Below, one piece after another: positions 1-64,000 of a stretch of DNA of 64,000 nt (position 1 is the first letter of the stretch; each line of letters begins with the position of its first letter). A program made the translations under genes and the position numbers. Below the pieces are notes generated by a model. That model was not told the origin of the DNA. It saw nothing but the letters and a program-made list of their open reading frames with translations, and searched no databases. The DNA is from a virus: the IMG/VR virus record IMGVR_UViG_3300042889_001272, positions 171,562 to 235,561 of that record. One strand, 5' to 3'.

Positions 1-432
1 GTTGTCCTCACTGCCAAATTCCAGCATAATATCAGGATTCAAACTTAATGCATATTCAATTAATTGCTTTGCATAATGTAATTGGTTATCTTTAATACGA
101 CTAACATCAATATGTATTAAATCAAATCTAGAGGCAATATCAGCCGATATAGTTTTCATACAACGAATGATTGCATCTTCAATGGACAGTCCTCGATCTA
201 AATCACTGAAGTAAGGCCCGCAATGATCTCTGCACAACAGCAAGTTTGGATTTTTATATTGTTTTACTTGTTCTGCTAATTCAGCAGTAGTACAAACATA
301 TCCTGTAACATAGTCAACTTGATTGCGGCTGGCAATAATCATCAATGGATAATTATTATCTCTTGTATGTTTAGCAAGGATTGATATAATTTCCTTGCTC
401 ATTGGTCCGAAGCCCAATTTAAATTGTTTCAT
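1..432 (-). CDS. GatZ/KbaZ-like aldolase-subunit family protein, 3' end beyond the window
   Basis: The reading frame opens at an ATG (432-430) and stays open for 144 codons to the window edge, so the C-terminus is missing. The N-terminal part resembles the tagatose-bisphosphate aldolase non-catalytic subunit family (GatZ/KbaZ): a GFGPMSKEI start, MIIASRNQVDYVTGYV at about residues 32-47 (family pattern: IEATSNQVNQ then GGYTG), and LLLCRDHCGPYFSD at about 65-78 (family pattern: LGGDHLGP). GatZ/KbaZ proteins are TIM-barrel partners of class II aldolases in sugar-phosphate metabolism. It overlaps the AroE-like gene by 14 nt and is the most distal gene visible in the glycan operon. The family is inferred from motifs only, and the catalytic role in this phage is unknown. 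Confidence 0.6.
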   Translation of the reverse strand, partial: MKQFKLGFGPMSKEIISILAKHTRDNNYPLMIIASRNQVDYVTGYVCTTAELAEQVKQYKNPNLLLCRDHCGPYFSDLDRGLSIEDAIIRCMKTISADIASRFDLIHIDVSRIKDNQLHYAKQLIEYALSLNPDIMLEFGSEDN

Positions 433-1159
433 ATTGTCTGCTTTCAATTTCGTTGTAGAGTTCTTCGCTGGGTTTTATCCCAGTGTAAATCTCAAATTGT
501 TTTAAGAATTGACTGCGATAAAACTCACGCCCAGATACATATTTAATATTATAATTCTGACATTGTTGTTTAAACTCGTTGTTCTTAATGGCCAAGTCGA
601 TTACCAACCTTGTGTCGGGGGGTATTTGTCCCAACATATATGGACTTTCATCAGTGCTTGTTCCCAATGCTGTACAGTTAATTATGATGTTTGCAGTCTT
701 ATACCGTTCATTCCATGTACTTAGATTCCTGGCACAAACATTTAAGTTTCCGTAATGTTCTTCTTCTAGATATTTAACGAACATACTGCCTATGGCTCCT
801 GCACCCAAAATAGTTATTTTATCTGTTTTATTGATATGCTTGCAAACATGTTCAACGCCTGCTAGATCGGCATTGTATCCATGAGTCTGTCCTTTGTTTA
901 TCTTAATAGTATTACAACTATTGTAAAGTTGTACATAGGGATGTTTTTTATTCAAATATGATATAATGGACTGCTTAAAAGGCATACTAACACTGATTCC
1001 AGCGACGTCGTCTTCAATGGCCTGCGTTATTGCTTTTTCAATATCAGTACAGGCCAATGGTTCATATGTTGCATCTATATTATAGTGTTTAAAGAATTCT
1101 GTGTAAAAATATTGCCCAGTCTTTCCTGGAAATTTACTTAGACTTATAAATTTTTTCAT
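419..1159 (-). CDS. Shikimate dehydrogenase-like (AroE fold) protein
   Basis: A 246-residue protein with the AroE two-domain layout. The substrate domain carries GISVSMPFKQ (family: G.NVT.PfK) at about residue 54, an NT pair near 83-84 and GYNADLAG (family: G.NTD..G) at about 94. It is followed by a Rossmann nucleotide site, ITILGAGAIGS, near 115-125. The usual N-terminal SxSPxxHN signature is replaced by FPGKTGQYFYTEFF, so the substrate may not be shikimate. It overlaps the NTF2-like gene upstream by 4 nt (ATGA type) and the GatZ-like gene downstream by 14 nt. An NAD(P)-dependent oxidation or reduction of a sugar-like acid is a reasonable guess. Fold assignment is fairly secure; substrate is not known. 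Confidence 0.72.
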   Translation of the reverse strand: MKKFISLSKFPGKTGQYFYTEFFKHYNIDATYEPLACTDIEKAITQAIEDDVAGISVSMPFKQSIISYLNKKHPYVQLYNSCNTIKINKGQTHGYNADLAGVEHVCKHINKTDKITILGAGAIGSMFVKYLEEEHYGNLNVCARNLSTWNERYKTANIIINCTALGTSTDESPYMLGQIPPDTRLVIDLAIKNNEFKQQCQNYNIKYVSGREFYRSQFLKQFEIYTGIKPSEELYNEIESRQYETI

Positions 1160-1494
1160 CGTTTGTACGCTCTTATTTCTCTTATTTTATTATCTTGATC
1201 AAAGTCTATAACATCTATTACTGGAATTGCAACTTTATTATCTAATATAACTTTGATCTCTGCTATAACAGTATTATGGCCCATGGCAATTTTATCAATT
1301 TCTATTCGAATATTCCCCAACTGTGAAAACAATGTTTGATTAAATGCCAATACATTTTCTCTGCCGATCATTTGTCCGTCCCAGTCTGTTAATATTACAT
1401 TTTCAGCAAACATTGTTTCCAAGCTGGTCAAATCCTTTTCACTGAATGCTTTTAAGTAAAGCATGGCAATCTGACTCTGTGTGGCTTTACCCAC
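1156..1494 (-). CDS. SnoaL/NTF2-like small protein
   Basis: A 112-residue protein with the pattern of the NTF2-like/SnoaL cone fold: an N-terminal helix (YLKAFSEKDLTSLETMF), then AENVILTDWDG and a C-terminal run of beta strands (VIDVIDFDQDNKIREIRAYK). Family members are small isomerases, cyclases or ligand-binding subunits. The start is GTG at 1494. It is supported by an 8-nt overlap with the stop of the upstream gene (GTGGGTAA), the same overlap style used repeatedly in this operon, and by GGAG upstream. The reaction is unknown; from context it probably acts on a sugar intermediate. Confidence 0.65.
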   Translation of the reverse strand: MGKATQSQIAMLYLKAFSEKDLTSLETMFAENVILTDWDGQMIGRENVLAFNQTLFSQLGNIRIEIDKIAMGHNTVIAEIKVILDNKVAIPVIDVIDFDQDNKIREIRAYKR

Positions 1495-3019
1495 GATCTA
1501 ACTCCGCAAATAGTTTAATACCCAAGTACCATAGGAATATATCAAATGGAGCAGTGTGCAATGGGCTCATGTTCCAAAAGATTATCGGTATTAATTGTTG
1601 TACTTTATTATAATCTAAATTGTTATCTACGATGTATTTCTTCAACCGCTGTTGATATACGGTGATATGATCGACATTCGGAATACTCAATGTTACACTG
1701 CTGTCTTCGATTTCTATGTTAAAATTATGATTCTTAATGTTGGCATAGTTGATGATCAACCCCCCGGCCATTTTAGCCAAGTCGTAGTATATATCACCGT
1801 ACTCGACTAGGCCTGCGAACTCATGTCGCCAGTCAATGATCTTAAACTCTCCGCTGTCACTGATGACAATGTTATCAAACTGTAAATCACCGTGCAGGAA
1901 TCCCGGGCGGGTAACTTGTGCAAAATATTCCCAGTCTATCTTATTTAAATAATAACTATGGTCTCGGACTTCTATGCCGTCGATGTTGGTCACTGGTTTT
2001 AAACCAGGATACTTTTCTAAAAACTTGTTGATACGTGACAGTGATTTTGTTTTATAGAACTCAATGCTGGCATCATGTATATCAGCATCTATGTCTCGCC
2101 ACACATTTTTTTCCAGCCAATTAAGCAATTCATTGAATGCCACTGGATTGTTGAACTCGTATAATGTCTTGCCTGGAAAGAAATCATAGGCCATATAATT
2201 GCCGCTGTGCGTACAGTTGGCGGGGAAGACATGTGGATTAGCCAATACTTTGTCATACTTCTTTTTGGCAACTGTGTTATCTAGCCACCATTTAACTACA
2301 CGATTGTTACAAATATATGTTACTTCGTCTTTTTTTGTAAAGTCGAATTTTTGGCTTTTACTTAATTCGGTTTGATATATTGTTGGACTGCCAAAGTCTA
2401 ACCATGTATTAAGATTCGCAGTATCACTGCCTAGTTTAATAATACCAATAAACTCATTACTGTGACTTTGTTCCAAGTCTGCAAAAAATGTTGTATAGTC
2501 ATTTATATACATCAGCCCTGTAAATGCCGACCAAGTTGCAGGAGTAGTTTCTTTAAACTTGATCTCTTGTATATGAAAACTATTGTTTTTGTTAAACATT
2601 GTATAAAGATGCGTGTCTTGTTCAGGCACTGACTTAACAAAATAACAATCCTTGTTTCTAACTAAATCTACCACTGTTTGGTCAAAGTAAGTGTCACAGG
2701 GTACATACCAAAAAGGTGCATCTATTACCTCTTTACATTGTAGCAATGTGTATCCGGTTCCTGATTTAGCACTGGTCCAGTCGTTGATGTGTAAAAATTC
2801 TATATTTCTGTCACTATATGCTACATTACAAAAATCTATAATTTGTTCTTTTAGATGTCCAACAGGTATAATAAACTTCGTATCCTTGGGAAAGTTATCT
2901 ATGATATGTCCTAAAACTGGTTTATCTTTGTAAGGCAATAATGCCTTATTAAGATTCTTAGTATAATTGCCCATTCTACTGCCAAGCCCGGCTGTAGGAA
3001 TAACAACAGTATTACTCAT
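1487..3019 (-). CDS. Fused sugar nucleotidyltransferase and APH/choline-kinase-like phosphotransferase
   Basis: A two-domain fusion of about 510 residues. The N-terminal half has the NTP-transferase signature VVIPTAGLGSRMG with a KALLPY..KPVL continuation, as in enzymes that make NDP-sugars or CDP-choline. The C-terminal half has the aminoglycoside/choline kinase catalytic loop LHGDLQFDNIV and the metal site IIDWR. One chain could therefore phosphorylate a small molecule and then activate it with a nucleotide, a logic resembling the separate LicA and LicC enzymes. The chosen ATG (3019) puts the signature right at the N-terminus and gives an 8-nt overlap (ATGAGTAA) with the cupin gene. A longer form starting at 3040 is possible. 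Substrate unknown. Confidence 0.8.
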   Translation of the reverse strand: MSNTVVIPTAGLGSRMGNYTKNLNKALLPYKDKPVLGHIIDNFPKDTKFIIPVGHLKEQIIDFCNVAYSDRNIEFLHINDWTSAKSGTGYTLLQCKEVIDAPFWYVPCDTYFDQTVVDLVRNKDCYFVKSVPEQDTHLYTMFNKNNSFHIQEIKFKETTPATWSAFTGLMYINDYTTFFADLEQSHSNEFIGIIKLGSDTANLNTWLDFGSPTIYQTELSKSQKFDFTKKDEVTYICNNRVVKWWLDNTVAKKKYDKVLANPHVFPANCTHSGNYMAYDFFPGKTLYEFNNPVAFNELLNWLEKNVWRDIDADIHDASIEFYKTKSLSRINKFLEKYPGLKPVTNIDGIEVRDHSYYLNKIDWEYFAQVTRPGFLHGDLQFDNIVISDSGEFKIIDWRHEFAGLVEYGDIYYDLAKMAGGLIINYANIKNHNFNIEIEDSSVTLSIPNVDHITVYQQRLKKYIVDNNLDYNKVQQLIPIIFWNMSPLHTAPFDIFLWYLGIKLFAELDRG

Positions 3020-3461
3020 GTTCGTAGCTGATTCTACCATGTGTTCTACCTGCGTCGTCTTGTAATCGAATTACATCATCTAATTCTGTTGTGCTGGTTT
3101 CCATGAATTCTAAATCAGTGTCAGCGATTACTCTGTGTACATAGCCTGGTTGTACATTGAATACAACACCGGCTTTAAGTTCTATACGTTCGAATGTATA
3201 TTCGTAGGCTTCTACTTGCCTAGACGTCATGCCTTGTTCTAAAAACTTGGCAATGTCCAGTGGTTCTCGACTGCGATGTAACATGCCTGTGCCGCTGAGA
3301 ACGTAGTTAGTTTCTATCTTATATTCGTGTACTTGTAAGCTGGTTCTATTGCCCGCTTTGAATAAAATACGTTTACTGGCATACGGAGTTTGGCTTCCAT
3401 CTGCAATCCAAAGCTCGTAGCCCCAGTGTTTAGTTACTTTTTTAATTTTCATCATGCCCAT
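3012..3461 (-). CDS. Cupin-domain protein (mannose-6-phosphate isomerase type II-like)
   Basis: A 149-residue single cupin. It shows the KxWGxE motif (KHWGYELWIA) at the N-terminus, typical of the cupin part of type II phosphomannose isomerases. Metal-ligand-type residues follow in SLQVHEYKIETNYVLSGTG (H, E and G positions of cupin motif 1), and a second motif lies around QPGYVHRV. Such proteins isomerise or epimerise sugar phosphates, or bind sugars. Possible starts lie at 3461, 3455 and 3452; 3455 would give an ATGA overlap with the SGNH gene. It sits directly before the nucleotidyltransferase-kinase fusion, consistent with supply of an activated sugar. Confidence 0.75.
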   Translation of the reverse strand: MGMMKIKKVTKHWGYELWIADGSQTPYASKRILFKAGNRTSLQVHEYKIETNYVLSGTGMLHRSREPLDIAKFLEQGMTSRQVEAYEYTFERIELKAGVVFNVQPGYVHRVIADTDLEFMETSTTELDDVIRLQDDAGRTHGRISYEHE

Positions 3462-4249
3462 CCATTTTCTTTTAACTTTGTTAATACTATGTTATATGCT
3501 TCATTATGCCCGTCGGGTCCAGTATGCCACGTTTTAATTTCATCTGGATATTTGACACTTAATTCTCCCCAGGACAATCTAACTAAATTTTCTTCATCCA
3601 TGTACTTAGCATATTCTTCTGGCTCTTGTGTCAGCATCAAATGTTTAATATTATGTTTCTTTAACAGTTGATGTGCCATGGTCATTACCCCAATACTTTG
3701 TAATCGATTTATCCTAGGGTCGTGTATAGTTGTGGCAAAGTCGTACAGTGTTTTCATTCTTTCTTTTGGTTCATTTTGAAATCTAGCATAATAGCCAGAA
3801 TACTTGTCATCTTTTCTAAATGTTTCCCAAAAGTCAATTACACCCATGTAATTTTCAGTGAACATTCCGCCCTTGTACAAAGGATCATCTTGCATGGGAT
3901 GCTTGTCTAAAACTTGATGATATGTTTCTGCTCTATAAGGAGGATATTGATGATAATTAACATCGACATTTGTTATTTCATGTCCGAATTTGTAGTCCAT
4001 GGGAAACCAATCAACCCTGTCATAACTAGTATGACTCACTAATACAATGTCATCTTCTGATGCAATATTTTTTACTGCATATTCTGCCTGCAAGTAAATG
4101 CTTAGATTCGTACTAGATCCTTTGGCAAGATTAAACAACTCTCTTTCAAGGTTGTTTGCCAATAATACTCCATATGGTTCTGTATGCAAATCTATGCACC
4201 CAATACCAATATTAAAACTATCACCACATATTATTAATTTTTTAGACAT
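3452..4249 (-). CDS. SGNH/GDSL-like hydrolase (copy 1)
   Basis: About 265 residues. The N-terminus KKLIICGDSFNIG carries the block I GDS(F) nucleophile motif, and HTGPDGHNEAYN near the C-terminus carries the block V D-x-x-H pair in the form DGHN. This is the layout of SGNH hydrolases, which deacylate or acylate lipids and glycans. The ATG at 4249 is preferred over 4276 because it puts GDSF in the usual place and gives an 8-nt overlap (ATGTCTAA) with the upstream gene. It is one of two SGNH genes in this operon, separated by a glycosyltransferase-like gene. The likely role is editing O-acyl groups on a glycan. Confidence 0.7.
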   Translation of the reverse strand: MSKKLIICGDSFNIGIGCIDLHTEPYGVLLANNLERELFNLAKGSSTNLSIYLQAEYAVKNIASEDDIVLVSHTSYDRVDWFPMDYKFGHEITNVDVNYHQYPPYRAETYHQVLDKHPMQDDPLYKGGMFTENYMGVIDFWETFRKDDKYSGYYARFQNEPKERMKTLYDFATTIHDPRINRLQSIGVMTMAHQLLKKHNIKHLMLTQEPEEYAKYMDEENLVRLSWGELSVKYPDEIKTWHTGPDGHNEAYNIVLTKLKENGWA

Positions 4250-5039
4250 CTTTATATTTCTCTTCCCACCATTCATTTTGTTTATTTCTCAAATCCTGAA
4301 AACTATGTTCATGTTTTATCATACCATTTTCAAACATATCATTTATATTATCTCTTAATATCACACAATCCATGTATCTGTGAAGTAAGTTATCTATAGT
4401 CTTGCCGCGCTCTATTAAATATCTTGCAAATAAACTATGAATATCATATTTGTTCGAAATAGTTTCGTTGTAATAGTATACATAATAATCAAAAAACTCA
4501 GACAGTATTTTAAACATTTCCCAATCTACCATTAGACACGTATCATTAGTGGAAAAATAATCGCTGTTTGGATCAGTGCTTAATCCGCCGATGCTGTGCA
4601 TGTGGTCAGGAATAGGTAGCTGATTATTAAAATTTTTAATAGGCTGTAGATAACGAATATATAAATCTGGGCGCCATAATAATATCTTATTGTACTGTCT
4701 TACATGTTGCATTGACAACAAAACTTGATAAGCATATTTCCATTTAAATGCCATGCCGATTGTAGGGTGATATGCAAATTCAGGATTTTGTTTTAATTGT
4801 TGTTCCGTAAACATCATTTTATTATCTACTAATAAGTTTATTGATGAAAAGTTTACACTACTTCTATTAATAGTATTTGCTATAATATCAGTAGTACACT
4901 CTGTATGCATATCAGTTGACTGCGGATTATAAATTTTATTTTCAGTGATTAAATAATAATCAGCATCAATTATCCAACTGCTGGACGCTTCGACTAGATG
5001 TCGCATCACTCCAGAAATTATAATCGCAGTGTTAGACAT
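4242..5039 (-). CDS. Putative glycosyltransferase-like protein (SG-x-xR family)
   Basis: A 265-residue protein beginning TAIIISGVMRHL, related in pattern to the SGQ-x-R N-termini of the two genes at 5948 and 6846. It also shares an acidic stretch around IDADYYLITENK and an arginine-rich middle (YNKILLWRPDLYIRY). These are features of phage-encoded glycosyltransferase-like proteins of the GT-A kind, but no DxD motif can be fixed with certainty. It overlaps both neighbours by 8 nt (ATGTCTAA). Function is inferred from family resemblance and context. Confidence 0.5.
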   Translation of the reverse strand: MSNTAIIISGVMRHLVEASSSWIIDADYYLITENKIYNPQSTDMHTECTTDIIANTINRSSVNFSSINLLVDNKMMFTEQQLKQNPEFAYHPTIGMAFKWKYAYQVLLSMQHVRQYNKILLWRPDLYIRYLQPIKNFNNQLPIPDHMHSIGGLSTDPNSDYFSTNDTCLMVDWEMFKILSEFFDYYVYYYNETISNKYDIHSLFARYLIERGKTIDNLLHRYMDCVILRDNINDMFENGMIKHEHSFQDLRNKQNEWWEEKYKDV

Positions 5040-5943
5040 ATAACTTATGTTGCTTAATATATCTTACTAATTCATTAGCCCATGCTTCATGACCTTCCGG
5101 GCTAGGATGCCAGCCAGTCAAAGGAGGATTGACATTATTAACAGGATCTTCTATGTAACTCTTAAAAGTATTATTGGAGTGATCTTTTTTATAAAATCTA
5201 ACAGGATCTATACTATCCCATAGTGCAGTATAATCATTGACGTGCAGTTCGCGAAGCATTGGATTTTTAGATTGTTGATATTTATGACCACCAATACTGC
5301 CTTTTAACTTTTTAACTTCGTCACTGACTTTTAAATCCTGCCAATCATTAGGATTGGCATTGGGCGTTTGATAGAAAGCATTAAAGCACATCCATTTAAT
5401 ATTATTAACTCTGCAAAAGTTCTGCAACTGCAAAACATTTAATACATATCTAGGAATATATTCTTCGGCATGCCATAGATATGCAACATATAATTCCCAG
5501 AATTTTTCCTGGGCAACTGCATCAAAGTGCGGGACCTGCGGCCACAATCTAAATAGATGCGATAACCCATCGTCTTTATACCAAAAGCTATTGCGTTCAG
5601 GACTTGTCCAGCCAATTATAACAAACAACTTATCAGTTGGAATATTATTTGCTATATATTTTTGAGAAATATAGTTAATAGTTCTACGTAGAATAGTACC
5701 GTTGTCATCGGCTGGCCAACTGAGATTAGTCACTGGAACTTTTAAAAGTTTTGCCAAATGTGTGGGGAAAATTTTAGGCGTTCTATAAGCATCATTTTCT
5801 TCTACAAAATCATAATGCCCCGGGTGTGTATCATCTGGATATCTTTTTGCAATATTAGGATCGACGATTTCACAGCCAAATGTCCAGCTGTCACCGTCAC
5901 ATATAATTTCTGGTTCTATGTTGACATCGATGATGTCAACCAT
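5032..5943 (-). CDS. SGNH/GDSL-like hydrolase (copy 2)
   Basis: About 303 residues from the ATG at 5943. Block I is EIICDGDSWTFGCE near the N-terminus. Block V is WHPSPEGHEAWANEL near the C-terminus, carrying a usable active-site His. The protein is longer than copy 1 and differs in the middle, so the two are probably not recent duplicates. A longer ATG start at 5988 overlaps the upstream gene by 41 nt. A TTG at about 5964 follows an AGGAGG, but that string also encodes residues of the upstream protein. Probable O-acyl hydrolase or transferase acting on the operon product. Confidence 0.68.
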   Translation of the reverse strand: MVDIIDVNIEPEIICDGDSWTFGCEIVDPNIAKRYPDDTHPGHYDFVEENDAYRTPKIFPTHLAKLLKVPVTNLSWPADDNGTILRRTINYISQKYIANNIPTDKLFVIIGWTSPERNSFWYKDDGLSHLFRLWPQVPHFDAVAQEKFWELYVAYLWHAEEYIPRYVLNVLQLQNFCRVNNIKWMCFNAFYQTPNANPNDWQDLKVSDEVKKLKGSIGGHKYQQSKNPMLRELHVNDYTALWDSIDPVRFYKKDHSNNTFKSYIEDPVNNVNPPLTGWHPSPEGHEAWANELVRYIKQHKLYV

Positions 5944-5947
5944 TCGT

Positions 5948-6859
5948 TTAGATGTACCACTCAAACCATTTCCTCCTAATTTCTTCATAGTTATAAATTG
6001 AATTCAATTTTGCTTCCACTGCGGTGCTTCGCATCACTGCATATTCAAATGGATTTACGCAGTTTGGGTGTATGGATAATTCTGTCATGTAATTATATAA
6101 TAAACAACCGGGTCCTAGCCATAATACTTTATCCAAGTTTAAACCACATTGATTCTTAAATTGATATTCCATGGGGCGGGAGATTTTATGAAAAGAATAT
6201 AGATCTCCCATTAAATCCATGGTAGGACTATCACCATAAAATAACACATCATCAAAATTATTAGAATTAAATTCTGAGGCAAATTTGCTTACGGGTGTAG
6301 CTGTATAACAAACGCCTGGCCAAACTCGTTGTAAAGGAAATCGATGACTAGGGTTGTAAATGACATCCAATCTTGCCTTAATAACTAAGTCATATTGAAA
6401 ACTTTGTTTCAATTCATAGTCTCTTTTAAGCATTAAACTTCTTGCAAAGCTATAGAACATTGGATCCCAGGCACGTTTGAATTTTTCTTTATCAAATTCT
6501 TGTTGTATAAAACCCTTTGGCTTATATGTTTCTATAATGGCATCTCGATCATTGTGAATCACATCAGTATAAACAGTGATATCTGTTTTGGGCAAGCGCC
6601 ATGTATTGGTATCCCATGTATGAATAAAGTAATCAGTTTCTACATCCAAGCCATTTTCTGGGTGCGGATATTCGTGTTCAAAGAAACGTTTAATGTTGGC
6701 AACACTTTCCTGCCAATAACGTGCTTGACCACTGAAGCAAACTGCAATTCTAAATTTTCTTTTAGGTTCCGCTGATAGCGGCTCTGGTATTTCAACCTGA
6801 ATAGGCGCACTACGCAAATTGCCAGTAAGTGAGTCTATTTCAACATTAAATAAGCTCAT
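5948..6859 (-). CDS. Putative glycosyltransferase, SGQ-x-R family (copy A)
   Basis: About 303 residues. After an N-terminal leader of about 35 residues comes RIAVCFSGQARYWQES, then a conserved DYFIHTWDTN and, later, YDLVIKARLDVIY. The neighbouring gene shows the same three landmarks (VAICISGQPRTWEK, IDIFCHVWDYN, YDLCIKIRYDMFF), so the two are paralogues. The R/I-x-R-x-D landmark is typical of phage and capsule glycosyltransferase-like families. The ATG at 6859 follows AGGTGG and overlaps the upstream gene by 14 nt; the longer start at 6865 would be GTG. Confidence 0.62.
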   Translation of the reverse strand: MSLFNVEIDSLTGNLRSAPIQVEIPEPLSAEPKRKFRIAVCFSGQARYWQESVANIKRFFEHEYPHPENGLDVETDYFIHTWDTNTWRLPKTDITVYTDVIHNDRDAIIETYKPKGFIQQEFDKEKFKRAWDPMFYSFARSLMLKRDYELKQSFQYDLVIKARLDVIYNPSHRFPLQRVWPGVCYTATPVSKFASEFNSNNFDDVLFYGDSPTMDLMGDLYSFHKISRPMEYQFKNQCGLNLDKVLWLGPGCLLYNYMTELSIHPNCVNPFEYAVMRSTAVEAKLNSIYNYEEIRRKWFEWYI

Positions 6860-7694
6860 GTCCACCTAATTCTCCTTCTAATCCTGATTTTATTTTTCTA
6901 TCTAAGTAGTCCTGACTCCTGAATATTTTAGGATCAACTGACAATGGGGATATTTCTATGTTTAACATCTTTGCATAAAAATACAATGCGTGTTCTGGGC
7001 CCACTAGATTATTACTGTTAAAACTTTTCTTTCCTATAATCGGCAACCATCTATAAAATTCACAGATGCGGTTAAATGTAACAGTGTCAGCAAACCAAAA
7101 TACGTCGCCCAATCTATGAAAAGGAAATTGTTCAGGATCTTTTCTAGTATGACAAGTATAAAAAGTATTAACTTCTGGATACACTAGATCATATCTTACA
7201 AAATGATCAATTTGATAATCATCAAAAAACATGTCGTATCTTATCTTGATGCATAAATCATAATGAAAATCATTTTCGAACTCGTGAATTTTCTTTAAGT
7301 GAGCGGCTCTCATCACGCTATAGAATTGGCCGGCGGCCCAATCTAATTTAGTTTCACCGTGCTCATTGAGATGTACAGCATTTTGTTCGCGCACATCTTT
7401 GATTTTATTTTTGTTAGAAAATTCATCTTCAAATACACACGCTTTGGGTTTTATTATATCTACAAATCTCTTCTTTTCATCATCAGATATTTTGTCTCCG
7501 GGCACGGTATTATAATCCCAGCCTTCGTGCATTAACAAACGATGGGGCGGCGAATTATAATCCCATACATGACAAAATATGTCTATGTCATCGACTTCGT
7601 ATGATTGTTTGATTTTATCAATTAGTTTAAACCACGTATGATAACATTTTTCCCATGTTCGGGGTTGTCCGCTGATACAAATAGCCACTTTCAT
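6846..7694 (-). CDS. Putative glycosyltransferase, SGQ-x-R family (copy B)
   Basis: A 282-residue protein starting MKVAICISGQPRTWEKC, followed by FCHVWDYN and YDLCIKIRYDMFFDDY. These three landmarks are shared in order with the 5948-6859 protein and point to a common glycosyltransferase-like family. A GPEHALYFY motif near residue 230 resembles the late acidic patch of such enzymes. It overlaps the radical SAM gene by 4 nt (ATGA). The acceptor and donor are unknown. Confidence 0.62.
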   Translation of the reverse strand: MKVAICISGQPRTWEKCYHTWFKLIDKIKQSYEVDDIDIFCHVWDYNSPPHRLLMHEGWDYNTVPGDKISDDEKKRFVDIIKPKACVFEDEFSNKNKIKDVREQNAVHLNEHGETKLDWAAGQFYSVMRAAHLKKIHEFENDFHYDLCIKIRYDMFFDDYQIDHFVRYDLVYPEVNTFYTCHTRKDPEQFPFHRLGDVFWFADTVTFNRICEFYRWLPIIGKKSFNSNNLVGPEHALYFYAKMLNIEISPLSVDPKIFRSQDYLDRKIKSGLEGELGGHELI

Positions 7695-9091
7695 TTAGCA
7701 TTTTTCCATTTAGTATAGTAAGGTTCAAACTCAGGAAATGTAGCCAAAAAGTTTGTTCCTCTGCGTTTGTCGTGCTCATCCACAAACGCAACTAGATCCT
7801 TTTGATATACTGTAACTTCCTCTGGATCTTTTTGATTCATTGTTAATTCATATATACGTTTAAATTTTTCAGCTTCCCATTTGAAAAATCCTTGATTAGC
7901 ACTTCCATACCATTCACCGTTTTCTAAATTACGATACATCATTGTTACTTGATTGAAAATATATTCTTTTGCCCAACTTTCTGGCATAACATGAAAGATG
8001 CTTTGGTGCGCTGGGTGCCTTAGAAACGGTGCATCTAAAATTAACGGAGCATGAACATTGTTCCAGCCACCGAACTCGTTTTTAATATCTAATACATCTT
8101 GTAAGAATAACGAATATGTAGGTACACTAAGAACATTGTAGGTACTCATGATAGTAATAGTACACTCTGGGATTTCTTTTAATACCCTGCGGATGTTACT
8201 TAACCAAAGTTCATAATTCATACCATCACGAATATATTCTGCAGCCTTGCCATGAGCATCACAGCTTGTAAAGATTTTAAACTTTTTAACTTTCTTTTCT
8301 TCGCAGATAATTTTAACTTTTTCAAGGAATCTGTCAAATAACTGTGGTGGCACACACAAATTGCTGTTAATGCTCAGGTGTATATCTGGATTAGGATTTT
8401 CAATGACATAGTCAAGAACTTTAAAAGTATCTTTACTTAGTAAAGGTTCTCCGCCAGTTATCCTAAAGTGCTGAAGTTCTTTATAAACAGTGGGCCACCA
8501 TTTCCAGAATGCTTCCACATAAGGATTGTATTGATTGTGCGGAATAGGCATTTGATCAATTTGTTTAAGGCCAGCAATATCATTGAAACGGCCGTGTGTT
8601 GGATATGGGCCATGTTGTTTAACTTCTTCCATCCACAGACTACTGACCTGTGGACTACAATAGCTACATTTAAAATTACAGACGTTACTGAAACTGACTT
8701 CCAGATAACTAGGAACAACGTCACTGTCCCATGGCAAATTGCGAACTTCGTCAAAGTGAGGCTTTGCCCATACATCATAGCTCTTATAGATTCTATCGCT
8801 GAGTGCATCTGGTGCGCTGTCCTCTACTTTCCAGCAATAGTCACATTCTTTAGGACGGGCACCTTCCAACATTAACTTACGCTGTTCTTTTTTAAACTGT
8901 GTATTATGTAATGCACTGGGATTAGCGGCTAGTTCGTCTAAAGGAATTTTGTGCGTAGTGGGATGGTGACAACTGTGGTTGTGACCTGTTTGCAAATGCA
9001 GAGTTACCTGTTTCCACTTGGCAATACAAAAACTAGGACTAACGTCGTTAATCTTTTTTTGAAATGCAATGATATCTTTATTGTGTTCCAT
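7691..9091 (-). CDS. Radical SAM protein with Cys-rich (twitch-type) N-terminal segment
   Basis: A 466-residue protein with the radical SAM motif C-x3-C-x2-C at Cys138, Cys142 and Cys145 (CNFKCSYC), the glycine motif FRITGGEPLL near residue 213, and further barrel landmarks. Before the barrel lie additional cysteines (Cys22, Cys41, and the Cys83/Cys86 pair in ECDYC), consistent with an auxiliary iron-sulphur twitch site. Radical SAM twitch proteins are recurrent in phages of aquatic bacteria, but their substrates are not established. Lying inside a glycosyltransferase operon, it could modify a sugar (epimerisation, dehydration, C-C chemistry) or a protein acceptor. Family assignment is secure; function is open. 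Confidence 0.88.
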   Translation of the reverse strand: MEHNKDIIAFQKKINDVSPSFCIAKWKQVTLHLQTGHNHSCHHPTTHKIPLDELAANPSALHNTQFKKEQRKLMLEGARPKECDYCWKVEDSAPDALSDRIYKSYDVWAKPHFDEVRNLPWDSDVVPSYLEVSFSNVCNFKCSYCSPQVSSLWMEEVKQHGPYPTHGRFNDIAGLKQIDQMPIPHNQYNPYVEAFWKWWPTVYKELQHFRITGGEPLLSKDTFKVLDYVIENPNPDIHLSINSNLCVPPQLFDRFLEKVKIICEEKKVKKFKIFTSCDAHGKAAEYIRDGMNYELWLSNIRRVLKEIPECTITIMSTYNVLSVPTYSLFLQDVLDIKNEFGGWNNVHAPLILDAPFLRHPAHQSIFHVMPESWAKEYIFNQVTMMYRNLENGEWYGSANQGFFKWEAEKFKRIYELTMNQKDPEEVTVYQKDLVAFVDEHDKRRGTNFLATFPEFEPYYTKWKNAK

Positions 9092-9092
9092 A

Positions 9093-10064
9093 TTAATTTA
9101 TCGAGTTATCTACTTGATTTTCTTTGACCTGGGCACCAAGTCTGGGTGGATTAATCCAGCTTTCCTTGAACATTTTACTTCCGTTATAGTCAAGTTCTGC
9201 AATCTCTAATCCTAGGTTTGTTCTCAATGATTCTCCTAGTTTGAATATTTCGTCTTGTAGTTTTTTCTTGTCATATGTCCAGCCACTGGCTAAACATTTT
9301 TCAGACTCTCCGGCAAACTGTGGACGGACAGCATTTTTCCAAAAATCATCATGCCATTCAAAATCTCTCACCAATGTGAAATCAAAGCCATCTCTGTCAA
9401 TATTAGACATATAGCAACCTAATCTAGTTCCGTACATGGCCCATAGTCCATTGTATACATCAGCACCTACACTAGCCCATACCAGCAAACGTTTATAATT
9501 TCTATCGTGTACTCGTTGTTTGAGTTGCCTAGGATCCACGGTTACTCCGCCTTCTAATGCTAGTTTAACACCTTCACGGAAGCCTGCGCGATATGCTTGG
9601 TAAGCACTGGCATTATTAAAAACGTCACTGTATATGTTATTCATTTGATGATAGTAAATGTCCCAGCAAAAGTCAACTTGTGCTTTGGGATCTTCTGCGG
9701 CTTCGTGTGTACGCATTTGTTCTACCACATGTTTGGGCCAAAGTTTAATGCCGCCATTGCCATAAACTAAACCGTTGACAACATTCTTGCCTGCCCATGA
9801 TATAACGTCATGTCGACTAATTTTCGACATATCCAATTCAATGCTTAAAAAGTCATCACGTACAATGTTATCTGCATCCACAGTAATAAATCTATCTGTT
9901 TCAGCGGCAGCGGCAGCGGCTTTGTGCGCGGCATCAAATCCTTTTACTCCATGCACACGCTTGGCCCATGGAGCTTTGTTACATAAGTCAGAATAGTTCT
10001 TATCGGCGTTGGGTTCGTCGTAGCTTAAAAATATAATATCAAAACTGGTAATCGGTGCTAGCAT
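9093..10064 (-). CDS. Putative GT-A glycosyltransferase
   Basis: About 323 residues from the ATG at 10064. This start is preferred over 10079 because AAGGAAG stands just upstream. The protein opens FDIIFLSYDEPNAD, followed by RFITVDADNIV with a DxD-type DAD motif near residue 75, and YGNGGIKLW near residue 110. This arrangement is typical of GT-A enzymes that bind a metal-nucleotide sugar. The end of the upstream gene overlaps its start by 26 nt, and the radical SAM gene follows after 1 nt. Donor sugar and acceptor are not known. Confidence 0.65.
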   Translation of the reverse strand: MLAPITSFDIIFLSYDEPNADKNYSDLCNKAPWAKRVHGVKGFDAAHKAAAAAAETDRFITVDADNIVRDDFLSIELDMSKISRHDVISWAGKNVVNGLVYGNGGIKLWPKHVVEQMRTHEAAEDPKAQVDFCWDIYYHQMNNIYSDVFNNASAYQAYRAGFREGVKLALEGGVTVDPRQLKQRVHDRNYKRLLVWASVGADVYNGLWAMYGTRLGCYMSNIDRDGFDFTLVRDFEWHDDFWKNAVRPQFAGESEKCLASGWTYDKKKLQDEIFKLGESLRTNLGLEIAELDYNGSKMFKESWINPPRLGAQVKENQVDNSIN

Positions 10065-11028
10065 CTTCTTCCTTTGCATGTAAATGAAAATAGTTACATA
10101 CTAATTTAACTTCTTTTTCACTTGTTAATTTTATCTCAAAATTATTATAGTTGTTAAGTTGGTTACTACTTAACTTGATAGAACCCAGCATCATTGTCGG
10201 GTCATGTTTTTCACAAATGTATAATTCTATGTCTTCATTTAATCTAAATGTGTTGATGTCTTGTATTGTACTTTGTAATTTTAACACATTACCCGTCTGT
10301 TTGTAAAGCAAATTTGGAAGATAATCTAAATTATTTTCTGCAACTAAGTTTTCATTTGATCGGTAGTCGTATGATATAATTTGGTTGTCGTTGTAATATA
10401 AAAATCCAATGTTTTTCAATCCCAACACATCGTCTGGCAACCATCTACACTTAAAACTAATATCGTGTTTTTCAAATAATTCTCTAGTAGACACAGTGAA
10501 TTTTCCAAACAGCTTGGATCTTTCATTTTTATCAATACAATATATTTCTATGTAATCGGGCAATTCTTCCAAGTGTTTTTCTGAAGTTTTTTCCAATAAC
10601 ATATTCAATTTAAAAATATTATAGTCAAAAATTAGCTGTATTTTTTTAGTTACTACATCACAGTGTAAGTGTATAAAGGACCGTTCTGAATTTGTGGCGA
10701 AAATAAAGTCAAATTCCCCTTTTCTGCGTTGCTTGTTATGTGTTAATTCAAATTCATTGGTTGTTTGATTTTTTTTAACTATGAGCTTAGACAGTGATAA
10801 TTTGTTTTCGAATAATTTTTTTGTTAATGTAGAAGCAGTTATAACAGCTATCGAATTTCTTTTCTCTGATGGAACAATTTCCATGGGTGATGCAACAACA
10901 GGCAAACCTGTAAGTCTATTATATTCGACATACACTTTTTGTTCGTTATTTGTATTTCTACTTTTAAGAACTCTTTTTTGTATGTCAAATTCTTCGACTT
11001 GATCGTCATCACTTACACAGTTGCTCAT
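10039..11028 (-). CDS. Unknown protein in the glycan operon
   Basis: 329 residues, not recognised. It is rich in Asn, Lys and short beta-type stretches. It seems to contain repeated blocks with similar wording: KKIQLIFDYNIFKLN, GFLYYNDNQIISYDY and EVKLVCNYFHLH, each following a clause ending in LxG.F/ikLs. This suggests two or three tandem beta-sandwich-like modules. There is no signal peptide, membrane segment or clear catalytic motif. It overlaps the next upstream gene by 4 nt, so it is translated within the operon. It could be a binding or scaffolding partner of the glycosyltransferases. Confidence 0.55.
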   Translation of the reverse strand: MSNCVSDDDQVEEFDIQKRVLKSRNTNNEQKVYVEYNRLTGLPVVASPMEIVPSEKRNSIAVITASTLTKKLFENKLSLSKLIVKKNQTTNEFELTHNKQRRKGEFDFIFATNSERSFIHLHCDVVTKKIQLIFDYNIFKLNMLLEKTSEKHLEELPDYIEIYCIDKNERSKLFGKFTVSTRELFEKHDISFKCRWLPDDVLGLKNIGFLYYNDNQIISYDYRSNENLVAENNLDYLPNLLYKQTGNVLKLQSTIQDINTFRLNEDIELYICEKHDPTMMLGSIKLSSNQLNNYNNFEIKLTSEKEVKLVCNYFHLHAKEEDASTDYQF

Positions 11029-11843
11029 TTATTTTTAAAATTTTCTAATATTTCATCAGTGAGCCATCCCTTGGATTCATATTTAACCAAACCATGTTGT
11101 ACAAAATTTTCAATTTTAAGAGTACCTTTATCATTAACCCAGTAAGTTAAAAATTCACTCCAACGCTTGGTCCAATTGTTATTAATATAATTATTTTCTT
11201 GTTTTGACAGATCTATGCAATGCATAAAATCAAAGGTTGATATCTTCTTTTCAGTTATAGACTGCAATAAGGATAGCACCCAACTGGGCCATATATATTT
11301 GGGAAACGGTGGCATTTCATGTTCTTTGTCTGCAAAGAAATTTATATAATTGTCTTGATCATAACTGGAACATAACACACTGGCCAGTCCTAGAATGTAA
11401 TCACAGCCCTTGTCTTTGTTGAAAAATATTGCATTTGGAATACTGCTGACTCCAAAATTTTTAAATTCGATGCTGGCAGTACTGTACATCACTGGATTTA
11501 CAATTTCATTATTAAACAAATAGCGATGTTTTGGAAGAACAATGGGATCTAAACTTCGCAGATTTTCCCATATTCCTAGATCAAAATAAGTCAACAATTG
11601 ATCGGGCAGTAAGCCAATAGTCTTGGTATACGGACTCATTAACATTGATTTGAAATAGCATAATGTTGGATTCGTTTCATCTAAAAAAATGACATTGTCC
11701 GCTTCTATAAATTTTGCATCCGTACTATTAACAATGACACTGACAGGTCTAATAGAATCTATTTTTTTAATGCTTGTTATTAATAGATTTATTTCTACAG
11801 AGTTTTCATCAGTTCCATTAACTATTAAATAACCTTCACTCAT
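11025..11843 (-). CDS. Putative glycosyltransferase-like protein
   Basis: 272 residues. The N-terminus YLIVNGTDENSVEINLLITSIKK and the following EADNVIFLDETNP resemble the nucleotide-binding half of GT-A-like proteins. The layout parallels the neighbouring GT at 11836 (short beta strand, helix, strand, acidic patch, then Trp-rich helices such as WPSWVLSLL). No certain DxD is visible. It overlaps the upstream gene by 8 nt and the downstream gene by 4 nt. Function is inferred mainly from position. Confidence 0.45.
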   Translation of the reverse strand: MSEGYLIVNGTDENSVEINLLITSIKKIDSIRPVSVIVNSTDAKFIEADNVIFLDETNPTLCYFKSMLMSPYTKTIGLLPDQLLTYFDLGIWENLRSLDPIVLPKHRYLFNNEIVNPVMYSTASIEFKNFGVSSIPNAIFFNKDKGCDYILGLASVLCSSYDQDNYINFFADKEHEMPPFPKYIWPSWVLSLLQSITEKKISTFDFMHCIDLSKQENNYINNNWTKRWSEFLTYWVNDKGTLKIENFVQHGLVKYESKGWLTDEILENFKNK

Positions 11844-12732
11844 AGATTAACTCCTTGAGTTTAGTGTAGTGTCTTAAAATTGCCATTTTATTCATCAAGT
11901 GTATGTTTTCATTTATTATTCTACTGCAAATATTTTTCCATAACTCTTTGGGATCTGGACATAATAACACGTAGTCATTGAGAGATTTAAACTCTACAAT
12001 ATCATCAATTTGCTCACTGAAGCGCATTACTTTTCCTGGCAGTACTGCCACTGTATTTCCCACTGTTTGGCCATTTAGTATATGTGCGGCAATACTGGCA
12101 GCATAGTCTGTTCTGAATAACACTCCGGGAAACTTGTATAACCACTTGTAATAATGATAGTTTTCTTTAACATGTTCCCAAACACCAAAGAACAAACGAG
12201 CAACTTCACTGTCATTTCTCCAATACACAACTGTGCTCCACCACATGTCTATGCCATCTGGATGAAGTTTTTGTTCCCAGATTCTGGGCTTATAATTGCG
12301 AACGCTGACAGCGTCTTTATACATTGCAAGTTCGTAGTCTGTGTCGAACACTGCATCTAAACTATCATTGCCCACAATGTAGTCGACATCTATCATCAAT
12401 GTTTGTCGGTAAGGGCTTTTTTGAAAAATGCTGTGTTTATTTTTATTATTGAACTGTGTGCTGAATTCTGTCCAAGGACTGTCCCTGTGCATTCTTGTAT
12501 TACGTTCGTGCTGAATATCTTCCACAATGATATGATCAAAGGTATAAGATAATTGCTCAGGTGTGAGTTCCGCAGTTAACGCATTAAGAGTGTTTAAATC
12601 TGTGAGCAAAGTGACATGATTGTTTTTCATGTGCAGTTTTACATTTGCTGCCGCTATTATTGCCAATCTTTCATAGGCTATTTTGCCGTTGTTATACGCA
12701 ATCAGCAAAACACCTTTATCAAATTTAGACAT
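11836..12732 (-). CDS. GT-A type glycosyltransferase-like protein
   Basis: 298 residues. It opens KGVLLIAYNNGKIAYERLA, then SPYRQTLMIDVDYIVGND with the metal-binding DxD-type motif (DVD) near residue 117, and then WWSTVVYWRND, the pattern of nucleotide-diphospho-sugar transferases that start from a preformed acceptor. The 8-nt overlap with the upstream gene (ATGTCTAA) supports the start. It is the second gene of the operon. Probable sugar transferase; acceptor unknown. Confidence 0.65.
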   Translation of the reverse strand: MSKFDKGVLLIAYNNGKIAYERLAIIAAANVKLHMKNNHVTLLTDLNTLNALTAELTPEQLSYTFDHIIVEDIQHERNTRMHRDSPWTEFSTQFNNKNKHSIFQKSPYRQTLMIDVDYIVGNDSLDAVFDTDYELAMYKDAVSVRNYKPRIWEQKLHPDGIDMWWSTVVYWRNDSEVARLFFGVWEHVKENYHYYKWLYKFPGVLFRTDYAASIAAHILNGQTVGNTVAVLPGKVMRFSEQIDDIVEFKSLNDYVLLCPDPKELWKNICSRIINENIHLMNKMAILRHYTKLKELIYE

Positions 12733-13078
12733 CTAATCCTACCAATCCTTTAGTGTCTCTTTTCTTTTTTAGTTTTTCGTAGTCGTTGTAATATTCGTTC
12801 AGTGCTTCTGTGTATGCACTGAACAATTTTGTATGAAAGTCTTGTAATGCTGTTATTAGTATTGGGTTTTCGTTGTCATCTATAAAAACAAATTGTTCGA
12901 CTTTTTTGTCTAACAAGTGCTGAATAAAATTGATTAGTTCCAGTGTGGCTGTGAACATTGAATTCGAATAGCCAATGGTTAACACGGTATTCATTCGCTG
13001 TTTAAGGTTTAGTTTTTGATTGTTTAAAGTTAAGCGATAGTTACTGAACTCTAACGCTTCTCTGAGTTTGTCATCCAT
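12725..13078 (-). CDS. Unknown small protein, first gene of the glycan operon
   Basis: 117 residues, mostly helical, with a basic C-terminus (YNDYEKLKKKRDTKGL). No family recognised. GGAG lies 6 nt before the ATG. It is the promoter-proximal gene of the operon, 29 nt downstream of a TATAAATA element, and overlaps the next gene by 8 nt. Small leading genes of this kind are often regulators or assembly factors, but nothing in the sequence proves this. Confidence 0.6.
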   Translation of the reverse strand: MDDKLREALEFSNYRLTLNNQKLNLKQRMNTVLTIGYSNSMFTATLELINFIQHLLDKKVEQFVFIDDNENPILITALQDFHTKLFSAYTEALNEYYNDYEKLKKKRDTKGLVGLDV

Positions 13079-13091
13079 TTTGACTCCATTA

Positions 13092-13103
13092 TATACTAGT
13101 ATA
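13092..13103. promoter_or_regulatory. Perfect 12-bp palindrome in the operon leader
   Basis: TATACTAGTATA is its own reverse complement. It lies between the late promoter core and the first ATG of the glycan operon, overlapping the expected transcription start, so it is a candidate operator. It could also be a chance AT-rich palindrome. Confidence 0.35.
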
Positions 13104-13106
13104 ATG

Positions 13107-13114
13107 TATTTATA
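13107..13114 (-). promoter_or_regulatory. T4-late-type promoter element before the glycan operon
   Basis: The minus strand reads TATAAATA, an exact match to the T4 late promoter core recognised by gp55-type sigma factors; this window encodes a gp55. A transcript would begin about 22 nt before the first ATG (13078) and include the GGAG ribosome site. Confidence 0.6.
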
Positions 13115-13132
13115 GTAGCAAAATGAAATATT

Positions 13133-14212
13133 TTAAGGAGATGTAGCTATTCCAGAAAAGGCAGGCTGGCCAATTGAAAATGTTGCACTACCGCTGGATT
13201 TTGTAGTAGCTTTATTACTTTCCACATACAAGGTGTGAGTTCCATTTACTTCTGTTGAATCTGCACTATGTAACACAACTCGCAACACTAACTGAACTGG
13301 ACCGGTTGTATAGCTTCCGTTTGTTGCTACAATCGAACCATAAACTCGTATACTTCTTCTACTGCCGCCATATCCGTAGCCATATCCGTAGCCATTGCCG
13401 TAGCCATACCCGCCGCCATTGCCGTAGCCATACCCGCCGCCATTGCCATAGCCATACCCGCCGCCATTGCCATAGCCATATCCATATCCATATCCATATC
13501 CATAGCCATATCCATACCCGTATCCGCCGCCGCCGGCGCTGTTACAAGTTAGTAATAACTGCTCTGTAGAGTTCAAGTCTCTAAAGCCTTTATTTTCGCT
13601 GATAATATTTGCAGTAGTTGAAACTGTATTAGTTAATTTCAAACTTACAACTCCGAATCTAGCATATACTGATTGCCATAACCCAGACGCCCCGGATCCA
13701 GTGCCTGTTAAATTTAAATTAATGCTACTATCACTGTTGAAGAAATATCTAGCTTTATCATAATTTTGAAAATTTAAAGTCACAGTGTATGTTAAGTTAG
13801 AATTCCATGGTGTGTTTCTTGGGATGTTTCCCAAAGTAGCCAATGCTCGTTGTCCAATGGCTGATAAATTATGTCTTGTGTCAACATCAGCTGACACTGT
13901 TTCTATATCATTCCAGATGCTGGCAGTGACTTTTTGTCCGATTATAACACGATCTAGTTCGTAGACACTGCCTGTGTGTTCAGCGCCTAAATTAATACGG
14001 TCGATCATTTCATTGACCAGTGCTGCCGTAATTTTTGTTCCGGTGGTGGCTAAACTAGCGGATGTGTTTCCCCATCCGTAACCCTGTCTAATTTTATCAG
14101 CTAATACTGTTTTAGGTATACTACTGGGATAAATGTCGGCAAAAACTTTGTTGGTATTGTTAACCAACACATTATAGTCACTGGCTGTGATTAATTGCCC
14201 TTTTGATGCCAA
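13133..14212 (-). CDS. Tail-associated structural protein with Gly-Tyr repeat tract
   Basis: 359 residues. The N-terminal 120 residues (MASKGQLITASDYNVLVNN...) and two later helix-rich clauses resemble T4-like virion proteins that attach to the baseplate. The centre has a low-complexity Gly/Tyr/Asn tract (about residues 226-282). A beta-rich C-terminal domain follows, ending about 77 residues after the tract. It follows the 14214 gene almost without a gap in the tail operon. A fibre, or an adhesin with a flexible glycine linker, is the likely role. Exact T4 counterpart not assigned. Confidence 0.6.
   Translation of the reverse strand: MASKGQLITASDYNVLVNNTNKVFADIYPSSIPKTVLADKIRQGYGWGNTSASLATTGTKITAALVNEMIDRINLGAEHTGSVYELDRVIIGQKVTASIWNDIETVSADVDTRHNLSAIGQRALATLGNIPRNTPWNSNLTYTVTLNFQNYDKARYFFNSDSSINLNLTGTGSGASGLWQSVYARFGVVSLKLTNTVSTTANIISENKGFRDLNSTEQLLLTCNSAGGGGYGYGYGYGYGYGYGYGYGNGGGYGYGNGGGYGYGNGGGYGYGNGYGYGYGYGGSRRSIRVYGSIVATNGSYTTGPVQLVLRVVLHSADSTEVNGTHTLYVESNKATTKSSGSATFSIGQPAFSGIATSP
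13365..13535 (-). repeat. Gly-Tyr minisatellite inside a tail protein gene
   Basis: A tract built of 6-bp (Gly-Tyr) and 24-bp units; the 24-bp unit encodes GGYGYGNG and occurs three to four times in succession. Copies differ at third codon positions (GTAG/ATAG on the plus strand), so the array is not freshly expanded, but its length could vary by slippage. Confidence 0.85.
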
Positions 14213-14213
14213 T

Positions 14214-15152
14214 TTATCTCACTCCAACAGCTACTTCTACTGTGCTAATACCATTACTGATTTTATCGTTTAATGCTCTGCCGATAATGTTTATTGGATT
14301 ATATTCATTTGTTGCCATGCCAACGCCTTCGACTTCGCTGGAAACAATGCGCTGACCTTTACGTACTGTGCCTTTTACTAAACAAGGTACACGACCTTTA
14401 AGTGCCACAGGATAAGCATTTTCTTGCATTTTCATTTTGCTGTTTAACAAGAAGCCAGGGGCAGTTGATATAATACCAAATACTTCTTCGTCGTAGGCTT
14501 TAATTGTTTTAGTAATTTCCATTTCGCCGCCAAGACGAACAATGTTACCAGGAACAAGTTCGACATCACTTCTATATATTTCTGCCATGTCGGCAAATTC
14601 TGCTTCCATTGCACGACCGCGTATTTTAAAGTTACCGTATTCAGAACCAGCATCTTGGCCGTCATTCATATTGATGCCGCAGCCAATAGTTGGAAATCTA
14701 TTTTGCAAACCAGTGTCTGCATGTGGAGTATATGTACCAGCATCACTGCTGATAATAGCAACGATTGTGCCGGTTGTTGCATTCAATGAAGCTCCGACTT
14801 GAATTTTAATAGCACGATGAAAAATTCCTGAAATATCTTTAATTAAAGCTGTGCTGAATCCGTCCACCGGACCGCCAATTAAATCAGTGCCGCCAATTGG
14901 ATTCCATTTTACACCGTCATACACGCTGACAACTCGTGAATTACTGTTCCACCAAAATTGACCAGTAATTGGATTTGATGGAGCAACTGGGTTACTGAAG
15001 TGCTCTAGCATCTGAACTAGGTTTTCTGCCATTATTTCGCCGTAAGCGGAATAATTTTTACCCAGCAACTTAATAGGAGTAGTTGTATCTACTGTTCTAT
15101 CTGCAACGATTGTTAGTCGTGTGCCGTCTGTTTTTGTAACATCATATGCCAT
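14214..15152 (-). CDS. Virion structural (tail fibre/baseplate-associated) protein
   Basis: 312 residues. The start MAYDVTKTDGTRLTIV, the PITGQFWWNSNSRVVSVYDG clause near residue 62, and the C-terminal region (PGNIVRLGGEMEITK then VPCLVKGTVRKGQ) match a structural protein type common in marine T4-like phages and usually annotated as a fibre or virion protein. A late-type promoter (GATAAATA) and AAGGAA lie upstream. It is followed by the Gly-Tyr protein gene with no gap. Exact place in the virion unknown. Confidence 0.6.
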   Translation of the reverse strand: MAYDVTKTDGTRLTIVADRTVDTTTPIKLLGKNYSAYGEIMAENLVQMLEHFSNPVAPSNPITGQFWWNSNSRVVSVYDGVKWNPIGGTDLIGGPVDGFSTALIKDISGIFHRAIKIQVGASLNATTGTIVAIISSDAGTYTPHADTGLQNRFPTIGCGINMNDGQDAGSEYGNFKIRGRAMEAEFADMAEIYRSDVELVPGNIVRLGGEMEITKTIKAYDEEVFGIISTAPGFLLNSKMKMQENAYPVALKGRVPCLVKGTVRKGQRIVSSEVEGVGMATNEYNPINIIGRALNDKISNGISTVEVAVGVR

Positions 15153-15175
15153 TCTTCAAAATTCCTTTATTGTAT

Positions 15176-15183
15176 TATTTATC
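15176..15183 (-). promoter_or_regulatory. Late-type promoter element
   Basis: GATAAATA on the minus strand, 23 nt before the ATG at 15152 with AAGGAA between. It differs by one base from the T4 late core TATAAATA. Confidence 0.45.
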
Positions 15184-15187
15184 TATT

Positions 15188-15763
15188 TTAGTTTAGTCTA
15201 ATTCTTAAAGTATAAACAATCTGTATTACTCTGTTTGCAGACTTTTGCACTGGATCGAACACAATATGACTCAACAAATATCCTGTATTTTTGCCGTTGC
15301 TGCCACGGCTTTTTAGACCTAATTCGTTGAAAATATAATCCCCGAGGCCAGCCTCTGGTTGATTTTCTTCTATTGTGCAAGTAACTACCAAATCAGTGTA
15401 GTTTAAACCAGTGATATGATTTACAACTACATTATTATTGATATCATCAAAGTTATTTGCAGTGTCGGCCATGTCAACAACTTTGAAATACGTTGGATTA
15501 TACAGGCCTGCTTGTAAACCTGTGGATAAATTATCAGTGACGTCGTTGTAAGTGATGTTTCCAGTTTCGTCTATGATCAAGCCGCCGTTGCCGAAATGCA
15601 TTTCATATACGTAAGAATTATTGTTTCCTTGTAACATAGTGGCAATAATTAATGTCATTGTTTCAGGATTAATTGCGTTATGCTCACTGACAAAGACTTC
15701 TTGAGTCTTTGGATCCCAAATCTTTACGTGACCATCGATGTTAATATTTGTCGAATCTATCAT
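15188..15763 (-). CDS. Baseplate or tail structural protein
   Basis: 191 residues, beta-rich, beginning MIDSTNINIDGHVKIWDPKT. It then has HNAINPETMTLIIATMLQG, a clause found in phage structural proteins of this class. It lies between the 2991-residue gp7-position protein and the fibre-like gene, where T4 has gp8-gp10, but the sequence does not allow a named match. GGAAATAAAATG gives a ribosome site, and a TTAAATAC element lies upstream. Confidence 0.55.
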   Translation of the reverse strand: MIDSTNINIDGHVKIWDPKTQEVFVSEHNAINPETMTLIIATMLQGNNNSYVYEMHFGNGGLIIDETGNITYNDVTDNLSTGLQAGLYNPTYFKVVDMADTANNFDDINNNVVVNHITGLNYTDLVVTCTIEENQPEAGLGDYIFNELGLKSRGSNGKNTGYLLSHIVFDPVQKSANRVIQIVYTLRIRLN

Positions 15764-15780
15764 TTTATTTCCTGTATACT

Positions 15781-15788
15781 GTATTTAA
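15781..15788 (-). promoter_or_regulatory. Weak late-type promoter element
   Basis: TTAAATAC on the minus strand, about 18 nt before the ATG at 15763. It matches the TAAATA core shared by the other late elements in this window but lacks the leading TA. Confidence 0.3.
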
Positions 15789-15804
15789 CTGTTTCTTTAA
15801 CTAC

Positions 15805-18800
15805 TTAGTTAAAGACGGTGCCTTCTCCGGCAAGTTCGCCTCCATATCCAATGTTAATTTCAGTGTCTTCTACTGACAATGTTTCGTCCATGGACAAATT
15901 GGTATTTTCTATTAACTGTTTATTAACTGTGGAACTTCGAATTTTATCTCTATAACTTTTTACACTGGTATAAAAGTTTAAAAATACGTCAATGTCATCA
16001 CGACGAAGTGTATTTGTTTTATCCAAGACGTTGTTTATTAAATTAATAGGTTCTATTGTGCTGGACTTTTGTAGCCAATCTACATTAGTTTGTTCGCTTA
16101 ACACATATCTAAACATGGCACACATCATTTTAGAGTAGCTGACTTTGTATGTATCTACAAAAAGATTATTTCGTAGTGCTTCTGTTATTGCATAAAATAT
16201 ATTGCAGAAGTCAAAGTCCCAAGGAATGTTAATTGCGTTCCATTTAGAGCCATCCCATGTGCCTTTAGGATCGAACAATTCATCGCTGAGTTTAATTGCG
16301 CCACGCTGATTTGTTTTATCAGCAGTTCTATAAACTACTTTGAATCCTCCATCTACATCTTTTTCATATATAGATTTATCTTCCAATACTTTGATATATG
16401 AATTTGCTGTTACATAAGATGTATAAATTTCAGCCAATTTAGATACGGTCAAAGTTATTTCTTTTGTGGGATCATAGCCCTCACTTTGATAATCTACCAA
16501 TGTCCAATATTTTGTCAAGTCAATCGTTTCATCAAATAATATATATGCTGTTTGATTTAAAATATCACCCCAATTCGGCAAGGAACTGATATCGACGTTT
16601 AATAATAACTGATTTGTTTTTTTAATAAATGTTCTTCTTGCTTCGTAGATATCTCTGAACCATCCCTGTGCATATGGTCTAATAGAATTTCCTAGTTGTG
16701 AATATCTATGTAATTTTATTACGTCAGGGATGTTTTTAGTAATATTAAACTCAAACGTATTACTATCTATATACTCTGCGCCGGTTATTAAATGCCACTT
16801 TGAGCTGTCAAATGTTCCCGTTGTTTGAGTATGACAAATATAAAAATTAGAATTATATTGCACAATGTCTCTGGGACGATGTGTAGTAGCTGTACTATAA
16901 TCAACATAGTTTGCTGTTGATTTATAGTGTATGCCGCTGGCAATACTGTCTCGAAAACGTGTGTGTATCCACTGAGGTATAGTCTCAGAAGTGTTTTCTT
17001 CAGATACAAATAACCATTGTTGATGTTTTTCTTCGCCTTTTAATTTCTTCTTGATTTGAACTACTGTGCTGGAATTATTTAAAAGATGTTCAACACCTTT
17101 TAGCATGATGCTGTTACTGTTAATAGGTGCATACCATGCCAAGCCGGCTGCACTTGGATTTAATATTATTTTACTCAACTGTTTAGTAGAATAAATTCTC
17201 ACAGCTTTGCTTTCTGGACTGATAGTGTCTTTGTTCTTTACCCAGAAATAAAACACATTGTAAATATTACCGTTGACATAGTCTTGTTCTTCAACCCAGT
17301 GGTAATTATCTTTTCCGGAAGCAGTGTCAACATAAACTTCACCCGAAGCACGTTGACCAAATGCAGAGCCATTGGCTTCTACTAACTTGTTCCATTGCGT
17401 TGGATGTACCGGGCTTTTTGTCCATTCATAGATATCTGGCAGCTTACTGTCAACAGTAGTTCCCCAATACCTTGCTCTTGTCAGTGCGTCGCCACTTTCA
17501 TAGTCACTGAACTGTGTAGTACTAGTATCCCACCAGCGACGTCCTACATATTCTTCATACCATCCAAGACTTGCGTATGCACTCTTAAATTCGTCAGTTG
17601 TGCGAGTATATTTTGCAGGATCCACACGATTTATAACTTCTATGTCGTCTTTGAATACTTTTGGTAGATACATTTTTCTAGGATCGAATAATTCTAACTT
17701 GGCCATGACTTTATTAGAATCATAGTCGTAGATTATCAAATGTTCTATGTCACTGAGGTCTAATGGCAGCGAATCGGTTTTAACAACTGTTTTTCTAATA
17801 GCATCAGTTTGAATTATTTCATAGACTTTATAGTTTCCAAAGTCAAAGCTGACGTTGCCACTGCTATTGCCTATACCATCGTCGACGATTGCAATAGGAA
17901 AAGCGGCATTATATTTGCTGGGAGTAATCGGTAATGTAAAATTAGTAGTACCTATTGCGTTGCTAAAAGGATTATATTTTCTCTTCCACGCATATCCGTA
18001 TGTTCCTGCATTTGCGCCTGTGGCAGCATTTAATTCAGCAAGATTTTTAAATCTAATCGGCTTAAATGCAAATACTTTACCTGTAGTAATAGCTTCTGTG
18101 ACTCTGGTATTAATATAAAATCCAAAATTATCCTCAATTGAATCTACACGCCATATACCATTGACTGTGGCATTTGCAGAGCTTGCGTTAATAATTAATA
18201 CATAATCACCAACTTCTGCTCTATGAGGGAAATTACAAGTAACTCTAGCTTTACTCACATCTGTAGGCCCTGGGCATATTTCTGTTACTGCAATATTTCT
18301 GTCTATCGTTTGTAATACTTGCCAAGTGCCGGGTGTGAACATACTGTTGCCTGTGCCCAGTAAATTGGGGTTGGGTTTATTATAATTTGCAACAAATATG
18401 TTAGGCAAAAATGGTTCGTTTATACGAGTAAATTTATCGCTGTTGTTAGTCCATGTATTTGGACTAACTGTAGTTATCGAATAGTACAAGAATCCGTTGT
18501 ATCGAACCTGTGAATTTTTCTTATAAGATTTATTCGCTGAATATGATTCTATATTATATAGGTCAGAAAAATCACTGTACAATGCAGGCATATCATCTAA
18601 TGTAGCAACACTAAAATTAGTATCTCCCTCGATGACAGGACCGCTGGTTTTTAAATCAGTATATGTTCTATCTAATGGTTTAAATGTTAAATTTTTTCTA
18701 TAAGGTCTATGAACCCATTTCTGTGAGTTATCAGTTATGTAGTGAATATAAGGACTTACTCTATCATCATTGTCGGCTACGAAACTAATAACCTGTGGAT

Positions 18801-21800
18801 TGCGGGCTAAGTCATCGGATGCCAATTCAAATTCATAGAATTCAATATTTTTAGTATTTCCAAACTCACCTATGCGTACCATGTATTCTTCCAAGGGCTT
18901 TGTTGAACTTCCGTCGCTGTGAGTCAGTGGCTCCAGGCCTGCAAATACCTGCTTGGTTCCTTTTGTATAAGTAATCGCATTTTTAAATAATGTTTCTGTT
19001 TCTTCTTGTAAAAACAATTGACGTAATTCTGGATTTCTAGCTAGACCAAATTGAGCTCTACTAGCAGCCAGTATTGTTTTGTCATCGACAACGTTTTCTA
19101 TGTCTAATAAATTTCTTCCAACTTCTGAGAATGTGTCATAGTTAGGAATAATAGAATCATCGCTGACAACATACCCGGGAACAAAATATTTCCCATCCCA
19201 AATTTGGCTCTTTTTGCCGCCTATTACAAAACTACGCTTGGTTGTACACTGATCCGGCAGGAAGTATATGTCATTGAACACGCTGATAGAATCTAAATGT
19301 ACAACCGATTCGTAGGTAGCAAATGTTAATTTAATACCATAAATTGGATTACTAGTATCCTTGGTTTTAACTGTGATATTATCACCGCGCTCAACTAATA
19401 AGTCTTTACTGAACAATGGTTTATTTTTGCGATCCACACATTGTCCAACGTTTTCGTTGGTGCCTTCTAAATTTTCTAATTGTCCCTGTGGTATTGTCAA
19501 TACAATACCAGAAGCCGCTGGATTTAAATCAATGTAATTACCTGGAGCAATAACTTCATTGCTCCAATATATAAATTGACTTGCACTCAACTGCCAATTA
19601 CGTAGATCATATGATTCAACTTCTTCGAATTTAAATCCCTGGCTTTCTAAATATTTTCCATAGCCAACAATAATGTCATATATTTCTTGTCTGCTCGAAA
19701 ATTCTTGTCCGTAGGTCAGTGATGTTAGTTCATTGCTGTACACATTCTTTTCTTTGATTACAATATTGCCTATAGTTTTAGCAGTTAGTGAGCTGTTCGT
19801 TGCTGGAGTAAGATAATTAAAATATCCCTGTTCATTGGCAAATCCATGAATAGAATATGATGTTCCGTTCCAAATTATTCTCATTGCAGAATAGAATATT
19901 TCCCTATCTGAATAATGTTTAATTAATCTAACTGCGTAATTTTCTTCAGGCACAAATAATGTTTTGCGTTGACTTGCAATACTTGTACTTTCGATTCTAA
20001 TATTATTATTATTACTGAATCCGCTTAGTAAGAATTCTTTGTTAACTATTAAATTGTTAAATTTATCTATAACAGTTGATTTAAAATCTCGGTTATTAAG
20101 CGCACAAAATTCTGCATACAAACTTTCTATACCAGCAGTATATGTTATGACTCCGTTGACAACTTTTCTATGATAGTTGTGTTCGATGTCACTTGTCTGC
20201 CAAAATTTACTAGTGGAATCTAATTTAATTCCCCATTTGTTGGTTGTTACTTGTCCGGGTACCCAGTTTGTATTGACATATCTAGCAGGGCTGGCTAAGA
20301 ATTTTAATTTCGCTTCTGCGGCCAGACCTCTTTGAGTATTAAGGAATACAGTTTCGAATGGGCCTTGCTGGCCTACTATCCATCCATTGTCGATCAGTGG
20401 TACTGCATCTAACCACGATAGCTCCGACGGGGCAAGCAAGGAACCATCAAGAGCCACAGGAAAAGCTTCTGGATCATCGACATTGTTCACTCTAGCAAAG
20501 AACGGATTAGTCTTGGGCTGTGCTGGTGTGCCAGTGTTTCCTGTGCGTAATGCCTTTTCTAATGCTGTTCTCTTAACTGTGTCAGTCCAAGAGTAATAAG
20601 TATCCCACCACATTGGTTTTAAGGTATACCCCAGCATTTCCCATGGATGACTATGTGGACGATCTGTGTCGTACAAATACTTATAGACTGCTCTCCATGA
20701 ACCAGTCATTGTAGTAGCATCGTCGCCGCTGCCTAGTTGATAAATGTAAGTAAAAGGATCAGCTTCTTCGTAGGCGTCATTGGACATTGTGAAAATATTA
20801 TTTTCTGCCATCCATGATAAGACTTCGCTGTTAACCACAGTTCTTATTTCTGACCATGTGTATCTGCCTGATCTAAAATAGCCCGGCTGATCTTCCAGCA
20901 AAGAAGCATTGCTGTTATTTTCTATGTCATATGCAATACTTGACCACACAGCTTTTTCATATTCAAATAATAACTGTTCAATGGTGTTGTTTGGATAATT
21001 GTTTTCGTCTACGCCATCTTCTAAATATAAACGTGTGCCGTCGTGTTTGCACAAGAAGTGCTTTGTGCCGTTGTAACTTGTGTCTGTATAAATTTCAGGT
21101 TGATAAACTGGGCTCAATCCAATTTTTGCCAAACTGGCAGGAATCTTAGAATTGAATTCGTCAGTCCATTGTCTAATTGTAACTGGATTATCGGCTGTTC
21201 CTGTTCCTGTTCCTGTTCCTGTTGCAATAAACAATTCTCCGACAGTATTACTTTTTGCACCTATACTGACGAAGTTAGTATTTCCAACTACTTTAATAAT
21301 ATATTGTCTTCCGATTTTAAAATTTCCGGCGACGGTTTCAGGTATAGCTTTTAATTCAATTGCAGTATAATATCCGTCTTCCGACACTAGACGATAATCA
21401 ACATTTCGAGTTAATATTTTGTTATCGGCAACGATGTGTAGTATAGTTTCTTTACCAGCACTATGACTAATAACATTCAAACTCATGCTTAATGGAACAG
21501 TTAAATCGGAGCCAACAGTTTTAACTGTTTCCGTATAATTAATGCTGTTGCCCCAGCCCAGCATGTTACTGTGATACCAAAAGTTCTCATTATTAGTTTG
21601 ATTTAAAAAGATATTACTAACTGCTAAATTTAAAATATCTAAACTAGACATAATAGATGTGTTATTTTTATCAATGACTTGTTGGAGTTCGAATGTTAAC
21701 TTATTTAAAAATGAGTCGTAGTGCTTGCCTTGTTTAATAATGATTTCACTGAAGTCATATGGCAAGTTGGTTGCAACAATTGCCGCTTTTGCCAATGGGC

Positions 21801-24780
21801 TATTATGTTTTAATAATGTGCCACCGCCCATGCCAGAGACAATCAACGAAGGATCAGTTTGCAATGCTTCTTTTGCATTTGAAGCATTCGACTTTAAATT
21901 AATTGTATGTTGATACAATGAATAATAATTAATAACGTCGAGTTTAGCATTCAACGGATTTGTAGTTAAACTCAACGGAGCTGTTTTACTCACTGGATCT
22001 GACAGCACAGTATCCAAACAAATCTTATCTCCGTATTTTGATTTTTGATTTAATATAGGTGTAGAAATTAATTGCTGATAATAACTTAATGAACCATCTT
22101 CTTGAGTTATATCGCTGATAGTATAATCGTAGCTTTCATAAACTGGATTAGTTTTGTCTCGTAGATAAGCAAATTGCAAAAATCTCCATTTATTTACAGG
22201 ACGAATAATCGCGGATTTAGTTATATTGTTAGCAGTCCAGAATAATCTAGTAGTGTCTATGTTTAATATATTATCGATATAATTAGAATCTTCTAAAATG
22301 CTAGGGGACAGATCTAATTCGATGACACCATTGCTTACACTGTTATTAAAACAATATGGTTCTTCTAATAATACGGATCGAGAAATATTATCTATTACTT
22401 CTGTTCGATAAAAAGTTATTGGGTAAGGTAAATCATGACAAACTATTTTAAAATTGCTGCCAGATATCAAAGGCATGACTTGTTCAAGATTGTGAAATCC
22501 TCTTTTACTAGAAAATCTAATTAAACCGTGCCCTTGCACATTAAAATAGAATTTTAACTTTTCTGTTTCATCATAAAATATATGAATAGTATTAAATCCG
22601 TCAGCAGTGGGGATTATCTCTTCGCTCCACTGAGTTTCTGTATTATCATCGTAGAACAAATCCTGTGTTTGTTTTGTGATATCCAAACCTCGTCGAGGCT
22701 GATAAAATGATATTGCATAATAAGAAGATGACAAATATTTGTAGCCAAACGGCCCTTTAATTTGTATTTCTTCCCCTGTAGTTTCTTCATTATAAGAAAA
22801 TGTTTTATCTATGTCAGTTGTAAATTTTATTTGATTGGGACTAATGTTCAGTGAATTATTTTCATTGATTATATCAAAGTCAATGCTACTAACTTGTACG
22901 CTTCTGTCCAAGGTATAATCATAAACCGGACCCGAAGCAAAGTCGAGAATAACCCCGCCTTTATAATCAATTTCATTAAATGTTTCTAAGTGAACGTCAT
23001 TGCTAGTATAAAATTCAAATCTAGGGCATTGATTTTTTGTTGTTTTATTCTGTGCAAACTGCCATCTGTTATTTTTATAAATTAATCTATAGTACTTAAT
23101 ATTAGAATTAGCAACAACTAAAGCACCATCACCTGTTACAGTCGTGGTTGTTTGTACAAAACTTGCATTTGTCCCGGGATTGGAAACTGTATAAATTCCA
23201 TTACTATTTTCAAATACTAGTCTGTCACCGTTGACCAATGTGTAACCATACAAATCTTTGATACCGGCTTTTCCTGTATAATCTGAAACTTCTCCTGTTA
23301 ACATAGTTGCAACTGTAGTCTTAATATTATTAGGCCAGTTATATAATTTTGTATATCTATTAAACGTAATAATAGGACGTTTTGCTTTATTTGCTTCTGT
23401 TACAATGTTACTAACTGACGTATCTAAAAAATCTGCTACAGTTTTAATTAAATTAATATGGTACCAGTGATCGATTACACCCCAATGATTTTCATTAGCG
23501 ATATATTTGTCCATGGTTATATATTCTGGCTCTGAAGTAACAATTTGACTTCCGTCCCATAGTTCGCTGTCCCACTTAATTGCAGGAGCATCTACAAGCG
23601 GAGAATCTTTGTCCCATGGACGCTTTTTAAGATAGCTATTAGGAATTCTCTTATCAATGTTTGTTGTCCTTAAAAGTCCAATATTTTCGCCTACACCTAT
23701 AACAAAATATGTTTTGAGTTCTTCATCTAATGCTTTGCCGGTACCGGTGCCTGGACCCTTTGCAGTAAACGAAGTTCCTGCAGAAGGCTGAGTATATATT
23801 GTAGTCAAGCTAACTGTTTGACTAATGTTAATATTATATCTACCTTTGCCGCCTATAGTTTCTCCTGCTTGAAGAGGTAGTACTTGATCAACAATATGCG
23901 TTCCTGGTGCTATTCCTTGTCCGACAATGAAATTTCCTGACTTTAAAATTTGTTCTCCAATAAAATCGGTGTTGTCTTCTGAGTAATCTGTGAACTCGTT
24001 AAAGAATTTTGTAATAGTTAAAGTAGTCCCTATTATCGAACCAGTAGACTTAGAATTTGGTCGGGCGCCGATTGCTATAAAGTTTGTATTTCCTAATTCA
24101 GAAATTTCATATTGTTTTCCTACAACAAAATTTCCTGCATTAATTTCATTAAAAGTTTTATATGCAGAATCAACAAAGCCAGTGAAGTAAACAACCATGC
24201 CGTTTTGTAATACCAATGATTTACCAGTTCCATCGTCTACTAGAGTTACACTTGGCTTTCCGATAACATCAGTGGCCATGGAAAATTTATTTCCGCCGGC
24301 AATTGCTTCTGCAAAATGCAGTCTTAATGCAGGCAAATCATTGGCAACCCAATAGTATAAGTGATAGTCAGATAGTCTTCTTGAAATGATTGGTAGATCT
24401 ACAATATTGATATCCTTGTCTAATTGAATGCCATCTTTTAGTTCCAAGCCTTTTACTCGGAAATAATTTTCAATGTCCAAGTAACTTGCTTTGCCTAAAT
24501 AAGAATCTTCGCCGTCTCTCATAACAAGCATGTTATTAGCTTGACTTTCTCGACGAATTTCATTGCTTTCTACTTTGAAGAATTCAGTGACACCGTTTGT
24601 AGCAGATCTTAACCCCAGTGTTTCTTTAAAGTTAGATAATTGACCTTTGCTGGTCATTAAATCTAAACTAGAGTCTAACATTTTCTTGTTAGGCTCTGTG
24701 ACAAATACCTGCGGTAAAAGGTTTACATTTTTAACCTTTTTAGCGGCTAGTTCTGCTGGCTTTTTTGTTTGCTTGCTCAT
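15805..24780 (-). CDS. Giant (2991 aa) baseplate-region structural protein in the gp7 position
   Basis: One uninterrupted 2991-codon frame, about three times the length of T4 gp7. It overlaps the end of gp6 by 4 nt (ATGA), so the order gp25-gp6-this gene matches T4 25-6-7, and a baseplate wedge role is inferred from that order. The sequence is a long string of beta-rich modules with many aromatic clauses (WDSELWDGSQIV, WWDTYYSW, RWWDTSTTQFSDYESGD). It holds at least two copies of a Gly-rich module (near residues 210-352 and 1145-1200) that also occurs in gp6. No enzyme motif was seen. No close named family was recognised, so the call rests on position and composition. Confidence 0.7.
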   Translation of the reverse strand: MSKQTKKPAELAAKKVKNVNLLPQVFVTEPNKKMLDSSLDLMTSKGQLSNFKETLGLRSATNGVTEFFKVESNEIRRESQANNMLVMRDGEDSYLGKASYLDIENYFRVKGLELKDGIQLDKDINIVDLPIISRRLSDYHLYYWVANDLPALRLHFAEAIAGGNKFSMATDVIGKPSVTLVDDGTGKSLVLQNGMVVYFTGFVDSAYKTFNEINAGNFVVGKQYEISELGNTNFIAIGARPNSKSTGSIIGTTLTITKFFNEFTDYSEDNTDFIGEQILKSGNFIVGQGIAPGTHIVDQVLPLQAGETIGGKGRYNINISQTVSLTTIYTQPSAGTSFTAKGPGTGTGKALDEELKTYFVIGVGENIGLLRTTNIDKRIPNSYLKKRPWDKDSPLVDAPAIKWDSELWDGSQIVTSEPEYITMDKYIANENHWGVIDHWYHINLIKTVADFLDTSVSNIVTEANKAKRPIITFNRYTKLYNWPNNIKTTVATMLTGEVSDYTGKAGIKDLYGYTLVNGDRLVFENSNGIYTVSNPGTNASFVQTTTTVTGDGALVVANSNIKYYRLIYKNNRWQFAQNKTTKNQCPRFEFYTSNDVHLETFNEIDYKGGVILDFASGPVYDYTLDRSVQVSSIDFDIINENNSLNISPNQIKFTTDIDKTFSYNEETTGEEIQIKGPFGYKYLSSSYYAISFYQPRRGLDITKQTQDLFYDDNTETQWSEEIIPTADGFNTIHIFYDETEKLKFYFNVQGHGLIRFSSKRGFHNLEQVMPLISGSNFKIVCHDLPYPITFYRTEVIDNISRSVLLEEPYCFNNSVSNGVIELDLSPSILEDSNYIDNILNIDTTRLFWTANNITKSAIIRPVNKWRFLQFAYLRDKTNPVYESYDYTISDITQEDGSLSYYQQLISTPILNQKSKYGDKICLDTVLSDPVSKTAPLSLTTNPLNAKLDVINYYSLYQHTINLKSNASNAKEALQTDPSLIVSGMGGGTLLKHNSPLAKAAIVATNLPYDFSEIIIKQGKHYDSFLNKLTFELQQVIDKNNTSIMSSLDILNLAVSNIFLNQTNNENFWYHSNMLGWGNSINYTETVKTVGSDLTVPLSMSLNVISHSAGKETILHIVADNKILTRNVDYRLVSEDGYYTAIELKAIPETVAGNFKIGRQYIIKVVGNTNFVSIGAKSNTVGELFIATGTGTGTGTADNPVTIRQWTDEFNSKIPASLAKIGLSPVYQPEIYTDTSYNGTKHFLCKHDGTRLYLEDGVDENNYPNNTIEQLLFEYEKAVWSSIAYDIENNSNASLLEDQPGYFRSGRYTWSEIRTVVNSEVLSWMAENNIFTMSNDAYEEADPFTYIYQLGSGDDATTMTGSWRAVYKYLYDTDRPHSHPWEMLGYTLKPMWWDTYYSWTDTVKRTALEKALRTGNTGTPAQPKTNPFFARVNNVDDPEAFPVALDGSLLAPSELSWLDAVPLIDNGWIVGQQGPFETVFLNTQRGLAAEAKLKFLASPARYVNTNWVPGQVTTNKWGIKLDSTSKFWQTSDIEHNYHRKVVNGVITYTAGIESLYAEFCALNNRDFKSTVIDKFNNLIVNKEFLLSGFSNNNNIRIESTSIASQRKTLFVPEENYAVRLIKHYSDREIFYSAMRIIWNGTSYSIHGFANEQGYFNYLTPATNSSLTAKTIGNIVIKEKNVYSNELTSLTYGQEFSSRQEIYDIIVGYGKYLESQGFKFEEVESYDLRNWQLSASQFIYWSNEVIAPGNYIDLNPAASGIVLTIPQGQLENLEGTNENVGQCVDRKNKPLFSKDLLVERGDNITVKTKDTSNPIYGIKLTFATYESVVHLDSISVFNDIYFLPDQCTTKRSFVIGGKKSQIWDGKYFVPGYVVSDDSIIPNYDTFSEVGRNLLDIENVVDDKTILAASRAQFGLARNPELRQLFLQEETETLFKNAITYTKGTKQVFAGLEPLTHSDGSSTKPLEEYMVRIGEFGNTKNIEFYEFELASDDLARNPQVISFVADNDDRVSPYIHYITDNSQKWVHRPYRKNLTFKPLDRTYTDLKTSGPVIEGDTNFSVATLDDMPALYSDFSDLYNIESYSANKSYKKNSQVRYNGFLYYSITTVSPNTWTNNSDKFTRINEPFLPNIFVANYNKPNPNLLGTGNSMFTPGTWQVLQTIDRNIAVTEICPGPTDVSKARVTCNFPHRAEVGDYVLIINASSANATVNGIWRVDSIEDNFGFYINTRVTEAITTGKVFAFKPIRFKNLAELNAATGANAGTYGYAWKRKYNPFSNAIGTTNFTLPITPSKYNAAFPIAIVDDGIGNSSGNVSFDFGNYKVYEIIQTDAIRKTVVKTDSLPLDLSDIEHLIIYDYDSNKVMAKLELFDPRKMYLPKVFKDDIEVINRVDPAKYTRTTDEFKSAYASLGWYEEYVGRRWWDTSTTQFSDYESGDALTRARYWGTTVDSKLPDIYEWTKSPVHPTQWNKLVEANGSAFGQRASGEVYVDTASGKDNYHWVEEQDYVNGNIYNVFYFWVKNKDTISPESKAVRIYSTKQLSKIILNPSAAGLAWYAPINSNSIMLKGVEHLLNNSSTVVQIKKKLKGEEKHQQWLFVSEENTSETIPQWIHTRFRDSIASGIHYKSTANYVDYSTATTHRPRDIVQYNSNFYICHTQTTGTFDSSKWHLITGAEYIDSNTFEFNITKNIPDVIKLHRYSQLGNSIRPYAQGWFRDIYEARRTFIKKTNQLLLNVDISSLPNWGDILNQTAYILFDETIDLTKYWTLVDYQSEGYDPTKEITLTVSKLAEIYTSYVTANSYIKVLEDKSIYEKDVDGGFKVVYRTADKTNQRGAIKLSDELFDPKGTWDGSKWNAINIPWDFDFCNIFYAITEALRNNLFVDTYKVSYSKMMCAMFRYVLSEQTNVDWLQKSSTIEPINLINNVLDKTNTLRRDDIDVFLNFYTSVKSYRDKIRSSTVNKQLIENTNLSMDETLSVEDTEINIGYGGELAGEGTVFN
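23731..24155 (-). other. Nested mobile structural domains inside the giant protein
   Basis: The first half of a module (AGNFVVGKQYEI...GNTNFIAIGA) is read at about residues 210-245 and its expected tail (GTSFTAKGPGTGTGKA) at about 332-352. Between them lie about 85 residues with the pattern of a different common phage module: GTTLTIT, SGNFIVGQGIAPGTHI, GGKGRYNINISQTV. The second copy of the outer module (near residue 1145) and the copy in gp6 (near residue 609) are uninterrupted. Confidence 0.6.
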
Positions 24781-27700
24781 CGACTGATCCTAATGTTGCT
24801 GTCTGTAATTTCACTAATAACAATAATATCGCTGACTCCTGCGACGCTGGTTACGACTTCGTTGCTGTCTGGTTGTATTTGAAATAACGTACCGAATCTA
24901 CCTTCTGCACTTATTGGAACTATGACAACACTGTTGAGTTCTGTTTTTAATGCAGTGTGTATGTATGCGGCTAATTCTGTGAAGTAAAAGATTTCTCCAA
25001 AGCCAAAGTTTCCTGGAGTAAAGAAAGTATCTATTGCATCAATGACTTTACTTTTAATTTCACTGTCTGTTAGTTTTGTTTTAAGACTCTTGACTACTTT
25101 GAACTGTGCTTGAAATTCTGGATCTGCAAGTGTTCCAAATAAAGGTTTAAACTTAACAGGATGGAATATCACTTCATCTGTGATCATTTTATATTCAACT
25201 AGATTTGCAAAATTGTCTCGTAGTTCTTCAGTGGTAGGAGGTAGTGGTGCAACAGTATTTGCATCATTTTTCTTTTTCCATGATACATAATCATCATTGT
25301 ATGTTTTAGTTAAAACATACGCATCTATAATATTAGTCAAGCTAGGATTCAACGTTTGGTCAATATTAGTATTGTGTTCCCACTTAAAAGCAAGATCCAT
25401 TTTTCCATTAACTGTTTCTAAAATATTTTCGTTGGTAGTCAGTGGCGCTGGAACATTGTAAGAAAAACTTCCTTCTTCGTAGTTGATTAATGCAATTTCG
25501 CTGGCGCCTATGATAGCATTAAAATGGTTTGGATCATCGGGCAAAAAGTCATTGTCTAAATCCAATGGAGTTACTTTGACTTTACTGTTATCAGTGTATC
25601 CATCATCATAGACATAATATCCGCTGATGCGATATTTCTTAAGTACTGATAATTTGGAACTAGAGTCCAATGTAACTAAACTGATGTAATCATTGCTAAC
25701 TGATTTAAAGTTAGGATTAAACGTGGCTGCAAAATTAATGTTGTAAAAACGAATCAATCCTTCACTGCCAAATACATAGTCCAGCTGGCGACTAGTAATA
25801 GTCCAGCCGTTGCTTTCTCTTGTTACATTTAATATCCAGCCTGTGCTGTTGCTGTTTGAATTATAATTGGCAGTTGTATTTACTGGCGTAGTTATTATAG
25901 TCCATTTGGGAGTTAAGTTGTCAAATTTTAATGCAAACGAAACTTTTTCTTCTAATTTTTCAATAATTAATTCTCGTGTAACAGTATCAAATACCCTGGC
26001 AAATGGCGGCAATATTTCAACAAGCCTTTCAGTGTCTGTGACAGATGCGTTAATTTCCACTGGACCATGGCCGTTAGACAATAAACCTGTGTAAACATAG
26101 TCGATGTTTTCTATACCAAGCCCATCGCCTCGAATGTCAGATACAGTAACCCAACGAGTATCACCTACATCATTCTTTAATTTAATTAATGACCCGGGTC
26201 GCATTGCTCGTAGCTCACCACCTGTAGTAAATCCCAGTTTCATAGGAACTTTAGATGCCAATGACTCTGATATAAAGCCGTTACTCGAAGTTAAATCATT
26301 GTAGGAATATCTCCAACGATAGTCGCCGACTTTAAATGCTTGTGATCCACTTGCGTGTGCCGCTTTGCTTGTTCCTTGCTGTGCTCGACGCACTCCTGTG
26401 AATGTATTTCCCAATGCCGATGCAGTGCCAGACCCAGAACCAGCGCCCGTTGCTACGAATGACACTCCTGTCGTATTCGAACTCGCTCCGATTGCAGTAA
26501 AATTAGTGGTACCTATACTTATAATAGTATACGTTTTTCCATTAATGAAACTTCCTGCGTTTACTGTAATAACGGGTATACTAGTATATGTAAACAATTC
26601 ATTATCTATTTGTAACATACCGCCATCGATGTCAAAATTATCAAATGCGTTAAGCGTGTTATAAAGACTTTCTACTGGAATTGTAATTATTGTCGATGTT
26701 GCATCCATAGCATCAACTGTAGTGGCATAATATATTGTTTTTTCTAATTTTACGCTGGGAAAATATTGTGTGCTAGTACTACCAGTGATTCCTGATAGAT
26801 TTAACTTGCCGTAATAAAAGTTTAGTAATCCAATGTCTGTCAACTGTTTTTCAATGTATTCGTCTAATAAATCAACCGAGCGTTGACTTGCATCATCGGC
26901 AATATATGTGTTCTTGGACAGTTCGTCTTTGTACATGTAACCATCGTCGCCGAATTCGATTAATGGACGGCTCTTGCCTGTTGGGTCGCTTAGATCAACG
27001 TAACGACTGTGTCCACTGAATGTTCTATTTTCAGCTTTCATAATCAGCACATCACTGTTTAATGTGGGCAAGAATCCATTATAGTCATCGCCTGTGACCA
27101 TTCTATTTTTACTGTAAAATGCTTCGGGCGCATTGCGTTTGATTTCATCAACGGTTTCACTGGGTAGACCAGTGATCATGTTGTCCTGTAGTTCCAAGGT
27201 TATTGTCAACGTCTGTGCTTGATTATTAGCATTGGCATAACCAATGTTGAAAGTAATATTAGTTACGTCGCCTGCTTTAACTCTTACAAAATCATTTTCG
27301 GCAATTCGATACCAAACTTTTATTTGTCCTGTTGGAACATTAGTAAAAGCGCCATCACCAAATTTAATACTTGTTATATCAGCATCGCTGTAAATTACTT
27401 CATACAAATCTCGTTCGCTGCCGTTGTATTCGTTGAGCACGATATTAGAAAAGTTTAAGTCGCCGACTTTTTTCCATGATTTTAATATTGCACCCGTGTC
27501 GTCGATTGATTGCACATAAAAATCTTCTTCACTGATATTTCCTGTGCTGGGAATATCGATGACTAAATTGGCACTAGGACTATAAATTTGTTCTACAATA
27601 CTAACCAATGTTCCTTGTTTGACTAAACAGAAGAAACCAGTTTTTGTACTGCCCACGCCTTTGCCGTCATTTCTATACATGACACTGAATGCACTGTCTA

Positions 27701-28403
27701 AATTTGGTTCAGACTGAGTTAACATGCCATCCGTGCTGATATCAATGGGTAATATATCAAAGGTTAAATTTAAACCATCTACGTTTCCACCAATAGAGTA
27801 GTTTGTTAATAACTCCGTACCTAAATTATTAAAATTATAAACTTCAAATAAATTCCCTGTGGAAGTATTAGTGCTTCTTTTTGTGGGTGTACCAAACTGA
27901 TTGTTGGAATTAAATGCCGCGTTCATTACTTTAATGAAACGTTCGTATTCTAATTCACTGGGATCTGCTCCCCACATAATTGTCTTATTAGAAAGATTCA
28001 CACCAGTGCTGTCTAATATCGACTCTGACGTGTTGATTGCAACGACTTTCATAAAGCCTTGTGCTGGACGAACACGCTTGGGTTTATATGAAAGCATACG
28101 TGCAATACGCAACACACTTTCACGTTTTTCTGCTGTGTCTAAAATATTTTCTCTGGCATTTAAATCCATGCGGAATGCTAGATTTTGACCTACATAAGCA
28201 ACCAAGTCTACCAATGCAATAAATTCGCTGTTTTGTGTATAATCGTTGAACTCTTCGGGGTAGTTGAATTGCACATAGTTGATCATCGACTGGCGTAGTG
28301 TGTCGAAATCGTAGCTACGGAATTCTGCGTTCTTAAAACTAGAATAGACTACTGTCCAGTCTTCTGCTCCGTATAAGTTTTCTTGTCTAATTGCCTTTGG
28401 CAT
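24777..28403 (-). CDS. gp6: Baseplate wedge protein gp6-like
   Basis: 1208 residues, roughly twice T4 gp6 (660 aa). The N-terminus (AEFRSYDFDTLRQSMINYV then YPEEFNDYTQNSEF and VAYVGQNLAFRMDLNARENIL) is the well-conserved start of T4-like gp6/baseplate-J proteins. The gene follows gp25 by 10 nt, as in T4. The extra length includes an inserted Gly-rich module near residues 609-662 (INGKTYTI then TNFTAIGASSNTTG and ATGAGSGSGTA), also found in the next gene. gp6 forms the ring of the wedge that ties the six wedges around the hub. Confidence 0.88.
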   Translation of the reverse strand: MPKAIRQENLYGAEDWTVVYSSFKNAEFRSYDFDTLRQSMINYVQFNYPEEFNDYTQNSEFIALVDLVAYVGQNLAFRMDLNARENILDTAEKRESVLRIARMLSYKPKRVRPAQGFMKVVAINTSESILDSTGVNLSNKTIMWGADPSELEYERFIKVMNAAFNSNNQFGTPTKRSTNTSTGNLFEVYNFNNLGTELLTNYSIGGNVDGLNLTFDILPIDISTDGMLTQSEPNLDSAFSVMYRNDGKGVGSTKTGFFCLVKQGTLVSIVEQIYSPSANLVIDIPSTGNISEEDFYVQSIDDTGAILKSWKKVGDLNFSNIVLNEYNGSERDLYEVIYSDADITSIKFGDGAFTNVPTGQIKVWYRIAENDFVRVKAGDVTNITFNIGYANANNQAQTLTITLELQDNMITGLPSETVDEIKRNAPEAFYSKNRMVTGDDYNGFLPTLNSDVLIMKAENRTFSGHSRYVDLSDPTGKSRPLIEFGDDGYMYKDELSKNTYIADDASQRSVDLLDEYIEKQLTDIGLLNFYYGKLNLSGITGSTSTQYFPSVKLEKTIYYATTVDAMDATSTIITIPVESLYNTLNAFDNFDIDGGMLQIDNELFTYTSIPVITVNAGSFINGKTYTIISIGTTNFTAIGASSNTTGVSFVATGAGSGSGTASALGNTFTGVRRAQQGTSKAAHASGSQAFKVGDYRWRYSYNDLTSSNGFISESLASKVPMKLGFTTGGELRAMRPGSLIKLKNDVGDTRWVTVSDIRGDGLGIENIDYVYTGLLSNGHGPVEINASVTDTERLVEILPPFARVFDTVTRELIIEKLEEKVSFALKFDNLTPKWTIITTPVNTTANYNSNSNSTGWILNVTRESNGWTITSRQLDYVFGSEGLIRFYNINFAATFNPNFKSVSNDYISLVTLDSSSKLSVLKKYRISGYYVYDDGYTDNSKVKVTPLDLDNDFLPDDPNHFNAIIGASEIALINYEEGSFSYNVPAPLTTNENILETVNGKMDLAFKWEHNTNIDQTLNPSLTNIIDAYVLTKTYNDDYVSWKKKNDANTVAPLPPTTEELRDNFANLVEYKMITDEVIFHPVKFKPLFGTLADPEFQAQFKVVKSLKTKLTDSEIKSKVIDAIDTFFTPGNFGFGEIFYFTELAAYIHTALKTELNSVVIVPISAEGRFGTLFQIQPDSNEVVTSVAGVSDIIVISEITDSNIRISR

Positions 28404-28413
28404 AGTTTATCCT

Positions 28414-28794
28414 TTATCCGAGTTCTCGTTCAGCGGTCAAGTTTCTGTTAAACACCGCTACTAATTCTGTTTCTGTGGCAGTTGGAACATATCTTAAAAT
28501 AATAGTTACTATAATTGTATGTTCGTTATCTACTATATCCATGTCCAATAAATCTAGTCTAGGATCTTTTGTTACAATACGCAGACAATCTGCTCTAATA
28601 GTGTCTATAGTTTCGTCAGTTAATGGATCAAACAATAGATCCCAAACAATGCTTCCGAACTCAGGACTCATTACTCGTTCACCTTTACGAGTATAGAACT
28701 CGTTAAGCAAGTCGCGTTTTGCAAGGTTAATATCGTAGAGTTTGAAATTTCCCCACGTTTTATCGACAGTACTGTAACCTTTGAATTTTCTCAT
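28414..28794 (-). CDS. gp25: Baseplate wedge protein gp25-like
   Basis: 126 residues, close to T4 gp25 (132 aa). It contains DLLNEFYTRKGERVMSPEFG then IVWDLLFDPL, the signature of the gp25/gpW baseplate family. gp25 is a core wedge protein in contractile injection machines and pairs with gp6 and gp53. It is the first gene of the minus-strand baseplate operon. A TAATAAATA element lies only 5 nt before the ATG, and no ribosome site is visible, so its transcript may be leaderless. Confidence 0.88.
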   Translation of the reverse strand: MRKFKGYSTVDKTWGNFKLYDINLAKRDLLNEFYTRKGERVMSPEFGSIVWDLLFDPLTDETIDTIRADCLRIVTKDPRLDLLDMDIVDNEHTIIVTIILRYVPTATETELVAVFNRNLTAERELG

Positions 28795-28799
28795 ACATG

Positions 28800-28808
28800 T
28801 ATTTATTA
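28800..28808 (-). promoter_or_regulatory. Late-type promoter element before gp25
   Basis: TAATAAATA on the minus strand ending 5 nt before the gp25 ATG. The expected start of transcription would fall at or next to the A of ATG. Confidence 0.45.
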
Positions 28809-28839
28809 TAGAATAATGTATGTAGATAACGAGTCAACA

Positions 28840-28866
28840 AAAAAGGCACATAAAGTGCCTTTTTTT
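28840..28866. terminator. Bidirectional-looking intrinsic terminator
   Basis: An 8-bp stem AAAGGCAC/GTGCCTTT with a 5-nt loop, flanked by A and T runs on both sides so it works on either strand. It lies directly after the HNH stop codon, separating that gene from the gp25 operon on the same strand. Confidence 0.8.
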
Positions 28867-29404
28867 ATCCTGTCGCTATAAGTTTATCGTTATAGCCCAG
28901 ATACTCTGCCCACGCAGGATCCCGCATTTGATAAGGGTTATATTGTTTGACAACTTTGACCATTTGCCAGTAGTTTGGCTCTTTAGGCTTAGTCTTTGGC
29001 TCGATGGCTTTAGCACCTTTAAGCCAATTACAAGTACCACAGCAAGTGACTAAGTTACTCCATGAACTATCTCCACCTTTACTTTTTGGCTTGACATGAT
29101 CCAGGGTTAAATCTTTAGCTTGAAACTGATCTCCGCAATACTGACAAGTATAGTTGTCACGCAAATAAACCATTTTTCGATTAAACAATACTTTATGTTT
29201 TGGTCTCACATAACGTCTAGTCATAATGATACTTGGCACAGGAATTGCCAGTTTTTGACTGTGAACTACCCAATCGTCGTACTCTTTGACCACACTAACT
29301 TTGTTTAGAAAAACAAGTTTAATAGCCATAGTCCAATCCACAACGCTGGGAGGTAACATAGATAGCGGAGTGCCGTCGCTGTTTAGTAATAGTGTATCAC
29401 TCAT
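28865..29404 (-). CDS. HNH endonuclease
   Basis: 179 residues. The HNH core lies at residues 87-126: a Cys87-x2-Cys90 zinc pair, LDHVKPKSKGG with the Asp-His of the catalytic strand (His103), the Asn117 in SNLVTCC, and a second zinc pair formed around Cys122/Cys125. The roughly 80-residue N-terminal part (MLPPSVVDWTMAIKLVFLNK) is shared with a free-standing HNH type common in phages and bacteria. It stands alone between a consensus promoter and a terminator. It could be a homing enzyme or a nuclease used in packaging or host DNA breakdown. Confidence 0.88.
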   Translation of the reverse strand: MSDTLLLNSDGTPLSMLPPSVVDWTMAIKLVFLNKVSVVKEYDDWVVHSQKLAIPVPSIIMTRRYVRPKHKVLFNRKMVYLRDNYTCQYCGDQFQAKDLTLDHVKPKSKGGDSSWSNLVTCCGTCNWLKGAKAIEPKTKPKEPNYWQMVKVVKQYNPYQMRDPAWAEYLGYNDKLIATG

Positions 29405-29444
29405 ATTTTTATTTAATCTTATAAATCGGTAAGCCGTAAAAATA

Positions 29445-29473
29445 ATTATACAGCATTAAATATGTATTGTCAA
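29445..29473 (-). promoter_or_regulatory. Consensus sigma70-type promoter for the HNH gene
   Basis: The minus strand reads TTGACA, 17 nt, TATAAT: a perfect match to the bacterial housekeeping consensus with ideal spacing. The ATG is at 29404, giving a leader of roughly 35 nt. Confidence 0.8.
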
Positions 29474-29481
29474 CTATGACA
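29468..29481. promoter_or_regulatory. Inverted repeat overlapping the HNH -35 box
   Basis: TGTCA-ACTA-TGACA, a 5-bp inverted repeat lying over the -35 box of the minus-strand HNH promoter and about 20 nt before the plus-strand gene at 29500. Its place makes it a candidate operator for both directions, though it is short. Confidence 0.3.
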
Positions 29482-29499
29482 GTTTTTAAGGAGATTGAA

Positions 29500-29709
29500 A
29501 TGGACATCGACTCACTGGAACATCACATCAGAACTGTGGACAATCGTCACACCCAAGTAGCAAGACAAATCGAACAAATCACAGCCCAAAAATCTTGGGA
29601 CGAATATCAAGTAGAAACACTTAAAAAAGAAAAACTCAAACTCAAAGACGAGCTAGCCATGTTTTACCGGAGACGGCATGAGCTTATGCAAGAACATCAC
29701 TACGAATAA
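29500..29709 (+). CDS. YdcH/DUF465-like small coiled-coil protein
   Basis: 69 residues from an ATG with AAGGAG 6 nt upstream; a longer frame opening at 29467 lacks such a site. The C-terminal clause WDEYQVETLKKEKLKLKDEL matches the DUF465 (YdcH) pattern, LKKEKLxLKDEI, in a helical hairpin. YdcH-type proteins are small, of unknown role, and widespread in Proteobacteria. It is the first of a set of small plus-strand genes. Its stop codon TAA is followed immediately by the -35 box of the next promoter. Confidence 0.7.
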   Translation: MDIDSLEHHIRTVDNRHTQVARQIEQITAQKSWDEYQVETLKKEKLKLKDELAMFYRRRHELMQEHHYE

Positions 29710-29738
29710 TTGACACAAATTCGATAATATTGTATAAT
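29710..29738 (+). promoter_or_regulatory. Consensus sigma70-type early promoter 1
   Basis: TTGACA (29710-29715), 17 nt, TATAAT (29733-29738). The -35 starts on the base after the TAA stop of the preceding gene. The 16 bases 29707-29722 are identical to 30057-30072 at the next promoter. A 9-bp inverted repeat (29740-29762) follows the -10 box. Confidence 0.85.
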
Positions 29739-29739
29739 A

Positions 29740-29762
29740 CTTGCTTGTACCACACAAGCGAG
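29740..29762 (+). promoter_or_regulatory. Leader hairpin before the 29769 gene
   Basis: CTTGCTTGT pairs with ACAAGCGAG (one G-T pair) around a 5-nt loop, ending 6 nt before the ATG at 29769. No clear ribosome site is visible. The hairpin could mask or shape the start, or end transcripts coming from upstream. Confidence 0.4.
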
Positions 29763-29768
29763 TATTAT

Positions 29769-30059
29769 ATGAATGTAGCAAACTACAAACAAAAATATGC
29801 AAAAACAGGCTCAAGCAAATTAATTTTTCTTAAAAAAGACAAAATTAATAGCACACATAAATGGGTAGAGTATGCTTTGGATATTGTAGATATGTCTTCT
29901 ATGTTAATGCAAACAAATAATTTAAAAGACAAATATGCATTAATGGATGCATTAGATACTGCACAACGTAAAAAAGATTGGCATTATCGCCAGGAAAACT
30001 TTCGTTTGCAAGATGCCATGCGTATTTTTGAAGCCGCTAGAGACGTAGCCAAAAAGTAA
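29769..30059 (+). CDS. Unknown small early protein
   Basis: 96 residues, basic and helical (KQKYAKTGSSKLIFLKKDK at the start, AMRIFEAARDVAKK at the end). No family recognised and no membrane segment. The ATG is chosen because it lies downstream of a perfect promoter; the longer frame from 29730 would begin inside that promoter. It has its own promoter upstream and another beginning right after its TAA stop. A host-takeover role is possible from expression class only. Confidence 0.6.
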   Translation: MNVANYKQKYAKTGSSKLIFLKKDKINSTHKWVEYALDIVDMSSMLMQTNNLKDKYALMDALDTAQRKKDWHYRQENFRLQDAMRIFEAARDVAKK

Positions 30060-30088
30060 TTGACACAAATTCACTTTTGTGTTATAAT
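30060..30088 (+). promoter_or_regulatory. Consensus sigma70-type early promoter 2
   Basis: TTGACA (30060-30065), 17 nt, TATAAT (30083-30088), abutting the TAA stop of the preceding gene. The spacer holds an inverted repeat, ACACAAA-TTCACT-TTTGTGT. An AAAGGAG ribosome site follows before the ATG at 30116. Confidence 0.85.
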
Positions 30089-30115
30089 ATACACTTGTTC
30101 AACAAAGGAGTTACT

Positions 30116-30382
30116 ATGCCTACTTTAACTAATGCACAAAGCGCACAAATTAATAACACAGAAGTATACACTTTAGATTATGAAGCAGAAGCCCTACAAA
30201 GTTACGATGATACAGGCGATGATCTTATGGACGAGCTCGAAGTACGTGCAACTAATGTTATTTTGGAACAAACAAACTGGGACGCCCGAGAAGATTTGGG
30301 AGGTATCACAGTTTACTTCAAAGATAACACTTTAGTTGCATTCTACGATTACGAGCAGTTTAAAGGTACTGTTTTTAATTAA
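30116..30382 (+). CDS. Unknown small acidic early protein
   Basis: 88 residues from an ATG with AAAGGAG 5 nt upstream. Strongly acidic in the middle (YDDTGDDLMDELEVRA) with a beta-type ending (GGITVYFKDNTLVAFYDYEQF). Not recognised. Small acidic early phage proteins sometimes mimic DNA or bind polymerase, but nothing here shows that. The TAA stop is followed at once by the ligase promoter. Confidence 0.65.
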   Translation: MPTLTNAQSAQINNTEVYTLDYEAEALQSYDDTGDDLMDELEVRATNVILEQTNWDAREDLGGITVYFKDNTLVAFYDYEQFKGTVFN

Positions 30383-30411
30383 TTGACATCTAGTCTCTAT
30401 GCTGTTATAAT
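30383..30411 (+). promoter_or_regulatory. Consensus sigma70-type early promoter 3 (ligase)
   Basis: TTGACA (30383-30388), 17 nt, TATAAT (30406-30411), starting on the base after the preceding TAA stop. The expected transcript starts near 30418 and carries GGAG (30433-30436) before the ligase ATG. Confidence 0.85.
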
Positions 30412-30432
30412 ATAGCATAGAGATTTTTTTTT
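30394..30432 (+). terminator. Stem-loop with T-run enclosing the -10 box of the ligase promoter
   Basis: TCTCTATGCT (30394-30403) and AGCATAGAGA (30414-30423) form a perfect 10-bp inverted repeat whose 10-nt loop is the TATAAT region. Nine T follow (30424-30432). Read-through RNA from upstream could end here, while the same bases start the ligase transcript. Confidence 0.65.
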
Positions 30433-30441
30433 GGAGACCAA

Positions 30442-31758
30442 ATGTCCGATCCTTGCTATTATGTTATCAGCAGTTTAGAAGATCATAATCTTCGCACTAA
30501 CAAAGAACAAATCATCCTTGCTCAAGCAGAAGCAGGCAACAATGAATTTTTTCATGGCTGTCGTCTTGCACTAGACAGCACAATTACATTTGGCATTAAA
30601 CAAGTTCCAGAACGTAGCGGACCTGACGGTCCTGGTGTTGACTGGGAATCATTTACACTTGTCCTTACAGGATTTGTTAATAGAAGTCTGACAGGTAATC
30701 TTGCTCGTGACACTATTAACCAATTAATGTCTAACTGTACTAATGCACAATGGAACGATTGGTATCGTCGTATCCTTATCAAAGATCTACGCTGTGGTCT
30801 CAGCGAAAAAACAATTAACAAAGTAGTGGAGAAGAAATATGCTGATTATGCTATTCCTGTTTTTGGTTGTCAGCTTGCTCACGATAGTGCTAACCATGAA
30901 AGCAAAGTCACAGGGAAGAGGTTTATCGAAGTTAAACTTGATGGTGTTCGTGTTATCAGTATTATACACCCTGATGGTCGTGTCAATATGTTTAGTCGCA
31001 ATGGTAAAGAGTTTGTTAACTTTCCTCACATAGCAGAACAGTTTGCCGCTATTGCAGATACATTGTTAGAGCCTTGGGTGTTTGATGGCGAGATTATGAG
31101 CAGTAGTTTCCAGGACTTAATGAAACAGGTACATCGTAAAAGTGATGTACAAGCCGAAGATGCCGTGCTACATTTGTTTGATTGTATTCCGTTGGTACAT
31201 TTTGAAAAAGGCACATGGAATGCTACGCAAGAATTCCGCAGTAGTCATTTAACAGAGTTTATGCTTCATCATCAAGATTCATTGCCTAATATGACAATGG
31301 TAGGACAAGAACTTGTAGATTTGGACTCTGAAGCAGGACAACGCAAATACAAAGAGATTAATGCACTGGCCATCGAAGGCGGCTACGAAGGCATTATGAT
31401 CAAGGATCCCAGTGCTCCTTATGAATGCAAGCGCAGTCATGCTTGGTTAAAACTAAAGCCTTTTATTGAAGTAAGTTTGGAGGTACAAGGTGTTGAAGAA
31501 GGTACAGGACGAAATGAAGGACGACTGGGTGCGCTCATATGCAGTGGAGACGACGGAGGCAAGTTTATTCAAGTTAATTGTGGTAGCGGGTTCACTGATA
31601 ATGACCGCATTGACTATTGGACTAATCGTAATACACTTTTTGGAGCAGTGGTTGAAGTAAGAGCAGATGCTGTCACACAGAACCAAGACGGCACATATAG
31701 TCTGCGATTTCCTAGATTTCTACGATTCCGCGGATTTGAAGCAGGAGAAAAACTATGA
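30442..31758 (+). CDS. gp30: ATP-dependent DNA ligase (T4 gp30-like)
   Basis: 438 residues, near the size of T4 ligase (487). The nucleotidyltransferase motif I is EVKLDGVR with the AMP-accepting Lys at about residue 165. Motif III is WVFDGEIM, motif IV GYEGIMIKDP and motif V WLKLKPF. An OB-fold domain follows (LGALICSGDDGGKFIQVNCGSG). The first 150 residues form the ligase N-terminal domain. The enzyme seals nicks in replicating or repaired phage DNA. It follows its own consensus promoter with GGAG 5 nt before the ATG, and the next gene overlaps its stop by 4 nt. Confidence 0.93.
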   Translation: MSDPCYYVISSLEDHNLRTNKEQIILAQAEAGNNEFFHGCRLALDSTITFGIKQVPERSGPDGPGVDWESFTLVLTGFVNRSLTGNLARDTINQLMSNCTNAQWNDWYRRILIKDLRCGLSEKTINKVVEKKYADYAIPVFGCQLAHDSANHESKVTGKRFIEVKLDGVRVISIIHPDGRVNMFSRNGKEFVNFPHIAEQFAAIADTLLEPWVFDGEIMSSSFQDLMKQVHRKSDVQAEDAVLHLFDCIPLVHFEKGTWNATQEFRSSHLTEFMLHHQDSLPNMTMVGQELVDLDSEAGQRKYKEINALAIEGGYEGIMIKDPSAPYECKRSHAWLKLKPFIEVSLEVQGVEEGTGRNEGRLGALICSGDDGGKFIQVNCGSGFTDNDRIDYWTNRNTLFGAVVEVRADAVTQNQDGTYSLRFPRFLRFRGFEAGEKL

Positions 31759-31952
31759 ACAAGGGTAAACTTGAAATTGATTTCGAAACCGCAGATCGAA
31801 TTGCAGTAATTGTGCTCAAGGAACAGCGCCAGTACCTCAAGAAAGAACTAAAAGATTTTAAAAAAGGCGAATACTTGCACCCTGAAGATGTTGTGAATAA
31901 TACTCGCGTAGTGCAGGCTTTAGATACTGTAATTAAACATTTTGGTGGCTAA
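31755..31952 (+). CDS. Small unknown protein after ligase
   Basis: 65 residues, overlapping the ligase stop by 4 nt (ATGA), so translation is probably coupled. Charged and helical: IAVIVLKEQRQYLKKELKDF, then VVNNTRVVQALDTVIKHF. Not assigned to a named family. Confidence 0.65.
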   Translation: MNKGKLEIDFETADRIAVIVLKEQRQYLKKELKDFKKGEYLHPEDVVNNTRVVQALDTVIKHFGG

Positions 31953-31978
31953 AGTTTTTAACCTGGAGAAAAACTATA

Positions 31979-32230
31979 ATGGGAAATCAAACTGATTACT
32001 TTGAAAAAAATGGATATATGCCAACATGGTACCTCGGAGATCGAGTGTTTGGTTATTGGAATAAAATTCCATTTATTGGAACAGTTGGCAACGACACAGT
32101 AATCAATCACACAGAAGGACCACGTATCAGTGTGCATTTGGATTTACCCATCAAGTTTGACAAACAAATACATCATGTTATAATAGTAAAACACAGGGAT
32201 ATTAAGGCCTTGCGTGAATACACAGATTAA
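31979..32230 (+). CDS. Small unknown protein
   Basis: 83 residues with CTGGAG upstream of the ATG. The sequence has a short SH3/KOW-like beta pattern (LGDRVFGYWNKIPFIGTVGN, then RISVHLDLPIKFD and HHVIIVKHRDIKAL). No named family recognised. Confidence 0.6.
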   Translation: MGNQTDYFEKNGYMPTWYLGDRVFGYWNKIPFIGTVGNDTVINHTEGPRISVHLDLPIKFDKQIHHVIIVKHRDIKALREYTD

Positions 32231-32250
32231 CGAACTGTATAAGGAAATAT

Positions 32251-32472
32251 ATGTATAAAACAATGTACAAAGAAGTTGAAGTAGATGTTGACTTGTCAGA
32301 CTTTGAAACCGATGATTTAATTGAAGAATTAGAAAGTCGTGGTGCAGGCACCGGTGAGTTTGGTGATGGCAAAGATATCCTAATGGTTATCTATGAAAAG
32401 CGTAGATTGGGTCAAGACTATCAAACAGAACTTGAACAACTGATTTGGTTAGGTCTCGGCAAGTTTGTATGA
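32251..32472 (+). CDS. Small unknown acidic protein
   Basis: 73 residues with AAGGA upstream. Acidic (VEVDVDLSDFETDDLIEELE) with a helical C-terminus. Not recognised as a named family. The stop overlaps the next ATG by 4 nt. Confidence 0.6.
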   Translation: MYKTMYKEVEVDVDLSDFETDDLIEELESRGAGTGEFGDGKDILMVIYEKRRLGQDYQTELEQLIWLGLGKFV

Positions 32473-32771
32473 TAGCTATTACTATAGCTATACAAAATCC
32501 CAGCTTTCGGGATTGGAAGAGTTTTAAGAATATTCGTAATTGGTCCAGTGATACTCCTTTTAAAAATAAGTTCTGGGAGTTCGAGCTAATAAAGAATGAC
32601 TGCATTGTTGAGATTGACTTTACTGTAAAAACTCGATGCGATCATGCTGGCGTCACACTACGTCTGGGATTGTTCGGCTACAGTTTTAATGCAAGTGTGT
32701 ACGATAACAGACACTGGGACTATGAAAAGAACAGATATGTGATTTATGACAATCAAGGAGAGAGATTATGA
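32469..32771 (+). CDS. Small unknown protein
   Basis: 100 residues from the ATG at 32469, which overlaps the previous stop by 4 nt; a longer frame from TTG 32445 is less likely. Beta-rich with aromatic clauses (NKFWEFELIKNDC, VTLRLGLFGYSFNASVYDNRHW). The pattern resembles small phage proteins of unknown function found beside DNA metabolism genes. The stop overlaps the next gene by 4 nt. Confidence 0.62.
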   Translation: MIAITIAIQNPSFRDWKSFKNIRNWSSDTPFKNKFWEFELIKNDCIVEIDFTVKTRCDHAGVTLRLGLFGYSFNASVYDNRHWDYEKNRYVIYDNQGERL

Positions 32772-33085
32772 AAAACTGGATACGAACAAAACTACATAAC
32801 TTTATATGGCCAGAGCAAGAAGCATCAAGAGATCCTTATGGCAGCGATATAAAAGTGAATTCTATTAGTAGTGCTAGACATCACGGTCATAGTACATTAA
32901 GCGGTGCAACAGAACCTTTGAGATTTACAATATACAATGCTTCAGGAGGCAAAATTGTCGAAATCAGTCACTACGATCAAAAAACAGATCGGAACAGTAC
33001 GAGCTTACATATTATTAACAATGACGAAGACTTTGGAGAAAGTATTGGAAAGATTGCGTTCATTGAGTTACTTAAAAAAGGATAA
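32768..33085 (+). CDS. Small unknown protein
   Basis: 105 residues, overlapping the previous stop by 4 nt with GGAGAGA upstream. A basic N-terminal helix (WIRTKLHNFIW) is followed by beta strands (LRFTIYNASGGKIVEIS) and an acidic loop. Not recognised. Confidence 0.6.
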   Translation: MKNWIRTKLHNFIWPEQEASRDPYGSDIKVNSISSARHHGHSTLSGATEPLRFTIYNASGGKIVEISHYDQKTDRNSTSLHIINNDEDFGESIGKIAFIELLKKG

Positions 33086-33089
33086 GGTC

Positions 33090-33326
33090 ATGCTCACTGA
33101 AAAAGAAATCGGTTCAATACTTGCCGCACAGTTAATGGCTACTATCAGGAACAGAGACCAGTCTTATGTCAGCGGCGTCGGTGCTCAATACTCATATTTA
33201 GAAGCGCCTGGTAAAAAGATTATGGCAGAACTTACAGAAATGATGTTTATCAAAGCAGTAGAATGCGACAAGAAACGTAGACAAGATGATGTTGAGCAAC
33301 TTGTAATGGATAATCTTAAAAAATGA
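33090..33326 (+). CDS. Small unknown helical protein
   Basis: 78 residues from the ATG at 33090, preceded by AAGG; the longer frame from 32937 runs through the previous gene and has no ribosome site. Helical and charged (GKKIMAELTEMMFIKAVECDKKRRQDD). Not recognised. The stop overlaps the next start by 4 nt (ATGA). Confidence 0.6.
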   Translation: MLTEKEIGSILAAQLMATIRNRDQSYVSGVGAQYSYLEAPGKKIMAELTEMMFIKAVECDKKRRQDDVEQLVMDNLKK

Positions 33327-33484
33327 AATGTACTACTTGTAGACAAGAGTATTCGATTCTCTGCAATTACAATCAAGGCCGATGTCCTCATCACGAACCT
33401 ATAATTAATCTTCACTCATTAAGATTTTATAACTTTTTTCAAAGTATTAAAAATGTTTACAACAAACTCAAGTCTAAAGTATAA
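33323..33484 (+). CDS. 53-residue zinc-ribbon-like miniprotein
   Basis: A short gene: the ATG overlaps the previous stop by 4 nt, 53 codons follow, and it ends in TAA. The N-terminus is MKCTTCRQEY with a Cys3-x2-Cys6 pair, followed by Cys14 and Cys21 (CPHHEP), enough for one zinc site. The second half is basic and aromatic (FYNFFQSIKNVYNKLKSK). Its last 32 nt overlap the next gene. The ATGA coupling and the cysteine spacing argue for a real gene; no family is known. Confidence 0.6.
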   Translation: MKCTTCRQEYSILCNYNQGRCPHHEPIINLHSLRFYNFFQSIKNVYNKLKSKV

Positions 33485-33683
33485 AACTTATAACAGAGAC
33501 GATCCTGGATTTCATTTTAGTCCGGATAATATTATGCTGGTAGCTAGAGCAGGCCTTAAAATTGATACAAATTGTCCTAGAGAATATAAGATGATCATTG
33601 TCGAATGTATCAATAATGGATGGTTGCAGCCTGTGGCTTATCAACCCGTACACGAACACTTTATGGAAGAACTAACAAAATGA
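33453..33683 (+). CDS. Small unknown protein
   Basis: 76 residues overlapping the end of the 53-residue gene by 32 nt and the MazG-like gene by 4 nt. Content: YKTYNRDDPGFHFSPDNIML, then an ARAGLKIDTNCP clause and a YKMIIVECINNGWLQPVAY ending. Not recognised. Its place in the ATGA chain supports translation. Confidence 0.58.
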   Translation: MFTTNSSLKYKTYNRDDPGFHFSPDNIMLVARAGLKIDTNCPREYKMIIVECINNGWLQPVAYQPVHEHFMEELTK

Positions 33684-34048
33684 CAAACCCTTTTAAAGAC
33701 CAAGAACGATTTATGCTTGCCTGTGATCAGACAGTAGGCGAGTTTAATCAAAAACAATATAATTTATATCGAGATCTTATTTCCGAAGAATCTACAGAGC
33801 TCAATGCCGCTGTGGTACAAGGTGATAGGGTAGAAGAACTTGATGCTCTTATTGATATTCTAGTTGTTACTATCGGTGCCATTCATAGTTTTGGTGCTGA
33901 TGGTGAAGCGGCATGGAAAGAAGTTATGAAAACAAACTTTGCTAAAATTGATTCAGATTCTGGTAAGGTTCGCAAGCGAGAAGATGGCAAAGTTCTCAAG
34001 CCTGAAGGCTGGACTGCACCAGCATTGGCGCAGTTCTTAAAAAATTAA
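33680..34048 (+). CDS. MazG-like nucleotide pyrophosphohydrolase
   Basis: 122 residues from the ATG at 33680 (ATGA overlap); the longer frame is an artefact of the upstream gene. It carries the all-alpha NTP pyrophosphatase metal motif EExxE (residues in LISEESTELNAAV) and the second motif ExxD (VEELDALIDILVVTIGA). Such enzymes hydrolyse (d)NTPs or alarmones, and MazG homologues are common in aquatic phages. It is the last gene of the plus-strand early set. Its stop overlaps tail-to-tail with the hub gene on the other strand, with no terminator between. Confidence 0.82.
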   Translation: MTNPFKDQERFMLACDQTVGEFNQKQYNLYRDLISEESTELNAAVVQGDRVEELDALIDILVVTIGAIHSFGADGEAAWKEVMKTNFAKIDSDSGKVRKREDGKVLKPEGWTAPALAQFLKN

Positions 34049-36237
34049 TAGGGCCACGGTCCTCGTTGTTTTCTAAGGACTTGTGTTATATCACCCGTTA
34101 AAGCATTTGCTTTAATAACAGAATTAGTCGAAAAACTTAAACCAGGTAAAGCAGTTCCGGTTTGTGCAAGATAGCTACTACCAAGGGCAAATGCCTGCTG
34201 TGGAGTTACTGCATTGCCAGTTTGTTTATTAAGCTGTCCTTTTCGTAGCAACTCAGTGGACTGTGTAAATCCTTGATTGATAACTTGCTCTTCTGAGGCA
34301 ATTCTGCCATAGCTATTATTTGCCATCATTGCAGACTCTTGTATTCTTCTTGGACGATCTCTTTCATCTGCGGCGATAAAGCTGGCAGCTCTATCCCACT
34401 CACCGTTCTTATACATACTAGTTAAATCAATCTTTTCGCCTTTGACATAAGCATAACTAGCATCGCCTGTTTGATTTTGATAACTTACTAAACTGTCAAA
34501 TGCATTTTGTGGAAGTTTACTCACACCTGCGCCTGCTAACATTTTTTTAACGTTTGCTTCATTCTTTGCTAAATCGGTGGCAAATAATTGATTTGCTTTG
34601 TCTGGTGTTACACCTTTAGTAAAAATTTCTGGGTCACTTGATTTTGAAGTCATCGTATCAAGTACTTTAGTACCTTGCTGTTCATTTTGTGCCTTAGCTA
34701 CACTACCGTCTGTTAATACCCCTGACAACGCATTGCGTTCTGCTTCTGCATTTTGTCTGTTCAATCTTGCAGTTTCTGCATCCGTTTGAGTCGAACCTGA
34801 TGCAGGGGTGTCTGCTACTTTACTAGCGAAGCCTGCACTCTGACCTTTACCGTCGTCGTGATTAACCGGAGAATATCCATTGTTTTCTTTTATCTTTGAC
34901 TGTGCTTGATCGCTGGTAGTTACATTATCTACATCAACTTCTACTACTTCAACATTTGCTTTTGCGATAGGCGCACCTTGCTCATTATCTTTTGGTTGGC
35001 GAGGTGTTTGACTCGGCGCAGGATCTTTTTGCATTTGTTGATTTCCAATGCCTACAGGATTTATACTACTGCTATGTCCGAACCAAGGTTCGTGTTCTGG
35101 TACTGTTGAGCATATACTTTCAGTAACCCCTTGATTGACTATCAATGAGTTTAGTACTAAAGGATCAGTTTCACTAGCAGTCGGACCGTTCATGTGTATA
35201 ACACCGGCAGTTTCATAGTGTCCTATCGAACTACTAATGTTACTAGACATCAAACTTGTTATAGTTGTATCCAGTCCTGCTCTTGTTCTTACGTTACCGA
35301 TTGCTTCTCCGTGTATGTCTGCTCCTGCTTTGATATTAACATTCATCCCAGCTTCTATGTTCACATCTTTATCAGCATAAAGATTTAAATTTTCCTGTGT
35401 ATGAATACTAATGTCTTTACTACCATAGACGTGTACTCTGCCGTCGGCACTGAGTTCCATCCAGCTTTCGCCAGCTTTACTGATGATATAAACGTGTCCA
35501 CTGGTATCATCTAATAATAGTTGAGTGCCGCTGGTAGTACGAAGTCTGATCAATTTACTATTACCGTCTTTGTCTCCGTCATCCATGACAAATTGATGTT
35601 GCCCTGGTGTTAATATTCCTAATACCTTGCTCGGTGTTTCTCTAGTCACACTGCTGGTAGTTACTCCTCGAATAGTGTCGCCTTCGAGTCCTTGTTGCTT
35701 GAGAGCATTACTCATTGGTTTGTGCTCTACATATTTTTCTAAATCAGGATCAGAGTCTTTTCTATTCTTTGGAGCAGCTGGTTTATTTTCTCCTGTTAAT
35801 GTATTTTTATAAGGAATTCCAGGAATACTAACTTGTGTGCCTCGTTGAAATAAACAGGCAAACCAAAAACCTTTATCTAACTTTCCGGCTGCAAATCCAA
35901 CTAACACCCTGGCATCTAAATCCGGAGGCACTGCCCAAAAGCCATAGCTTTTAATAGTATCATCGTATTCTTTTACATTAGTACCTTGATCGTAAATGCT
36001 AGTCGATCCGCCGAATGGACTAGCATAGCTCACACCTATCCAACTAGCTTCGACATCAGGATCACCACCGAATTCTTCGATCCATACCTGTAGTCTTCCC
36101 ATGTGTTGCGGATCATCATTTTTCTTAACAACACCGACATATATACCAGGACTACTAGCAACACCTTTATTATTAGTATTGCCAGTATAGTTTTGTGGGA
36201 CTTTTTTCTGTCCGAATGGATTCATTGGACCTGTCAT
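34045..36237 (-). CDS. gp5: gp5-like baseplate hub/spike protein with truncated lysozyme lobe
   Basis: 730 residues. The N-terminal OB-fold follows the gp5 pattern: GIYVGVVKKNDDPQHMGRLQ, WIGVSYASPFGG, YGFWAVPPDLDARVLVGFA. Next is a beta-helix-like spike segment (DKDVNIEAGMNVNIKAGADI). The C-terminal region (about residues 540-640) aligns by eye with the second lobe of T4-type lysozyme: GVTPDKANQLFATDL, NAFDSLVSYQNQTG, EWDRAASFI, RPRRIQESAMM. The first lobe with the catalytic Glu, Asp and Thr is not seen. The order OB-spike-lysozyme also differs from T4 (OB-lysozyme-spike). It closes the minus-strand hub operon and overlaps the MazG gene stop. Confidence 0.8.
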   Translation of the reverse strand: MTGPMNPFGQKKVPQNYTGNTNNKGVASSPGIYVGVVKKNDDPQHMGRLQVWIEEFGGDPDVEASWIGVSYASPFGGSTSIYDQGTNVKEYDDTIKSYGFWAVPPDLDARVLVGFAAGKLDKGFWFACLFQRGTQVSIPGIPYKNTLTGENKPAAPKNRKDSDPDLEKYVEHKPMSNALKQQGLEGDTIRGVTTSSVTRETPSKVLGILTPGQHQFVMDDGDKDGNSKLIRLRTTSGTQLLLDDTSGHVYIISKAGESWMELSADGRVHVYGSKDISIHTQENLNLYADKDVNIEAGMNVNIKAGADIHGEAIGNVRTRAGLDTTITSLMSSNISSSIGHYETAGVIHMNGPTASETDPLVLNSLIVNQGVTESICSTVPEHEPWFGHSSSINPVGIGNQQMQKDPAPSQTPRQPKDNEQGAPIAKANVEVVEVDVDNVTTSDQAQSKIKENNGYSPVNHDDGKGQSAGFASKVADTPASGSTQTDAETARLNRQNAEAERNALSGVLTDGSVAKAQNEQQGTKVLDTMTSKSSDPEIFTKGVTPDKANQLFATDLAKNEANVKKMLAGAGVSKLPQNAFDSLVSYQNQTGDASYAYVKGEKIDLTSMYKNGEWDRAASFIAADERDRPRRIQESAMMANNSYGRIASEEQVINQGFTQSTELLRKGQLNKQTGNAVTPQQAFALGSSYLAQTGTALPGLSFSTNSVIKANALTGDITQVLRKQRGPWPY

Positions 36238-39165
36238 TTAAATTCTTCCTCTTTTTGATTTTTTAGTAATGTAATCACTGGCTGTTCCTTTCCAATCATT
36301 GGGTAACAATAATCTATCCTGACCTTGATTGCCATTTGACGGCACACCTATGCCAAAGTTGTAGTACTCTGTGGTTGCCTTAACACCATCATTGAATGTT
36401 TCGTACTTATTATAAGTTCCAGTTTTGACATCGAATCCTAGACCACTAGGATTATTAACGGCGGCTGGGCCTGGACGCTGAGTATTATTACGTTTCCAAT
36501 CTTCTAATCCTCCGCTGCCACTTTTTTGTAGTGCTTCTGCTGTCAGTGTTTCTGCTGGGTACGGTTTATAATTGGAAATGCCTGCATCAGCATATGCTTC
36601 TGCTGATAACTTATTAGTATATTCAAAGTGAGCTTTAGTTTCTGCGATATACTGCTCTTTTGCCTTTGAGTATGCCATGTCTTTAGTTACTTGTGGCGGC
36701 GTTTCTGTTAAGGATTGTGCATTTACAACCGGGTCATTTACAACTGGGGGTGGATTATTTGCAATTTTTTCTCTATAACGATTTAAAGCAGTTAGTACAG
36801 GCCCAGACGAGTTGTTAGCATCACCGCGAACAACACCAGCGGCTCCCATACCTTCTTTACCGGATAAATTATCTCTGGCAGCATCGCCATTTCGTTCTCG
36901 TTTTGCCTGTTCTCTTAATTCGGCAACTTTGTCTGCTTCCCTTACATCACTGTTTATTGCACTTGTCATAAACTGTTCAAATGTAACTTCACCTACTACT
37001 CCCTTGGGCAGTATATAACTAGGTATAGTAAGATCTTTTCTTGCTTTTAATTTCTGAGTCCACTTACCTTCTTTAAAACTATTTGTCACTGACCAAACTT
37101 GGTAGATTCCAAGAATTTGATCTGTGGTATTAAACAGCATTGTGTCATTGCTGTCCCAGTCTGTCGTAGGAGCTTGACTATTAAAATAAAATAAGTTGGC
37201 ACCTTTATAAAATTGTGCTTGGCCATAGTCGCCCCATGCATTGACCCTTGTTCCCCAGTCTGGATCTAAACTTGGCATTTTGTCTTCGATCAATGTTTTA
37301 ATTTGTTCGTCATTGCTACTGGAAAACTCTATTTTGTCTAACTGGTCTTTACCCACTAACATAGCGTTGGGCATTCCTAACCAATAAGGATCTGCTATTA
37401 TTTCCAACTCCATGTCGATCAAATCTCTCGGCGCTAACAACACAGTAAAGATTTTTTCCATGAGCTTTTCGTTTTCTGCTTTTGCAATATCTATGTCTTC
37501 TCCGATTACATCTGGTTCCATTCTAGGTCTTAGACTAGAATAATTAACAGATAAAATTTCATTGTAAATTTTCTTAAAGTCCACGTCTTCTGCAAACTTT
37601 GGAGCCATTGTTTCTAATAACTCAGTTCTGTTATTAATGGAATTGGTAGGCAGTCCAGCTTTTTCTTTTGCTCTCAACACATTTTCTTTTTCAAGTATGG
37701 CTGCATTGATTGTTTGTATGTATTGTTCTAATGCTGCCTTTCTTGCTTTGTTTGAACCTTTTCTGTTTATTTCAGCAGAAGCTACTATTGCACTTTGTTG
37801 TAGTTCCTTAAGTTCTTTTCTAGCAACACCATTTTTGTCATTTTGAACATAAGGAGTAACATCTTTTCTATAGTTTTGTACATTCATTGCTCCTGGTCCG
37901 GTGGTTCCTCGATCTGTCCATATCACTGGAAAACTAGGCAAACTATAACTTTGATTAAACTGTAGATCTACTTTAATAATATCTGTACTCAAGCCGGTGT
38001 AGTTATGATAATACACTTTTCGCAGTAATCCTTCTTGAATATAATATCTCAGCTTGCTAATAACTTTGTCTTTGCTTGATTGTCTATTCAATAAATCAAG
38101 TTCGTCAGGATACTGATACATGTTTGGTTGATCAGCCAAGAATATTAAAAAGACATGTTTAACTGCGTAACGTCCTCGAATATAGTCAAAGTTTTTATTA
38201 ACAGTATAGGTTTCGATTCTAAAAAATTGATATGGTTTACCCATGTTATCTTCAATGATTTTTTTATTAGCTTCACTGCTGCCGCTGGCGCCCTGCTTTT
38301 GTCCTTCTTTTTTGCCGGGCATTAAATCGGAAACTTCTTTAGTACTCATTAACACTCTATTAATCCAAGAAATAATAGTTGTGCCCGGACGAGCAGTAAT
38401 ATCCCATTTTTGTTTTCCTATTCCAAAGCGAGATAAAAAAGATTCCTTTACTGCCGGATCTGCTTTGCCTTTACTTGTAAACGTAAAATTTTCCACGTCG
38501 GGCTGTACAAGGAAATGGTACTCGTCGTGAAATGGATCTGTTTCGGCAGGGTGTGCTCCGCCACCATTACCTCCGGTGCCTGCTTTTTGTCGTGCTTCAG
38601 CGTATCTGAATTCTTTGTTTTCTAATTCAATGCTAAGTTGTTCGAAGAATTCTTTGACATTCTCTACTTGAATCTTAGTAGTATCTTTAATTGGCTGTAC
38701 CAAATCCGTTTGACTGTGATGATTTGCATGAATGAACTTTAATACATACTCACTGCCTTTTTCACTGACACTGCTTTTAACGTCTGTGCTTATCAACATA
38801 ATAGGCCAAACGTATTTAAAAGGACTGTCTATGCCAGTTTCGCTGATAAAATCTTCAGCAAGTATTTCTATCTCTAACAAGAATCTTGCATCTAAATGAT
38901 TATCACAGCCTACTTCAAAAGCGGCAGCTCTTATATAATCAAAGAATGTAAAACCCATGGGTTCGAAGATTTTTAAATCTCCGTAGCCATTGTATGCTAC
39001 ACTTGTTTGGAAGTTAGGACTTACTAAGTTATCCCAATTAATTTCCCCCATGACAAATCTACCAGTGGCCGCAGTTTCTGAAATAACTACACCTAACCTA
39101 GGATCTAATTTGTTTACGTTTTGTGGATTAACAATGGTTAATCTCGAATAATATGTATGTGCCAT
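36238..39165 (-). CDS. Large baseplate hub-like protein (gp27 position)
   Basis: 975 residues directly upstream of gp5, where a gp27-type hub protein would be expected. The N-terminal 170 residues (RLTIVNPQNVNKLDPRLGVV, MGFTFFDYIRAAAFEVGCDN, FLLEIEILAEDF, WPIMLISTDVKSSVSEKGSEY) have the beta-barrel character of hub and tube-like proteins. The middle is helical and charged, and the last 80 residues (PSGLGFDVKTGTYNKYETF, ATTEYYNFGIG) look like a separate small domain. T4 gp27 is only 391 residues. Starts on an ATG overlapping the M23 gene stop by 1 nt. gp27 is proposed from position and partial pattern, not proven. Confidence 0.55.
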   Translation of the reverse strand: MAHTYYSRLTIVNPQNVNKLDPRLGVVISETAATGRFVMGEINWDNLVSPNFQTSVAYNGYGDLKIFEPMGFTFFDYIRAAAFEVGCDNHLDARFLLEIEILAEDFISETGIDSPFKYVWPIMLISTDVKSSVSEKGSEYVLKFIHANHHSQTDLVQPIKDTTKIQVENVKEFFEQLSIELENKEFRYAEARQKAGTGGNGGGAHPAETDPFHDEYHFLVQPDVENFTFTSKGKADPAVKESFLSRFGIGKQKWDITARPGTTIISWINRVLMSTKEVSDLMPGKKEGQKQGASGSSEANKKIIEDNMGKPYQFFRIETYTVNKNFDYIRGRYAVKHVFLIFLADQPNMYQYPDELDLLNRQSSKDKVISKLRYYIQEGLLRKVYYHNYTGLSTDIIKVDLQFNQSYSLPSFPVIWTDRGTTGPGAMNVQNYRKDVTPYVQNDKNGVARKELKELQQSAIVASAEINRKGSNKARKAALEQYIQTINAAILEKENVLRAKEKAGLPTNSINNRTELLETMAPKFAEDVDFKKIYNEILSVNYSSLRPRMEPDVIGEDIDIAKAENEKLMEKIFTVLLAPRDLIDMELEIIADPYWLGMPNAMLVGKDQLDKIEFSSSNDEQIKTLIEDKMPSLDPDWGTRVNAWGDYGQAQFYKGANLFYFNSQAPTTDWDSNDTMLFNTTDQILGIYQVWSVTNSFKEGKWTQKLKARKDLTIPSYILPKGVVGEVTFEQFMTSAINSDVREADKVAELREQAKRERNGDAARDNLSGKEGMGAAGVVRGDANNSSGPVLTALNRYREKIANNPPPVVNDPVVNAQSLTETPPQVTKDMAYSKAKEQYIAETKAHFEYTNKLSAEAYADAGISNYKPYPAETLTAEALQKSGSGGLEDWKRNNTQRPGPAAVNNPSGLGFDVKTGTYNKYETFNDGVKATTEYYNFGIGVPSNGNQGQDRLLLPNDWKGTASDYITKKSKRGRI

Positions 39166-39788
39166 TACTTGTCGCCTAATTTCAATAAAGGATTTATTAA
39201 TATACCAACATCCGATTTTGTTGGTCGAGGTCTTTTAGTACCACCCGGCCCTGTTTTATTTTTTTCTTGTTCGTTTTTCTTAACGGCATCGTTGATAACC
39301 GAATCATCTGGCGCAGTAGGTTTAGTAGTAGGTTTCCCGGGTCTGTTTTTTTCAACTTTTGCTGTGCTTGTCAATAAATCTCCGGAGCCTTTTTCAAAAG
39401 TAGCAATTCCTGCATCGTTCTTTGGATCAATGGGAACTCCATTTTTTCTAACTTCGTAATGAACGTGTGGTTGTTCATTGGCGCCAGTTGCCCCGCTATA
39501 TCCTATCAATGATCCGGATGGTATTGTTTGACCAACTTTATAGCCTCCGGGATTGTTATCATCTAAGTGTCCGAACACATATTCTTTACTAGGATCATTG
39601 GGGTCTTTTACATATAATGCTTTGCCATATCCCAATTTTCCAGTGTCAATTACCCTAGATACTTTTAAATCTTGATTAGCATATATCGGACTGCCTACTC
39701 CTGCGCGAAGGTCGATACCTTTGTGATCGCCACTGCACGTCGGGCAAGGTGGTTTTCTTTTTCCAAAACCGGATGTAATCACTGCCAT
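39165..39788 (-). CDS. M23 family peptidoglycan endopeptidase (tail-associated)
   Basis: 207 residues. The lysostaphin-type M23 zinc motif is complete: His22-x3-Asp26 (HKGID), then His74, and His108-x-His110 (PHVHYE). The N-terminus TSGFGKRKPP matches the usual ITSxFGxR start of the domain. A Pro/Lys-rich tail follows (KKNEQEKNKTGPGGTKRPRP). There is no signal peptide, so it acts from the virion or lysate, not by export. It sits in the hub operon and probably cuts peptide cross-links during entry, complementing or replacing a lysozyme. Stop and start overlap the neighbours by 1 nt each. Confidence 0.88.
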   Translation of the reverse strand: MAVITSGFGKRKPPCPTCSGDHKGIDLRAGVGSPIYANQDLKVSRVIDTGKLGYGKALYVKDPNDPSKEYVFGHLDDNNPGGYKVGQTIPSGSLIGYSGATGANEQPHVHYEVRKNGVPIDPKNDAGIATFEKGSGDLLTSTAKVEKNRPGKPTTKPTAPDDSVINDAVKKNEQEKNKTGPGGTKRPRPTKSDVGILINPLLKLGDK

Positions 39789-40111
39789 TAGTTAACTCCT
39801 GCGAGTTTTTCTAACAATGCCATATCCCTGGGAACTAAAACTGTTAGTCCTGCTGTAAAATCCCATATAGGATCTTTAATCAAATCTGCATTAGCCAACG
39901 CAATCATCCACCAATATCTACTAGACCCGTATTGTTGGTAACTGAATAAATCTATTCTGTTTTCACATTCTGTAGGTACCACTACGTAGTCACCATTAAC
40001 AGTAGACATTACTGGAAGTTTAGCTACATCTAAATAAAAACTTCGATATCGACTGTCACGTAGATAACTTTTTGTATCATACATCGTTCCAGAAAAATTA
40101 TTTACTGCCAT
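39788..40111 (-). CDS. gp53: gp53-like baseplate wedge protein
   Basis: 107 residues. The clause RIDLFSYQQYGSSRYWWMIALANADLIKDP with an ending ...TVLVP matches the LysM-like pattern shared by T4 gp53 and phage tail protein X: an aromatic YYG..RYWW..A.AN core followed by G..L.VP. Shorter than T4 gp53 (196 aa), so probably only the core domain. gp53 clips the gp6/gp7/gp25 wedge core. It lies in the hub operon beside the M23 gene. Confidence 0.6.
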   Translation of the reverse strand: MAVNNFSGTMYDTKSYLRDSRYRSFYLDVAKLPVMSTVNGDYVVVPTECENRIDLFSYQQYGSSRYWWMIALANADLIKDPIWDFTAGLTVLVPRDMALLEKLAGVN

Positions 40112-40113
40112 GA

Positions 40114-40776
40114 TTAAATGTATCCTTGACTGTTTAACTTACCAGCGGCAAAATCTTCTAAATTAAAAGTATTAACAGTTTTATATAAATTCTGTTGCAC
40201 TAACAATCCAATGCTTATTGTAAAAAACACAGGGAGATAAATCTCTTTTTGTCGACTAGCAGTAACAACTATTTCCGGAACTTCACCTTCAGGAATGGCA
40301 TTTGTTGGTACATTATTTTTTCTAACAGATTCAATGTCTTTATATATATCACTGCTTGGATCTATTTTGCCTTTAACATAATCTACATCTTCGGGAAATG
40401 TCATATTAAATTTACTGATGACCACAGGGATGTTATCAAATACTTGATTACCATAGGCAAAGAATCGTAGTATTCTCGGAGGTAGGCCGCGCAGTGGATC
40501 GGTTCTGCCATAATTCATTTTTGTATATGTACGCAAGAATCTCAACGCATACACACTTAAATTGAAATGTTCGCTGGTATGGGCACTGAACTTGCAGGTC
40601 ATATTGATACTGGGATTTTCGGTTCTTCCATAACCATATGTTTGATAGTTGGTATGGCTCATAGCATAACTATCATATTTGACTTCTTGCCCGTATTCAA
40701 TCTGAGGTGTATACGGGAAATCCAATTTCTTAAGATTTCCCACAGGGTTTCTTGGTTGTAGATATACTGTACTCAT
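40114..40776 (-). CDS. Baseplate/tail structural protein, first gene of the hub operon
   Basis: 220 residues, beta-rich. Landmarks: LDFPYTPQIEYGQEVKY, an INMTCKFSAHTSEHFNL strand pair, and PPRILRFFAYGNQVFDNIPV then FNMTFPEDVDYV. These recur in T4-like marine phage structural proteins of uncertain place. A tube-cap or gp48/gp54-type role is possible. The TATAAATA core ends 5 nt before the ATG, leaving almost no leader. Confidence 0.55.
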   Translation of the reverse strand: MSTVYLQPRNPVGNLKKLDFPYTPQIEYGQEVKYDSYAMSHTNYQTYGYGRTENPSINMTCKFSAHTSEHFNLSVYALRFLRTYTKMNYGRTDPLRGLPPRILRFFAYGNQVFDNIPVVISKFNMTFPEDVDYVKGKIDPSSDIYKDIESVRKNNVPTNAIPEGEVPEIVVTASRQKEIYLPVFFTISIGLLVQQNLYKTVNTFNLEDFAAGKLNSQGYI

Positions 40777-40781
40777 ATCAT

Positions 40782-40789
40782 TATTTATA
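40782..40789 (-). promoter_or_regulatory. T4-late-type promoter for the hub operon
   Basis: Minus strand TATAAATA, exact T4 late core, 5 nt before the ATG at 40776. It shares an 80-bp divergent region with the gp55 promoter. Confidence 0.65.
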
Positions 40790-40820
40790 GTGAAATAATG
40801 TATAGTTTTAATGAAAAGAC

Positions 40821-40850
40821 TTGACAGCAGTAATAAAAATGTGTTATTAT
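40821..40850 (+). promoter_or_regulatory. Sigma70-type promoter for gp55
   Basis: TTGACA (40821-40826), 18 nt, TATTAT (40845-40850). The ATG of gp55 begins 6 nt after the -10 box, so the expected transcript would start at or beside the ATG. Confidence 0.6.
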
Positions 40851-40856
40851 TAGTCT

Positions 40857-41729
40857 ATGGCAACATCACAAGCAAACCCACTAGCAAAACAGTACTTGAC
40901 CAACAAGGAACTACTTAAAGAAATTCATTTAAGTAAAAATCAATATAGCAGTTATTCTAAATCAGAATATTCTGACTACGATTTAATTCTACCCAGCGTA
41001 GATAAGATTAATATCAGAACTATTGCTGATGCTAAACGAACCAAGGCACTACGTCTTAGTCATTTAGCACTGACAGAAGCTCAAACAATTAATTCAAAAG
41101 CTAAACTAGCAGAAGTTGAAATTGACTATAAAAAAGTTCTTAAAACAGATGTCGTGTTTAGAATTATGACACACGATCATATACCTCTTGAACCTGGACG
41201 TAAAAAGACTCCTAAGAATCGAGGCGATCATCACAGCAAATGTAACTTTCCCCCATTCCAGCATTTTAAATTCAGCACAGAAGATGGCGCAGGTAAAGAT
41301 GATTTAATCTGCGTAGGCAAGAGTCACTGGAAAGGTGATATGGACACTGGTGCATTTAATTTAGAAGGCAGTATAACAAAAAAACTAGCCAAGAGTTACA
41401 TGTTACTCTGCGAACGCTACAGTATGCGCTTCAACTGGCGTGGTTATACTTACGTAGACGAAATGCGCTCACAAGCATTGCTACAATTATCACAGATAGG
41501 ACTACAATTCGATGAATCAAAATCGCAGAACCCTTTTGCGTATTATACTGCCGCTATTGACAACAGTTTCACTCGCATCCTTAATATTGAAAAGAAAAAC
41601 CAAATGATTCGAGACGACTTGTTAATTCAAACAGGTAGCAGTCCCAGTTTCACTAGACAATTCGAACATGAAACAATGATGCGTGACGAACGCGAACGTA
41701 TCGCTAATCTTAAAACAGAGGATTTCTAA
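40857..41729 (+). CDS. gp55: Late-transcription sigma factor gp55-like
   Basis: 290 residues, longer than T4 gp55 (185). The region RYSMRFNWRGYTYVDEM, then SQALLQLSQIGLQFD, NPFAYYTAAIDNSFTRILN and NQMIRDDLL is the sigma-2-like core of gp55, the factor that directs host RNA polymerase to TATAAATA late promoters. An N-terminal extension of about 130 residues includes a charged clause (EPGRKKTPKNRGDHHSKCNFPP) and is family-variable. It is first in an operon with gp47 and gp46. The start has no ribosome site and stands 6 nt after the -10 box. Confidence 0.9.
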   Translation: MATSQANPLAKQYLTNKELLKEIHLSKNQYSSYSKSEYSDYDLILPSVDKINIRTIADAKRTKALRLSHLALTEAQTINSKAKLAEVEIDYKKVLKTDVVFRIMTHDHIPLEPGRKKTPKNRGDHHSKCNFPPFQHFKFSTEDGAGKDDLICVGKSHWKGDMDTGAFNLEGSITKKLAKSYMLLCERYSMRFNWRGYTYVDEMRSQALLQLSQIGLQFDESKSQNPFAYYTAAIDNSFTRILNIEKKNQMIRDDLLIQTGSSPSFTRQFEHETMMRDERERIANLKTEDF

Positions 41730-42748
41730 TGGCAGATATGTTTAAGAAGGCGGCAGTCTTTACAGACATTCACTTTGGCATGAGACAAAACAGCAAAGCC
41801 CATAACGACGATTGTTTGAGTTTTGTCAAATGGTTCTGTGCCGAAGCAAAAAAGCAGGATTGTGACACGGCAATCTTTATGGGCGACTGGCATCACCATC
41901 GTGCCACAGTCAATGTCAGTACATTGAACTATACTGTCGAAGCCATTGATTATATCAGCAAACACTTTGAGCGTTTCTTTTTTATTGCTGGCAATCACGA
42001 TTTATATTATCGTGAGAAACGTGACTTAACAAGTATTCCATTTATCAAAAATCAAAAAAACGTAGTTTTGGTAAATGACATTTACACAGAAGGAGACGTC
42101 AGTCTTGTTCCGTGGTTAGTTGGCGAAGAATGGACCGGCATGAAGAGATTACAAAGTCGTTATGTATTTGGACATTTCGAACTTCCTAATTTTAAAATGA
42201 ATGCCAATGTTGCAATGCCGGATCACGGTGGATTGAATCGTGGGCATTTCCCTAATCAAGAAAAGGTCTTTTCTGGACACTTCCACATGAGACAGCACAG
42301 TGGCAATGTCAGCTACATCGGCAATGCCTTTCCACACAACTATGCTGATGCCTGGGATGATGACCGGGGTATGATGATTCTCGAGCATGGTGGACAGCCC
42401 AAGTATATTGCTTGGCCAGATGCTCCAAAATTCAAAACTATTGATCTTACAAGATTAATCGATGATCCTACAAAGTACATGGATGCCAATTCATTCCTGC
42501 GTGTTACCTGCGATGCTGACATTAGTTTTGAAGAAGCAAACTTCTTAAAAGAAAGTTGGCAAGAAGAATACAAGCTACGTGAGATTAGTTTGATTCCTGC
42601 AAAACGAGAAGAACATGCACAGGATTGGAGTGGAGACGTACATTTTGAATCCGTGGATCAAATCGTTGTACAACAACTTACAGCCATCGAAAGTGAAGTC
42701 GTAGATCGCCAAACACTGATTGACATCTACAACGGACTTCACGTATAA
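41729..42748 (+). CDS. gp47: Recombination endonuclease subunit gp47 (Mre11-like)
   Basis: 339 residues, equal in size to T4 gp47. Calcineurin-like phosphoesterase motifs are in order: VFTDIHFG (DxH), IFMGDWHHH (GDxH), IAGNHDLYY (GNHD), then VFSGHFHMRQ (GHxH). With gp46 it forms the Mre11-Rad50-type complex that resects DNA ends for recombination-dependent replication. Its ATG shares a base with the gp55 stop (TAATG), and gp46 follows after 9 nt. Confidence 0.93.
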   Translation: MADMFKKAAVFTDIHFGMRQNSKAHNDDCLSFVKWFCAEAKKQDCDTAIFMGDWHHHRATVNVSTLNYTVEAIDYISKHFERFFFIAGNHDLYYREKRDLTSIPFIKNQKNVVLVNDIYTEGDVSLVPWLVGEEWTGMKRLQSRYVFGHFELPNFKMNANVAMPDHGGLNRGHFPNQEKVFSGHFHMRQHSGNVSYIGNAFPHNYADAWDDDRGMMILEHGGQPKYIAWPDAPKFKTIDLTRLIDDPTKYMDANSFLRVTCDADISFEEANFLKESWQEEYKLREISLIPAKREEHAQDWSGDVHFESVDQIVVQQLTAIESEVVDRQTLIDIYNGLHV

Positions 42749-42757
42749 TATACATTC

Positions 42758-44533
42758 ATGATTAAATTAAAATCTCTAACAGTTAAAAACTTTCTCAGCG
42801 TAGGCAATGTAACCCAAGCACTAAAATTTGATCAACACGGTCTCACACTAGTATTGGGTAATAACTTGGACTTGGGTGGTGATGGTAGTCGCAACGGCAC
42901 TGGCAAGACTACTATTGTCAATGCACTGAGCTATGTCTTATACGGCAATGCATTAACTAACATTCGCAAAGATAACTTAATTAATAAAACTAACAGCAAA
43001 AGTATGTTAGTTACCTGCGAGTTTGACTGCGAAGGACATAGTTATCGTATTGAACGTGGACGCAAGCCAAACGTACTTCGTTTCATTGTCGACGACAAAG
43101 AAACCGACAACCTTGAAACAGAAGAACAACAGGGCGAGAACAAAGAAACACAGGCAGACATTGAACGCATACTTGGCATGGGCCATGATATGTTCAAGCA
43201 CATTGTTGCACTCAACACTTACACAGAGCCGTTCCTTAGTTTAAAGACCAATGATCAAAGAGATATCATTGAACAGTTGTTGGGTATTACTCAGCTCAGT
43301 GAAAAAGCAACATTGCTTAAAGATTTAATAAAGAACACTAAAGATGCAGTCAAAGAAGAAGAATATAGAATCAAAGCCATCGGGGACGCTAATACTAAAA
43401 TTAAAACGTCTATCGAAGATTTGGAACGTCGTAGTCGTTTATGGCAGACAAAACAAACGGACGATTTAGAAAAACTTGCTGCCAGTATCAATGAACTAAT
43501 GAACATTGACATTGCCATTGAACTAGAGAATCACAAGGCTCTTGCGTTGTGGCAGGCCAATGAAAAAGAACTTAAACGTCATAATAAAGATTTAGCTACA
43601 CATCAAAGTACTATCAAAATCTTAAAAAGTAATTTATTGAAATTGGAAAGTGCTAAAACTAAAGCCGAAGCACATCAATGCCATGCTTGCGGGCAAGACA
43701 TACATGACACTAAGCAAGAAGAAATGATGACGGAGATAGACGGTGCTGTTAACAATCTTAAAGAAGATTTAGTTGAAGAAGAAACTGCTTTGTCTAAAGT
43801 CACAGAAGATATCGCTAGCCTAGGTAAACTAGGTACAGCACCCGCAGTTCGTTATAGTAATATTGATGATGCTGTTAATCATAAGAGTACATTAGAAACA
43901 GCACAGGATCAATTTGAGCGCAGAGCATTAGATCTTGATCCTTATGTTGAACAAGCAGAGCATTTGAAGACCAGTGCTTTGGAAGAACTTAACTTTGACA
44001 GTATCAACAGACTAACAAAGTTAAATGAACATCAAGAGTTTTTGCTTAAACTGTTGACCAGTAAAGATAGTTTTATTCGTAAGCGTATTATTGAACAGAA
44101 TTTGAGTTACTTGAATCATAGATTAGCACATTATCTTGAAAAGTTAAGTTTACCGCATGAAGTAAAATTCCGCAGTGACTTAGAAGTAGATATTACACAG
44201 CTTGGACAAGAGTTTGACTTTGATAACTTGAGTCGAGGTGAACGTAATAGACTTATTTTAGGCTTGTCGTGGGCATTCCGAGATGTCTACGAAAGTCTAA
44301 ATAGGCCAATCAATTTGTTGTTCATCGACGAAATGATTGACAGTGGTATGGACGCCAATGGTGTTGATAACAGTTTGGGTATTCTTAAAAAGATGGCTAG
44401 AGAAAATCGGAAGAATATCTTCTTGATCAGCCACCGCGATGAACTGGTCGGGCGTGTAAATAACATACTACAAGTAGTAAAAGAGAATGGCTTTACAACA
44501 TTCAATACAGATATAGAAATGGTAGAAGCATAA
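42758..44533 (+). CDS. gp46: Recombination endonuclease subunit gp46 (Rad50-like ATPase)
   Basis: 591 residues (T4 gp46: 560). Walker A is GSRNGTGKTTIVNAL near residue 48. A coiled coil runs around a zinc hook CHACG near residue 308. The ABC signature LSRGERNRL lies near 491, and Walker B LLFIDEMIDSG near 520 with ISHRDE after it. It drives end processing with gp47. The next gene overlaps its stop by one base. Confidence 0.93.
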   Translation: MIKLKSLTVKNFLSVGNVTQALKFDQHGLTLVLGNNLDLGGDGSRNGTGKTTIVNALSYVLYGNALTNIRKDNLINKTNSKSMLVTCEFDCEGHSYRIERGRKPNVLRFIVDDKETDNLETEEQQGENKETQADIERILGMGHDMFKHIVALNTYTEPFLSLKTNDQRDIIEQLLGITQLSEKATLLKDLIKNTKDAVKEEEYRIKAIGDANTKIKTSIEDLERRSRLWQTKQTDDLEKLAASINELMNIDIAIELENHKALALWQANEKELKRHNKDLATHQSTIKILKSNLLKLESAKTKAEAHQCHACGQDIHDTKQEEMMTEIDGAVNNLKEDLVEEETALSKVTEDIASLGKLGTAPAVRYSNIDDAVNHKSTLETAQDQFERRALDLDPYVEQAEHLKTSALEELNFDSINRLTKLNEHQEFLLKLLTSKDSFIRKRIIEQNLSYLNHRLAHYLEKLSLPHEVKFRSDLEVDITQLGQEFDFDNLSRGERNRLILGLSWAFRDVYESLNRPINLLFIDEMIDSGMDANGVDNSLGILKKMARENRKNIFLISHRDELVGRVNNILQVVKENGFTTFNTDIEMVEA

Positions 44534-44763
44534 TGACAATAGAATCAAAAGCACTCGATGCTATTAAAAAAGCCTGCGAAAAAACAGACGACGAAATTAT
44601 TAATGCAACATCGTGGTCTGAATTAAATTTTGATAGCTTACAGACTGTAGAATTAATCATGCAAATGGAAGATCTATTTGATCTTACCATCGAAGACGAA
44701 GATGCAGAAAAATTAAAAAATTACAACGATTTAATAACTTTTATAAAAGGGAAAACAAAATGA
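44533..44763 (+). CDS. Acyl carrier protein
   Basis: 76 residues, acidic, helical. It contains the 4'-phosphopantetheine site LNFDSLQTVEL with Ser35 in the DSL motif, and the following MQMEDLFDLTIEDED matches helix II-III of bacterial ACPs. It overlaps gp46 by one base (TAATG) and is followed by an ATGA overlap, so it is firmly inside the DNA operon. It would need the host holo-ACP synthase. Possible roles: altering host lipid synthesis, feeding acyl groups to the SGNH/glycan chemistry, or binding host ACP partners. Family call is strong; purpose is unknown. Confidence 0.88.
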   Translation: MTIESKALDAIKKACEKTDDEIINATSWSELNFDSLQTVELIMQMEDLFDLTIEDEDAEKLKNYNDLITFIKGKTK

Positions 44764-44969
44764 CAGAAGAAAACACAACTCCAGTAAATACACAAGAAGA
44801 ACTTGTTAAACAATTCCAATTGTATATTGAAGAGAACGAAAAGTTCACGACTAAGAAAGTTAAAGCAGCCGCTGGCCGTGCTCGAAAGGCATTGCAAGAA
44901 GTTGCCAAACTTGTCAAGCAACGTCGCAAAGAAATCACTGAAGAGAAAGCGGCGTTGTCAGTTAAATAA
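44760..44969 (+). CDS. Histone H1/Hc1-like small basic protein
   Basis: 69 residues. The second half (FTTKKVKAAAGRARKALQEV, then KLVKQRRKEI) follows the pattern of bacterial histone H1-like proteins of the Hc1 type (K.AAGTRARKALQEL..L.KELR.EI). The first half is acidic (ENTTPVNTQEELVKQF). A DNA-binding or compaction role is inferred. It overlaps the acyl carrier gene by 4 nt. Confidence 0.65.
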   Translation: MTEENTTPVNTQEELVKQFQLYIEENEKFTTKKVKAAAGRARKALQEVAKLVKQRRKEITEEKAALSVK

Positions 44970-44974
44970 AACTG

Positions 44975-45403
44975 ATGACATGGCTTTACCAAGGTGATTT
45001 AATAGAAGAACTTCCTGAGGACTGTGTTGGTTTTGTTTATCTCATTACCAACTCAGTCACAGGCCGCAAATACATAGGCAAAAAATTGGCAAAGTTTGCA
45101 AAGACAAGTTACAAAGTTGTCAAGCAAAAAAATGGCATTAAAAAGAAAAAGAAAATTCGTTCAAAAGTCGATTCTGACTGGAGAGATTACTACGGGAGTA
45201 GTGATGAATTATCTAAAGACGTTACCACACTAGGCAAAGAAAATTTCACTCGTGAAGTTTTACACTACTGCACATCCAAGGCTCATACTTCATACTTAGA
45301 AGCAAAAGAACAATTCGATAGAAAAGTTTTAGAAACAACAGATTACTACAATGGCCAAATATCCGTTCGCGTCCACGGATCACATATCATAAACAGAATT
45401 TAA
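44975..45403 (+). CDS. GIY-YIG-type endonuclease-like protein
   Basis: 142 residues. The GIY-YIG layout is visible: GFVYLITNSVTGRKYIGKK at residues 18-36 (the G.VY...N..tgk.YIGk form), then a basic helix (KKKKKIRSK), WRDYYGSS, and a conserved Glu in SYLEAKEQ. The form is like T4-type Seg or mobile nuclease-related proteins found in many T4-like genomes. It is last in the plus-strand operon, before the gene-free stretch. Whether it is an active homing nuclease is not known. Confidence 0.72.
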   Translation: MTWLYQGDLIEELPEDCVGFVYLITNSVTGRKYIGKKLAKFAKTSYKVVKQKNGIKKKKKIRSKVDSDWRDYYGSSDELSKDVTTLGKENFTREVLHYCTSKAHTSYLEAKEQFDRKVLETTDYYNGQISVRVHGSHIINRI

Positions 45404-45926
45404 ATCGGCACCGGCCACAAAGACACTACTGATAATGCCCGTACCGGCAAGTTAAACAAGGTACCCAATAACTGGACTCCGTGTCGCAGGGAAGGAACTT
45501 CTGAGCAGTAGCAGAGACATGATTGCCACTATCCTTAACAGGACGCAACACAAGGTATGAAACGTGTTGGCAAATGTATAGTACGACCAAAAAGAGTAGG
45601 CACTGCTGAGTCATTGCAACCTACATGAATTAAGATGTTTATCTATTGGCTACTTAATTCTGCGTTATAAGAAGAGCTACATAAAAAGGTACAGCGTAAC
45701 CGCCTTTACTAGTAATAGTTGTAGTAATAGATTACGATAATGGGCCTCCGACAGGATTTTCCAATTTTTACTTTTCGTCCTTAACAGGGCGAAGTACGAC
45801 TGCAAAACCTTGACAAGTATTATCTAAGAAGAACAATTGATAACAATGAATTATGTTAATAAAAAGAATTCTAAGATTTGTGTTTTACTGTAAGTAAAAG
45901 GTAAATCTTGTTGTTCTACGAACAAC
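45404..45926. other. Gene-free stretch of about 520 bp with hairpins and apparent minus-strand coding relics
   Basis: No convincing complete gene. On the minus strand the peptide VLRPVKD is encoded twice, at 45531-45551 and 45777-45797, and all five base differences are synonymous. The second copy ends GFAVVLRPVKDEK then stop. On the plus strand, TCCTTAACAGG occurs twice as part of the same blocks. The right end has two adjacent hairpins (45873-45926). It lies where the plus-strand DNA operon and the minus-strand 45927 gene converge. No tRNA T-loop or tmRNA end was seen. Confidence 0.5.
45873..45926. terminator. Two adjacent hairpins at a convergent gene junction
   Basis: First hairpin: AAGATTT (45873-45879) pairs with AAATCTT (45903-45909), with an inner TTTTACT-GTA-AGTAAAA stem. 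Second: GTTGTTC-TAC-GAACAAC (45910-45926), a perfect 7-bp stem ending at the stop codon of the minus-strand gene. Only short T-runs follow, so termination efficiency is uncertain. Confidence 0.5.
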
Positions 45927-46154
45927 TTAAATCATTTCTTGTGTTAATGTATCTTTTGGTTTAATGCCTCGATCTAGGCTTATCTTATCTTTGAGTATTT
46001 TAAGGAATATCTTCTTCTCTTCAAATGTAATATTCCATAGGTCATTATAACTCTGTCCTGAGTATATAGCCAATGTTGCAATATCTTCTATTATGGCTTT
46101 TGATTCCTTGTCTAAAGAGTTTAAGAACTTTAGAATGTCTGGCCCAGACTTCAA
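45927..46154 (-). CDS. Small helical protein after the gp26-like gene
   Basis: 75 residues, helical (PDILKFLNSLDKESKAII, EDIATLAIYSGQSYNDLW, EEKKIFLKILKDKISLDRG). It follows the gp26-like gene by 11 nt on the same strand. In T4 the small hub assembly factor gp51 (249 aa) lies near 26; the position is suggestive, the size is not. The N-terminus could instead be a tail chaperone-like helix bundle. Not assigned. Confidence 0.55.
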   Translation of the reverse strand: MKSGPDILKFLNSLDKESKAIIEDIATLAIYSGQSYNDLWNITFEEKKIFLKILKDKISLDRGIKPKDTLTQEMI

Positions 46155-46165
46155 GGATAAAAGCC

Positions 46166-47005
46166 TTATGCGAAAAAAGTCGTTGGATTAAGGTCTAAAC
46201 TAGATTTAAATTCGGTGTTGCAATTTTTACAACTCACACTAAATTCTTTATCCACACCCATTGTACTGGTCATCATTATAGATAATTCAATTTTTGAAAA
46301 ATCATTTTTGCTGAGATCGTTGATCCAGTCTTTGATGTTTGCATTATCAGTTACAGCTACTCCGTCTGGTAATAACACAGTGTCTATACAGCTACTGACA
46401 ATTTCTATGTTTTTTTCAGTTAAAATTTGATAACTTCGTTGCATTAAATTTACTTTAGTTGCTTCGTCTGCATTATTTTGTTCTGCAAGTTGTATATTTC
46501 TAATCTGTTCAAACTGTACCCAATTTAAGTTCAATAAATTTTGCACAGTAACTGGTTTGATAAAAATTTTAATTCCATTATCTAATTCAACAGGCTCTAA
46601 TTTTTCAACAGTTTTTATACTGCTGATAATTTGATTTAAGTTTATACTCACTTCGTTGGCAGTTTCGCAGGCAGTGCATTTACAATTAACATCTAAATTA
46701 TCACCATACGTACAACGCTTGATACCAACTAAAACAGCATCTAAGTCAATGGCCGGCATGGACATGGGATCAGTGATTGAAGGAACACAGCTATTAATCA
46801 TTTGAGTTATTGCGCTGCCGTTTAGTAAAGCATCTGCGTTTTTAAGCATTAGCTCATCTTTGGCGGTCAGTGGATAAATTGGGATCTCACCCATTTCGTT
46901 AAACTCTGTGGGTTTTTCTTTATAAAAGTTTCCTTGGCTGGGCAACTTAATCCATATTCCAGGCTTTCTAAAATATTGTTTTAACGGGTTGACTTGGTTT
47001 TCCAT
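46166..47005 (-). CDS. gp26: T4 baseplate hub-assembly protein (gp26-type family)
   Basis: 279 residues. The N-terminus LKQYFRKPGIWIKLPSQGNF, then GEIPIYPLTAKDELMLKNAD, with the conserved MPAIDLDAVLVGIKRCTYG, matches the T4-like baseplate family that includes gp26. There are two zinc-ribbon-like Cys pairs: CKCTAC near residue 110 and CKNC near the C-terminus. It is an assembly factor or minor hub component acting before the hub joins the wedges. A GGAG ribosome site and a TATAAATA element lie upstream, divergent from the tape-measure gene. Confidence 0.75.
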   Translation of the reverse strand: MENQVNPLKQYFRKPGIWIKLPSQGNFYKEKPTEFNEMGEIPIYPLTAKDELMLKNADALLNGSAITQMINSCVPSITDPMSMPAIDLDAVLVGIKRCTYGDNLDVNCKCTACETANEVSINLNQIISSIKTVEKLEPVELDNGIKIFIKPVTVQNLLNLNWVQFEQIRNIQLAEQNNADEATKVNLMQRSYQILTEKNIEIVSSCIDTVLLPDGVAVTDNANIKDWINDLSKNDFSKIELSIMMTSTMGVDKEFSVSCKNCNTEFKSSLDLNPTTFFA

Positions 47006-47044
47006 TTTTTCTCCAACTAAATAGTATATAAAGTAATTACTCTT

Positions 47045-47052
47045 TATTTATA
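47045..47052 (-). promoter_or_regulatory. T4-late-type promoter before the gp26-like operon
   Basis: Minus strand TATAAATA, exact late core, about 40 nt before the ATG at 47005. The 57-bp region also has to serve the plus-strand tape-measure gene; a plus-strand TATATAAAG lies at about 47024. Confidence 0.6.
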
Positions 47053-47062
47053 TACATATTTA

Positions 47063-49300
47063 ATGGCAGATCCAATTAAAGTCTACGGAACAATAAATCA
47101 AGCGACCTCTGGCTTCGAGTTCTCTCTTGACGGCATGGCTAGTTACAGCCAAATGAAGAAGTTGTTGGCAGTAACTGAATCTATGGCTAAAAAAATGGGA
47201 GCAGATGCCACTGGCCCTAGTAAAGAAGAAAAAGAAGAAGTAGATTTACTTAAAGATAAAAACAAACAGACTAAGCAGTCTATTGATCTTGAAGAAGAAC
47301 AACAAAAAAGATCCAATGAACTTGATAAAAAGTTTAGAGATTTAAGCAGGACTTCATCCTTTCTTCAAGGTAATTTAAGTGCCGCTGGCACAGGATACAC
47401 AACAGGTTTAACATTATTAACCACTGGAGTAGGAACATTACTGGGTGCTTTGTCTGGATATGCTGACCAACTGCAACTGGGTTTACAACGAGGTATCAGT
47501 GGCGGAGTAATGGATTTTGCTATTGCTGCCAAAACAGGCGGTGTTAGTCTAGGATCATTTTCCAAAGCATTGGAAGAAAGTGGCGGCGCATTTGCCAGTC
47601 TGGGCGATGGAGCAACCAACGGTGCTAAGAACTTTGGATCATTAATTGGTAGTGTTAGAACAGCTACAGCAAGCGTAGGCAATCTAGGATTAAGCAACGA
47701 TCAATTGGCATTGCTTACAGCACAACAGGTCAAGGTAGCTGTTTCACAGGGTTTTAAAGGCACTGCTGCTCAAAATGTTGTAATTAATAACACTCGTGCA
47801 TTGGCTAAAGAATTAGATATACTGGCAAATCAAACTGGTAAGAGTGTGTTAGAAATGACTCAGGCCGCGGTAAAATTAGCACAAGATCCGTTAGTAAGTA
47901 GCTTTGTTAGAGATATTAAAACGGGCGGAGCAGATGCCGCCAAAGCATTAAATTCATATGCCGCCAACTTTACTGCATTGTTTGGCAAAGAAGGAGATAA
48001 ACTAGCACGTGATACTATTGGTCCTGCACTGTCCGGACTGCCTATGATTATCAATGACACGGGTAAAAACCTAGCATTGGCCAGTCAAAGCACATACAAT
48101 GAAATAGATAGACTAGCCCAAAAAGCTCGCAGTGGCGAAGCAATGACCGATGAAGATAGACAGCGTTTATCCGAAACAATTAAAAAAGAAGTTGCACAGC
48201 GTGGCCAAGAACTTCGATACATGTCTGAACTAGGTGGGCCAATGGGCGAAAGTGCTAAACAGTTTCTGTCATTGGCACAGGAAGTTGAAAACTATAATAG
48301 TGCCGCAGGTGAGCAACGTAGAAAAGAAGACAAAGCCGCACAAGAGTTTAATACGGCAATGAATCAGTTTAAAGCAAATTTACAAGCTCTTGCAATACCA
48401 TTCTTGAATTTAATCAACGGTATTGATTGGACAGTTTTCATTAATACTCTCAGTGCATTTGCTTCAGGGTTAGGTACTGTATTACATTTACTTGATCCAA
48501 TTGGTAAATTTTTAGGTATGGGTCCAGGCGGATTAATAGGTGCAATACTAGGCTTAGTGGCAGTTATAGCTATAGGAAAAACTGGATATGGCTTATTGAA
48601 TAAATCAGTGACATCTATGGCAGCTACTTTTACAGAATCGGCTGCAAAAATTAAATTAGCTGCCGACAGACTTTTAGGCATTGGTGCATCTGGAAAACTA
48701 GGAAAGAAAGCACAGTCTGCTAGCCTAGCTACTGCAATTACATTAGACTCGGTAAGTAGTCCGTCTACAAGCAAAATTGGCAAAGGTATAGCCAAAGCAG
48801 GATTAGCTGGCGGCCTTGGTGGTATGATGGGCGGGGGCCTAGGCCAAATGGGCGGTGAATATGCTACAGAGAAACTGGGTCAAGAAAAAAACTCAGGCGG
48901 CGCAATTGGTGGAACAACAGGTGCATTAGCCGGTGGCATTGCAGGCGCAGCAATCGCCGGAGGATTAACAGTTGGCACAGCTGGGCTTGGCGCATTTGTT
49001 GCACCTGCAATTGTCACAGGCATGTCAGCACTGGGGGGTTTTCTGGGTAATGTTGTCGGTAATACAATAGGAGATTGGATGAGTGATGATTCGTCTAGTC
49101 TAGCAGAAACAGACATGGCAGCAGTTGATCAAAGTAACCAATATCAGCAGGCCAGCTTGAAACAAGGTCAACAATTAAACGCCAAAATTGATGCGCTAAA
49201 TGAAAATATGGGATATGGTAATAGTATAAGTGCCAGGGGTGTAGCAGTTGCAGAAACAGGTAATAGACAATTAGCCAACTTACAATACGGTAATGCTTAA
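47063..49300 (+). CDS. Tail tape-measure-like protein
   Basis: 745 residues. It combines an N-terminal charged coiled coil (KEEVDLLKDKNKQTKQSIDL and the EQQKRSNELDKKFRDLS clause), long Gly/Ala/Ser-rich helices and several hydrophobic segments (GPGGLIGAILGLVAVIAIG near residue 490; GGTTGALAGGIAGAAIAGGL and GTAGLGAFVAPAIVTGMSAL near 620-660). This is the usual profile of tape-measure proteins, which set tail length and may help DNA cross the inner membrane. It replaces T4 gp29 by position between hub and portal genes. The Gly-rich C-terminal part also resembles glycine-zipper membrane segments. Confidence 0.7.
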   Translation: MADPIKVYGTINQATSGFEFSLDGMASYSQMKKLLAVTESMAKKMGADATGPSKEEKEEVDLLKDKNKQTKQSIDLEEEQQKRSNELDKKFRDLSRTSSFLQGNLSAAGTGYTTGLTLLTTGVGTLLGALSGYADQLQLGLQRGISGGVMDFAIAAKTGGVSLGSFSKALEESGGAFASLGDGATNGAKNFGSLIGSVRTATASVGNLGLSNDQLALLTAQQVKVAVSQGFKGTAAQNVVINNTRALAKELDILANQTGKSVLEMTQAAVKLAQDPLVSSFVRDIKTGGADAAKALNSYAANFTALFGKEGDKLARDTIGPALSGLPMIINDTGKNLALASQSTYNEIDRLAQKARSGEAMTDEDRQRLSETIKKEVAQRGQELRYMSELGGPMGESAKQFLSLAQEVENYNSAAGEQRRKEDKAAQEFNTAMNQFKANLQALAIPFLNLINGIDWTVFINTLSAFASGLGTVLHLLDPIGKFLGMGPGGLIGAILGLVAVIAIGKTGYGLLNKSVTSMAATFTESAAKIKLAADRLLGIGASGKLGKKAQSASLATAITLDSVSSPSTSKIGKGIAKAGLAGGLGGMMGGGLGQMGGEYATEKLGQEKNSGGAIGGTTGALAGGIAGAAIAGGLTVGTAGLGAFVAPAIVTGMSALGGFLGNVVGNTIGDWMSDDSSSLAETDMAAVDQSNQYQQASLKQGQQLNAKIDALNENMGYGNSISARGVAVAETGNRQLANLQYGNA

Positions 49301-49306
49301 TAAATA
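49298..49306 (+). promoter_or_regulatory. Late-type promoter element before portal gene
   Basis: TAATAAATA overlapping the stop of the tape-measure gene and 23 nt before the portal ATG. One of several TAAATA-core elements in front of late genes. Confidence 0.4.
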
Positions 49307-49329
49307 CTACAACAGGATTAATAAACAAT

Positions 49330-51060
49330 ATGTCATGGCGTAAGCATTTTCAGATACCACAAACAGCCAATGAAGTAGCCAAATCAAAAGTAGCTACAGG
49401 TAACCATCACGGCAGTAGTAGTAAGTTCAGCAGTTGGCTAAAAGACGTATACGCAGGAACACCAAACCGTGTTGAGCGTTATATGCAATACGAAGTCATG
49501 GATCAAGACAGCGAAGTCAATGCCGCACTTGATACAGTTGCAGAATTCTGCACACAATTTGACTACGAAAGCAATTTGCCTTTCAGTGTTGAACACTTTA
49601 ATGAACCAACAGAAGCAGAAGTAAATGTATTAACACGTAGTTTACGTCAATGGTGTATGATCAACGACTGGAACAAACGTGTATGGCGTATGATGCGTAG
49701 TACAATTAAGTACGGCGATGGCTTCTTTATTCGTGATCCAGAAACATACGAATTGTTGTATGTAGATGGTGCAGACGTTAGTAAAATTATTATCAATCAA
49801 AGCAAAGGCCGCGAAGTAGAGCAATATATTATTAAGAATATTAGTATTAACATTGCTGACAAAGTAGCAACCAATCCTTTGATTGCGGATCAAAACTATG
49901 GTCCAACACAGTTTAATAAAAGTGCTTTTACACAATTTGCCAGTGCTAACACAGGCAGCAACAGCAATACAAATAATGCAGAAACAGCAGTAGATGCAAG
50001 CCATGTACTGCATCTAAGTCTAAGTGAAGGCATGGACACTAACTATCCATTCGGTACAAGTATATTAGAATCAGTGTATAAAGTATTCCAACAAAAATCA
50101 TTGTTAGAAGACAGTATCATTATCTATCGTGTACAACGTGCTCCAGAACGTAGAGTATTTTACATTGACGTGGGTAACATGCCAGCTAACATGGCTATGA
50201 GCTTTGTTGAGCGTGTTAAAAATGAAATTCACCAACGTCGCATGCCAAGTCGTACAGGCGGCGGCACTAGCATTATGGATGCCAGTTACAATCCATTGAG
50301 TATGTTAGAAGACTACTTCTTTGCACAAACAGCAGAAGGTCGTGGCAGTAAAGTTGAAGTATTACCAGGCGGTGATAACTTGGGTCAAATTGATGACTTG
50401 AAATACTTTACCAACAAGCTAATGCGAGCAATGCGTATTCCCAGCAGTTATATGCCCACAGGACCAGATGATGGCACAGCAACATATAACGATGGCAGGG
50501 TAGGAACCGCGTTCATTCAAGAATATCGCTTTAACAAGTATTGTCAAAGACTACAGAATCTAATAGTAAATCCTTTAGATAAAGAATTTAAAATGTTCTT
50601 AAAACACAAAGGCATTGAATTAGATTCTAGTACATTTAAATTAAGTTTCTTGCCACCACAGAGCTTCAGTGAATATCGTGAAATCGAAGTTAACAATGCC
50701 AGAGCCGCAGTATTCGGACAGCTTGCAGAAGTACAATACATTAGCAGACGTTTTGCATTAAAGAAATATCTAGGATTGACTGACGAAGAGATTGTAGAAA
50801 ACGAAGCAAAATGGCTAGAAGAAAATCCAGAAGCCGGAGAAGGATTAACACCTCCGGGTAACGCGGCTATGGCCGCAGGCGACTTAACTGGACTAGGAGT
50901 AACTCGTCCAACTGAAGATGATTTTGGACAAATAGATCAATTAGGACAACAAGACCAGGCTGAGCCAGGAGCAGAAGCCGCAGGTCAAGTCAGTCCCTTA
51001 GGCGGAGCACCGGCCCCAACACCAGGTGGAGCACCTCCAGCACCAGGAGCAACTCGATGA
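49330..51060 (+). CDS. gp20: Portal vertex protein gp20
   Basis: 576 residues (T4 gp20: 524). Clear T4 portal landmarks: VERYMQYEVMDQDSEVNAAL, DTVAEFCTQF, KYGDGFFIRDP, FGTSILESVYKVF, IIYRVQRAPERRVFYIDVG, EDYFFAQTAEGRGSKVE, LPGGDNLGQIDDLKYF. It forms the dodecameric DNA gate at one head vertex. The last 70 residues are a Gly/Pro/Ala-rich tail not found in T4. The stop overlaps the next gene by 4 nt. Confidence 0.95.
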   Translation: MSWRKHFQIPQTANEVAKSKVATGNHHGSSSKFSSWLKDVYAGTPNRVERYMQYEVMDQDSEVNAALDTVAEFCTQFDYESNLPFSVEHFNEPTEAEVNVLTRSLRQWCMINDWNKRVWRMMRSTIKYGDGFFIRDPETYELLYVDGADVSKIIINQSKGREVEQYIIKNISINIADKVATNPLIADQNYGPTQFNKSAFTQFASANTGSNSNTNNAETAVDASHVLHLSLSEGMDTNYPFGTSILESVYKVFQQKSLLEDSIIIYRVQRAPERRVFYIDVGNMPANMAMSFVERVKNEIHQRRMPSRTGGGTSIMDASYNPLSMLEDYFFAQTAEGRGSKVEVLPGGDNLGQIDDLKYFTNKLMRAMRIPSSYMPTGPDDGTATYNDGRVGTAFIQEYRFNKYCQRLQNLIVNPLDKEFKMFLKHKGIELDSSTFKLSFLPPQSFSEYREIEVNNARAAVFGQLAEVQYISRRFALKKYLGLTDEEIVENEAKWLEENPEAGEGLTPPGNAAMAAGDLTGLGVTRPTEDDFGQIDQLGQQDQAEPGAEAAGQVSPLGGAPAPTPGGAPPAPGATR

Positions 51061-51269
51061 AATTATTTGAAGTAAAACACGAAGATGGTATTGTTGATCC
51101 ATCTAAAAACGAACTCGAAACTAGTAAAAAAACAGATACTAGACGTCCTAGACTAACACTAGAACACTTGGGAAAACTACGAAAAATGCGTGAAATTCGT
51201 AAACTTGAAATGGAATCCAGAAAGGATCTTTTTAAGAAGATTTACGCAAGACCTCCAGCAATGGAATAA
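51057..51269 (+). CDS. Small basic protein in the gp67 position
   Basis: 70 residues, very basic (RRPRLTLEHLGKLRKMREIR, then KLEMESRKDLFKKIYARPP). It overlaps the portal stop by 4 nt. In T4-like genomes a small prohead core gene (gp67) follows gene 20, so that role is proposed from order; T4 gp67 is acidic, so the match is not by composition. Confidence 0.55.
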   Translation: MKLFEVKHEDGIVDPSKNELETSKKTDTRRPRLTLEHLGKLRKMREIRKLEMESRKDLFKKIYARPPAME

Positions 51270-51394
51270 ATTTACTATACTTACTCTGTGTTTCTTTTAG
51301 AAAACTGGGTTTTTAACTCTATTTTAGCACTATTCTTGTAATCTTTCTGTAAATATAATACAGACGAATTACTTTGGCCAAAAGGAGAAACACA

Positions 51395-52207
51395 ATGTCT
51401 AAACATACGTTAGAGCAAGTATTAGAAGCCCTTATCAACAAGGAAGATGACCGTGCAAGCGATTTGCTACATCAGTTCTTTGTTCAAAAAGGAAAGTCAA
51501 TTTATGAAGAACTAAGTTCTTTTGACGAACAACTAGAAGAAGATGAAGAAGCGGATCTCGAAGAAGGTATTGGCGGTTCACCTGCTAGTGACTTCGAAGA
51601 AGAAATCATTGCCGATGAATCTGATCTAGAAGATGAAAAATTATTCAGTGAAGCAGACGAAGAAGGCGAAGATCCTATGTCTGCTGAAGAGCCAACAGAG
51701 CCAGAAGCAACTGCTGACTTAGCAATGGGTGGCGACATGCCAGCTGAAGAGCCAGCAGCCGAAGGCGAATTGCTACAAAAAGCAGATGACGCTATCGACG
51801 AATTAAAAGCAATCTTTGCTGAAATTATGGGCGCACAAGGTGGTGACATGCCAGCTGATGAGCCTGTAATGGGTGATGATATGCCTGCTGAAGATCCAAC
51901 AAAAGAAAGCTTCCGTGCTTTCGGTGAAGCTGTTGCAATGAAAGCTGTTCCGGCACCAACACATGGTGACAACGGTGCAAACACACGTAGTCCAGTAAGT
52001 TCTGGTAGTAAGATCAGTGCTAACGGCGCAAGCGCAGTTAAAGTTAACAGTGGTAACACTGCCGGCGGTAAAGCTGATTCTGCTAAAGAAGACGACGCTG
52101 GTAATGTAAACAAAGTTGGTAATGCTAAGGCTCCTGCACTTAAAGGTGTAGCTGTTCCTAAAACTACTGATAGCGCAGCCAACAAAACTAGTCCTGTAGC
52201 GAAGTAA
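51395..52207 (+). CDS. Acidic prohead core-like protein
   Basis: 270 residues from the ATG at 51395 with AAGGAG 7 nt upstream. The N-terminal helix (SKHTLEQVLEALINKEDDRA) is followed by a highly acidic stretch (EEDEEADLEEG) and repeats of GGDMPAEEP/ADEP. The final third is Ser/Ala/Asn/Lys-rich. It lies between portal and protease, where T4 has gp68, a prohead core protein cut by gp21. Low complexity prevents a firm match. Confidence 0.6.
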   Translation: MSKHTLEQVLEALINKEDDRASDLLHQFFVQKGKSIYEELSSFDEQLEEDEEADLEEGIGGSPASDFEEEIIADESDLEDEKLFSEADEEGEDPMSAEEPTEPEATADLAMGGDMPAEEPAAEGELLQKADDAIDELKAIFAEIMGAQGGDMPADEPVMGDDMPAEDPTKESFRAFGEAVAMKAVPAPTHGDNGANTRSPVSSGSKISANGASAVKVNSGNTAGGKADSAKEDDAGNVNKVGNAKAPALKGVAVPKTTDSAANKTSPVAK

Positions 52208-52211
52208 TAAG

Positions 52212-52844
52212 ATGGCCTTACCATTAGTAGAAGCTCTTACATTCGACCAAGCTGGTATCCGCACTCAAATTGTGGAAAACCAAACTGGCGGCAAAGACCT
52301 CTACATGGAAGGCATATTCATTCAAGGCGGTGTTAAAAATCAAAACCAAAGAGTTTACCCCGTGAATGAGATCGCTAGAGCATGTAGTAACATTGCTGAA
52401 AAAATTAAATCTGGTTATAGTGTGTTAGGCGAAGCCGATCACCCAGATGACCTGCAAGTTAACTTAGACCGTGTATCACACATGATTACAAACATGTACA
52501 TGACTGAAAACAACGGTATAGGTAAGCTAAAAATTCTACCAACCCCAATGGGTAACATTGTAAAGACTCTTTTAGAGAGCGGTGTTAAACTTGGCGTGAG
52601 TAGCAGAGGATCAGGTAACGTCAACGAATCTGGTGGCGTTACTGATTTCGAAATTGTCACGGTAGACATCGTGGCACAACCTAGTGCTCCGGCAGCATAT
52701 CCCAAAGCAATCTATGAACGTGTAATGCACGATCGTAGACGCCACGCCTTATTAGACGTTGCAAGCGCAGTAAGACATGATCCAAAAGCACAGAGATACC
52801 TCCAGGAAGAGGTTCTTAGGTTCATCACCAACTTGAACAAGTAA
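52212..52844 (+). CDS. gp21: Prohead maturation protease gp21
   Basis: 210 residues, almost the same as T4 gp21 (212). It has the herpesvirus/T4 protease-type layout with the catalytic His in VLGEADHPDD and the catalytic Ser in KLGVSSRGSGN, then VTDFEIVTVDIVAQPSAP. It cuts the scaffold and core proteins and the capsid N-terminus during head maturation. It follows the core gene by 4 nt and precedes the scaffold gene by 10 nt. Confidence 0.93.
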   Translation: MALPLVEALTFDQAGIRTQIVENQTGGKDLYMEGIFIQGGVKNQNQRVYPVNEIARACSNIAEKIKSGYSVLGEADHPDDLQVNLDRVSHMITNMYMTENNGIGKLKILPTPMGNIVKTLLESGVKLGVSSRGSGNVNESGGVTDFEIVTVDIVAQPSAPAAYPKAIYERVMHDRRRHALLDVASAVRHDPKAQRYLQEEVLRFITNLNK

Positions 52845-52854
52845 GGGGAATAAG

Positions 52855-53961
52855 ATGAGCACATTAAAAGAACTATTCGGCGCTGAGGTTTTATCTGAGG
52901 AAGTAACAAGCCAATTACAAGAAGCTTGGGACTCTAAAGTTAAGCAACTACATGAAGAAGTGGAATCAAATCTACGTGAAGAATTTAGTCAGAGATACGA
53001 ATCTGACAAAGGTCTAATCGTTGAAGCCGCTGACAAAATGATTACAGAAGCAATTCGCAGAGAAATCGCCGAATTTGCCACTGATAAGCGTGAAGTTGTT
53101 GAAGCAAAAGTTGCATATAAAAAACAAATTCGTGAACATGCTCAAATGTTAAACAAGTTTGTTATGGAACAGATGGCTAAAGAGATCAAAGAACTCAGAG
53201 AAGATCGTAACACACAAAAAGTAAACTTCGGGAAACTAGAAGAATTTGCTTTACGTAAGTTAAGTTCAGAGCTAAAAGAACTAAAAGAAGATGAAGACAA
53301 ACTAGTACAAGCTAGAGTCCACTTAGTAACAGAAGGTAAAAAAGTTATCGCTGAAGCTAAAGCTAAATTCATCAAAGAAGCAGCTACAAGAGCTGAGAAA
53401 TTACTAACTGAAAGCCTGCGTAGCGAGATTACTCAATTACGTGAAGACATTCAAATTAGTCGTGAAAACACTTTCGGTCGTAAGATCATGGAAGCGTTTG
53501 CAGGTGAGTTCATGGCCAGTGGCTTTGCCGATGGCACGCAGGTTAAGAAGTTAGGCGATCAAATCGCTACTTTGACTGCACGTTTAGATGAAACAGCTAA
53601 AACTGTTACAGCTAAGGACACTGAATTAGCTAACGCACAAAAGAAAATTCGCATTGCAGAAGACGCGGTAAAACGCCAATCTATTATGCAAGAATTGGTA
53701 GCACCACTTGGTAAAGAAAAACGTGGCATTATGGAAGATTTGCTAAAAACAACATCTACAGAATCTTTACGTGAGTCATATAACAAGTATCTACCAGCCG
53801 TTCTTAACGAAACAGCTTCTGCTACAAAAGCAAAAACTGTAATTAGTGAGAGCGCCACATCGCAGACGACTGTGATGACTGGCAACAAAACTTCTAGTGA
53901 AGGATCTGCAGGCGCAGATATTATATCACTACGTAAGCTCGCCGGAATTGGAAAAATTTAA
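52855..53961 (+). CDS. gp22: Prohead scaffold protein gp22
   Basis: 368 residues, mostly charged coiled coil (SELKELKEDEDKLVQARVHL; LLTESLRSEITQLREDIQIS). The C-terminal part (SIMQELVAPLGKEKRGIMED, then LRKLAGI near the end) matches T4-like scaffolds. GGGG-A-A ribosome site. It fills the prohead and is degraded by gp21. The capsid gene follows after 10 nt. Confidence 0.88.
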   Translation: MSTLKELFGAEVLSEEVTSQLQEAWDSKVKQLHEEVESNLREEFSQRYESDKGLIVEAADKMITEAIRREIAEFATDKREVVEAKVAYKKQIREHAQMLNKFVMEQMAKEIKELREDRNTQKVNFGKLEEFALRKLSSELKELKEDEDKLVQARVHLVTEGKKVIAEAKAKFIKEAATRAEKLLTESLRSEITQLREDIQISRENTFGRKIMEAFAGEFMASGFADGTQVKKLGDQIATLTARLDETAKTVTAKDTELANAQKKIRIAEDAVKRQSIMQELVAPLGKEKRGIMEDLLKTTSTESLRESYNKYLPAVLNETASATKAKTVISESATSQTTVMTGNKTSSEGSAGADIISLRKLAGIGKI

Positions 53962-53971
53962 GGAGACTATC

Positions 53972-55138
53972 ATGTCTGAAAAACTTTTCGAAGCCCAGAA
54001 CTGGACTGCAACAAAAGACGTTCTACTAGAAGGCTTAAATGGCAATAAAAAAGCCGTTATGGAAACTGTGTTAGAAAACACAAAGAAAAATATCATGGAA
54101 TCTGCTAGCGCAGGTGCCACACAAGCTGGTAACGTAGCCGTGTTAAACAAGGTAATTTTGCCTGTTATCCGTCGTGTTATGCCAACAGTTATCGCTAACG
54201 AAATCGTTGGTGTTCAGCCAATGACTGGCCCAGTTGGTCAAATCCACACATTGCGTGTACGTTATGCTCAAACAGCTAATGGCGCAACTGCTGGTTCTGA
54301 AGCACTAAGCCCGTTTGATATTGCTACAGCATACTCTGGTGCTAGCAATGGTAAAGGTGAATCTACAAGTACTTTAGAAGGTACACCAGGTAACAAGTTA
54401 AGCATTCAAGTATTGAAGCAAACTGTTGAAGCTAAAACACGTAAGATGTCCGCTCGTTGGACATTCGAAGCCGCGCAAGATGCACAAGCAATGCACGGTT
54501 TGGATGTTGAAGCAGAGATCATGGCTGCTTTGGCACAAGAAATCACTGCTGAAATTGACCAAGAATTGTTAGCAAGTCTAGCAACATTGGCTGGCGCGGC
54601 TACACACACGTTCGATCAGGGTTCTGGTTCATTCACAGGTACTGCAACTTACGTTGGTGACCAACACGCTGTTTTGGCTATCCAAATCAACGACGTTGCT
54701 AACCGTATTGCTCAACGCACACGTCGTGGTGCTGGTAACTTCGTAGTTGTTAGCCCAACAGCTTTAACAATTCTACAAAGTGCTACTACTAGTGCATTTG
54801 CTCGTACAACTGAAGGTACTTTTGAAGCTCCAACAAATACAAAGTTTGCTGGTACATTGAACAGTTCTGTTAAAGTTTATGTAAACAGCTATGCGGCAGC
54901 TAACGCTCCGATCCTAGTTGGTTACAAAGGCCCTAACGAAATGGACGCGGCTGCATTCTATTGCCCATACATTCCGTTGATGAGTTCTGGTGTTGTTCTT
55001 GACCCAGCAACAATGGAACCAGTAGTTTCTTTCATGACACGTTATGGTTATGTAGAATTAACAAACACAGCATCATCTCTTGGTAATGCTGCCGACTACT
55101 TAGGTAAAATTGACATCGGCACAGTTAAATACATGTAA
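53972..55138 (+). CDS. gp23: Major capsid protein gp23
   Basis: 388 residues from the ATG at 53972, with AAGGAG 6 nt upstream; a longer frame from 53897 starts inside gp22. Compact compared with T4 gp23 (521). Landmarks: VLNKVILPVIRRVMPTVIAN, IVGVQPMTGPVGQIHTLRVR, KTRKMSARWTFEAAQDAQAM, EIMAALAQEITAEIDQELL, YCPYIPLMSSGVVLDPATME. Codon use is strongly biased, consistent with very high expression. A strong terminator follows. Confidence 0.95.
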   Translation: MSEKLFEAQNWTATKDVLLEGLNGNKKAVMETVLENTKKNIMESASAGATQAGNVAVLNKVILPVIRRVMPTVIANEIVGVQPMTGPVGQIHTLRVRYAQTANGATAGSEALSPFDIATAYSGASNGKGESTSTLEGTPGNKLSIQVLKQTVEAKTRKMSARWTFEAAQDAQAMHGLDVEAEIMAALAQEITAEIDQELLASLATLAGAATHTFDQGSGSFTGTATYVGDQHAVLAIQINDVANRIAQRTRRGAGNFVVVSPTALTILQSATTSAFARTTEGTFEAPTNTKFAGTLNSSVKVYVNSYAAANAPILVGYKGPNEMDAAAFYCPYIPLMSSGVVLDPATMEPVVSFMTRYGYVELTNTASSLGNAADYLGKIDIGTVKYM

Positions 55139-55163
55139 TCCGTTACATAGTATTTTTACTATT

Positions 55164-55190
55164 AAAAAGGACTCTTCGGAGTCCTTTTTT
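55164..55190 (+). terminator. Strong intrinsic terminator after the capsid gene
   Basis: AAAAAGGACTC, a UUCG tetraloop, GAGTCCTTTTTT: 11-bp stem with a T-run, 25 nt after the capsid stop codon. Confidence 0.9.
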
Positions 55191-55203
55191 AATGTGTGAT
55201 TAA

Positions 55204-55211
55204 AATAAATA
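55204..55211 (+). promoter_or_regulatory. Late-type promoter element
   Basis: AATAAATA followed by 5 nt and then ATG (55217). It lies just after the capsid terminator, as expected of a promoter restarting transcription. Confidence 0.45.
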
Positions 55212-55216
55212 CTATT

Positions 55217-55450
55217 ATGCTAAAAACAGTAAGTGAAGAAGTTAAATTGTTTCGATTAGATATTTGTAAGAGTTGTGACAATTTCAACAAAACAATTAAG
55301 ATTTGCAAACACTGCGGATGTTATATGCCAGCTAAATCAATGTTTGCGTCTGCTAACTGTCCTGAAGATAAATGGACAACCAGTCGGCCCAGTGAAAATC
55401 TAATAAATAAGATAGAAGAAATGATTCTCGAAAGCTGGAATAAACAATGA
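55217..55450 (+). CDS. Small zinc-ribbon-type protein
   Basis: 77 residues from ATG 55217 (a GTG at 55196 is possible). Five cysteines have zinc-site spacing: CKSC at residues 19-22 and CKHCGC at 31-36, with a further CP..KW near residue 50. The clause ICKHCGCYMPAKSMFASANC recurs in small T4-like phage proteins. Function unknown; could be a fibre or assembly accessory. It overlaps the next gene by 4 nt. Confidence 0.7.
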   Translation: MLKTVSEEVKLFRLDICKSCDNFNKTIKICKHCGCYMPAKSMFASANCPEDKWTTSRPSENLINKIEEMILESWNKQ

Positions 55451-55845
55451 CCGACATATACACAAAATTGCATGGTACAACCACTGATAGATTTAAAATA
55501 GGCTTAAAGAACCAACGTGTAACTTTGTCCGGAGTCACAAGTAATACAGCAACCGCAGAATTATTAGACAGGGATAGTTTAAAATACACAGTTGAATCCA
55601 CAGTATTTTTTACAGCTTATATTATAGGACAAGGCGTAAACGTAGCCGCTTATGAAATAAAAGGTTGTTATCTTCAAGGTACAGCAACTATATCGGGCTA
55701 TGTTACAAATACATATGTAGACACAGCAGATTTTATAGAACCAACAATAAATTTCAACTCATTGGGTGAAATGACAGTAACCTGTACCGGTGCAGACACT
55801 GATAATATTAACTGGACAGCAGTTATTGATTTTGTTTCAATATAA
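55447..55845 (+). CDS. Beta-rich virion-type protein
   Basis: 132 residues with alternating polar/hydrophobic strands (RFKIGLKNQRVTLSGV, YEIKGCYLQGTATISGYV, EMTVTCTGADTDNINWTAVI). It lies between the small zinc protein and the first fibre-like gene, overlapping the former by 4 nt. Not recognised by name; a neck or fibre-attachment protein is plausible. Confidence 0.55.
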   Translation: MTDIYTKLHGTTTDRFKIGLKNQRVTLSGVTSNTATAELLDRDSLKYTVESTVFFTAYIIGQGVNVAAYEIKGCYLQGTATISGYVTNTYVDTADFIEPTINFNSLGEMTVTCTGADTDNINWTAVIDFVSI

Positions 55846-55854
55846 GAGAGTAAC

Positions 55855-56988
55855 ATGGCAATTAAAATAAATCACTCAAAAGAAACATTTACACCTGAAA
55901 GTGGTGTACTAGCAATTGATAGTACAGGAGCGATAAAAATACCAGTGGGTTCATCTATCAATCGTCCAACAATTGGCGTACAAGGATATGTCAGATTTGC
56001 AGAAACTGAACCAGAGTATCATGACGGCACAGAATGGAAATCTTTTGCCAGTACAAATTATGTACAATCTCAACTTAATCTCAGTGGACAAACAGTGGCA
56101 CAAGCAATCGCTAACTTGTCATTGGATAGTTTAACTGACGTTACAGTAAGTTTTCCATCAGAAGGTCAAGTATTAGCATATGATGCAATGCTGGGCCAGT
56201 TTAGAAGTCAAAACAATGTATTAACACCTATAACAAGAACATTTACTGCTGATGGCGCCACACTGGAATTTGATATTATTAATTCGGTTAGTTCAGTTAA
56301 CAATTTAGTTGTAACAGTCAACGGTGTAACGCAGGAACCTTTTTACAGCTATACTATTATCAATGGTAATATTGTTGCCTTTGATGAAGCTCCTGAAGAC
56401 GGTGATAGAATACAAGTAAGAATATTAAGAAGTAATACGACAACTGATAGACCGCGTCCGAAGATTCTTGATGTCATTTATGGCACTCTTAGCAACTATC
56501 ACGTAATTACACTAGTTGCCACAGATATCACGTACGGCACTGGTGTTAGAATTGGAGAAGTACCAGTGACAAGAATTGACTATATCAGTCAAAATACCAT
56601 TCAACTCATGGTTGAAAACTCGATTTCGATAAATACATTACAGGGCAAGGACCTTACGCTAGTTGATACTAGTGGAAATGAATTCAGATTTCCTAATCTA
56701 ATTAACTACGGTACTAATGTACCATATTGGACAAATTCCAATTCCTACATAGGAACTTTCTCAGGCGGTAATGCCATTAACTACACATTGGGTGTAAGCA
56801 ATGCTACAAATGTAACATTGACCGCTGCAAATGCCAGCGAACAATCCTTACCATGGCTCATGGTAACTGGAACAAATCTAACAGGTACTGCTCCTAATAA
56901 CAGTAGTCCCAGCAGATATGAAATCACAGTAACGGCTAGCAACGGAAGCGTTAATATAACGAAAAACTTTTGGTTGCTGGTAATTTAA
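55855..56988 (+). CDS. Tail fibre-like protein
   Basis: 377 residues. The N-terminal clause GVQGYVRFAETEPEYHDGTE is a common phage fibre/attachment module. Residues near 140-190 form a module (NLVVTVNGVTQEPFYSYTI, then FDEAPEDGDRIQVRI) that recurs near the C-terminus of the 57335 fibre. The last 80 residues look Ig-like (NVTLTAANASEQSLPWLMVT). An AGAG ribosome site lies upstream. Probable receptor-binding accessory. Confidence 0.65.
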   Translation: MAIKINHSKETFTPESGVLAIDSTGAIKIPVGSSINRPTIGVQGYVRFAETEPEYHDGTEWKSFASTNYVQSQLNLSGQTVAQAIANLSLDSLTDVTVSFPSEGQVLAYDAMLGQFRSQNNVLTPITRTFTADGATLEFDIINSVSSVNNLVVTVNGVTQEPFYSYTIINGNIVAFDEAPEDGDRIQVRILRSNTTTDRPRPKILDVIYGTLSNYHVITLVATDITYGTGVRIGEVPVTRIDYISQNTIQLMVENSISINTLQGKDLTLVDTSGNEFRFPNLINYGTNVPYWTNSNSYIGTFSGGNAINYTLGVSNATNVTLTAANASEQSLPWLMVTGTNLTGTAPNNSSPSRYEITVTASNGSVNITKNFWLLVI

Positions 56989-57015
56989 AATTTATTCTCA
57001 AGTTGGCGGCATACC

Positions 57016-57051
57016 AAACTTAAAAATGCTAATAAAGTTTCGATAGAAACT
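57016..57051 (+). repeat. Leader repeat copy 1 with hairpin
   Basis: CAAACTTAAAAAT followed by AGTTTC-GATA-GAAACT (57036-57051), a 6-bp hairpin 19 nt before the ATG at 57070. The same ordered elements occur before the 57335 gene. Confidence 0.7.
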
Positions 57052-57069
57052 GGTATAGAGGATAATATC

Positions 57070-57291
57070 ATGCCGATGATTAAAATAAGATCAAGTTCTA
57101 TTATTGGAAGTGTGGACCTCGAAGGAGTTCCAACTGCGCCAACTGCACCGGCTGATACACAAGATTCACAGATCGCATCAACTCAATTCGTTGAGCAAGC
57201 TATCAGTGAATTAGTTGATTCAGCACCCTCGATATTAAACACATTAGCTGAATTGGCAGCGTCGATGAGTAACGACAGTAAACAAACTTAA
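57070..57291 (+). CDS. Truncated paralogue of the long tail fibre N-terminus
   Basis: 73 residues. It starts MPMIKIRSSSIIGSVDLEG, nearly matching MPIIKARSSSIISSVDLRG of the next gene, and stays parallel through SAPSILNTLAELAASMSND, then stops. It thus equals only the first about 70 residues of the 1442-residue fibre. It is flanked on both sides by the same leader repeat, and its stop codon falls inside the second copy. It may be a remnant of a duplication, or a free N-terminal domain competing for the fibre's attachment site. Confidence 0.65.
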   Translation: MPMIKIRSSSIIGSVDLEGVPTAPTAPADTQDSQIASTQFVEQAISELVDSAPSILNTLAELAASMSNDSKQT

Positions 57292-57313
57292 AAATAAGTT
57301 TCAATAGAAACTT
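57285..57313 (+). repeat. Leader repeat copy 2 with alternative hairpins
   Basis: AAACTTA-AAAA-TAAGTTT and TAAGTTTC-AATA-GAAACTTA share the middle arm, so only one hairpin can form at a time. The first arm includes the stop codon of the 57070 gene. Confidence 0.6.
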
Positions 57314-57334
57314 AATAAAAAAGGAATTAATAAT

Positions 57335-60300
57335 ATGCCTATTATTAAAGCAAGGTCGAGCAGTATTATAAGCTCGGTCGACTTACGTGGTCAACCAACA
57401 GCCGCTACAGCCGCTGCCGGTACAAGTACTACACAAATTGCGTCTACCGGTTTCGTTCGTCAAGCCGTAGCAGACTTAATCGCTTCAGCACCAAACGTAC
57501 TAGATACATTAAATGAACTAGCTGCCGCACTTGGTAATGATGCAAATTTTTCAACAACAATTACAACTGCATTAGCAGGTAAAGTTGCATTAGCTGGCAG
57601 CACAATGACAGGTCTATTGACATTGTCAGGTGCTCCACAAGATGACTTACATGCCGCTACTAAATTGTATGTAGATCAAGCTATCAATTCTCAAATGATT
57701 TATAGCACAGACGACGTTGATGAAGGTACAACAAACGTGTACTTCACAGAAGAACGTGCTCGTGCTTCTGTTTCATTGACAAGTGATAACCCTACAGTTA
57801 TTACTTATAATCAAGCAACTGGTGCATTCACTTATGTACACCCAAACAGTGACGGTATCTTGGAAGGTACAACTAACAAGTATTACACAACAGTACGTGT
57901 ACGTAATGACATTGGTTTGACCAGCGACGACAACCAAATTTTAAGCTATGGTTCAAGTACAGGTACATTTACTTTTACAACACCTGATACTGATAAAATC
58001 GTTGAAGGTGCAATTAACCAATATTTCACTACAGTTCGTGCTCGTAATAGCATCAGCAACGGTGCTAACATCGACTATGATGCAGCCACTGGTATTATTA
58101 GTACACAGGCCGCTGTTTGGAGTGTTAACACACAAACTGGTGATGTCGTATTAGATACAGACAACGTTGATGAAGGTGCAACAAACTTGTACTTCAGTAA
58201 TGTTCGTGCAGCCGGAGCAATCACGTTAACAACCAACGATTCCAGCATCTTGTCATATGCAAGTGGTGCGTTTACATTTGCCAAACCTGACACTGATAAA
58301 GTTGCTGAAGGTGCAACTAATCAATACTTTACAACACTTCGTGCTCGTGAAAGCATTTCTGCAACTGGATGGAATATTTTAAGTTATAATGACCAGACTG
58401 GTGTTATAAACATTACTGCTCCGACTACAACTAATGTCACAGAAGGCGACAACTTATACTTCACAGATCTTCGTGCTCGTAACGCAGTTAGTGCAACTAA
58501 AGTAAGTGGTGATGGTGCATTCAGCTACGACAGCGCAACTGGTGTATTCAGCTATACTGGTCCAGATGATGCTGACTATCGTCAAGCAGTTAGTGCCAAC
58601 GCCGCCAGCGGTGATGGTGATCTGCAATATAGTAGTTCGACAGGTGTGTTTACATATGACGGTCCGACAAACTCTGACTATCGTGGTGCAGTAAGTGCAG
58701 TTCGTGCCAGCGGTGATGGTAACCTTGCTTATGACAGCGCAACTGGTGTATTCACATATACAGGCCCAAGTGACAGCGAAGTTCGCGCTCACTTCATGGC
58801 TTACAACAATGGTGGATATGGTAGCATAGGCTATGACTCTGCAACTGGTATCATTTCATATAATGGAGTTACTTCTGCAAATATTCGTGGTGAAATCACT
58901 GCAACAACAAGCGGCTCCGGCCACGGTGGTCTAACATATGACAGCGCAACTGGCGTAGTTACATACGCTAAAGTAACAAGTGCAAACGTTCGTGGCGAAG
59001 TAAGTGCTTTTACAGCTAGCGGTATTGAATATACAACTGCTACTGGTACATTCAGCTTAAATCAAATTCCTAATACAAGTTTGACAAACAGCGATGTAAC
59101 AATCAACGGTTATGCTATTGCTTTAGGTACTAGCAAAACATTGAACGCTGATGATATTGCTGAAGCAGTTGGTGGTACTAACAAGTATTTCACAGAAGCA
59201 CGTTTCGATACATCTTTGGCTGGTAAAACAACTGATGATGTTGCTGAAGGTGACAACCTATATTACACACAAGGTCGTTTTGACACAGCATTTGCTGCCA
59301 AGTCAACAACTGACTTAGCCGAAGGTACAAACGAGTACTTTACAACAACTCGCGCTCGTAACAGCGTAAGTGGCGGTACAGGTGTAACATACACTGCTGG
59401 TACAGGTGTTATTGAAATTGGTCAGCCAGTTGCTACAACTGACAACGTTACTTTCGGTGACGTAACAGTTAGTGGTGACTTAACAGTTAATGGTACAATG
59501 ACTGCTGTAAATTCTACAACAGTTACTATTGCTGATAAGAACTTGACATTGGCAAGCGGTTCTGCAAATGCTGCTGAAGCCAACGGCGCTGGTATTACCA
59601 TTGAAGGTCCTACAGTTCCTGCAACATTCATATACACAAGTGCAGATGACAGCTGGAACGTAAACAAAAATGTTAACGTGACAAGCGTAGTTGTTAGTTC
59701 AACTGTTACAGCCACACAAGGCTTTATTGGTGATTTGACCGGTGATGTAACCGGCGACGTTGATGCAGCCAATGTTAGTGTAAGTTCATTAACTAATGGT
59801 CGTGTAGTGCTTGCTGGTGTTGCCGGAGACTTAGTTGATGACGATGCATTGACATTCAATTCAACTACTAATATTTTATCAGCAGTAGGCGTACAAGCGC
59901 AAACAGTTGGTGTAAGTACTATCACATCTGGTAGCATTGTATTTGCAGACGGTTCTTCTGGCGAATTGATTGGAAATGCAAACTTATCGTTCAACAAAAC
60001 TTCTGGACAATTGAATGCAACAACATTTGCAGGTAACTTACAAGGTGACGTAACTGGTAACGTAACTGGTAACGTACTAGGTAATGTAACAGGTACAGTT
60101 AGCGATATCAGCAACCATACAACTGACACATTGACAGAAGGTGTAACAAACTTATACGCTACTGCTACTCGTGTACGTCAAGCATTAAGTGGTGGCAACA
60201 GTGGCACTGGTTATGGTAGCCTAAGCTACAACAGCACAACTGGCGCATTCACATTTGCTAAAGTAACATCTGCAGACGTTCGTGGCGAAGTAAGTGCAGT

Positions 60301-61663
60301 TAAAGACAGCGGCGATGGTAACTTCAGTTACGACAGCACAACTGGTGCATTTACATACACTGGTCCAACTGACGCTGATTACCGCGATGCAGTTAGTGCA
60401 AATAAAGTAAGCGGCGACGGTAACTTCAGCTATGACAGTGCAACTGGCGTGTTCAGTTATACTGGTCCTAGTCCTACAGATGCTCGCGCTCACTTCAGTG
60501 CAGTTGATGCTGGTGGTGATGGTAGTTTCGGCTACGATCAAGCTACAGGCGTATTCACATACACTGGTCCAAGTGCTGCCGAAGTTCGTGCTCACATCAA
60601 TGCAGTAACAGCAGAAGGTGCTACATATGATAGTGCAACTGGTGCTATTGGTTTAGCTAACGTTCCAAACGCAAGTTTGGCAAACAGCAGTATCACAATC
60701 AACGGTGCTACTATTGCCTTGGGCGGTAGTGATACATTAGATAGTGATGACATCGGCGAAGGTGCTGTAAACCAGTACTTCTTAAACAGCCGTGCTCGTA
60801 ATGCTATTAGTTTGACAACTGGTGACAGTAGTGTATTAGCCTACGATCAAGCTACAGGTGTATTCACATTCAGCTTGACTGGTATTAACAGTGATGAAGT
60901 TCAAGAAGGCAGTGTAAACTTATATTTTACAACACTTCGTGCCCGTAATAGTATCAGCAACGGTAGTAATATCAATTATGATCCAGCAACTGGTGTTGTC
61001 AGTACATTGGCAGCAGTTCATAGTGTTAACGCACAAACCGGTGTTGTTGTATTAGATACAGATAACATTGATGAAGGTGCAACAAACTTGTACTTCAGTA
61101 ATGTTCGTGCAGCCGGCGCAATTACTTTGGTAACTGATGACGCCGACATCTTGAGCTATGCTACAGGTACAGGTACATTTACTTTTGTAACACCTGACAC
61201 TGATTCTATTGACGAAGGTGCAGTAAATCAGTACTACACAGTTGAACGTGGCGAAGCAGTAATTGCGGCTGCTAGCGTATTTGACTTAGCCGACGTTGCC
61301 AGTGATGGCGTAGTAAATGACGGTTATTCTTTGGTTTGGAACTCTGCATTGCAGACTTTCATTGCACAGAACATTGCAGTTACAGTAAACACACTAAACT
61401 TCACTGGTGATGGTACGACAACAAGTTTCAATACTGAACTTGAAATCAACACTATCAATGACGTTCAAGTGTATATCAACGGTTTGGTACAAGCACCAAC
61501 ATACTCTTTCACAATTAACACAGTTAATGATGAAACAAGTATCGTGTTTGATGCCGCTCCGGAAGCTGACGATTACATCATGGTTCGCGCAACACCAACT
61601 GCACAGTTAAGTGCTGGTGGTATTTTGAACGAAAACAGTACAATCGACGGTGGTACATATTAA
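57335..61663 (+). CDS. Large repetitive tail fibre protein
   Basis: 1442 residues. It opens with an attachment-type N-terminus (SSSIISSVDLRG), then HAATKLYVDQAI, and then repeats of DxxxEGatNxYfTxxRARxaIS, a motif seen in fibres of T4-like marine phages. Blocks of the form SGDGxxxYDSATGVFxYTGP occur near 58490-58790 and again near 60300-60590. The clause NLTLASGSANAAEANGAGI occupies the middle. The module shared with the 55855 protein lies near the C-terminus. Codon use is strongly uniform (GGT, ACA, TTG), as expected of high expression. AAGGAA lies upstream and a terminator follows. Confidence 0.82.
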   Translation: MPIIKARSSSIISSVDLRGQPTAATAAAGTSTTQIASTGFVRQAVADLIASAPNVLDTLNELAAALGNDANFSTTITTALAGKVALAGSTMTGLLTLSGAPQDDLHAATKLYVDQAINSQMIYSTDDVDEGTTNVYFTEERARASVSLTSDNPTVITYNQATGAFTYVHPNSDGILEGTTNKYYTTVRVRNDIGLTSDDNQILSYGSSTGTFTFTTPDTDKIVEGAINQYFTTVRARNSISNGANIDYDAATGIISTQAAVWSVNTQTGDVVLDTDNVDEGATNLYFSNVRAAGAITLTTNDSSILSYASGAFTFAKPDTDKVAEGATNQYFTTLRARESISATGWNILSYNDQTGVINITAPTTTNVTEGDNLYFTDLRARNAVSATKVSGDGAFSYDSATGVFSYTGPDDADYRQAVSANAASGDGDLQYSSSTGVFTYDGPTNSDYRGAVSAVRASGDGNLAYDSATGVFTYTGPSDSEVRAHFMAYNNGGYGSIGYDSATGIISYNGVTSANIRGEITATTSGSGHGGLTYDSATGVVTYAKVTSANVRGEVSAFTASGIEYTTATGTFSLNQIPNTSLTNSDVTINGYAIALGTSKTLNADDIAEAVGGTNKYFTEARFDTSLAGKTTDDVAEGDNLYYTQGRFDTAFAAKSTTDLAEGTNEYFTTTRARNSVSGGTGVTYTAGTGVIEIGQPVATTDNVTFGDVTVSGDLTVNGTMTAVNSTTVTIADKNLTLASGSANAAEANGAGITIEGPTVPATFIYTSADDSWNVNKNVNVTSVVVSSTVTATQGFIGDLTGDVTGDVDAANVSVSSLTNGRVVLAGVAGDLVDDDALTFNSTTNILSAVGVQAQTVGVSTITSGSIVFADGSSGELIGNANLSFNKTSGQLNATTFAGNLQGDVTGNVTGNVLGNVTGTVSDISNHTTDTLTEGVTNLYATATRVRQALSGGNSGTGYGSLSYNSTTGAFTFAKVTSADVRGEVSAVKDSGDGNFSYDSTTGAFTYTGPTDADYRDAVSANKVSGDGNFSYDSATGVFSYTGPSPTDARAHFSAVDAGGDGSFGYDQATGVFTYTGPSAAEVRAHINAVTAEGATYDSATGAIGLANVPNASLANSSITINGATIALGGSDTLDSDDIGEGAVNQYFLNSRARNAISLTTGDSSVLAYDQATGVFTFSLTGINSDEVQEGSVNLYFTTLRARNSISNGSNINYDPATGVVSTLAAVHSVNAQTGVVVLDTDNIDEGATNLYFSNVRAAGAITLVTDDADILSYATGTGTFTFVTPDTDSIDEGAVNQYYTVERGEAVIAAASVFDLADVASDGVVNDGYSLVWNSALQTFIAQNIAVTVNTLNFTGDGTTTSFNTELEINTINDVQVYINGLVQAPTYSFTINTVNDETSIVFDAAPEADDYIMVRATPTAQLSAGGILNENSTIDGGTY

Positions 61664-61688
61664 TATCTAACGGTATTAGTAAACTAGG

Positions 61689-61712
61689 AAAAGGTGCTTT
61701 CGGGCACCTTTT
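61689..61712 (+). terminator. Intrinsic terminator after the long fibre gene
   Basis: AAAAGGTGC, a 6-nt loop TTTCGG, GCACCTTTT, then TCTCTTTT: a 9-bp stem with a T-rich tail 25 nt after the stop codon. Confidence 0.85.
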
Positions 61713-61728
61713 CTCTTTTGTAAATCTA

Positions 61729-61736
61729 CATAAATA
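61729..61736 (+). promoter_or_regulatory. Late-type promoter element
   Basis: CATAAATA, one base from the T4 late core, directly after the fibre terminator and about 40 nt before the ATG at 61777 (AGG upstream). Confidence 0.45.
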
Positions 61737-61776
61737 AACTATAAAATATCGTTTTACAACGACAGGAATATTCTCA

Positions 61777-62277
61777 ATGCCAATTTTTCGAGGTAAACAA
61801 TTCGTCAGCGCAGAATCCGATTATAAGGACAGCGCAAGGGTTGTTCAACGAACAAATATTAATCTCAACACTTTAATTTATACCATTGATAATGTCAATC
61901 TGGCGCATAAAAATAGAGTGTTATTGGTGGGTCAGACTACTGCTAGTCAAAACGGAATTTATATGTGGAATTCATTGTCTTCTAAATTAGTAAGATCCGA
62001 TGATGCCGACAGTAACAATGAAGTTTCAGCAGGACTTAAAGTCTATGTTGAAGAAGGCGATGTAAACGCCAAAACAACTTGGGTATTGATTACTCCTGGT
62101 ATAATTACTTTGGGTACCACTGCACTTACATTTGTTAGAGAAAATAGACTAGGGGCTTTAGAAACAGCAGGAACTTATGGTTCTGGATCAAAAAGTGTGG
62201 TTTTAACCATAGACGAATACGGAATGATAACTCAAGTCACTGAAGTTGACATCAATTTGGATGCCGGCGAATATTAA
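61777..62277 (+). CDS. Small fibre-associated protein
   Basis: 166 residues. The clause NLAHKNRVLLVGQTTASQNGIYMW followed by SSKLVRSDDADSNNEVSAG and a VEEGDVNAKTTWVLIT strand is a module common in phage fibre-region proteins. The C-terminal EYGMITQVTEVDIN is typical of fibre trimer segments. It has its own late-type promoter and stands between the two long fibre genes. Possibly a fibre connector. Confidence 0.68.
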   Translation: MPIFRGKQFVSAESDYKDSARVVQRTNINLNTLIYTIDNVNLAHKNRVLLVGQTTASQNGIYMWNSLSSKLVRSDDADSNNEVSAGLKVYVEEGDVNAKTTWVLITPGIITLGTTALTFVRENRLGALETAGTYGSGSKSVVLTIDEYGMITQVTEVDINLDAGEY

Positions 62278-62322
62278 ATCTGCGCTATTTATAACATAAT
62301 TCAAAGTAATACTCAAGTTTTA

Positions 62323-62330
62323 GATAAATA
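62323..62330 (+). promoter_or_regulatory. Late-type promoter element
   Basis: GATAAATA about 55 nt before the ATG at 62385; between them is a GGGAG-containing leader. Confidence 0.4.
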
Positions 62331-62384
62331 ATCTAGAACGGTAAGATCGAATATTTTATCGTCCCTTAAGGGAGTATATACTCA

Positions 62385-64000
62385 ATGGCAAATCAAATTA
62401 TTTTAAAGCGTAGTTCTACGCCGGGCAAAGTTCCAACGACAGCCCAGCTAGCACTAGGTGAAATCGGCATTAACACATATGACGGTTTAATTTATATCAA
62501 AAAAAATGACGGCTCTGACAGCGTTGTTCAAATCGGCGGTGTTACAAGCGTTAACACTAAAACAGGCGCCGCAGTTTTAAGCACTACAGATATTGCAGAA
62601 GGAACTGCACAATATTTTACAAATGCTCGCGCACGTGGTGCAATCAGTGCAGGAACTGGTATTTCTTATAGCAGTAGCACAGGTGCAATCAGCACAGCAC
62701 AAAACTTATCTACAGCAGGCACTCCTGAATTTGCAGGTATGACATTAACTGCTGGCATTTCTAGTATTGCTGGTAGTATTGTTCCAAGTGCAGACGTTAC
62801 ATATGACTTGGGTAGTCCAAGCAAGCAGTGGAAAGATATCTACGTTGGTCCAGGTTCTTTGTATGTTAACGGACAAAAAGTTCTTCAAGACGATTCAGGT
62901 ACAATTACATTCTCAGCTGACCTAGACGAAAACATTCGTATCAAGACTCTTGGTACAGGTATCTTACAGTTGGGTTCTAGTACATCTACTATCCAAGTTG
63001 ACAGCACATTGCAAATTTCTGCTGGTAAGAACATCACTGACAGCGCAGGTATCAAGGTTAACTTTGGTGACACTATTGAAATGAACGGTAACAAAGTTAT
63101 CGGTCTTGGTGCTCCAAGTAGTGCTAATGATGCAGCCACAAAGACTTATGTTGACACAGCTATTGGTAACATCAGCACAAGTACTCTTACTCAAGGTAAC
63201 AGTAATATTGCAGTAGTTGACAGTGGTACTGGCACAGTTACAGTTACAGTTGACGGTACAACTGCATTGACAGTTGATGCAACTGGTGTTGTAGTTGCTG
63301 GTAACTTCACAGTTAGCGGCACAACAACAAGTGTTAACTCAAACACAATTAACTTGGCCGACAACATCATTACTTTAAACAGTGATGCCACTGGCGCACC
63401 AACACAAAATGCTGGACTTGAAGTTGAACGTGGTGATGATGCTAATACACAAGTTCGTTGGAACGAAGGCACTGACAAGTGGACATTCACTAACGATGGC
63501 GCTGTTTACTACCCAATAGCAGTTAGCACAACAGACTTGGCTGAAGGTACAAATCAATACTTTACAGATGCTCGCGCACGTAGTGCATTAAGCATTACAA
63601 ATAGCACTGGTATCAGCTACAACAGTGGAACTGGTGTATTTGCTTTAGGTTCTATTCCAAATACTTCTTTATCAAACAACAGCATCACTATCAACGGCAC
63701 AAGCGTGGCATTAGGTGGTACACGTACTTTGGACACCGATGCAGTCAGCGAAGGCGTTACAAACAAGTATTTCAGCAACACATTGGCACGTGGTGCAATA
63801 AGTGGCAGCACTGGTATTAGTTATAACAGTTCAACTGGTGCAATTAGTTCTACTATCACTCAGTACACAGATGCATTGGCACGTGGTGCAATAAGTGGCA
63901 GCACTGGTATTAGTTATAACAGTTCAACTGGTGCAATTAGTTCTACTATCACTCAGTACACAGATGCATTGGCACGTGGTGCAATAAGTGGCAGCACTGG
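62385..64000 (+). CDS. Second large repetitive tail fibre protein, 3' end beyond the window
   Basis: The frame is open from the ATG to the right edge (538 codons plus part of another). N-terminal attachment module MANQIILKRSSTPGKVPT, then LALGEIGINTYDG. Next come EGTAQYFTNARARGAIS repeats, the DLGSPSKQWKDIYVGPGSLYVNG clause common in fibres and intramolecular-chaperone-bearing proteins, and AATKTYVDTAI. IPNTSLSNNSITINGTSVALGG repeats a clause of the previous fibre. From 63783 it enters perfect 93-bp tandem repeats. The C-terminal receptor end is not visible. Confidence 0.8.
   Translation, partial: MANQIILKRSSTPGKVPTTAQLALGEIGINTYDGLIYIKKNDGSDSVVQIGGVTSVNTKTGAAVLSTTDIAEGTAQYFTNARARGAISAGTGISYSSSTGAISTAQNLSTAGTPEFAGMTLTAGISSIAGSIVPSADVTYDLGSPSKQWKDIYVGPGSLYVNGQKVLQDDSGTITFSADLDENIRIKTLGTGILQLGSSTSTIQVDSTLQISAGKNITDSAGIKVNFGDTIEMNGNKVIGLGAPSSANDAATKTYVDTAIGNISTSTLTQGNSNIAVVDSGTGTVTVTVDGTTALTVDATGVVVAGNFTVSGTTTSVNSNTINLADNIITLNSDATGAPTQNAGLEVERGDDANTQVRWNEGTDKWTFTNDGAVYYPIAVSTTDLAEGTNQYFTDARARSALSITNSTGISYNSGTGVFALGSIPNTSLSNNSITINGTSVALGGTRTLDTDAVSEGVTNKYFSNTLARGAISGSTGISYNSSTGAISSTITQYTDALARGAISGSTGISYNSSTGAISSTITQYTDALARGAISGST
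63783..64000 (+). repeat. Perfect 93-bp tandem repeat in the fibre gene, cut by the window edge
   Basis: Copies begin at 63783, 63876 and 63969 (the last only 32 nt long here). The first two are identical base for base, in frame, and encode a 31-residue unit (…ARGAISGSTGISYNSSTGAI…). Confidence 0.95.

Follow-up and report, generated by a model that had tools for sequence, protein, structure and literature searches.

The window analysed here is a 64,000-nucleotide stretch of the viral record IMGVR_UViG_3300042889_001272, which belongs to an uncultured giant phage. Sixteen open reading frames occupy positions 1 to 13,078 on its minus strand (Table 1), nearly all overlapping their neighbours by a few bases, as a preliminary description of this DNA had stated. 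The window cuts the array, however, which runs on in the same direction for another 27 kb, to G000:144,871; the whole array (G000:144,871-184,639) measures 39.8 kb and holds about 43 genes. When two missed reading frames are counted in, no intergenic gap across the array exceeds about 25 nt. Its content over the full length includes 13 radical-SAM genes and four SGNH-like genes, where the preliminary description had counted one and two, respectively, and one carbamoyltransferase gene. The array starts directly downstream of tail-fibre genes, and its first part is a fixed glycosyltransferase cassette. This opening with a cassette coupled to a tail-fibre gene is the key anatomy that the preliminary description missed.

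Table 1. Features at the tail-fibre/cassette junction and along the array (window positions unless prefixed L006)
Feature	Position	Strand	Basis or remark
T191, tail-associated structural protein, independent scan anchor	15188..15763	-	PHROG 11259, E 8e-50
G2, tail-fibre-type protein with Peptidase_G2/IMC-like C-terminal part	14214..15152	-	PF11962, weak, E 0.003; PHROG tail fibre, 4.5e-7
FIB, tail-fibre/tip protein with Tyr-Gly repeat (YGYGYG/GGGYGYGN)	13133..14212	-	FIB family HMM
TATAAATA, late-type promoter element ahead of cassette	13107..13114	-	about 30 nt upstream of first gene
H117, small conserved protein, first cassette gene	12725..13078	-	36/36 T191-anchored loci
GTa1, predicted GT8-type glycosyltransferase	11836..12732	-	fold and DxD
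GTa2, second GTa family member	11025..11843	-	family membership
X, variable cassette protein, no recognised enzyme family	10039..11028	-	86-459 aa in relatives
FLS_328, probable GT-A glycosyltransferase	9093..10079	-	invariant DxD, weak GT-A match
FLS_328 paralogues (three), further along array	L006:15035-15757, 15717-16718, 16690-17433		
RS13, N-terminal-twitch radical SAM enzyme	7691..9091	-	NF033640, E 9e-101
gt282, family GTb	6846..7694	-	PHROG 13607 (unknown function)
gt305, family GTb	5948..6865	-	
SGNH-like protein (DUF6071)	5032..5988	-	PF19547, E 2e-13
gt265, distant GTb member	4242..5039	-	profile collects 78 proteins, as that of gt282 does
Second SGNH-like protein	3452..4276	-	
Cupin of sugar block	3012..3461	-	PF07883, E 4.5e-6, slightly under cut-off; same gene in cellular operons
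Nucleotidyltransferase-kinase fusion	1487..3040	-	both active-site signatures intact
SnoaL_2/NTF2-like enzyme	1156..1494	-	PF12680, E 4e-13
AroE-like dehydrogenase	419..1159	-	PF08501, E 1e-11; NCBIfam 9e-28, below cut-off
GatZ/KbaZ-like class II aldolase-fold protein, cut by window	1..432	-	PF08013, E 2e-6; full gene L006:18927-19994

Membrane helices are predicted for none of the array proteins (mean hydropathy over 19 residues never reaches 1.6). Thus, no flippase, polymerase or membrane lipid-carrier transferase of the kind expected in an O-antigen/LPS assembly cluster is seen among them. Pfam and NCBIfam searches of the same proteins found no base-modifying or DNA-binding families. Genes for PP-loop-like proteins and a thymidylate-synthase-like one are situated close to the far end of the array.

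The three genes preceding the array have homologues in phage PA5oct that are annotated ESI-MS/MS: those of T191, G2 (HMM E 2e-75) and FIB (EST35_0123, matched by the FIB family HMM at E 5e-53). T191 is also 41-44% identical to its Phosso and Atu_ph07 homologues. FIB lies upstream of H117 in relatives and is presumed to be the acceptor or partner of the cassette. A tyrosine-rich stretch occurs in 59 of 187 FIB proteins, and Tyr/Gly repeats are found in most of the top-ranked ones; most FIB proteins are devoid of such repeats. PA5oct and its relatives possess FIB and no cassette; FIB therefore does not need the cassette, and a strict dependence of one on the other is ruled out.

Gene order is constant (T191-G2-fibre-H117-GTa-GTa-X-FLS-(radical SAM)) in three scans started from different genes, each covering the best 80 loci. 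Among these, H117 and GTa were present in all 36 T191-anchored loci that contained FIB and extended at least 1.6 kb further downstream, and 59 of 60 FLS-anchored loci had H117, GTa and FLS in order. Over a hundred further environmental phage contigs, from many aquatic metagenomes, carry the cassette in the same order, and hundreds of relatives are present in IMG/VR. It is the fibre gene, not replication genes, to which the cassette is linked. What follows it is variable cargo, and some relatives carry minimal versions consisting of the cassette alone, with no radical SAM gene. A second lineage has a different glycosyltransferase/sugar cluster directly after another long fibre protein. RS13, FLS_328 and GTa1 had no tblastn match in 50,697 phage records, and the L006 protein rS10 gave only three weak matches in isolate phage records.

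GTa1 is predicted to be a GT8-type glycosyltransferase. Its AlphaFold model (pLDDT 94.7) has the GT-A fold with the DxD metal-binding motif (D115/D117, invariant in 28 sequences), and the best Foldseek match in the PDB is glycogenin (E 7e-7), with UGGT and LgtC also matched. GTa1 thus shares fold and motif with glycogenin and other GT8 enzymes, but identity is only 12-15% and the TM-score about 0.4. Profiles of GTa1 and GTa2 each collect 110 proteins and define one common family. FLS_328 is probably a GT-A enzyme as well: D68/D70 of its DxD motif are invariant in 32 sequences, and its model (pLDDT 91) gives Foldseek GT-A matches at E about 3e-3, with none at E <= 0.001. The preliminary description had proposed at least five glycosyltransferase-like proteins; GTa1 by fold, GTa2 by family and FLS_328 by its DxD motif and weak GT-A match can be retained. 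For gt282, gt305 and gt265, which form one family, Pfam and NCBIfam searches gave no significant match and a PDB profile search gave nothing; none of the tests run backed a glycosyltransferase assignment.

At the element TATAAATA ahead of H117 the sigma70 match is poor (9/12), and the element shows no enrichment across the window, with 4 occurrences against 7.6 expected. In this phage group, TAAATA lies some 20 nt ahead of virion genes at a rate far above background (90 of 117 for T191; 11 of 272 for internal GTa genes, the comparison set), so that a late promoter at 13,114-13,107 is a reasonable reading for this phage. Late expression, claimed for the operon from this element, is not supported as a general property. 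Among 136 regions upstream of the first gene, 34 have TAAATA only, 49 sigma70 only, 14 both and 39 neither; near-consensus sigma70 promoters thus precede the first gene in 63 of 136 relatives, nearly half, and "late only" is rejected as a general feature.

Within the cargo, Pfam and NCBIfam searches recover the enzyme mix listed previously, namely a fused NTP-transferase and APH kinase, a cupin, and radical SAM, SnoaL/NTF2-like, AroE-like and GatZ/KbaZ-like proteins. RS13 scores above the curated cut-off of NF033640 and has both CxxxCxxC and the N-terminal cysteine cluster, all seven cluster cysteines being invariant in 26 relatives. This phage genome has nine domains above that cut-off, with paralogues about 20-33% identical; the family name, N_Twi_rSAM, states no reaction. 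Of the features of an SGNH hydrolase (catalytic Ser and His, oxyanion Gly and Asn blocks), the DUF6071 SGNH-like protein shows Ser34 and His294, invariant in 22 relatives, and no conserved Asn block. The nucleotidyltransferase-kinase retains GxGSRMGNYTKNxNK and HGDLQFDN/IDWR, and the GatZ/KbaZ-like protein retains R-D-H, H-x-D, KEHN and HY motifs. The latter reaches 24 bits against a cut-off of 707 for the tagatose-bisphosphate aldolase subunit equivalog and shares only the fold family; the AroE-like protein reaches 97 bits against 306 for shikimate dehydrogenase and is AroE-like only.

The aldolase, AroE-like, nucleotidyltransferase-kinase and cupin genes together match an uncharacterised operon found by genome scan in DPANN, CPR and SAR11 genomes, where it lies in surface-glycan-like neighbourhoods adjoining flippase-like and glycosyltransferase-like genes. 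The sugar-activation step proposed earlier stands insofar as the block is of nucleotide-sugar type within a glycan-type cluster, but these cellular operons rule out a rare, phage-specific sugar pathway.

The reading that we favour, and to which we give about an even chance, is a decoration island linked to the tail fibre, its glycosyltransferase core conserved and its sugar-tailoring cargo variable. The soluble glycosyltransferases would add sugars to the neighbouring fibre protein in the cytoplasm, ahead of virion assembly, and H117 and X may act as adaptors or chaperones. Both making and tailoring the donor sugar would fall to the cargo: the KbaZ-like aldolase, AroE-like reductase, SnoaL-like protein, cupin and nucleotidyltransferase-kinase may yield an activated unusual ketose or sugar acid, the radical-SAM enzymes and carbamoyltransferase may modify it, and the SGNH enzymes may edit acyl groups. 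Differing cargo among related phages could then produce different glycans and alter adsorption or allow escape from host defences. Fibre decoration is favoured by the fixed gene order, the mass-spectrometry annotation of the PA5oct homologues, the GTa fold closest to glycogenin, which glycosylates a protein tyrosine, the invariant DxD of FLS_328, the lack of membrane segments, the tyrosine-rich stretches of some FIB proteins, the minimal cassettes free of radical SAM genes, the retained motifs of the sugar block, the cluster placed after a different fibre in the second lineage, and the chlorovirus precedent (PMC7019647). FIB without cassette in PA5oct and the many FIB proteins without Tyr/Gly repeats count against it. 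Rather improbable is a self-contained system, widespread in uncultured aquatic phages and absent from the cultured phage records searched, in which glycogenin-like enzymes would glycosylate the Tyr-Gly-repeat tyrosines of the phage's own fibre with an undescribed sugar built by a phage pathway and up to 13 radical-SAM enzymes.

The same enzymes could instead remodel the host envelope by altering its O-chain or core oligosaccharide while infection is under way; infected cells or debris would then no longer be bound by other phages or by progeny set free, and fibre adjacency would then reflect host-range genes travelling together. We consider this possible but unlikely. GT8 enzymes that act on lipooligosaccharide, LgtC among them, have no membrane helix, so soluble enzymes are compatible with an envelope acceptor too. 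The cellular sugar blocks lie in surface-glycan-like neighbourhoods, and the sigma70 promoters of many relatives suggest pre-late expression, which fits early envelope remodelling. In the literature, pelagimyophage host recognition clusters have been read in this way (PMC7029224), and cyanophage LPS clusters may be (PMC3037559). Against remodelling stand the absence from the array of any membrane or lipid-carrier enzyme, a coupling to one virion gene that hardly varies whichever anchor a scan starts from, and the late-type promoter of this phage.

Peptide maturation, in which radical-SAM enzymes would cross-link or modify fibre residues such as the Tyr-Gly repeats, as in RiPP pathways, with sugars secondary, would fit the 13 radical-SAM genes, most of which have a twitch/SPASM-type auxiliary domain. 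In the same place, Phosso and Atu_ph07 have a radical-SAM operon encoding a protein with a CHxSCHxSCH tail, nearly identical between proteins that are only 42% identical overall. However, Y/G-rich FIB proteins occur with no nearby radical SAM gene in L144, L145 and L149-L151, the radical-SAM-rich loci L011 and L044 have a repeat-free FIB, and radical SAM genes are missing from the minimal cassette; a scheme of this kind is quite improbable. As each occurs without the other, the repeat is ruled out as a dedicated radical-SAM substrate in general. Modification of phage DNA or small molecules instead of a glycan is highly improbable: DNA is glucosylated in some T-even phages and the PP-loop-like and thymidylate-synthase-like genes would suit it, but the array has no base-modifying or DNA-binding family, and the cassette is linked to the fibre gene.

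Through these results, a hypervariable region that had been described only loosely in uncultured phages becomes an ordered, defined cassette, and the fibre next to it offers a substrate that can be tested. They also bring into view an uncharacterised nucleotide-sugar-type operon common to DPANN archaea, CPR bacteria, SAR11 and phages, and give a functional context to a large radical-SAM family. If fibre glycosylation is true, it would alter how the sequences of abundant aquatic phages are interpreted with regard to host recognition.

The general type of the island is already known from published marine clusters, and literature searches on glycosylated phage virions and on radical-SAM clusters in jumbo phages turned up no direct description of it. 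The host recognition cluster of pelagimyophages and cyanomyophages, located between VrlC and gp14, is likewise a hypervariable island among structural genes that adjoins tail fibres, contains glycosyltransferases and radical-SAM cassettes and is thought to affect host recognition (PMC7029224). The present island, also within the structural region, differs in its ordered core cassette, its single fibre family, its setting in PA5oct/Atu_ph07-related jumbo phages, its 13 radical-SAM genes and its sugar block common to DPANN, CPR and SAR11. The T4-like environmental genome TARA_ERS488813_N000010 has 12 radical-SAM genes, which are discussed as iron-sulphur auxiliary metabolism, in a passage that draws no link to a glycosyltransferase cassette or fibre (PMC5332604). 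Together with the IMG/VR relatives, these two reports contradict the earlier view that such a gene set is rare. Cyanophage LPS clusters (P-SSM2, S-SM2, S-SSM7) are also large phage-encoded sugar clusters, and several of these cyanophages have carbamoyltransferase genes, but the clusters lie near hli03/phoH and are not ordered after a fibre gene (PMC3037559); the phage records searched held no match to RS13, FLS_328 or GTa1. The chlorovirus system belongs to a eukaryotic virus, has a capsid acceptor and is experimentally proven; by description it resembles the proposed fibre decoration, since soluble virus-encoded enzymes make a glycan and attach it to a virion protein, the capsid protein, in the cytoplasm (PMC7019647).

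The window comprises bases 171,562-235,561 of an IMG/VR virus record of 235,561 bases, whose baseplate wedge protein shares 37-43% identity with those of jumbo myophages, among them Agrobacterium phage Atu_ph07, Sinorhizobium phage Phosso and Pseudomonas phage PA5oct. The 16 overlapping minus-strand ORFs reported in the preliminary description exist, but the array is cut by the window and its real extent is larger: 39.8 kb and about 43 genes, with no gap above about 25 nt when two missed reading frames are allowed for. The CxxxCxxC motif is intact in each of its 13 radical-SAM genes, and nine domains score over the N_Twi_rSAM cut-off. Four SGNH-like proteins, four paralogues of FLS (a probable GT-A enzyme), a nitroreductase and a carbamoyltransferase are also encoded, as are, judged by eye only, methyltransferase-like, Asp-hydroxylase-type oxygenase-like and short-chain-dehydrogenase-like proteins.

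Coordinates of features in the window, the whole record (G000), its left-flank pieces (L006, L007) and relatives' loci
Sequence	Position	Feature
Window	13,114-13,107	Late-type motif ahead of H117
Window	15805-24780	Tail protein of 2,991 residues upstream of T191; in relatives this position is taken by very long proteins of about 3,300 aa
G000	144,871	Far end of array, meeting a convergent gene (flank sequence read)
L006	1526-2562	Radical-SAM enzyme, seemingly split (core and SPASM/twitch as separate genes)
L006	11282-12236	Second such enzyme
L007	218-1378	Protein with SxGxDS-type PP-loop motif, past array end
L007	1430-2593	Tandem partner of the preceding
L007	10953-11973 (G000 about 142,952-143,972)	Another SPASM-like plus radical-SAM gene pair, opposite strand
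L226	11953-20433	T191-G2 phage; different small fibre-like protein (311 aa) with alternative island (by eye: nitroreductase-, desaturase-, hydroxylase- and methyltransferase-like)
L025	3-21034	Second phage lineage; sugar-type genes after long fibre-like protein (by eye): beta4GalT-like with added lectin-like part, epimerase-like, RmlC-like, TPP-enzyme-like, same radical SAM protein
L029	1-20760	As L025
L125 (Phosso, cultured)	16263-17183	Protein ending CHxSCHASCHxSRSRR, same post-fibre position
L128 (Atu_ph07, cultured)	17084-17974	As L125

IMG/VR loci were collected with four queries (radical SAM, nucleotidyltransferase-kinase, FLS and T191, a tail-associated structural protein) and scored with array-gene profiles; counts come from the best 80 loci per scan and thus describe the closest relatives. 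The order T191-G2-FIB-H117-GTa-GTa-X-FLS, in which G2 and FIB are tail-fibre-type proteins, H117 is a small conserved protein and X is variable, was found repeatedly across the scans. Among the best 80 loci of the T191 scan, H117 and GTa were present in all 36 that have FIB followed by 1.6 kb or more of sequence; among those of the FLS scan, H117, GTa and FLS were in order in 59 of 60, and FLS was followed by a radical SAM gene in 25 and by a second FLS in 30. No radical SAM gene therefore belongs to the minimal cassette; such genes, like those for SGNH proteins and the sugar genes, form a variable cargo. In the PA5oct record, T191, G2 and FIB homologues are annotated ESI-MS/MS; FIB is present there and the cassette absent, so the fibre is independent of the cassette. 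A search of 50,697 phage records gave no match to the radical SAM enzyme RS13, FLS_328 or GTa1, so the cassette was not detected in cultured phages.

GTa1 has a DxD motif invariant across 28 relatives. Its AlphaFold model (pLDDT 94.7) gave 106 PDB matches at E <= 0.001, glycogenin first, then UGGT and LgtC, with TM-scores of about 0.4 and 12-15% identity; GTa2 belongs to the same family. FLS also has an invariant DxD, and its model (pLDDT 91) matched GT-A structures weakly (E about 3e-3). The GTb proteins (gt282, gt305, gt265) had no significant match in Pfam or PDB profile searches, and no membrane-helix-like segment was found in any array protein.

The count of TATAAATA in the window (4 observed versus 7.6 expected) is no evidence of promoters. 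However, TAAATA lies upstream of T191 in 90/117 relatives, against 11/272 for internal GTa genes, so the element ahead of H117 is a plausible late promoter. Late expression, proposed earlier, is thus plausible for this phage but not general: the 136 distinct H117 upstream regions comprise 49 with a near-consensus sigma70 site only, 34 with TAAATA only, 14 with both and 39 with neither. The sigma70 site is almost absent ahead of structural genes. The cassette mostly has a promoter of its own, which is not in every case of the late kind.

Chloroviruses glycosylate their own virion protein in the cytoplasm, so viruses can do so (PMC7019647). We put decoration of the tail fibre by the array at about an even chance, and favour it because of the fixed coupling to a virion gene, the soluble GT8-type enzymes and the lack of membrane lipid-carrier or export genes. 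LgtC-type GT8 enzymes are likewise soluble, so remodelling of the host envelope stays a candidate, though a less likely one; it is the published reading of pelagimyophage clusters (PMC7029224). That the array serves mainly for radical-SAM peptide modification is improbable: Tyr-rich stretches, mostly Tyr/Gly, occur in 59/187 FIB proteins, but such proteins are found both with and without radical-SAM genes nearby. Separately, the CHxSCHASCHxSRSRR protein looks like a RiPP-type substrate; its tail is almost the same in Phosso and Atu_ph07, though the whole proteins are 42% identical, and it adjoins a cupin and a group of radical-SAM genes, which number four in Phosso and form a similar set in Atu_ph07.

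Cupin, nucleotidyltransferase-kinase, SnoaL-like, AroE-like, KbaZ-like and carbamoyltransferase genes are clustered in most of the 35 loci of the nucleotidyltransferase-kinase scan. The fusion keeps signatures in both halves, and the AroE-like and KbaZ-like proteins do not reach the cut-offs of the equivalog families they are named after. Kdo-type pathways suggest, by analogy, that the block may build a ketose or sugar acid by aldol extension, dephosphorylate it and activate it with a nucleotide. A scan of genomes with the KbaZ-like alignment gave 249 relatives; among DPANN archaea, CPR bacteria, Omnitrophota and Pelagibacteraceae this gene often has AroE-like, HAD-phosphatase-like, nucleotidyltransferase-kinase and cupin genes as neighbours, with flippase-like and glycosyltransferase-like genes nearby. 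The HAD gene is retained in two other phage loci. The uncharacterised operon of AroE-like, HAD phosphatase, fusion, KbaZ-like and cupin genes was seen in surface-glycan-like neighbourhoods of DPANN, CPR, Omnitrophota and SAR11 genomes (L299, L304, L306, L308, L318).

Islands beside the fibre with glycosyltransferases and radical-SAM cassettes are already known from marine myophages (PMC7029224), as are LPS clusters from cyanophages (PMC3037559), and PMC5332604 describes a T4-like genome from the environment that carries 12 radical-SAM genes. Relative to the literature searched, the new elements are a cassette of fixed order that is coupled to the fibre, the assignment of GTa to GT8, the split between promoter types and the sugar operon of cellular genomes.
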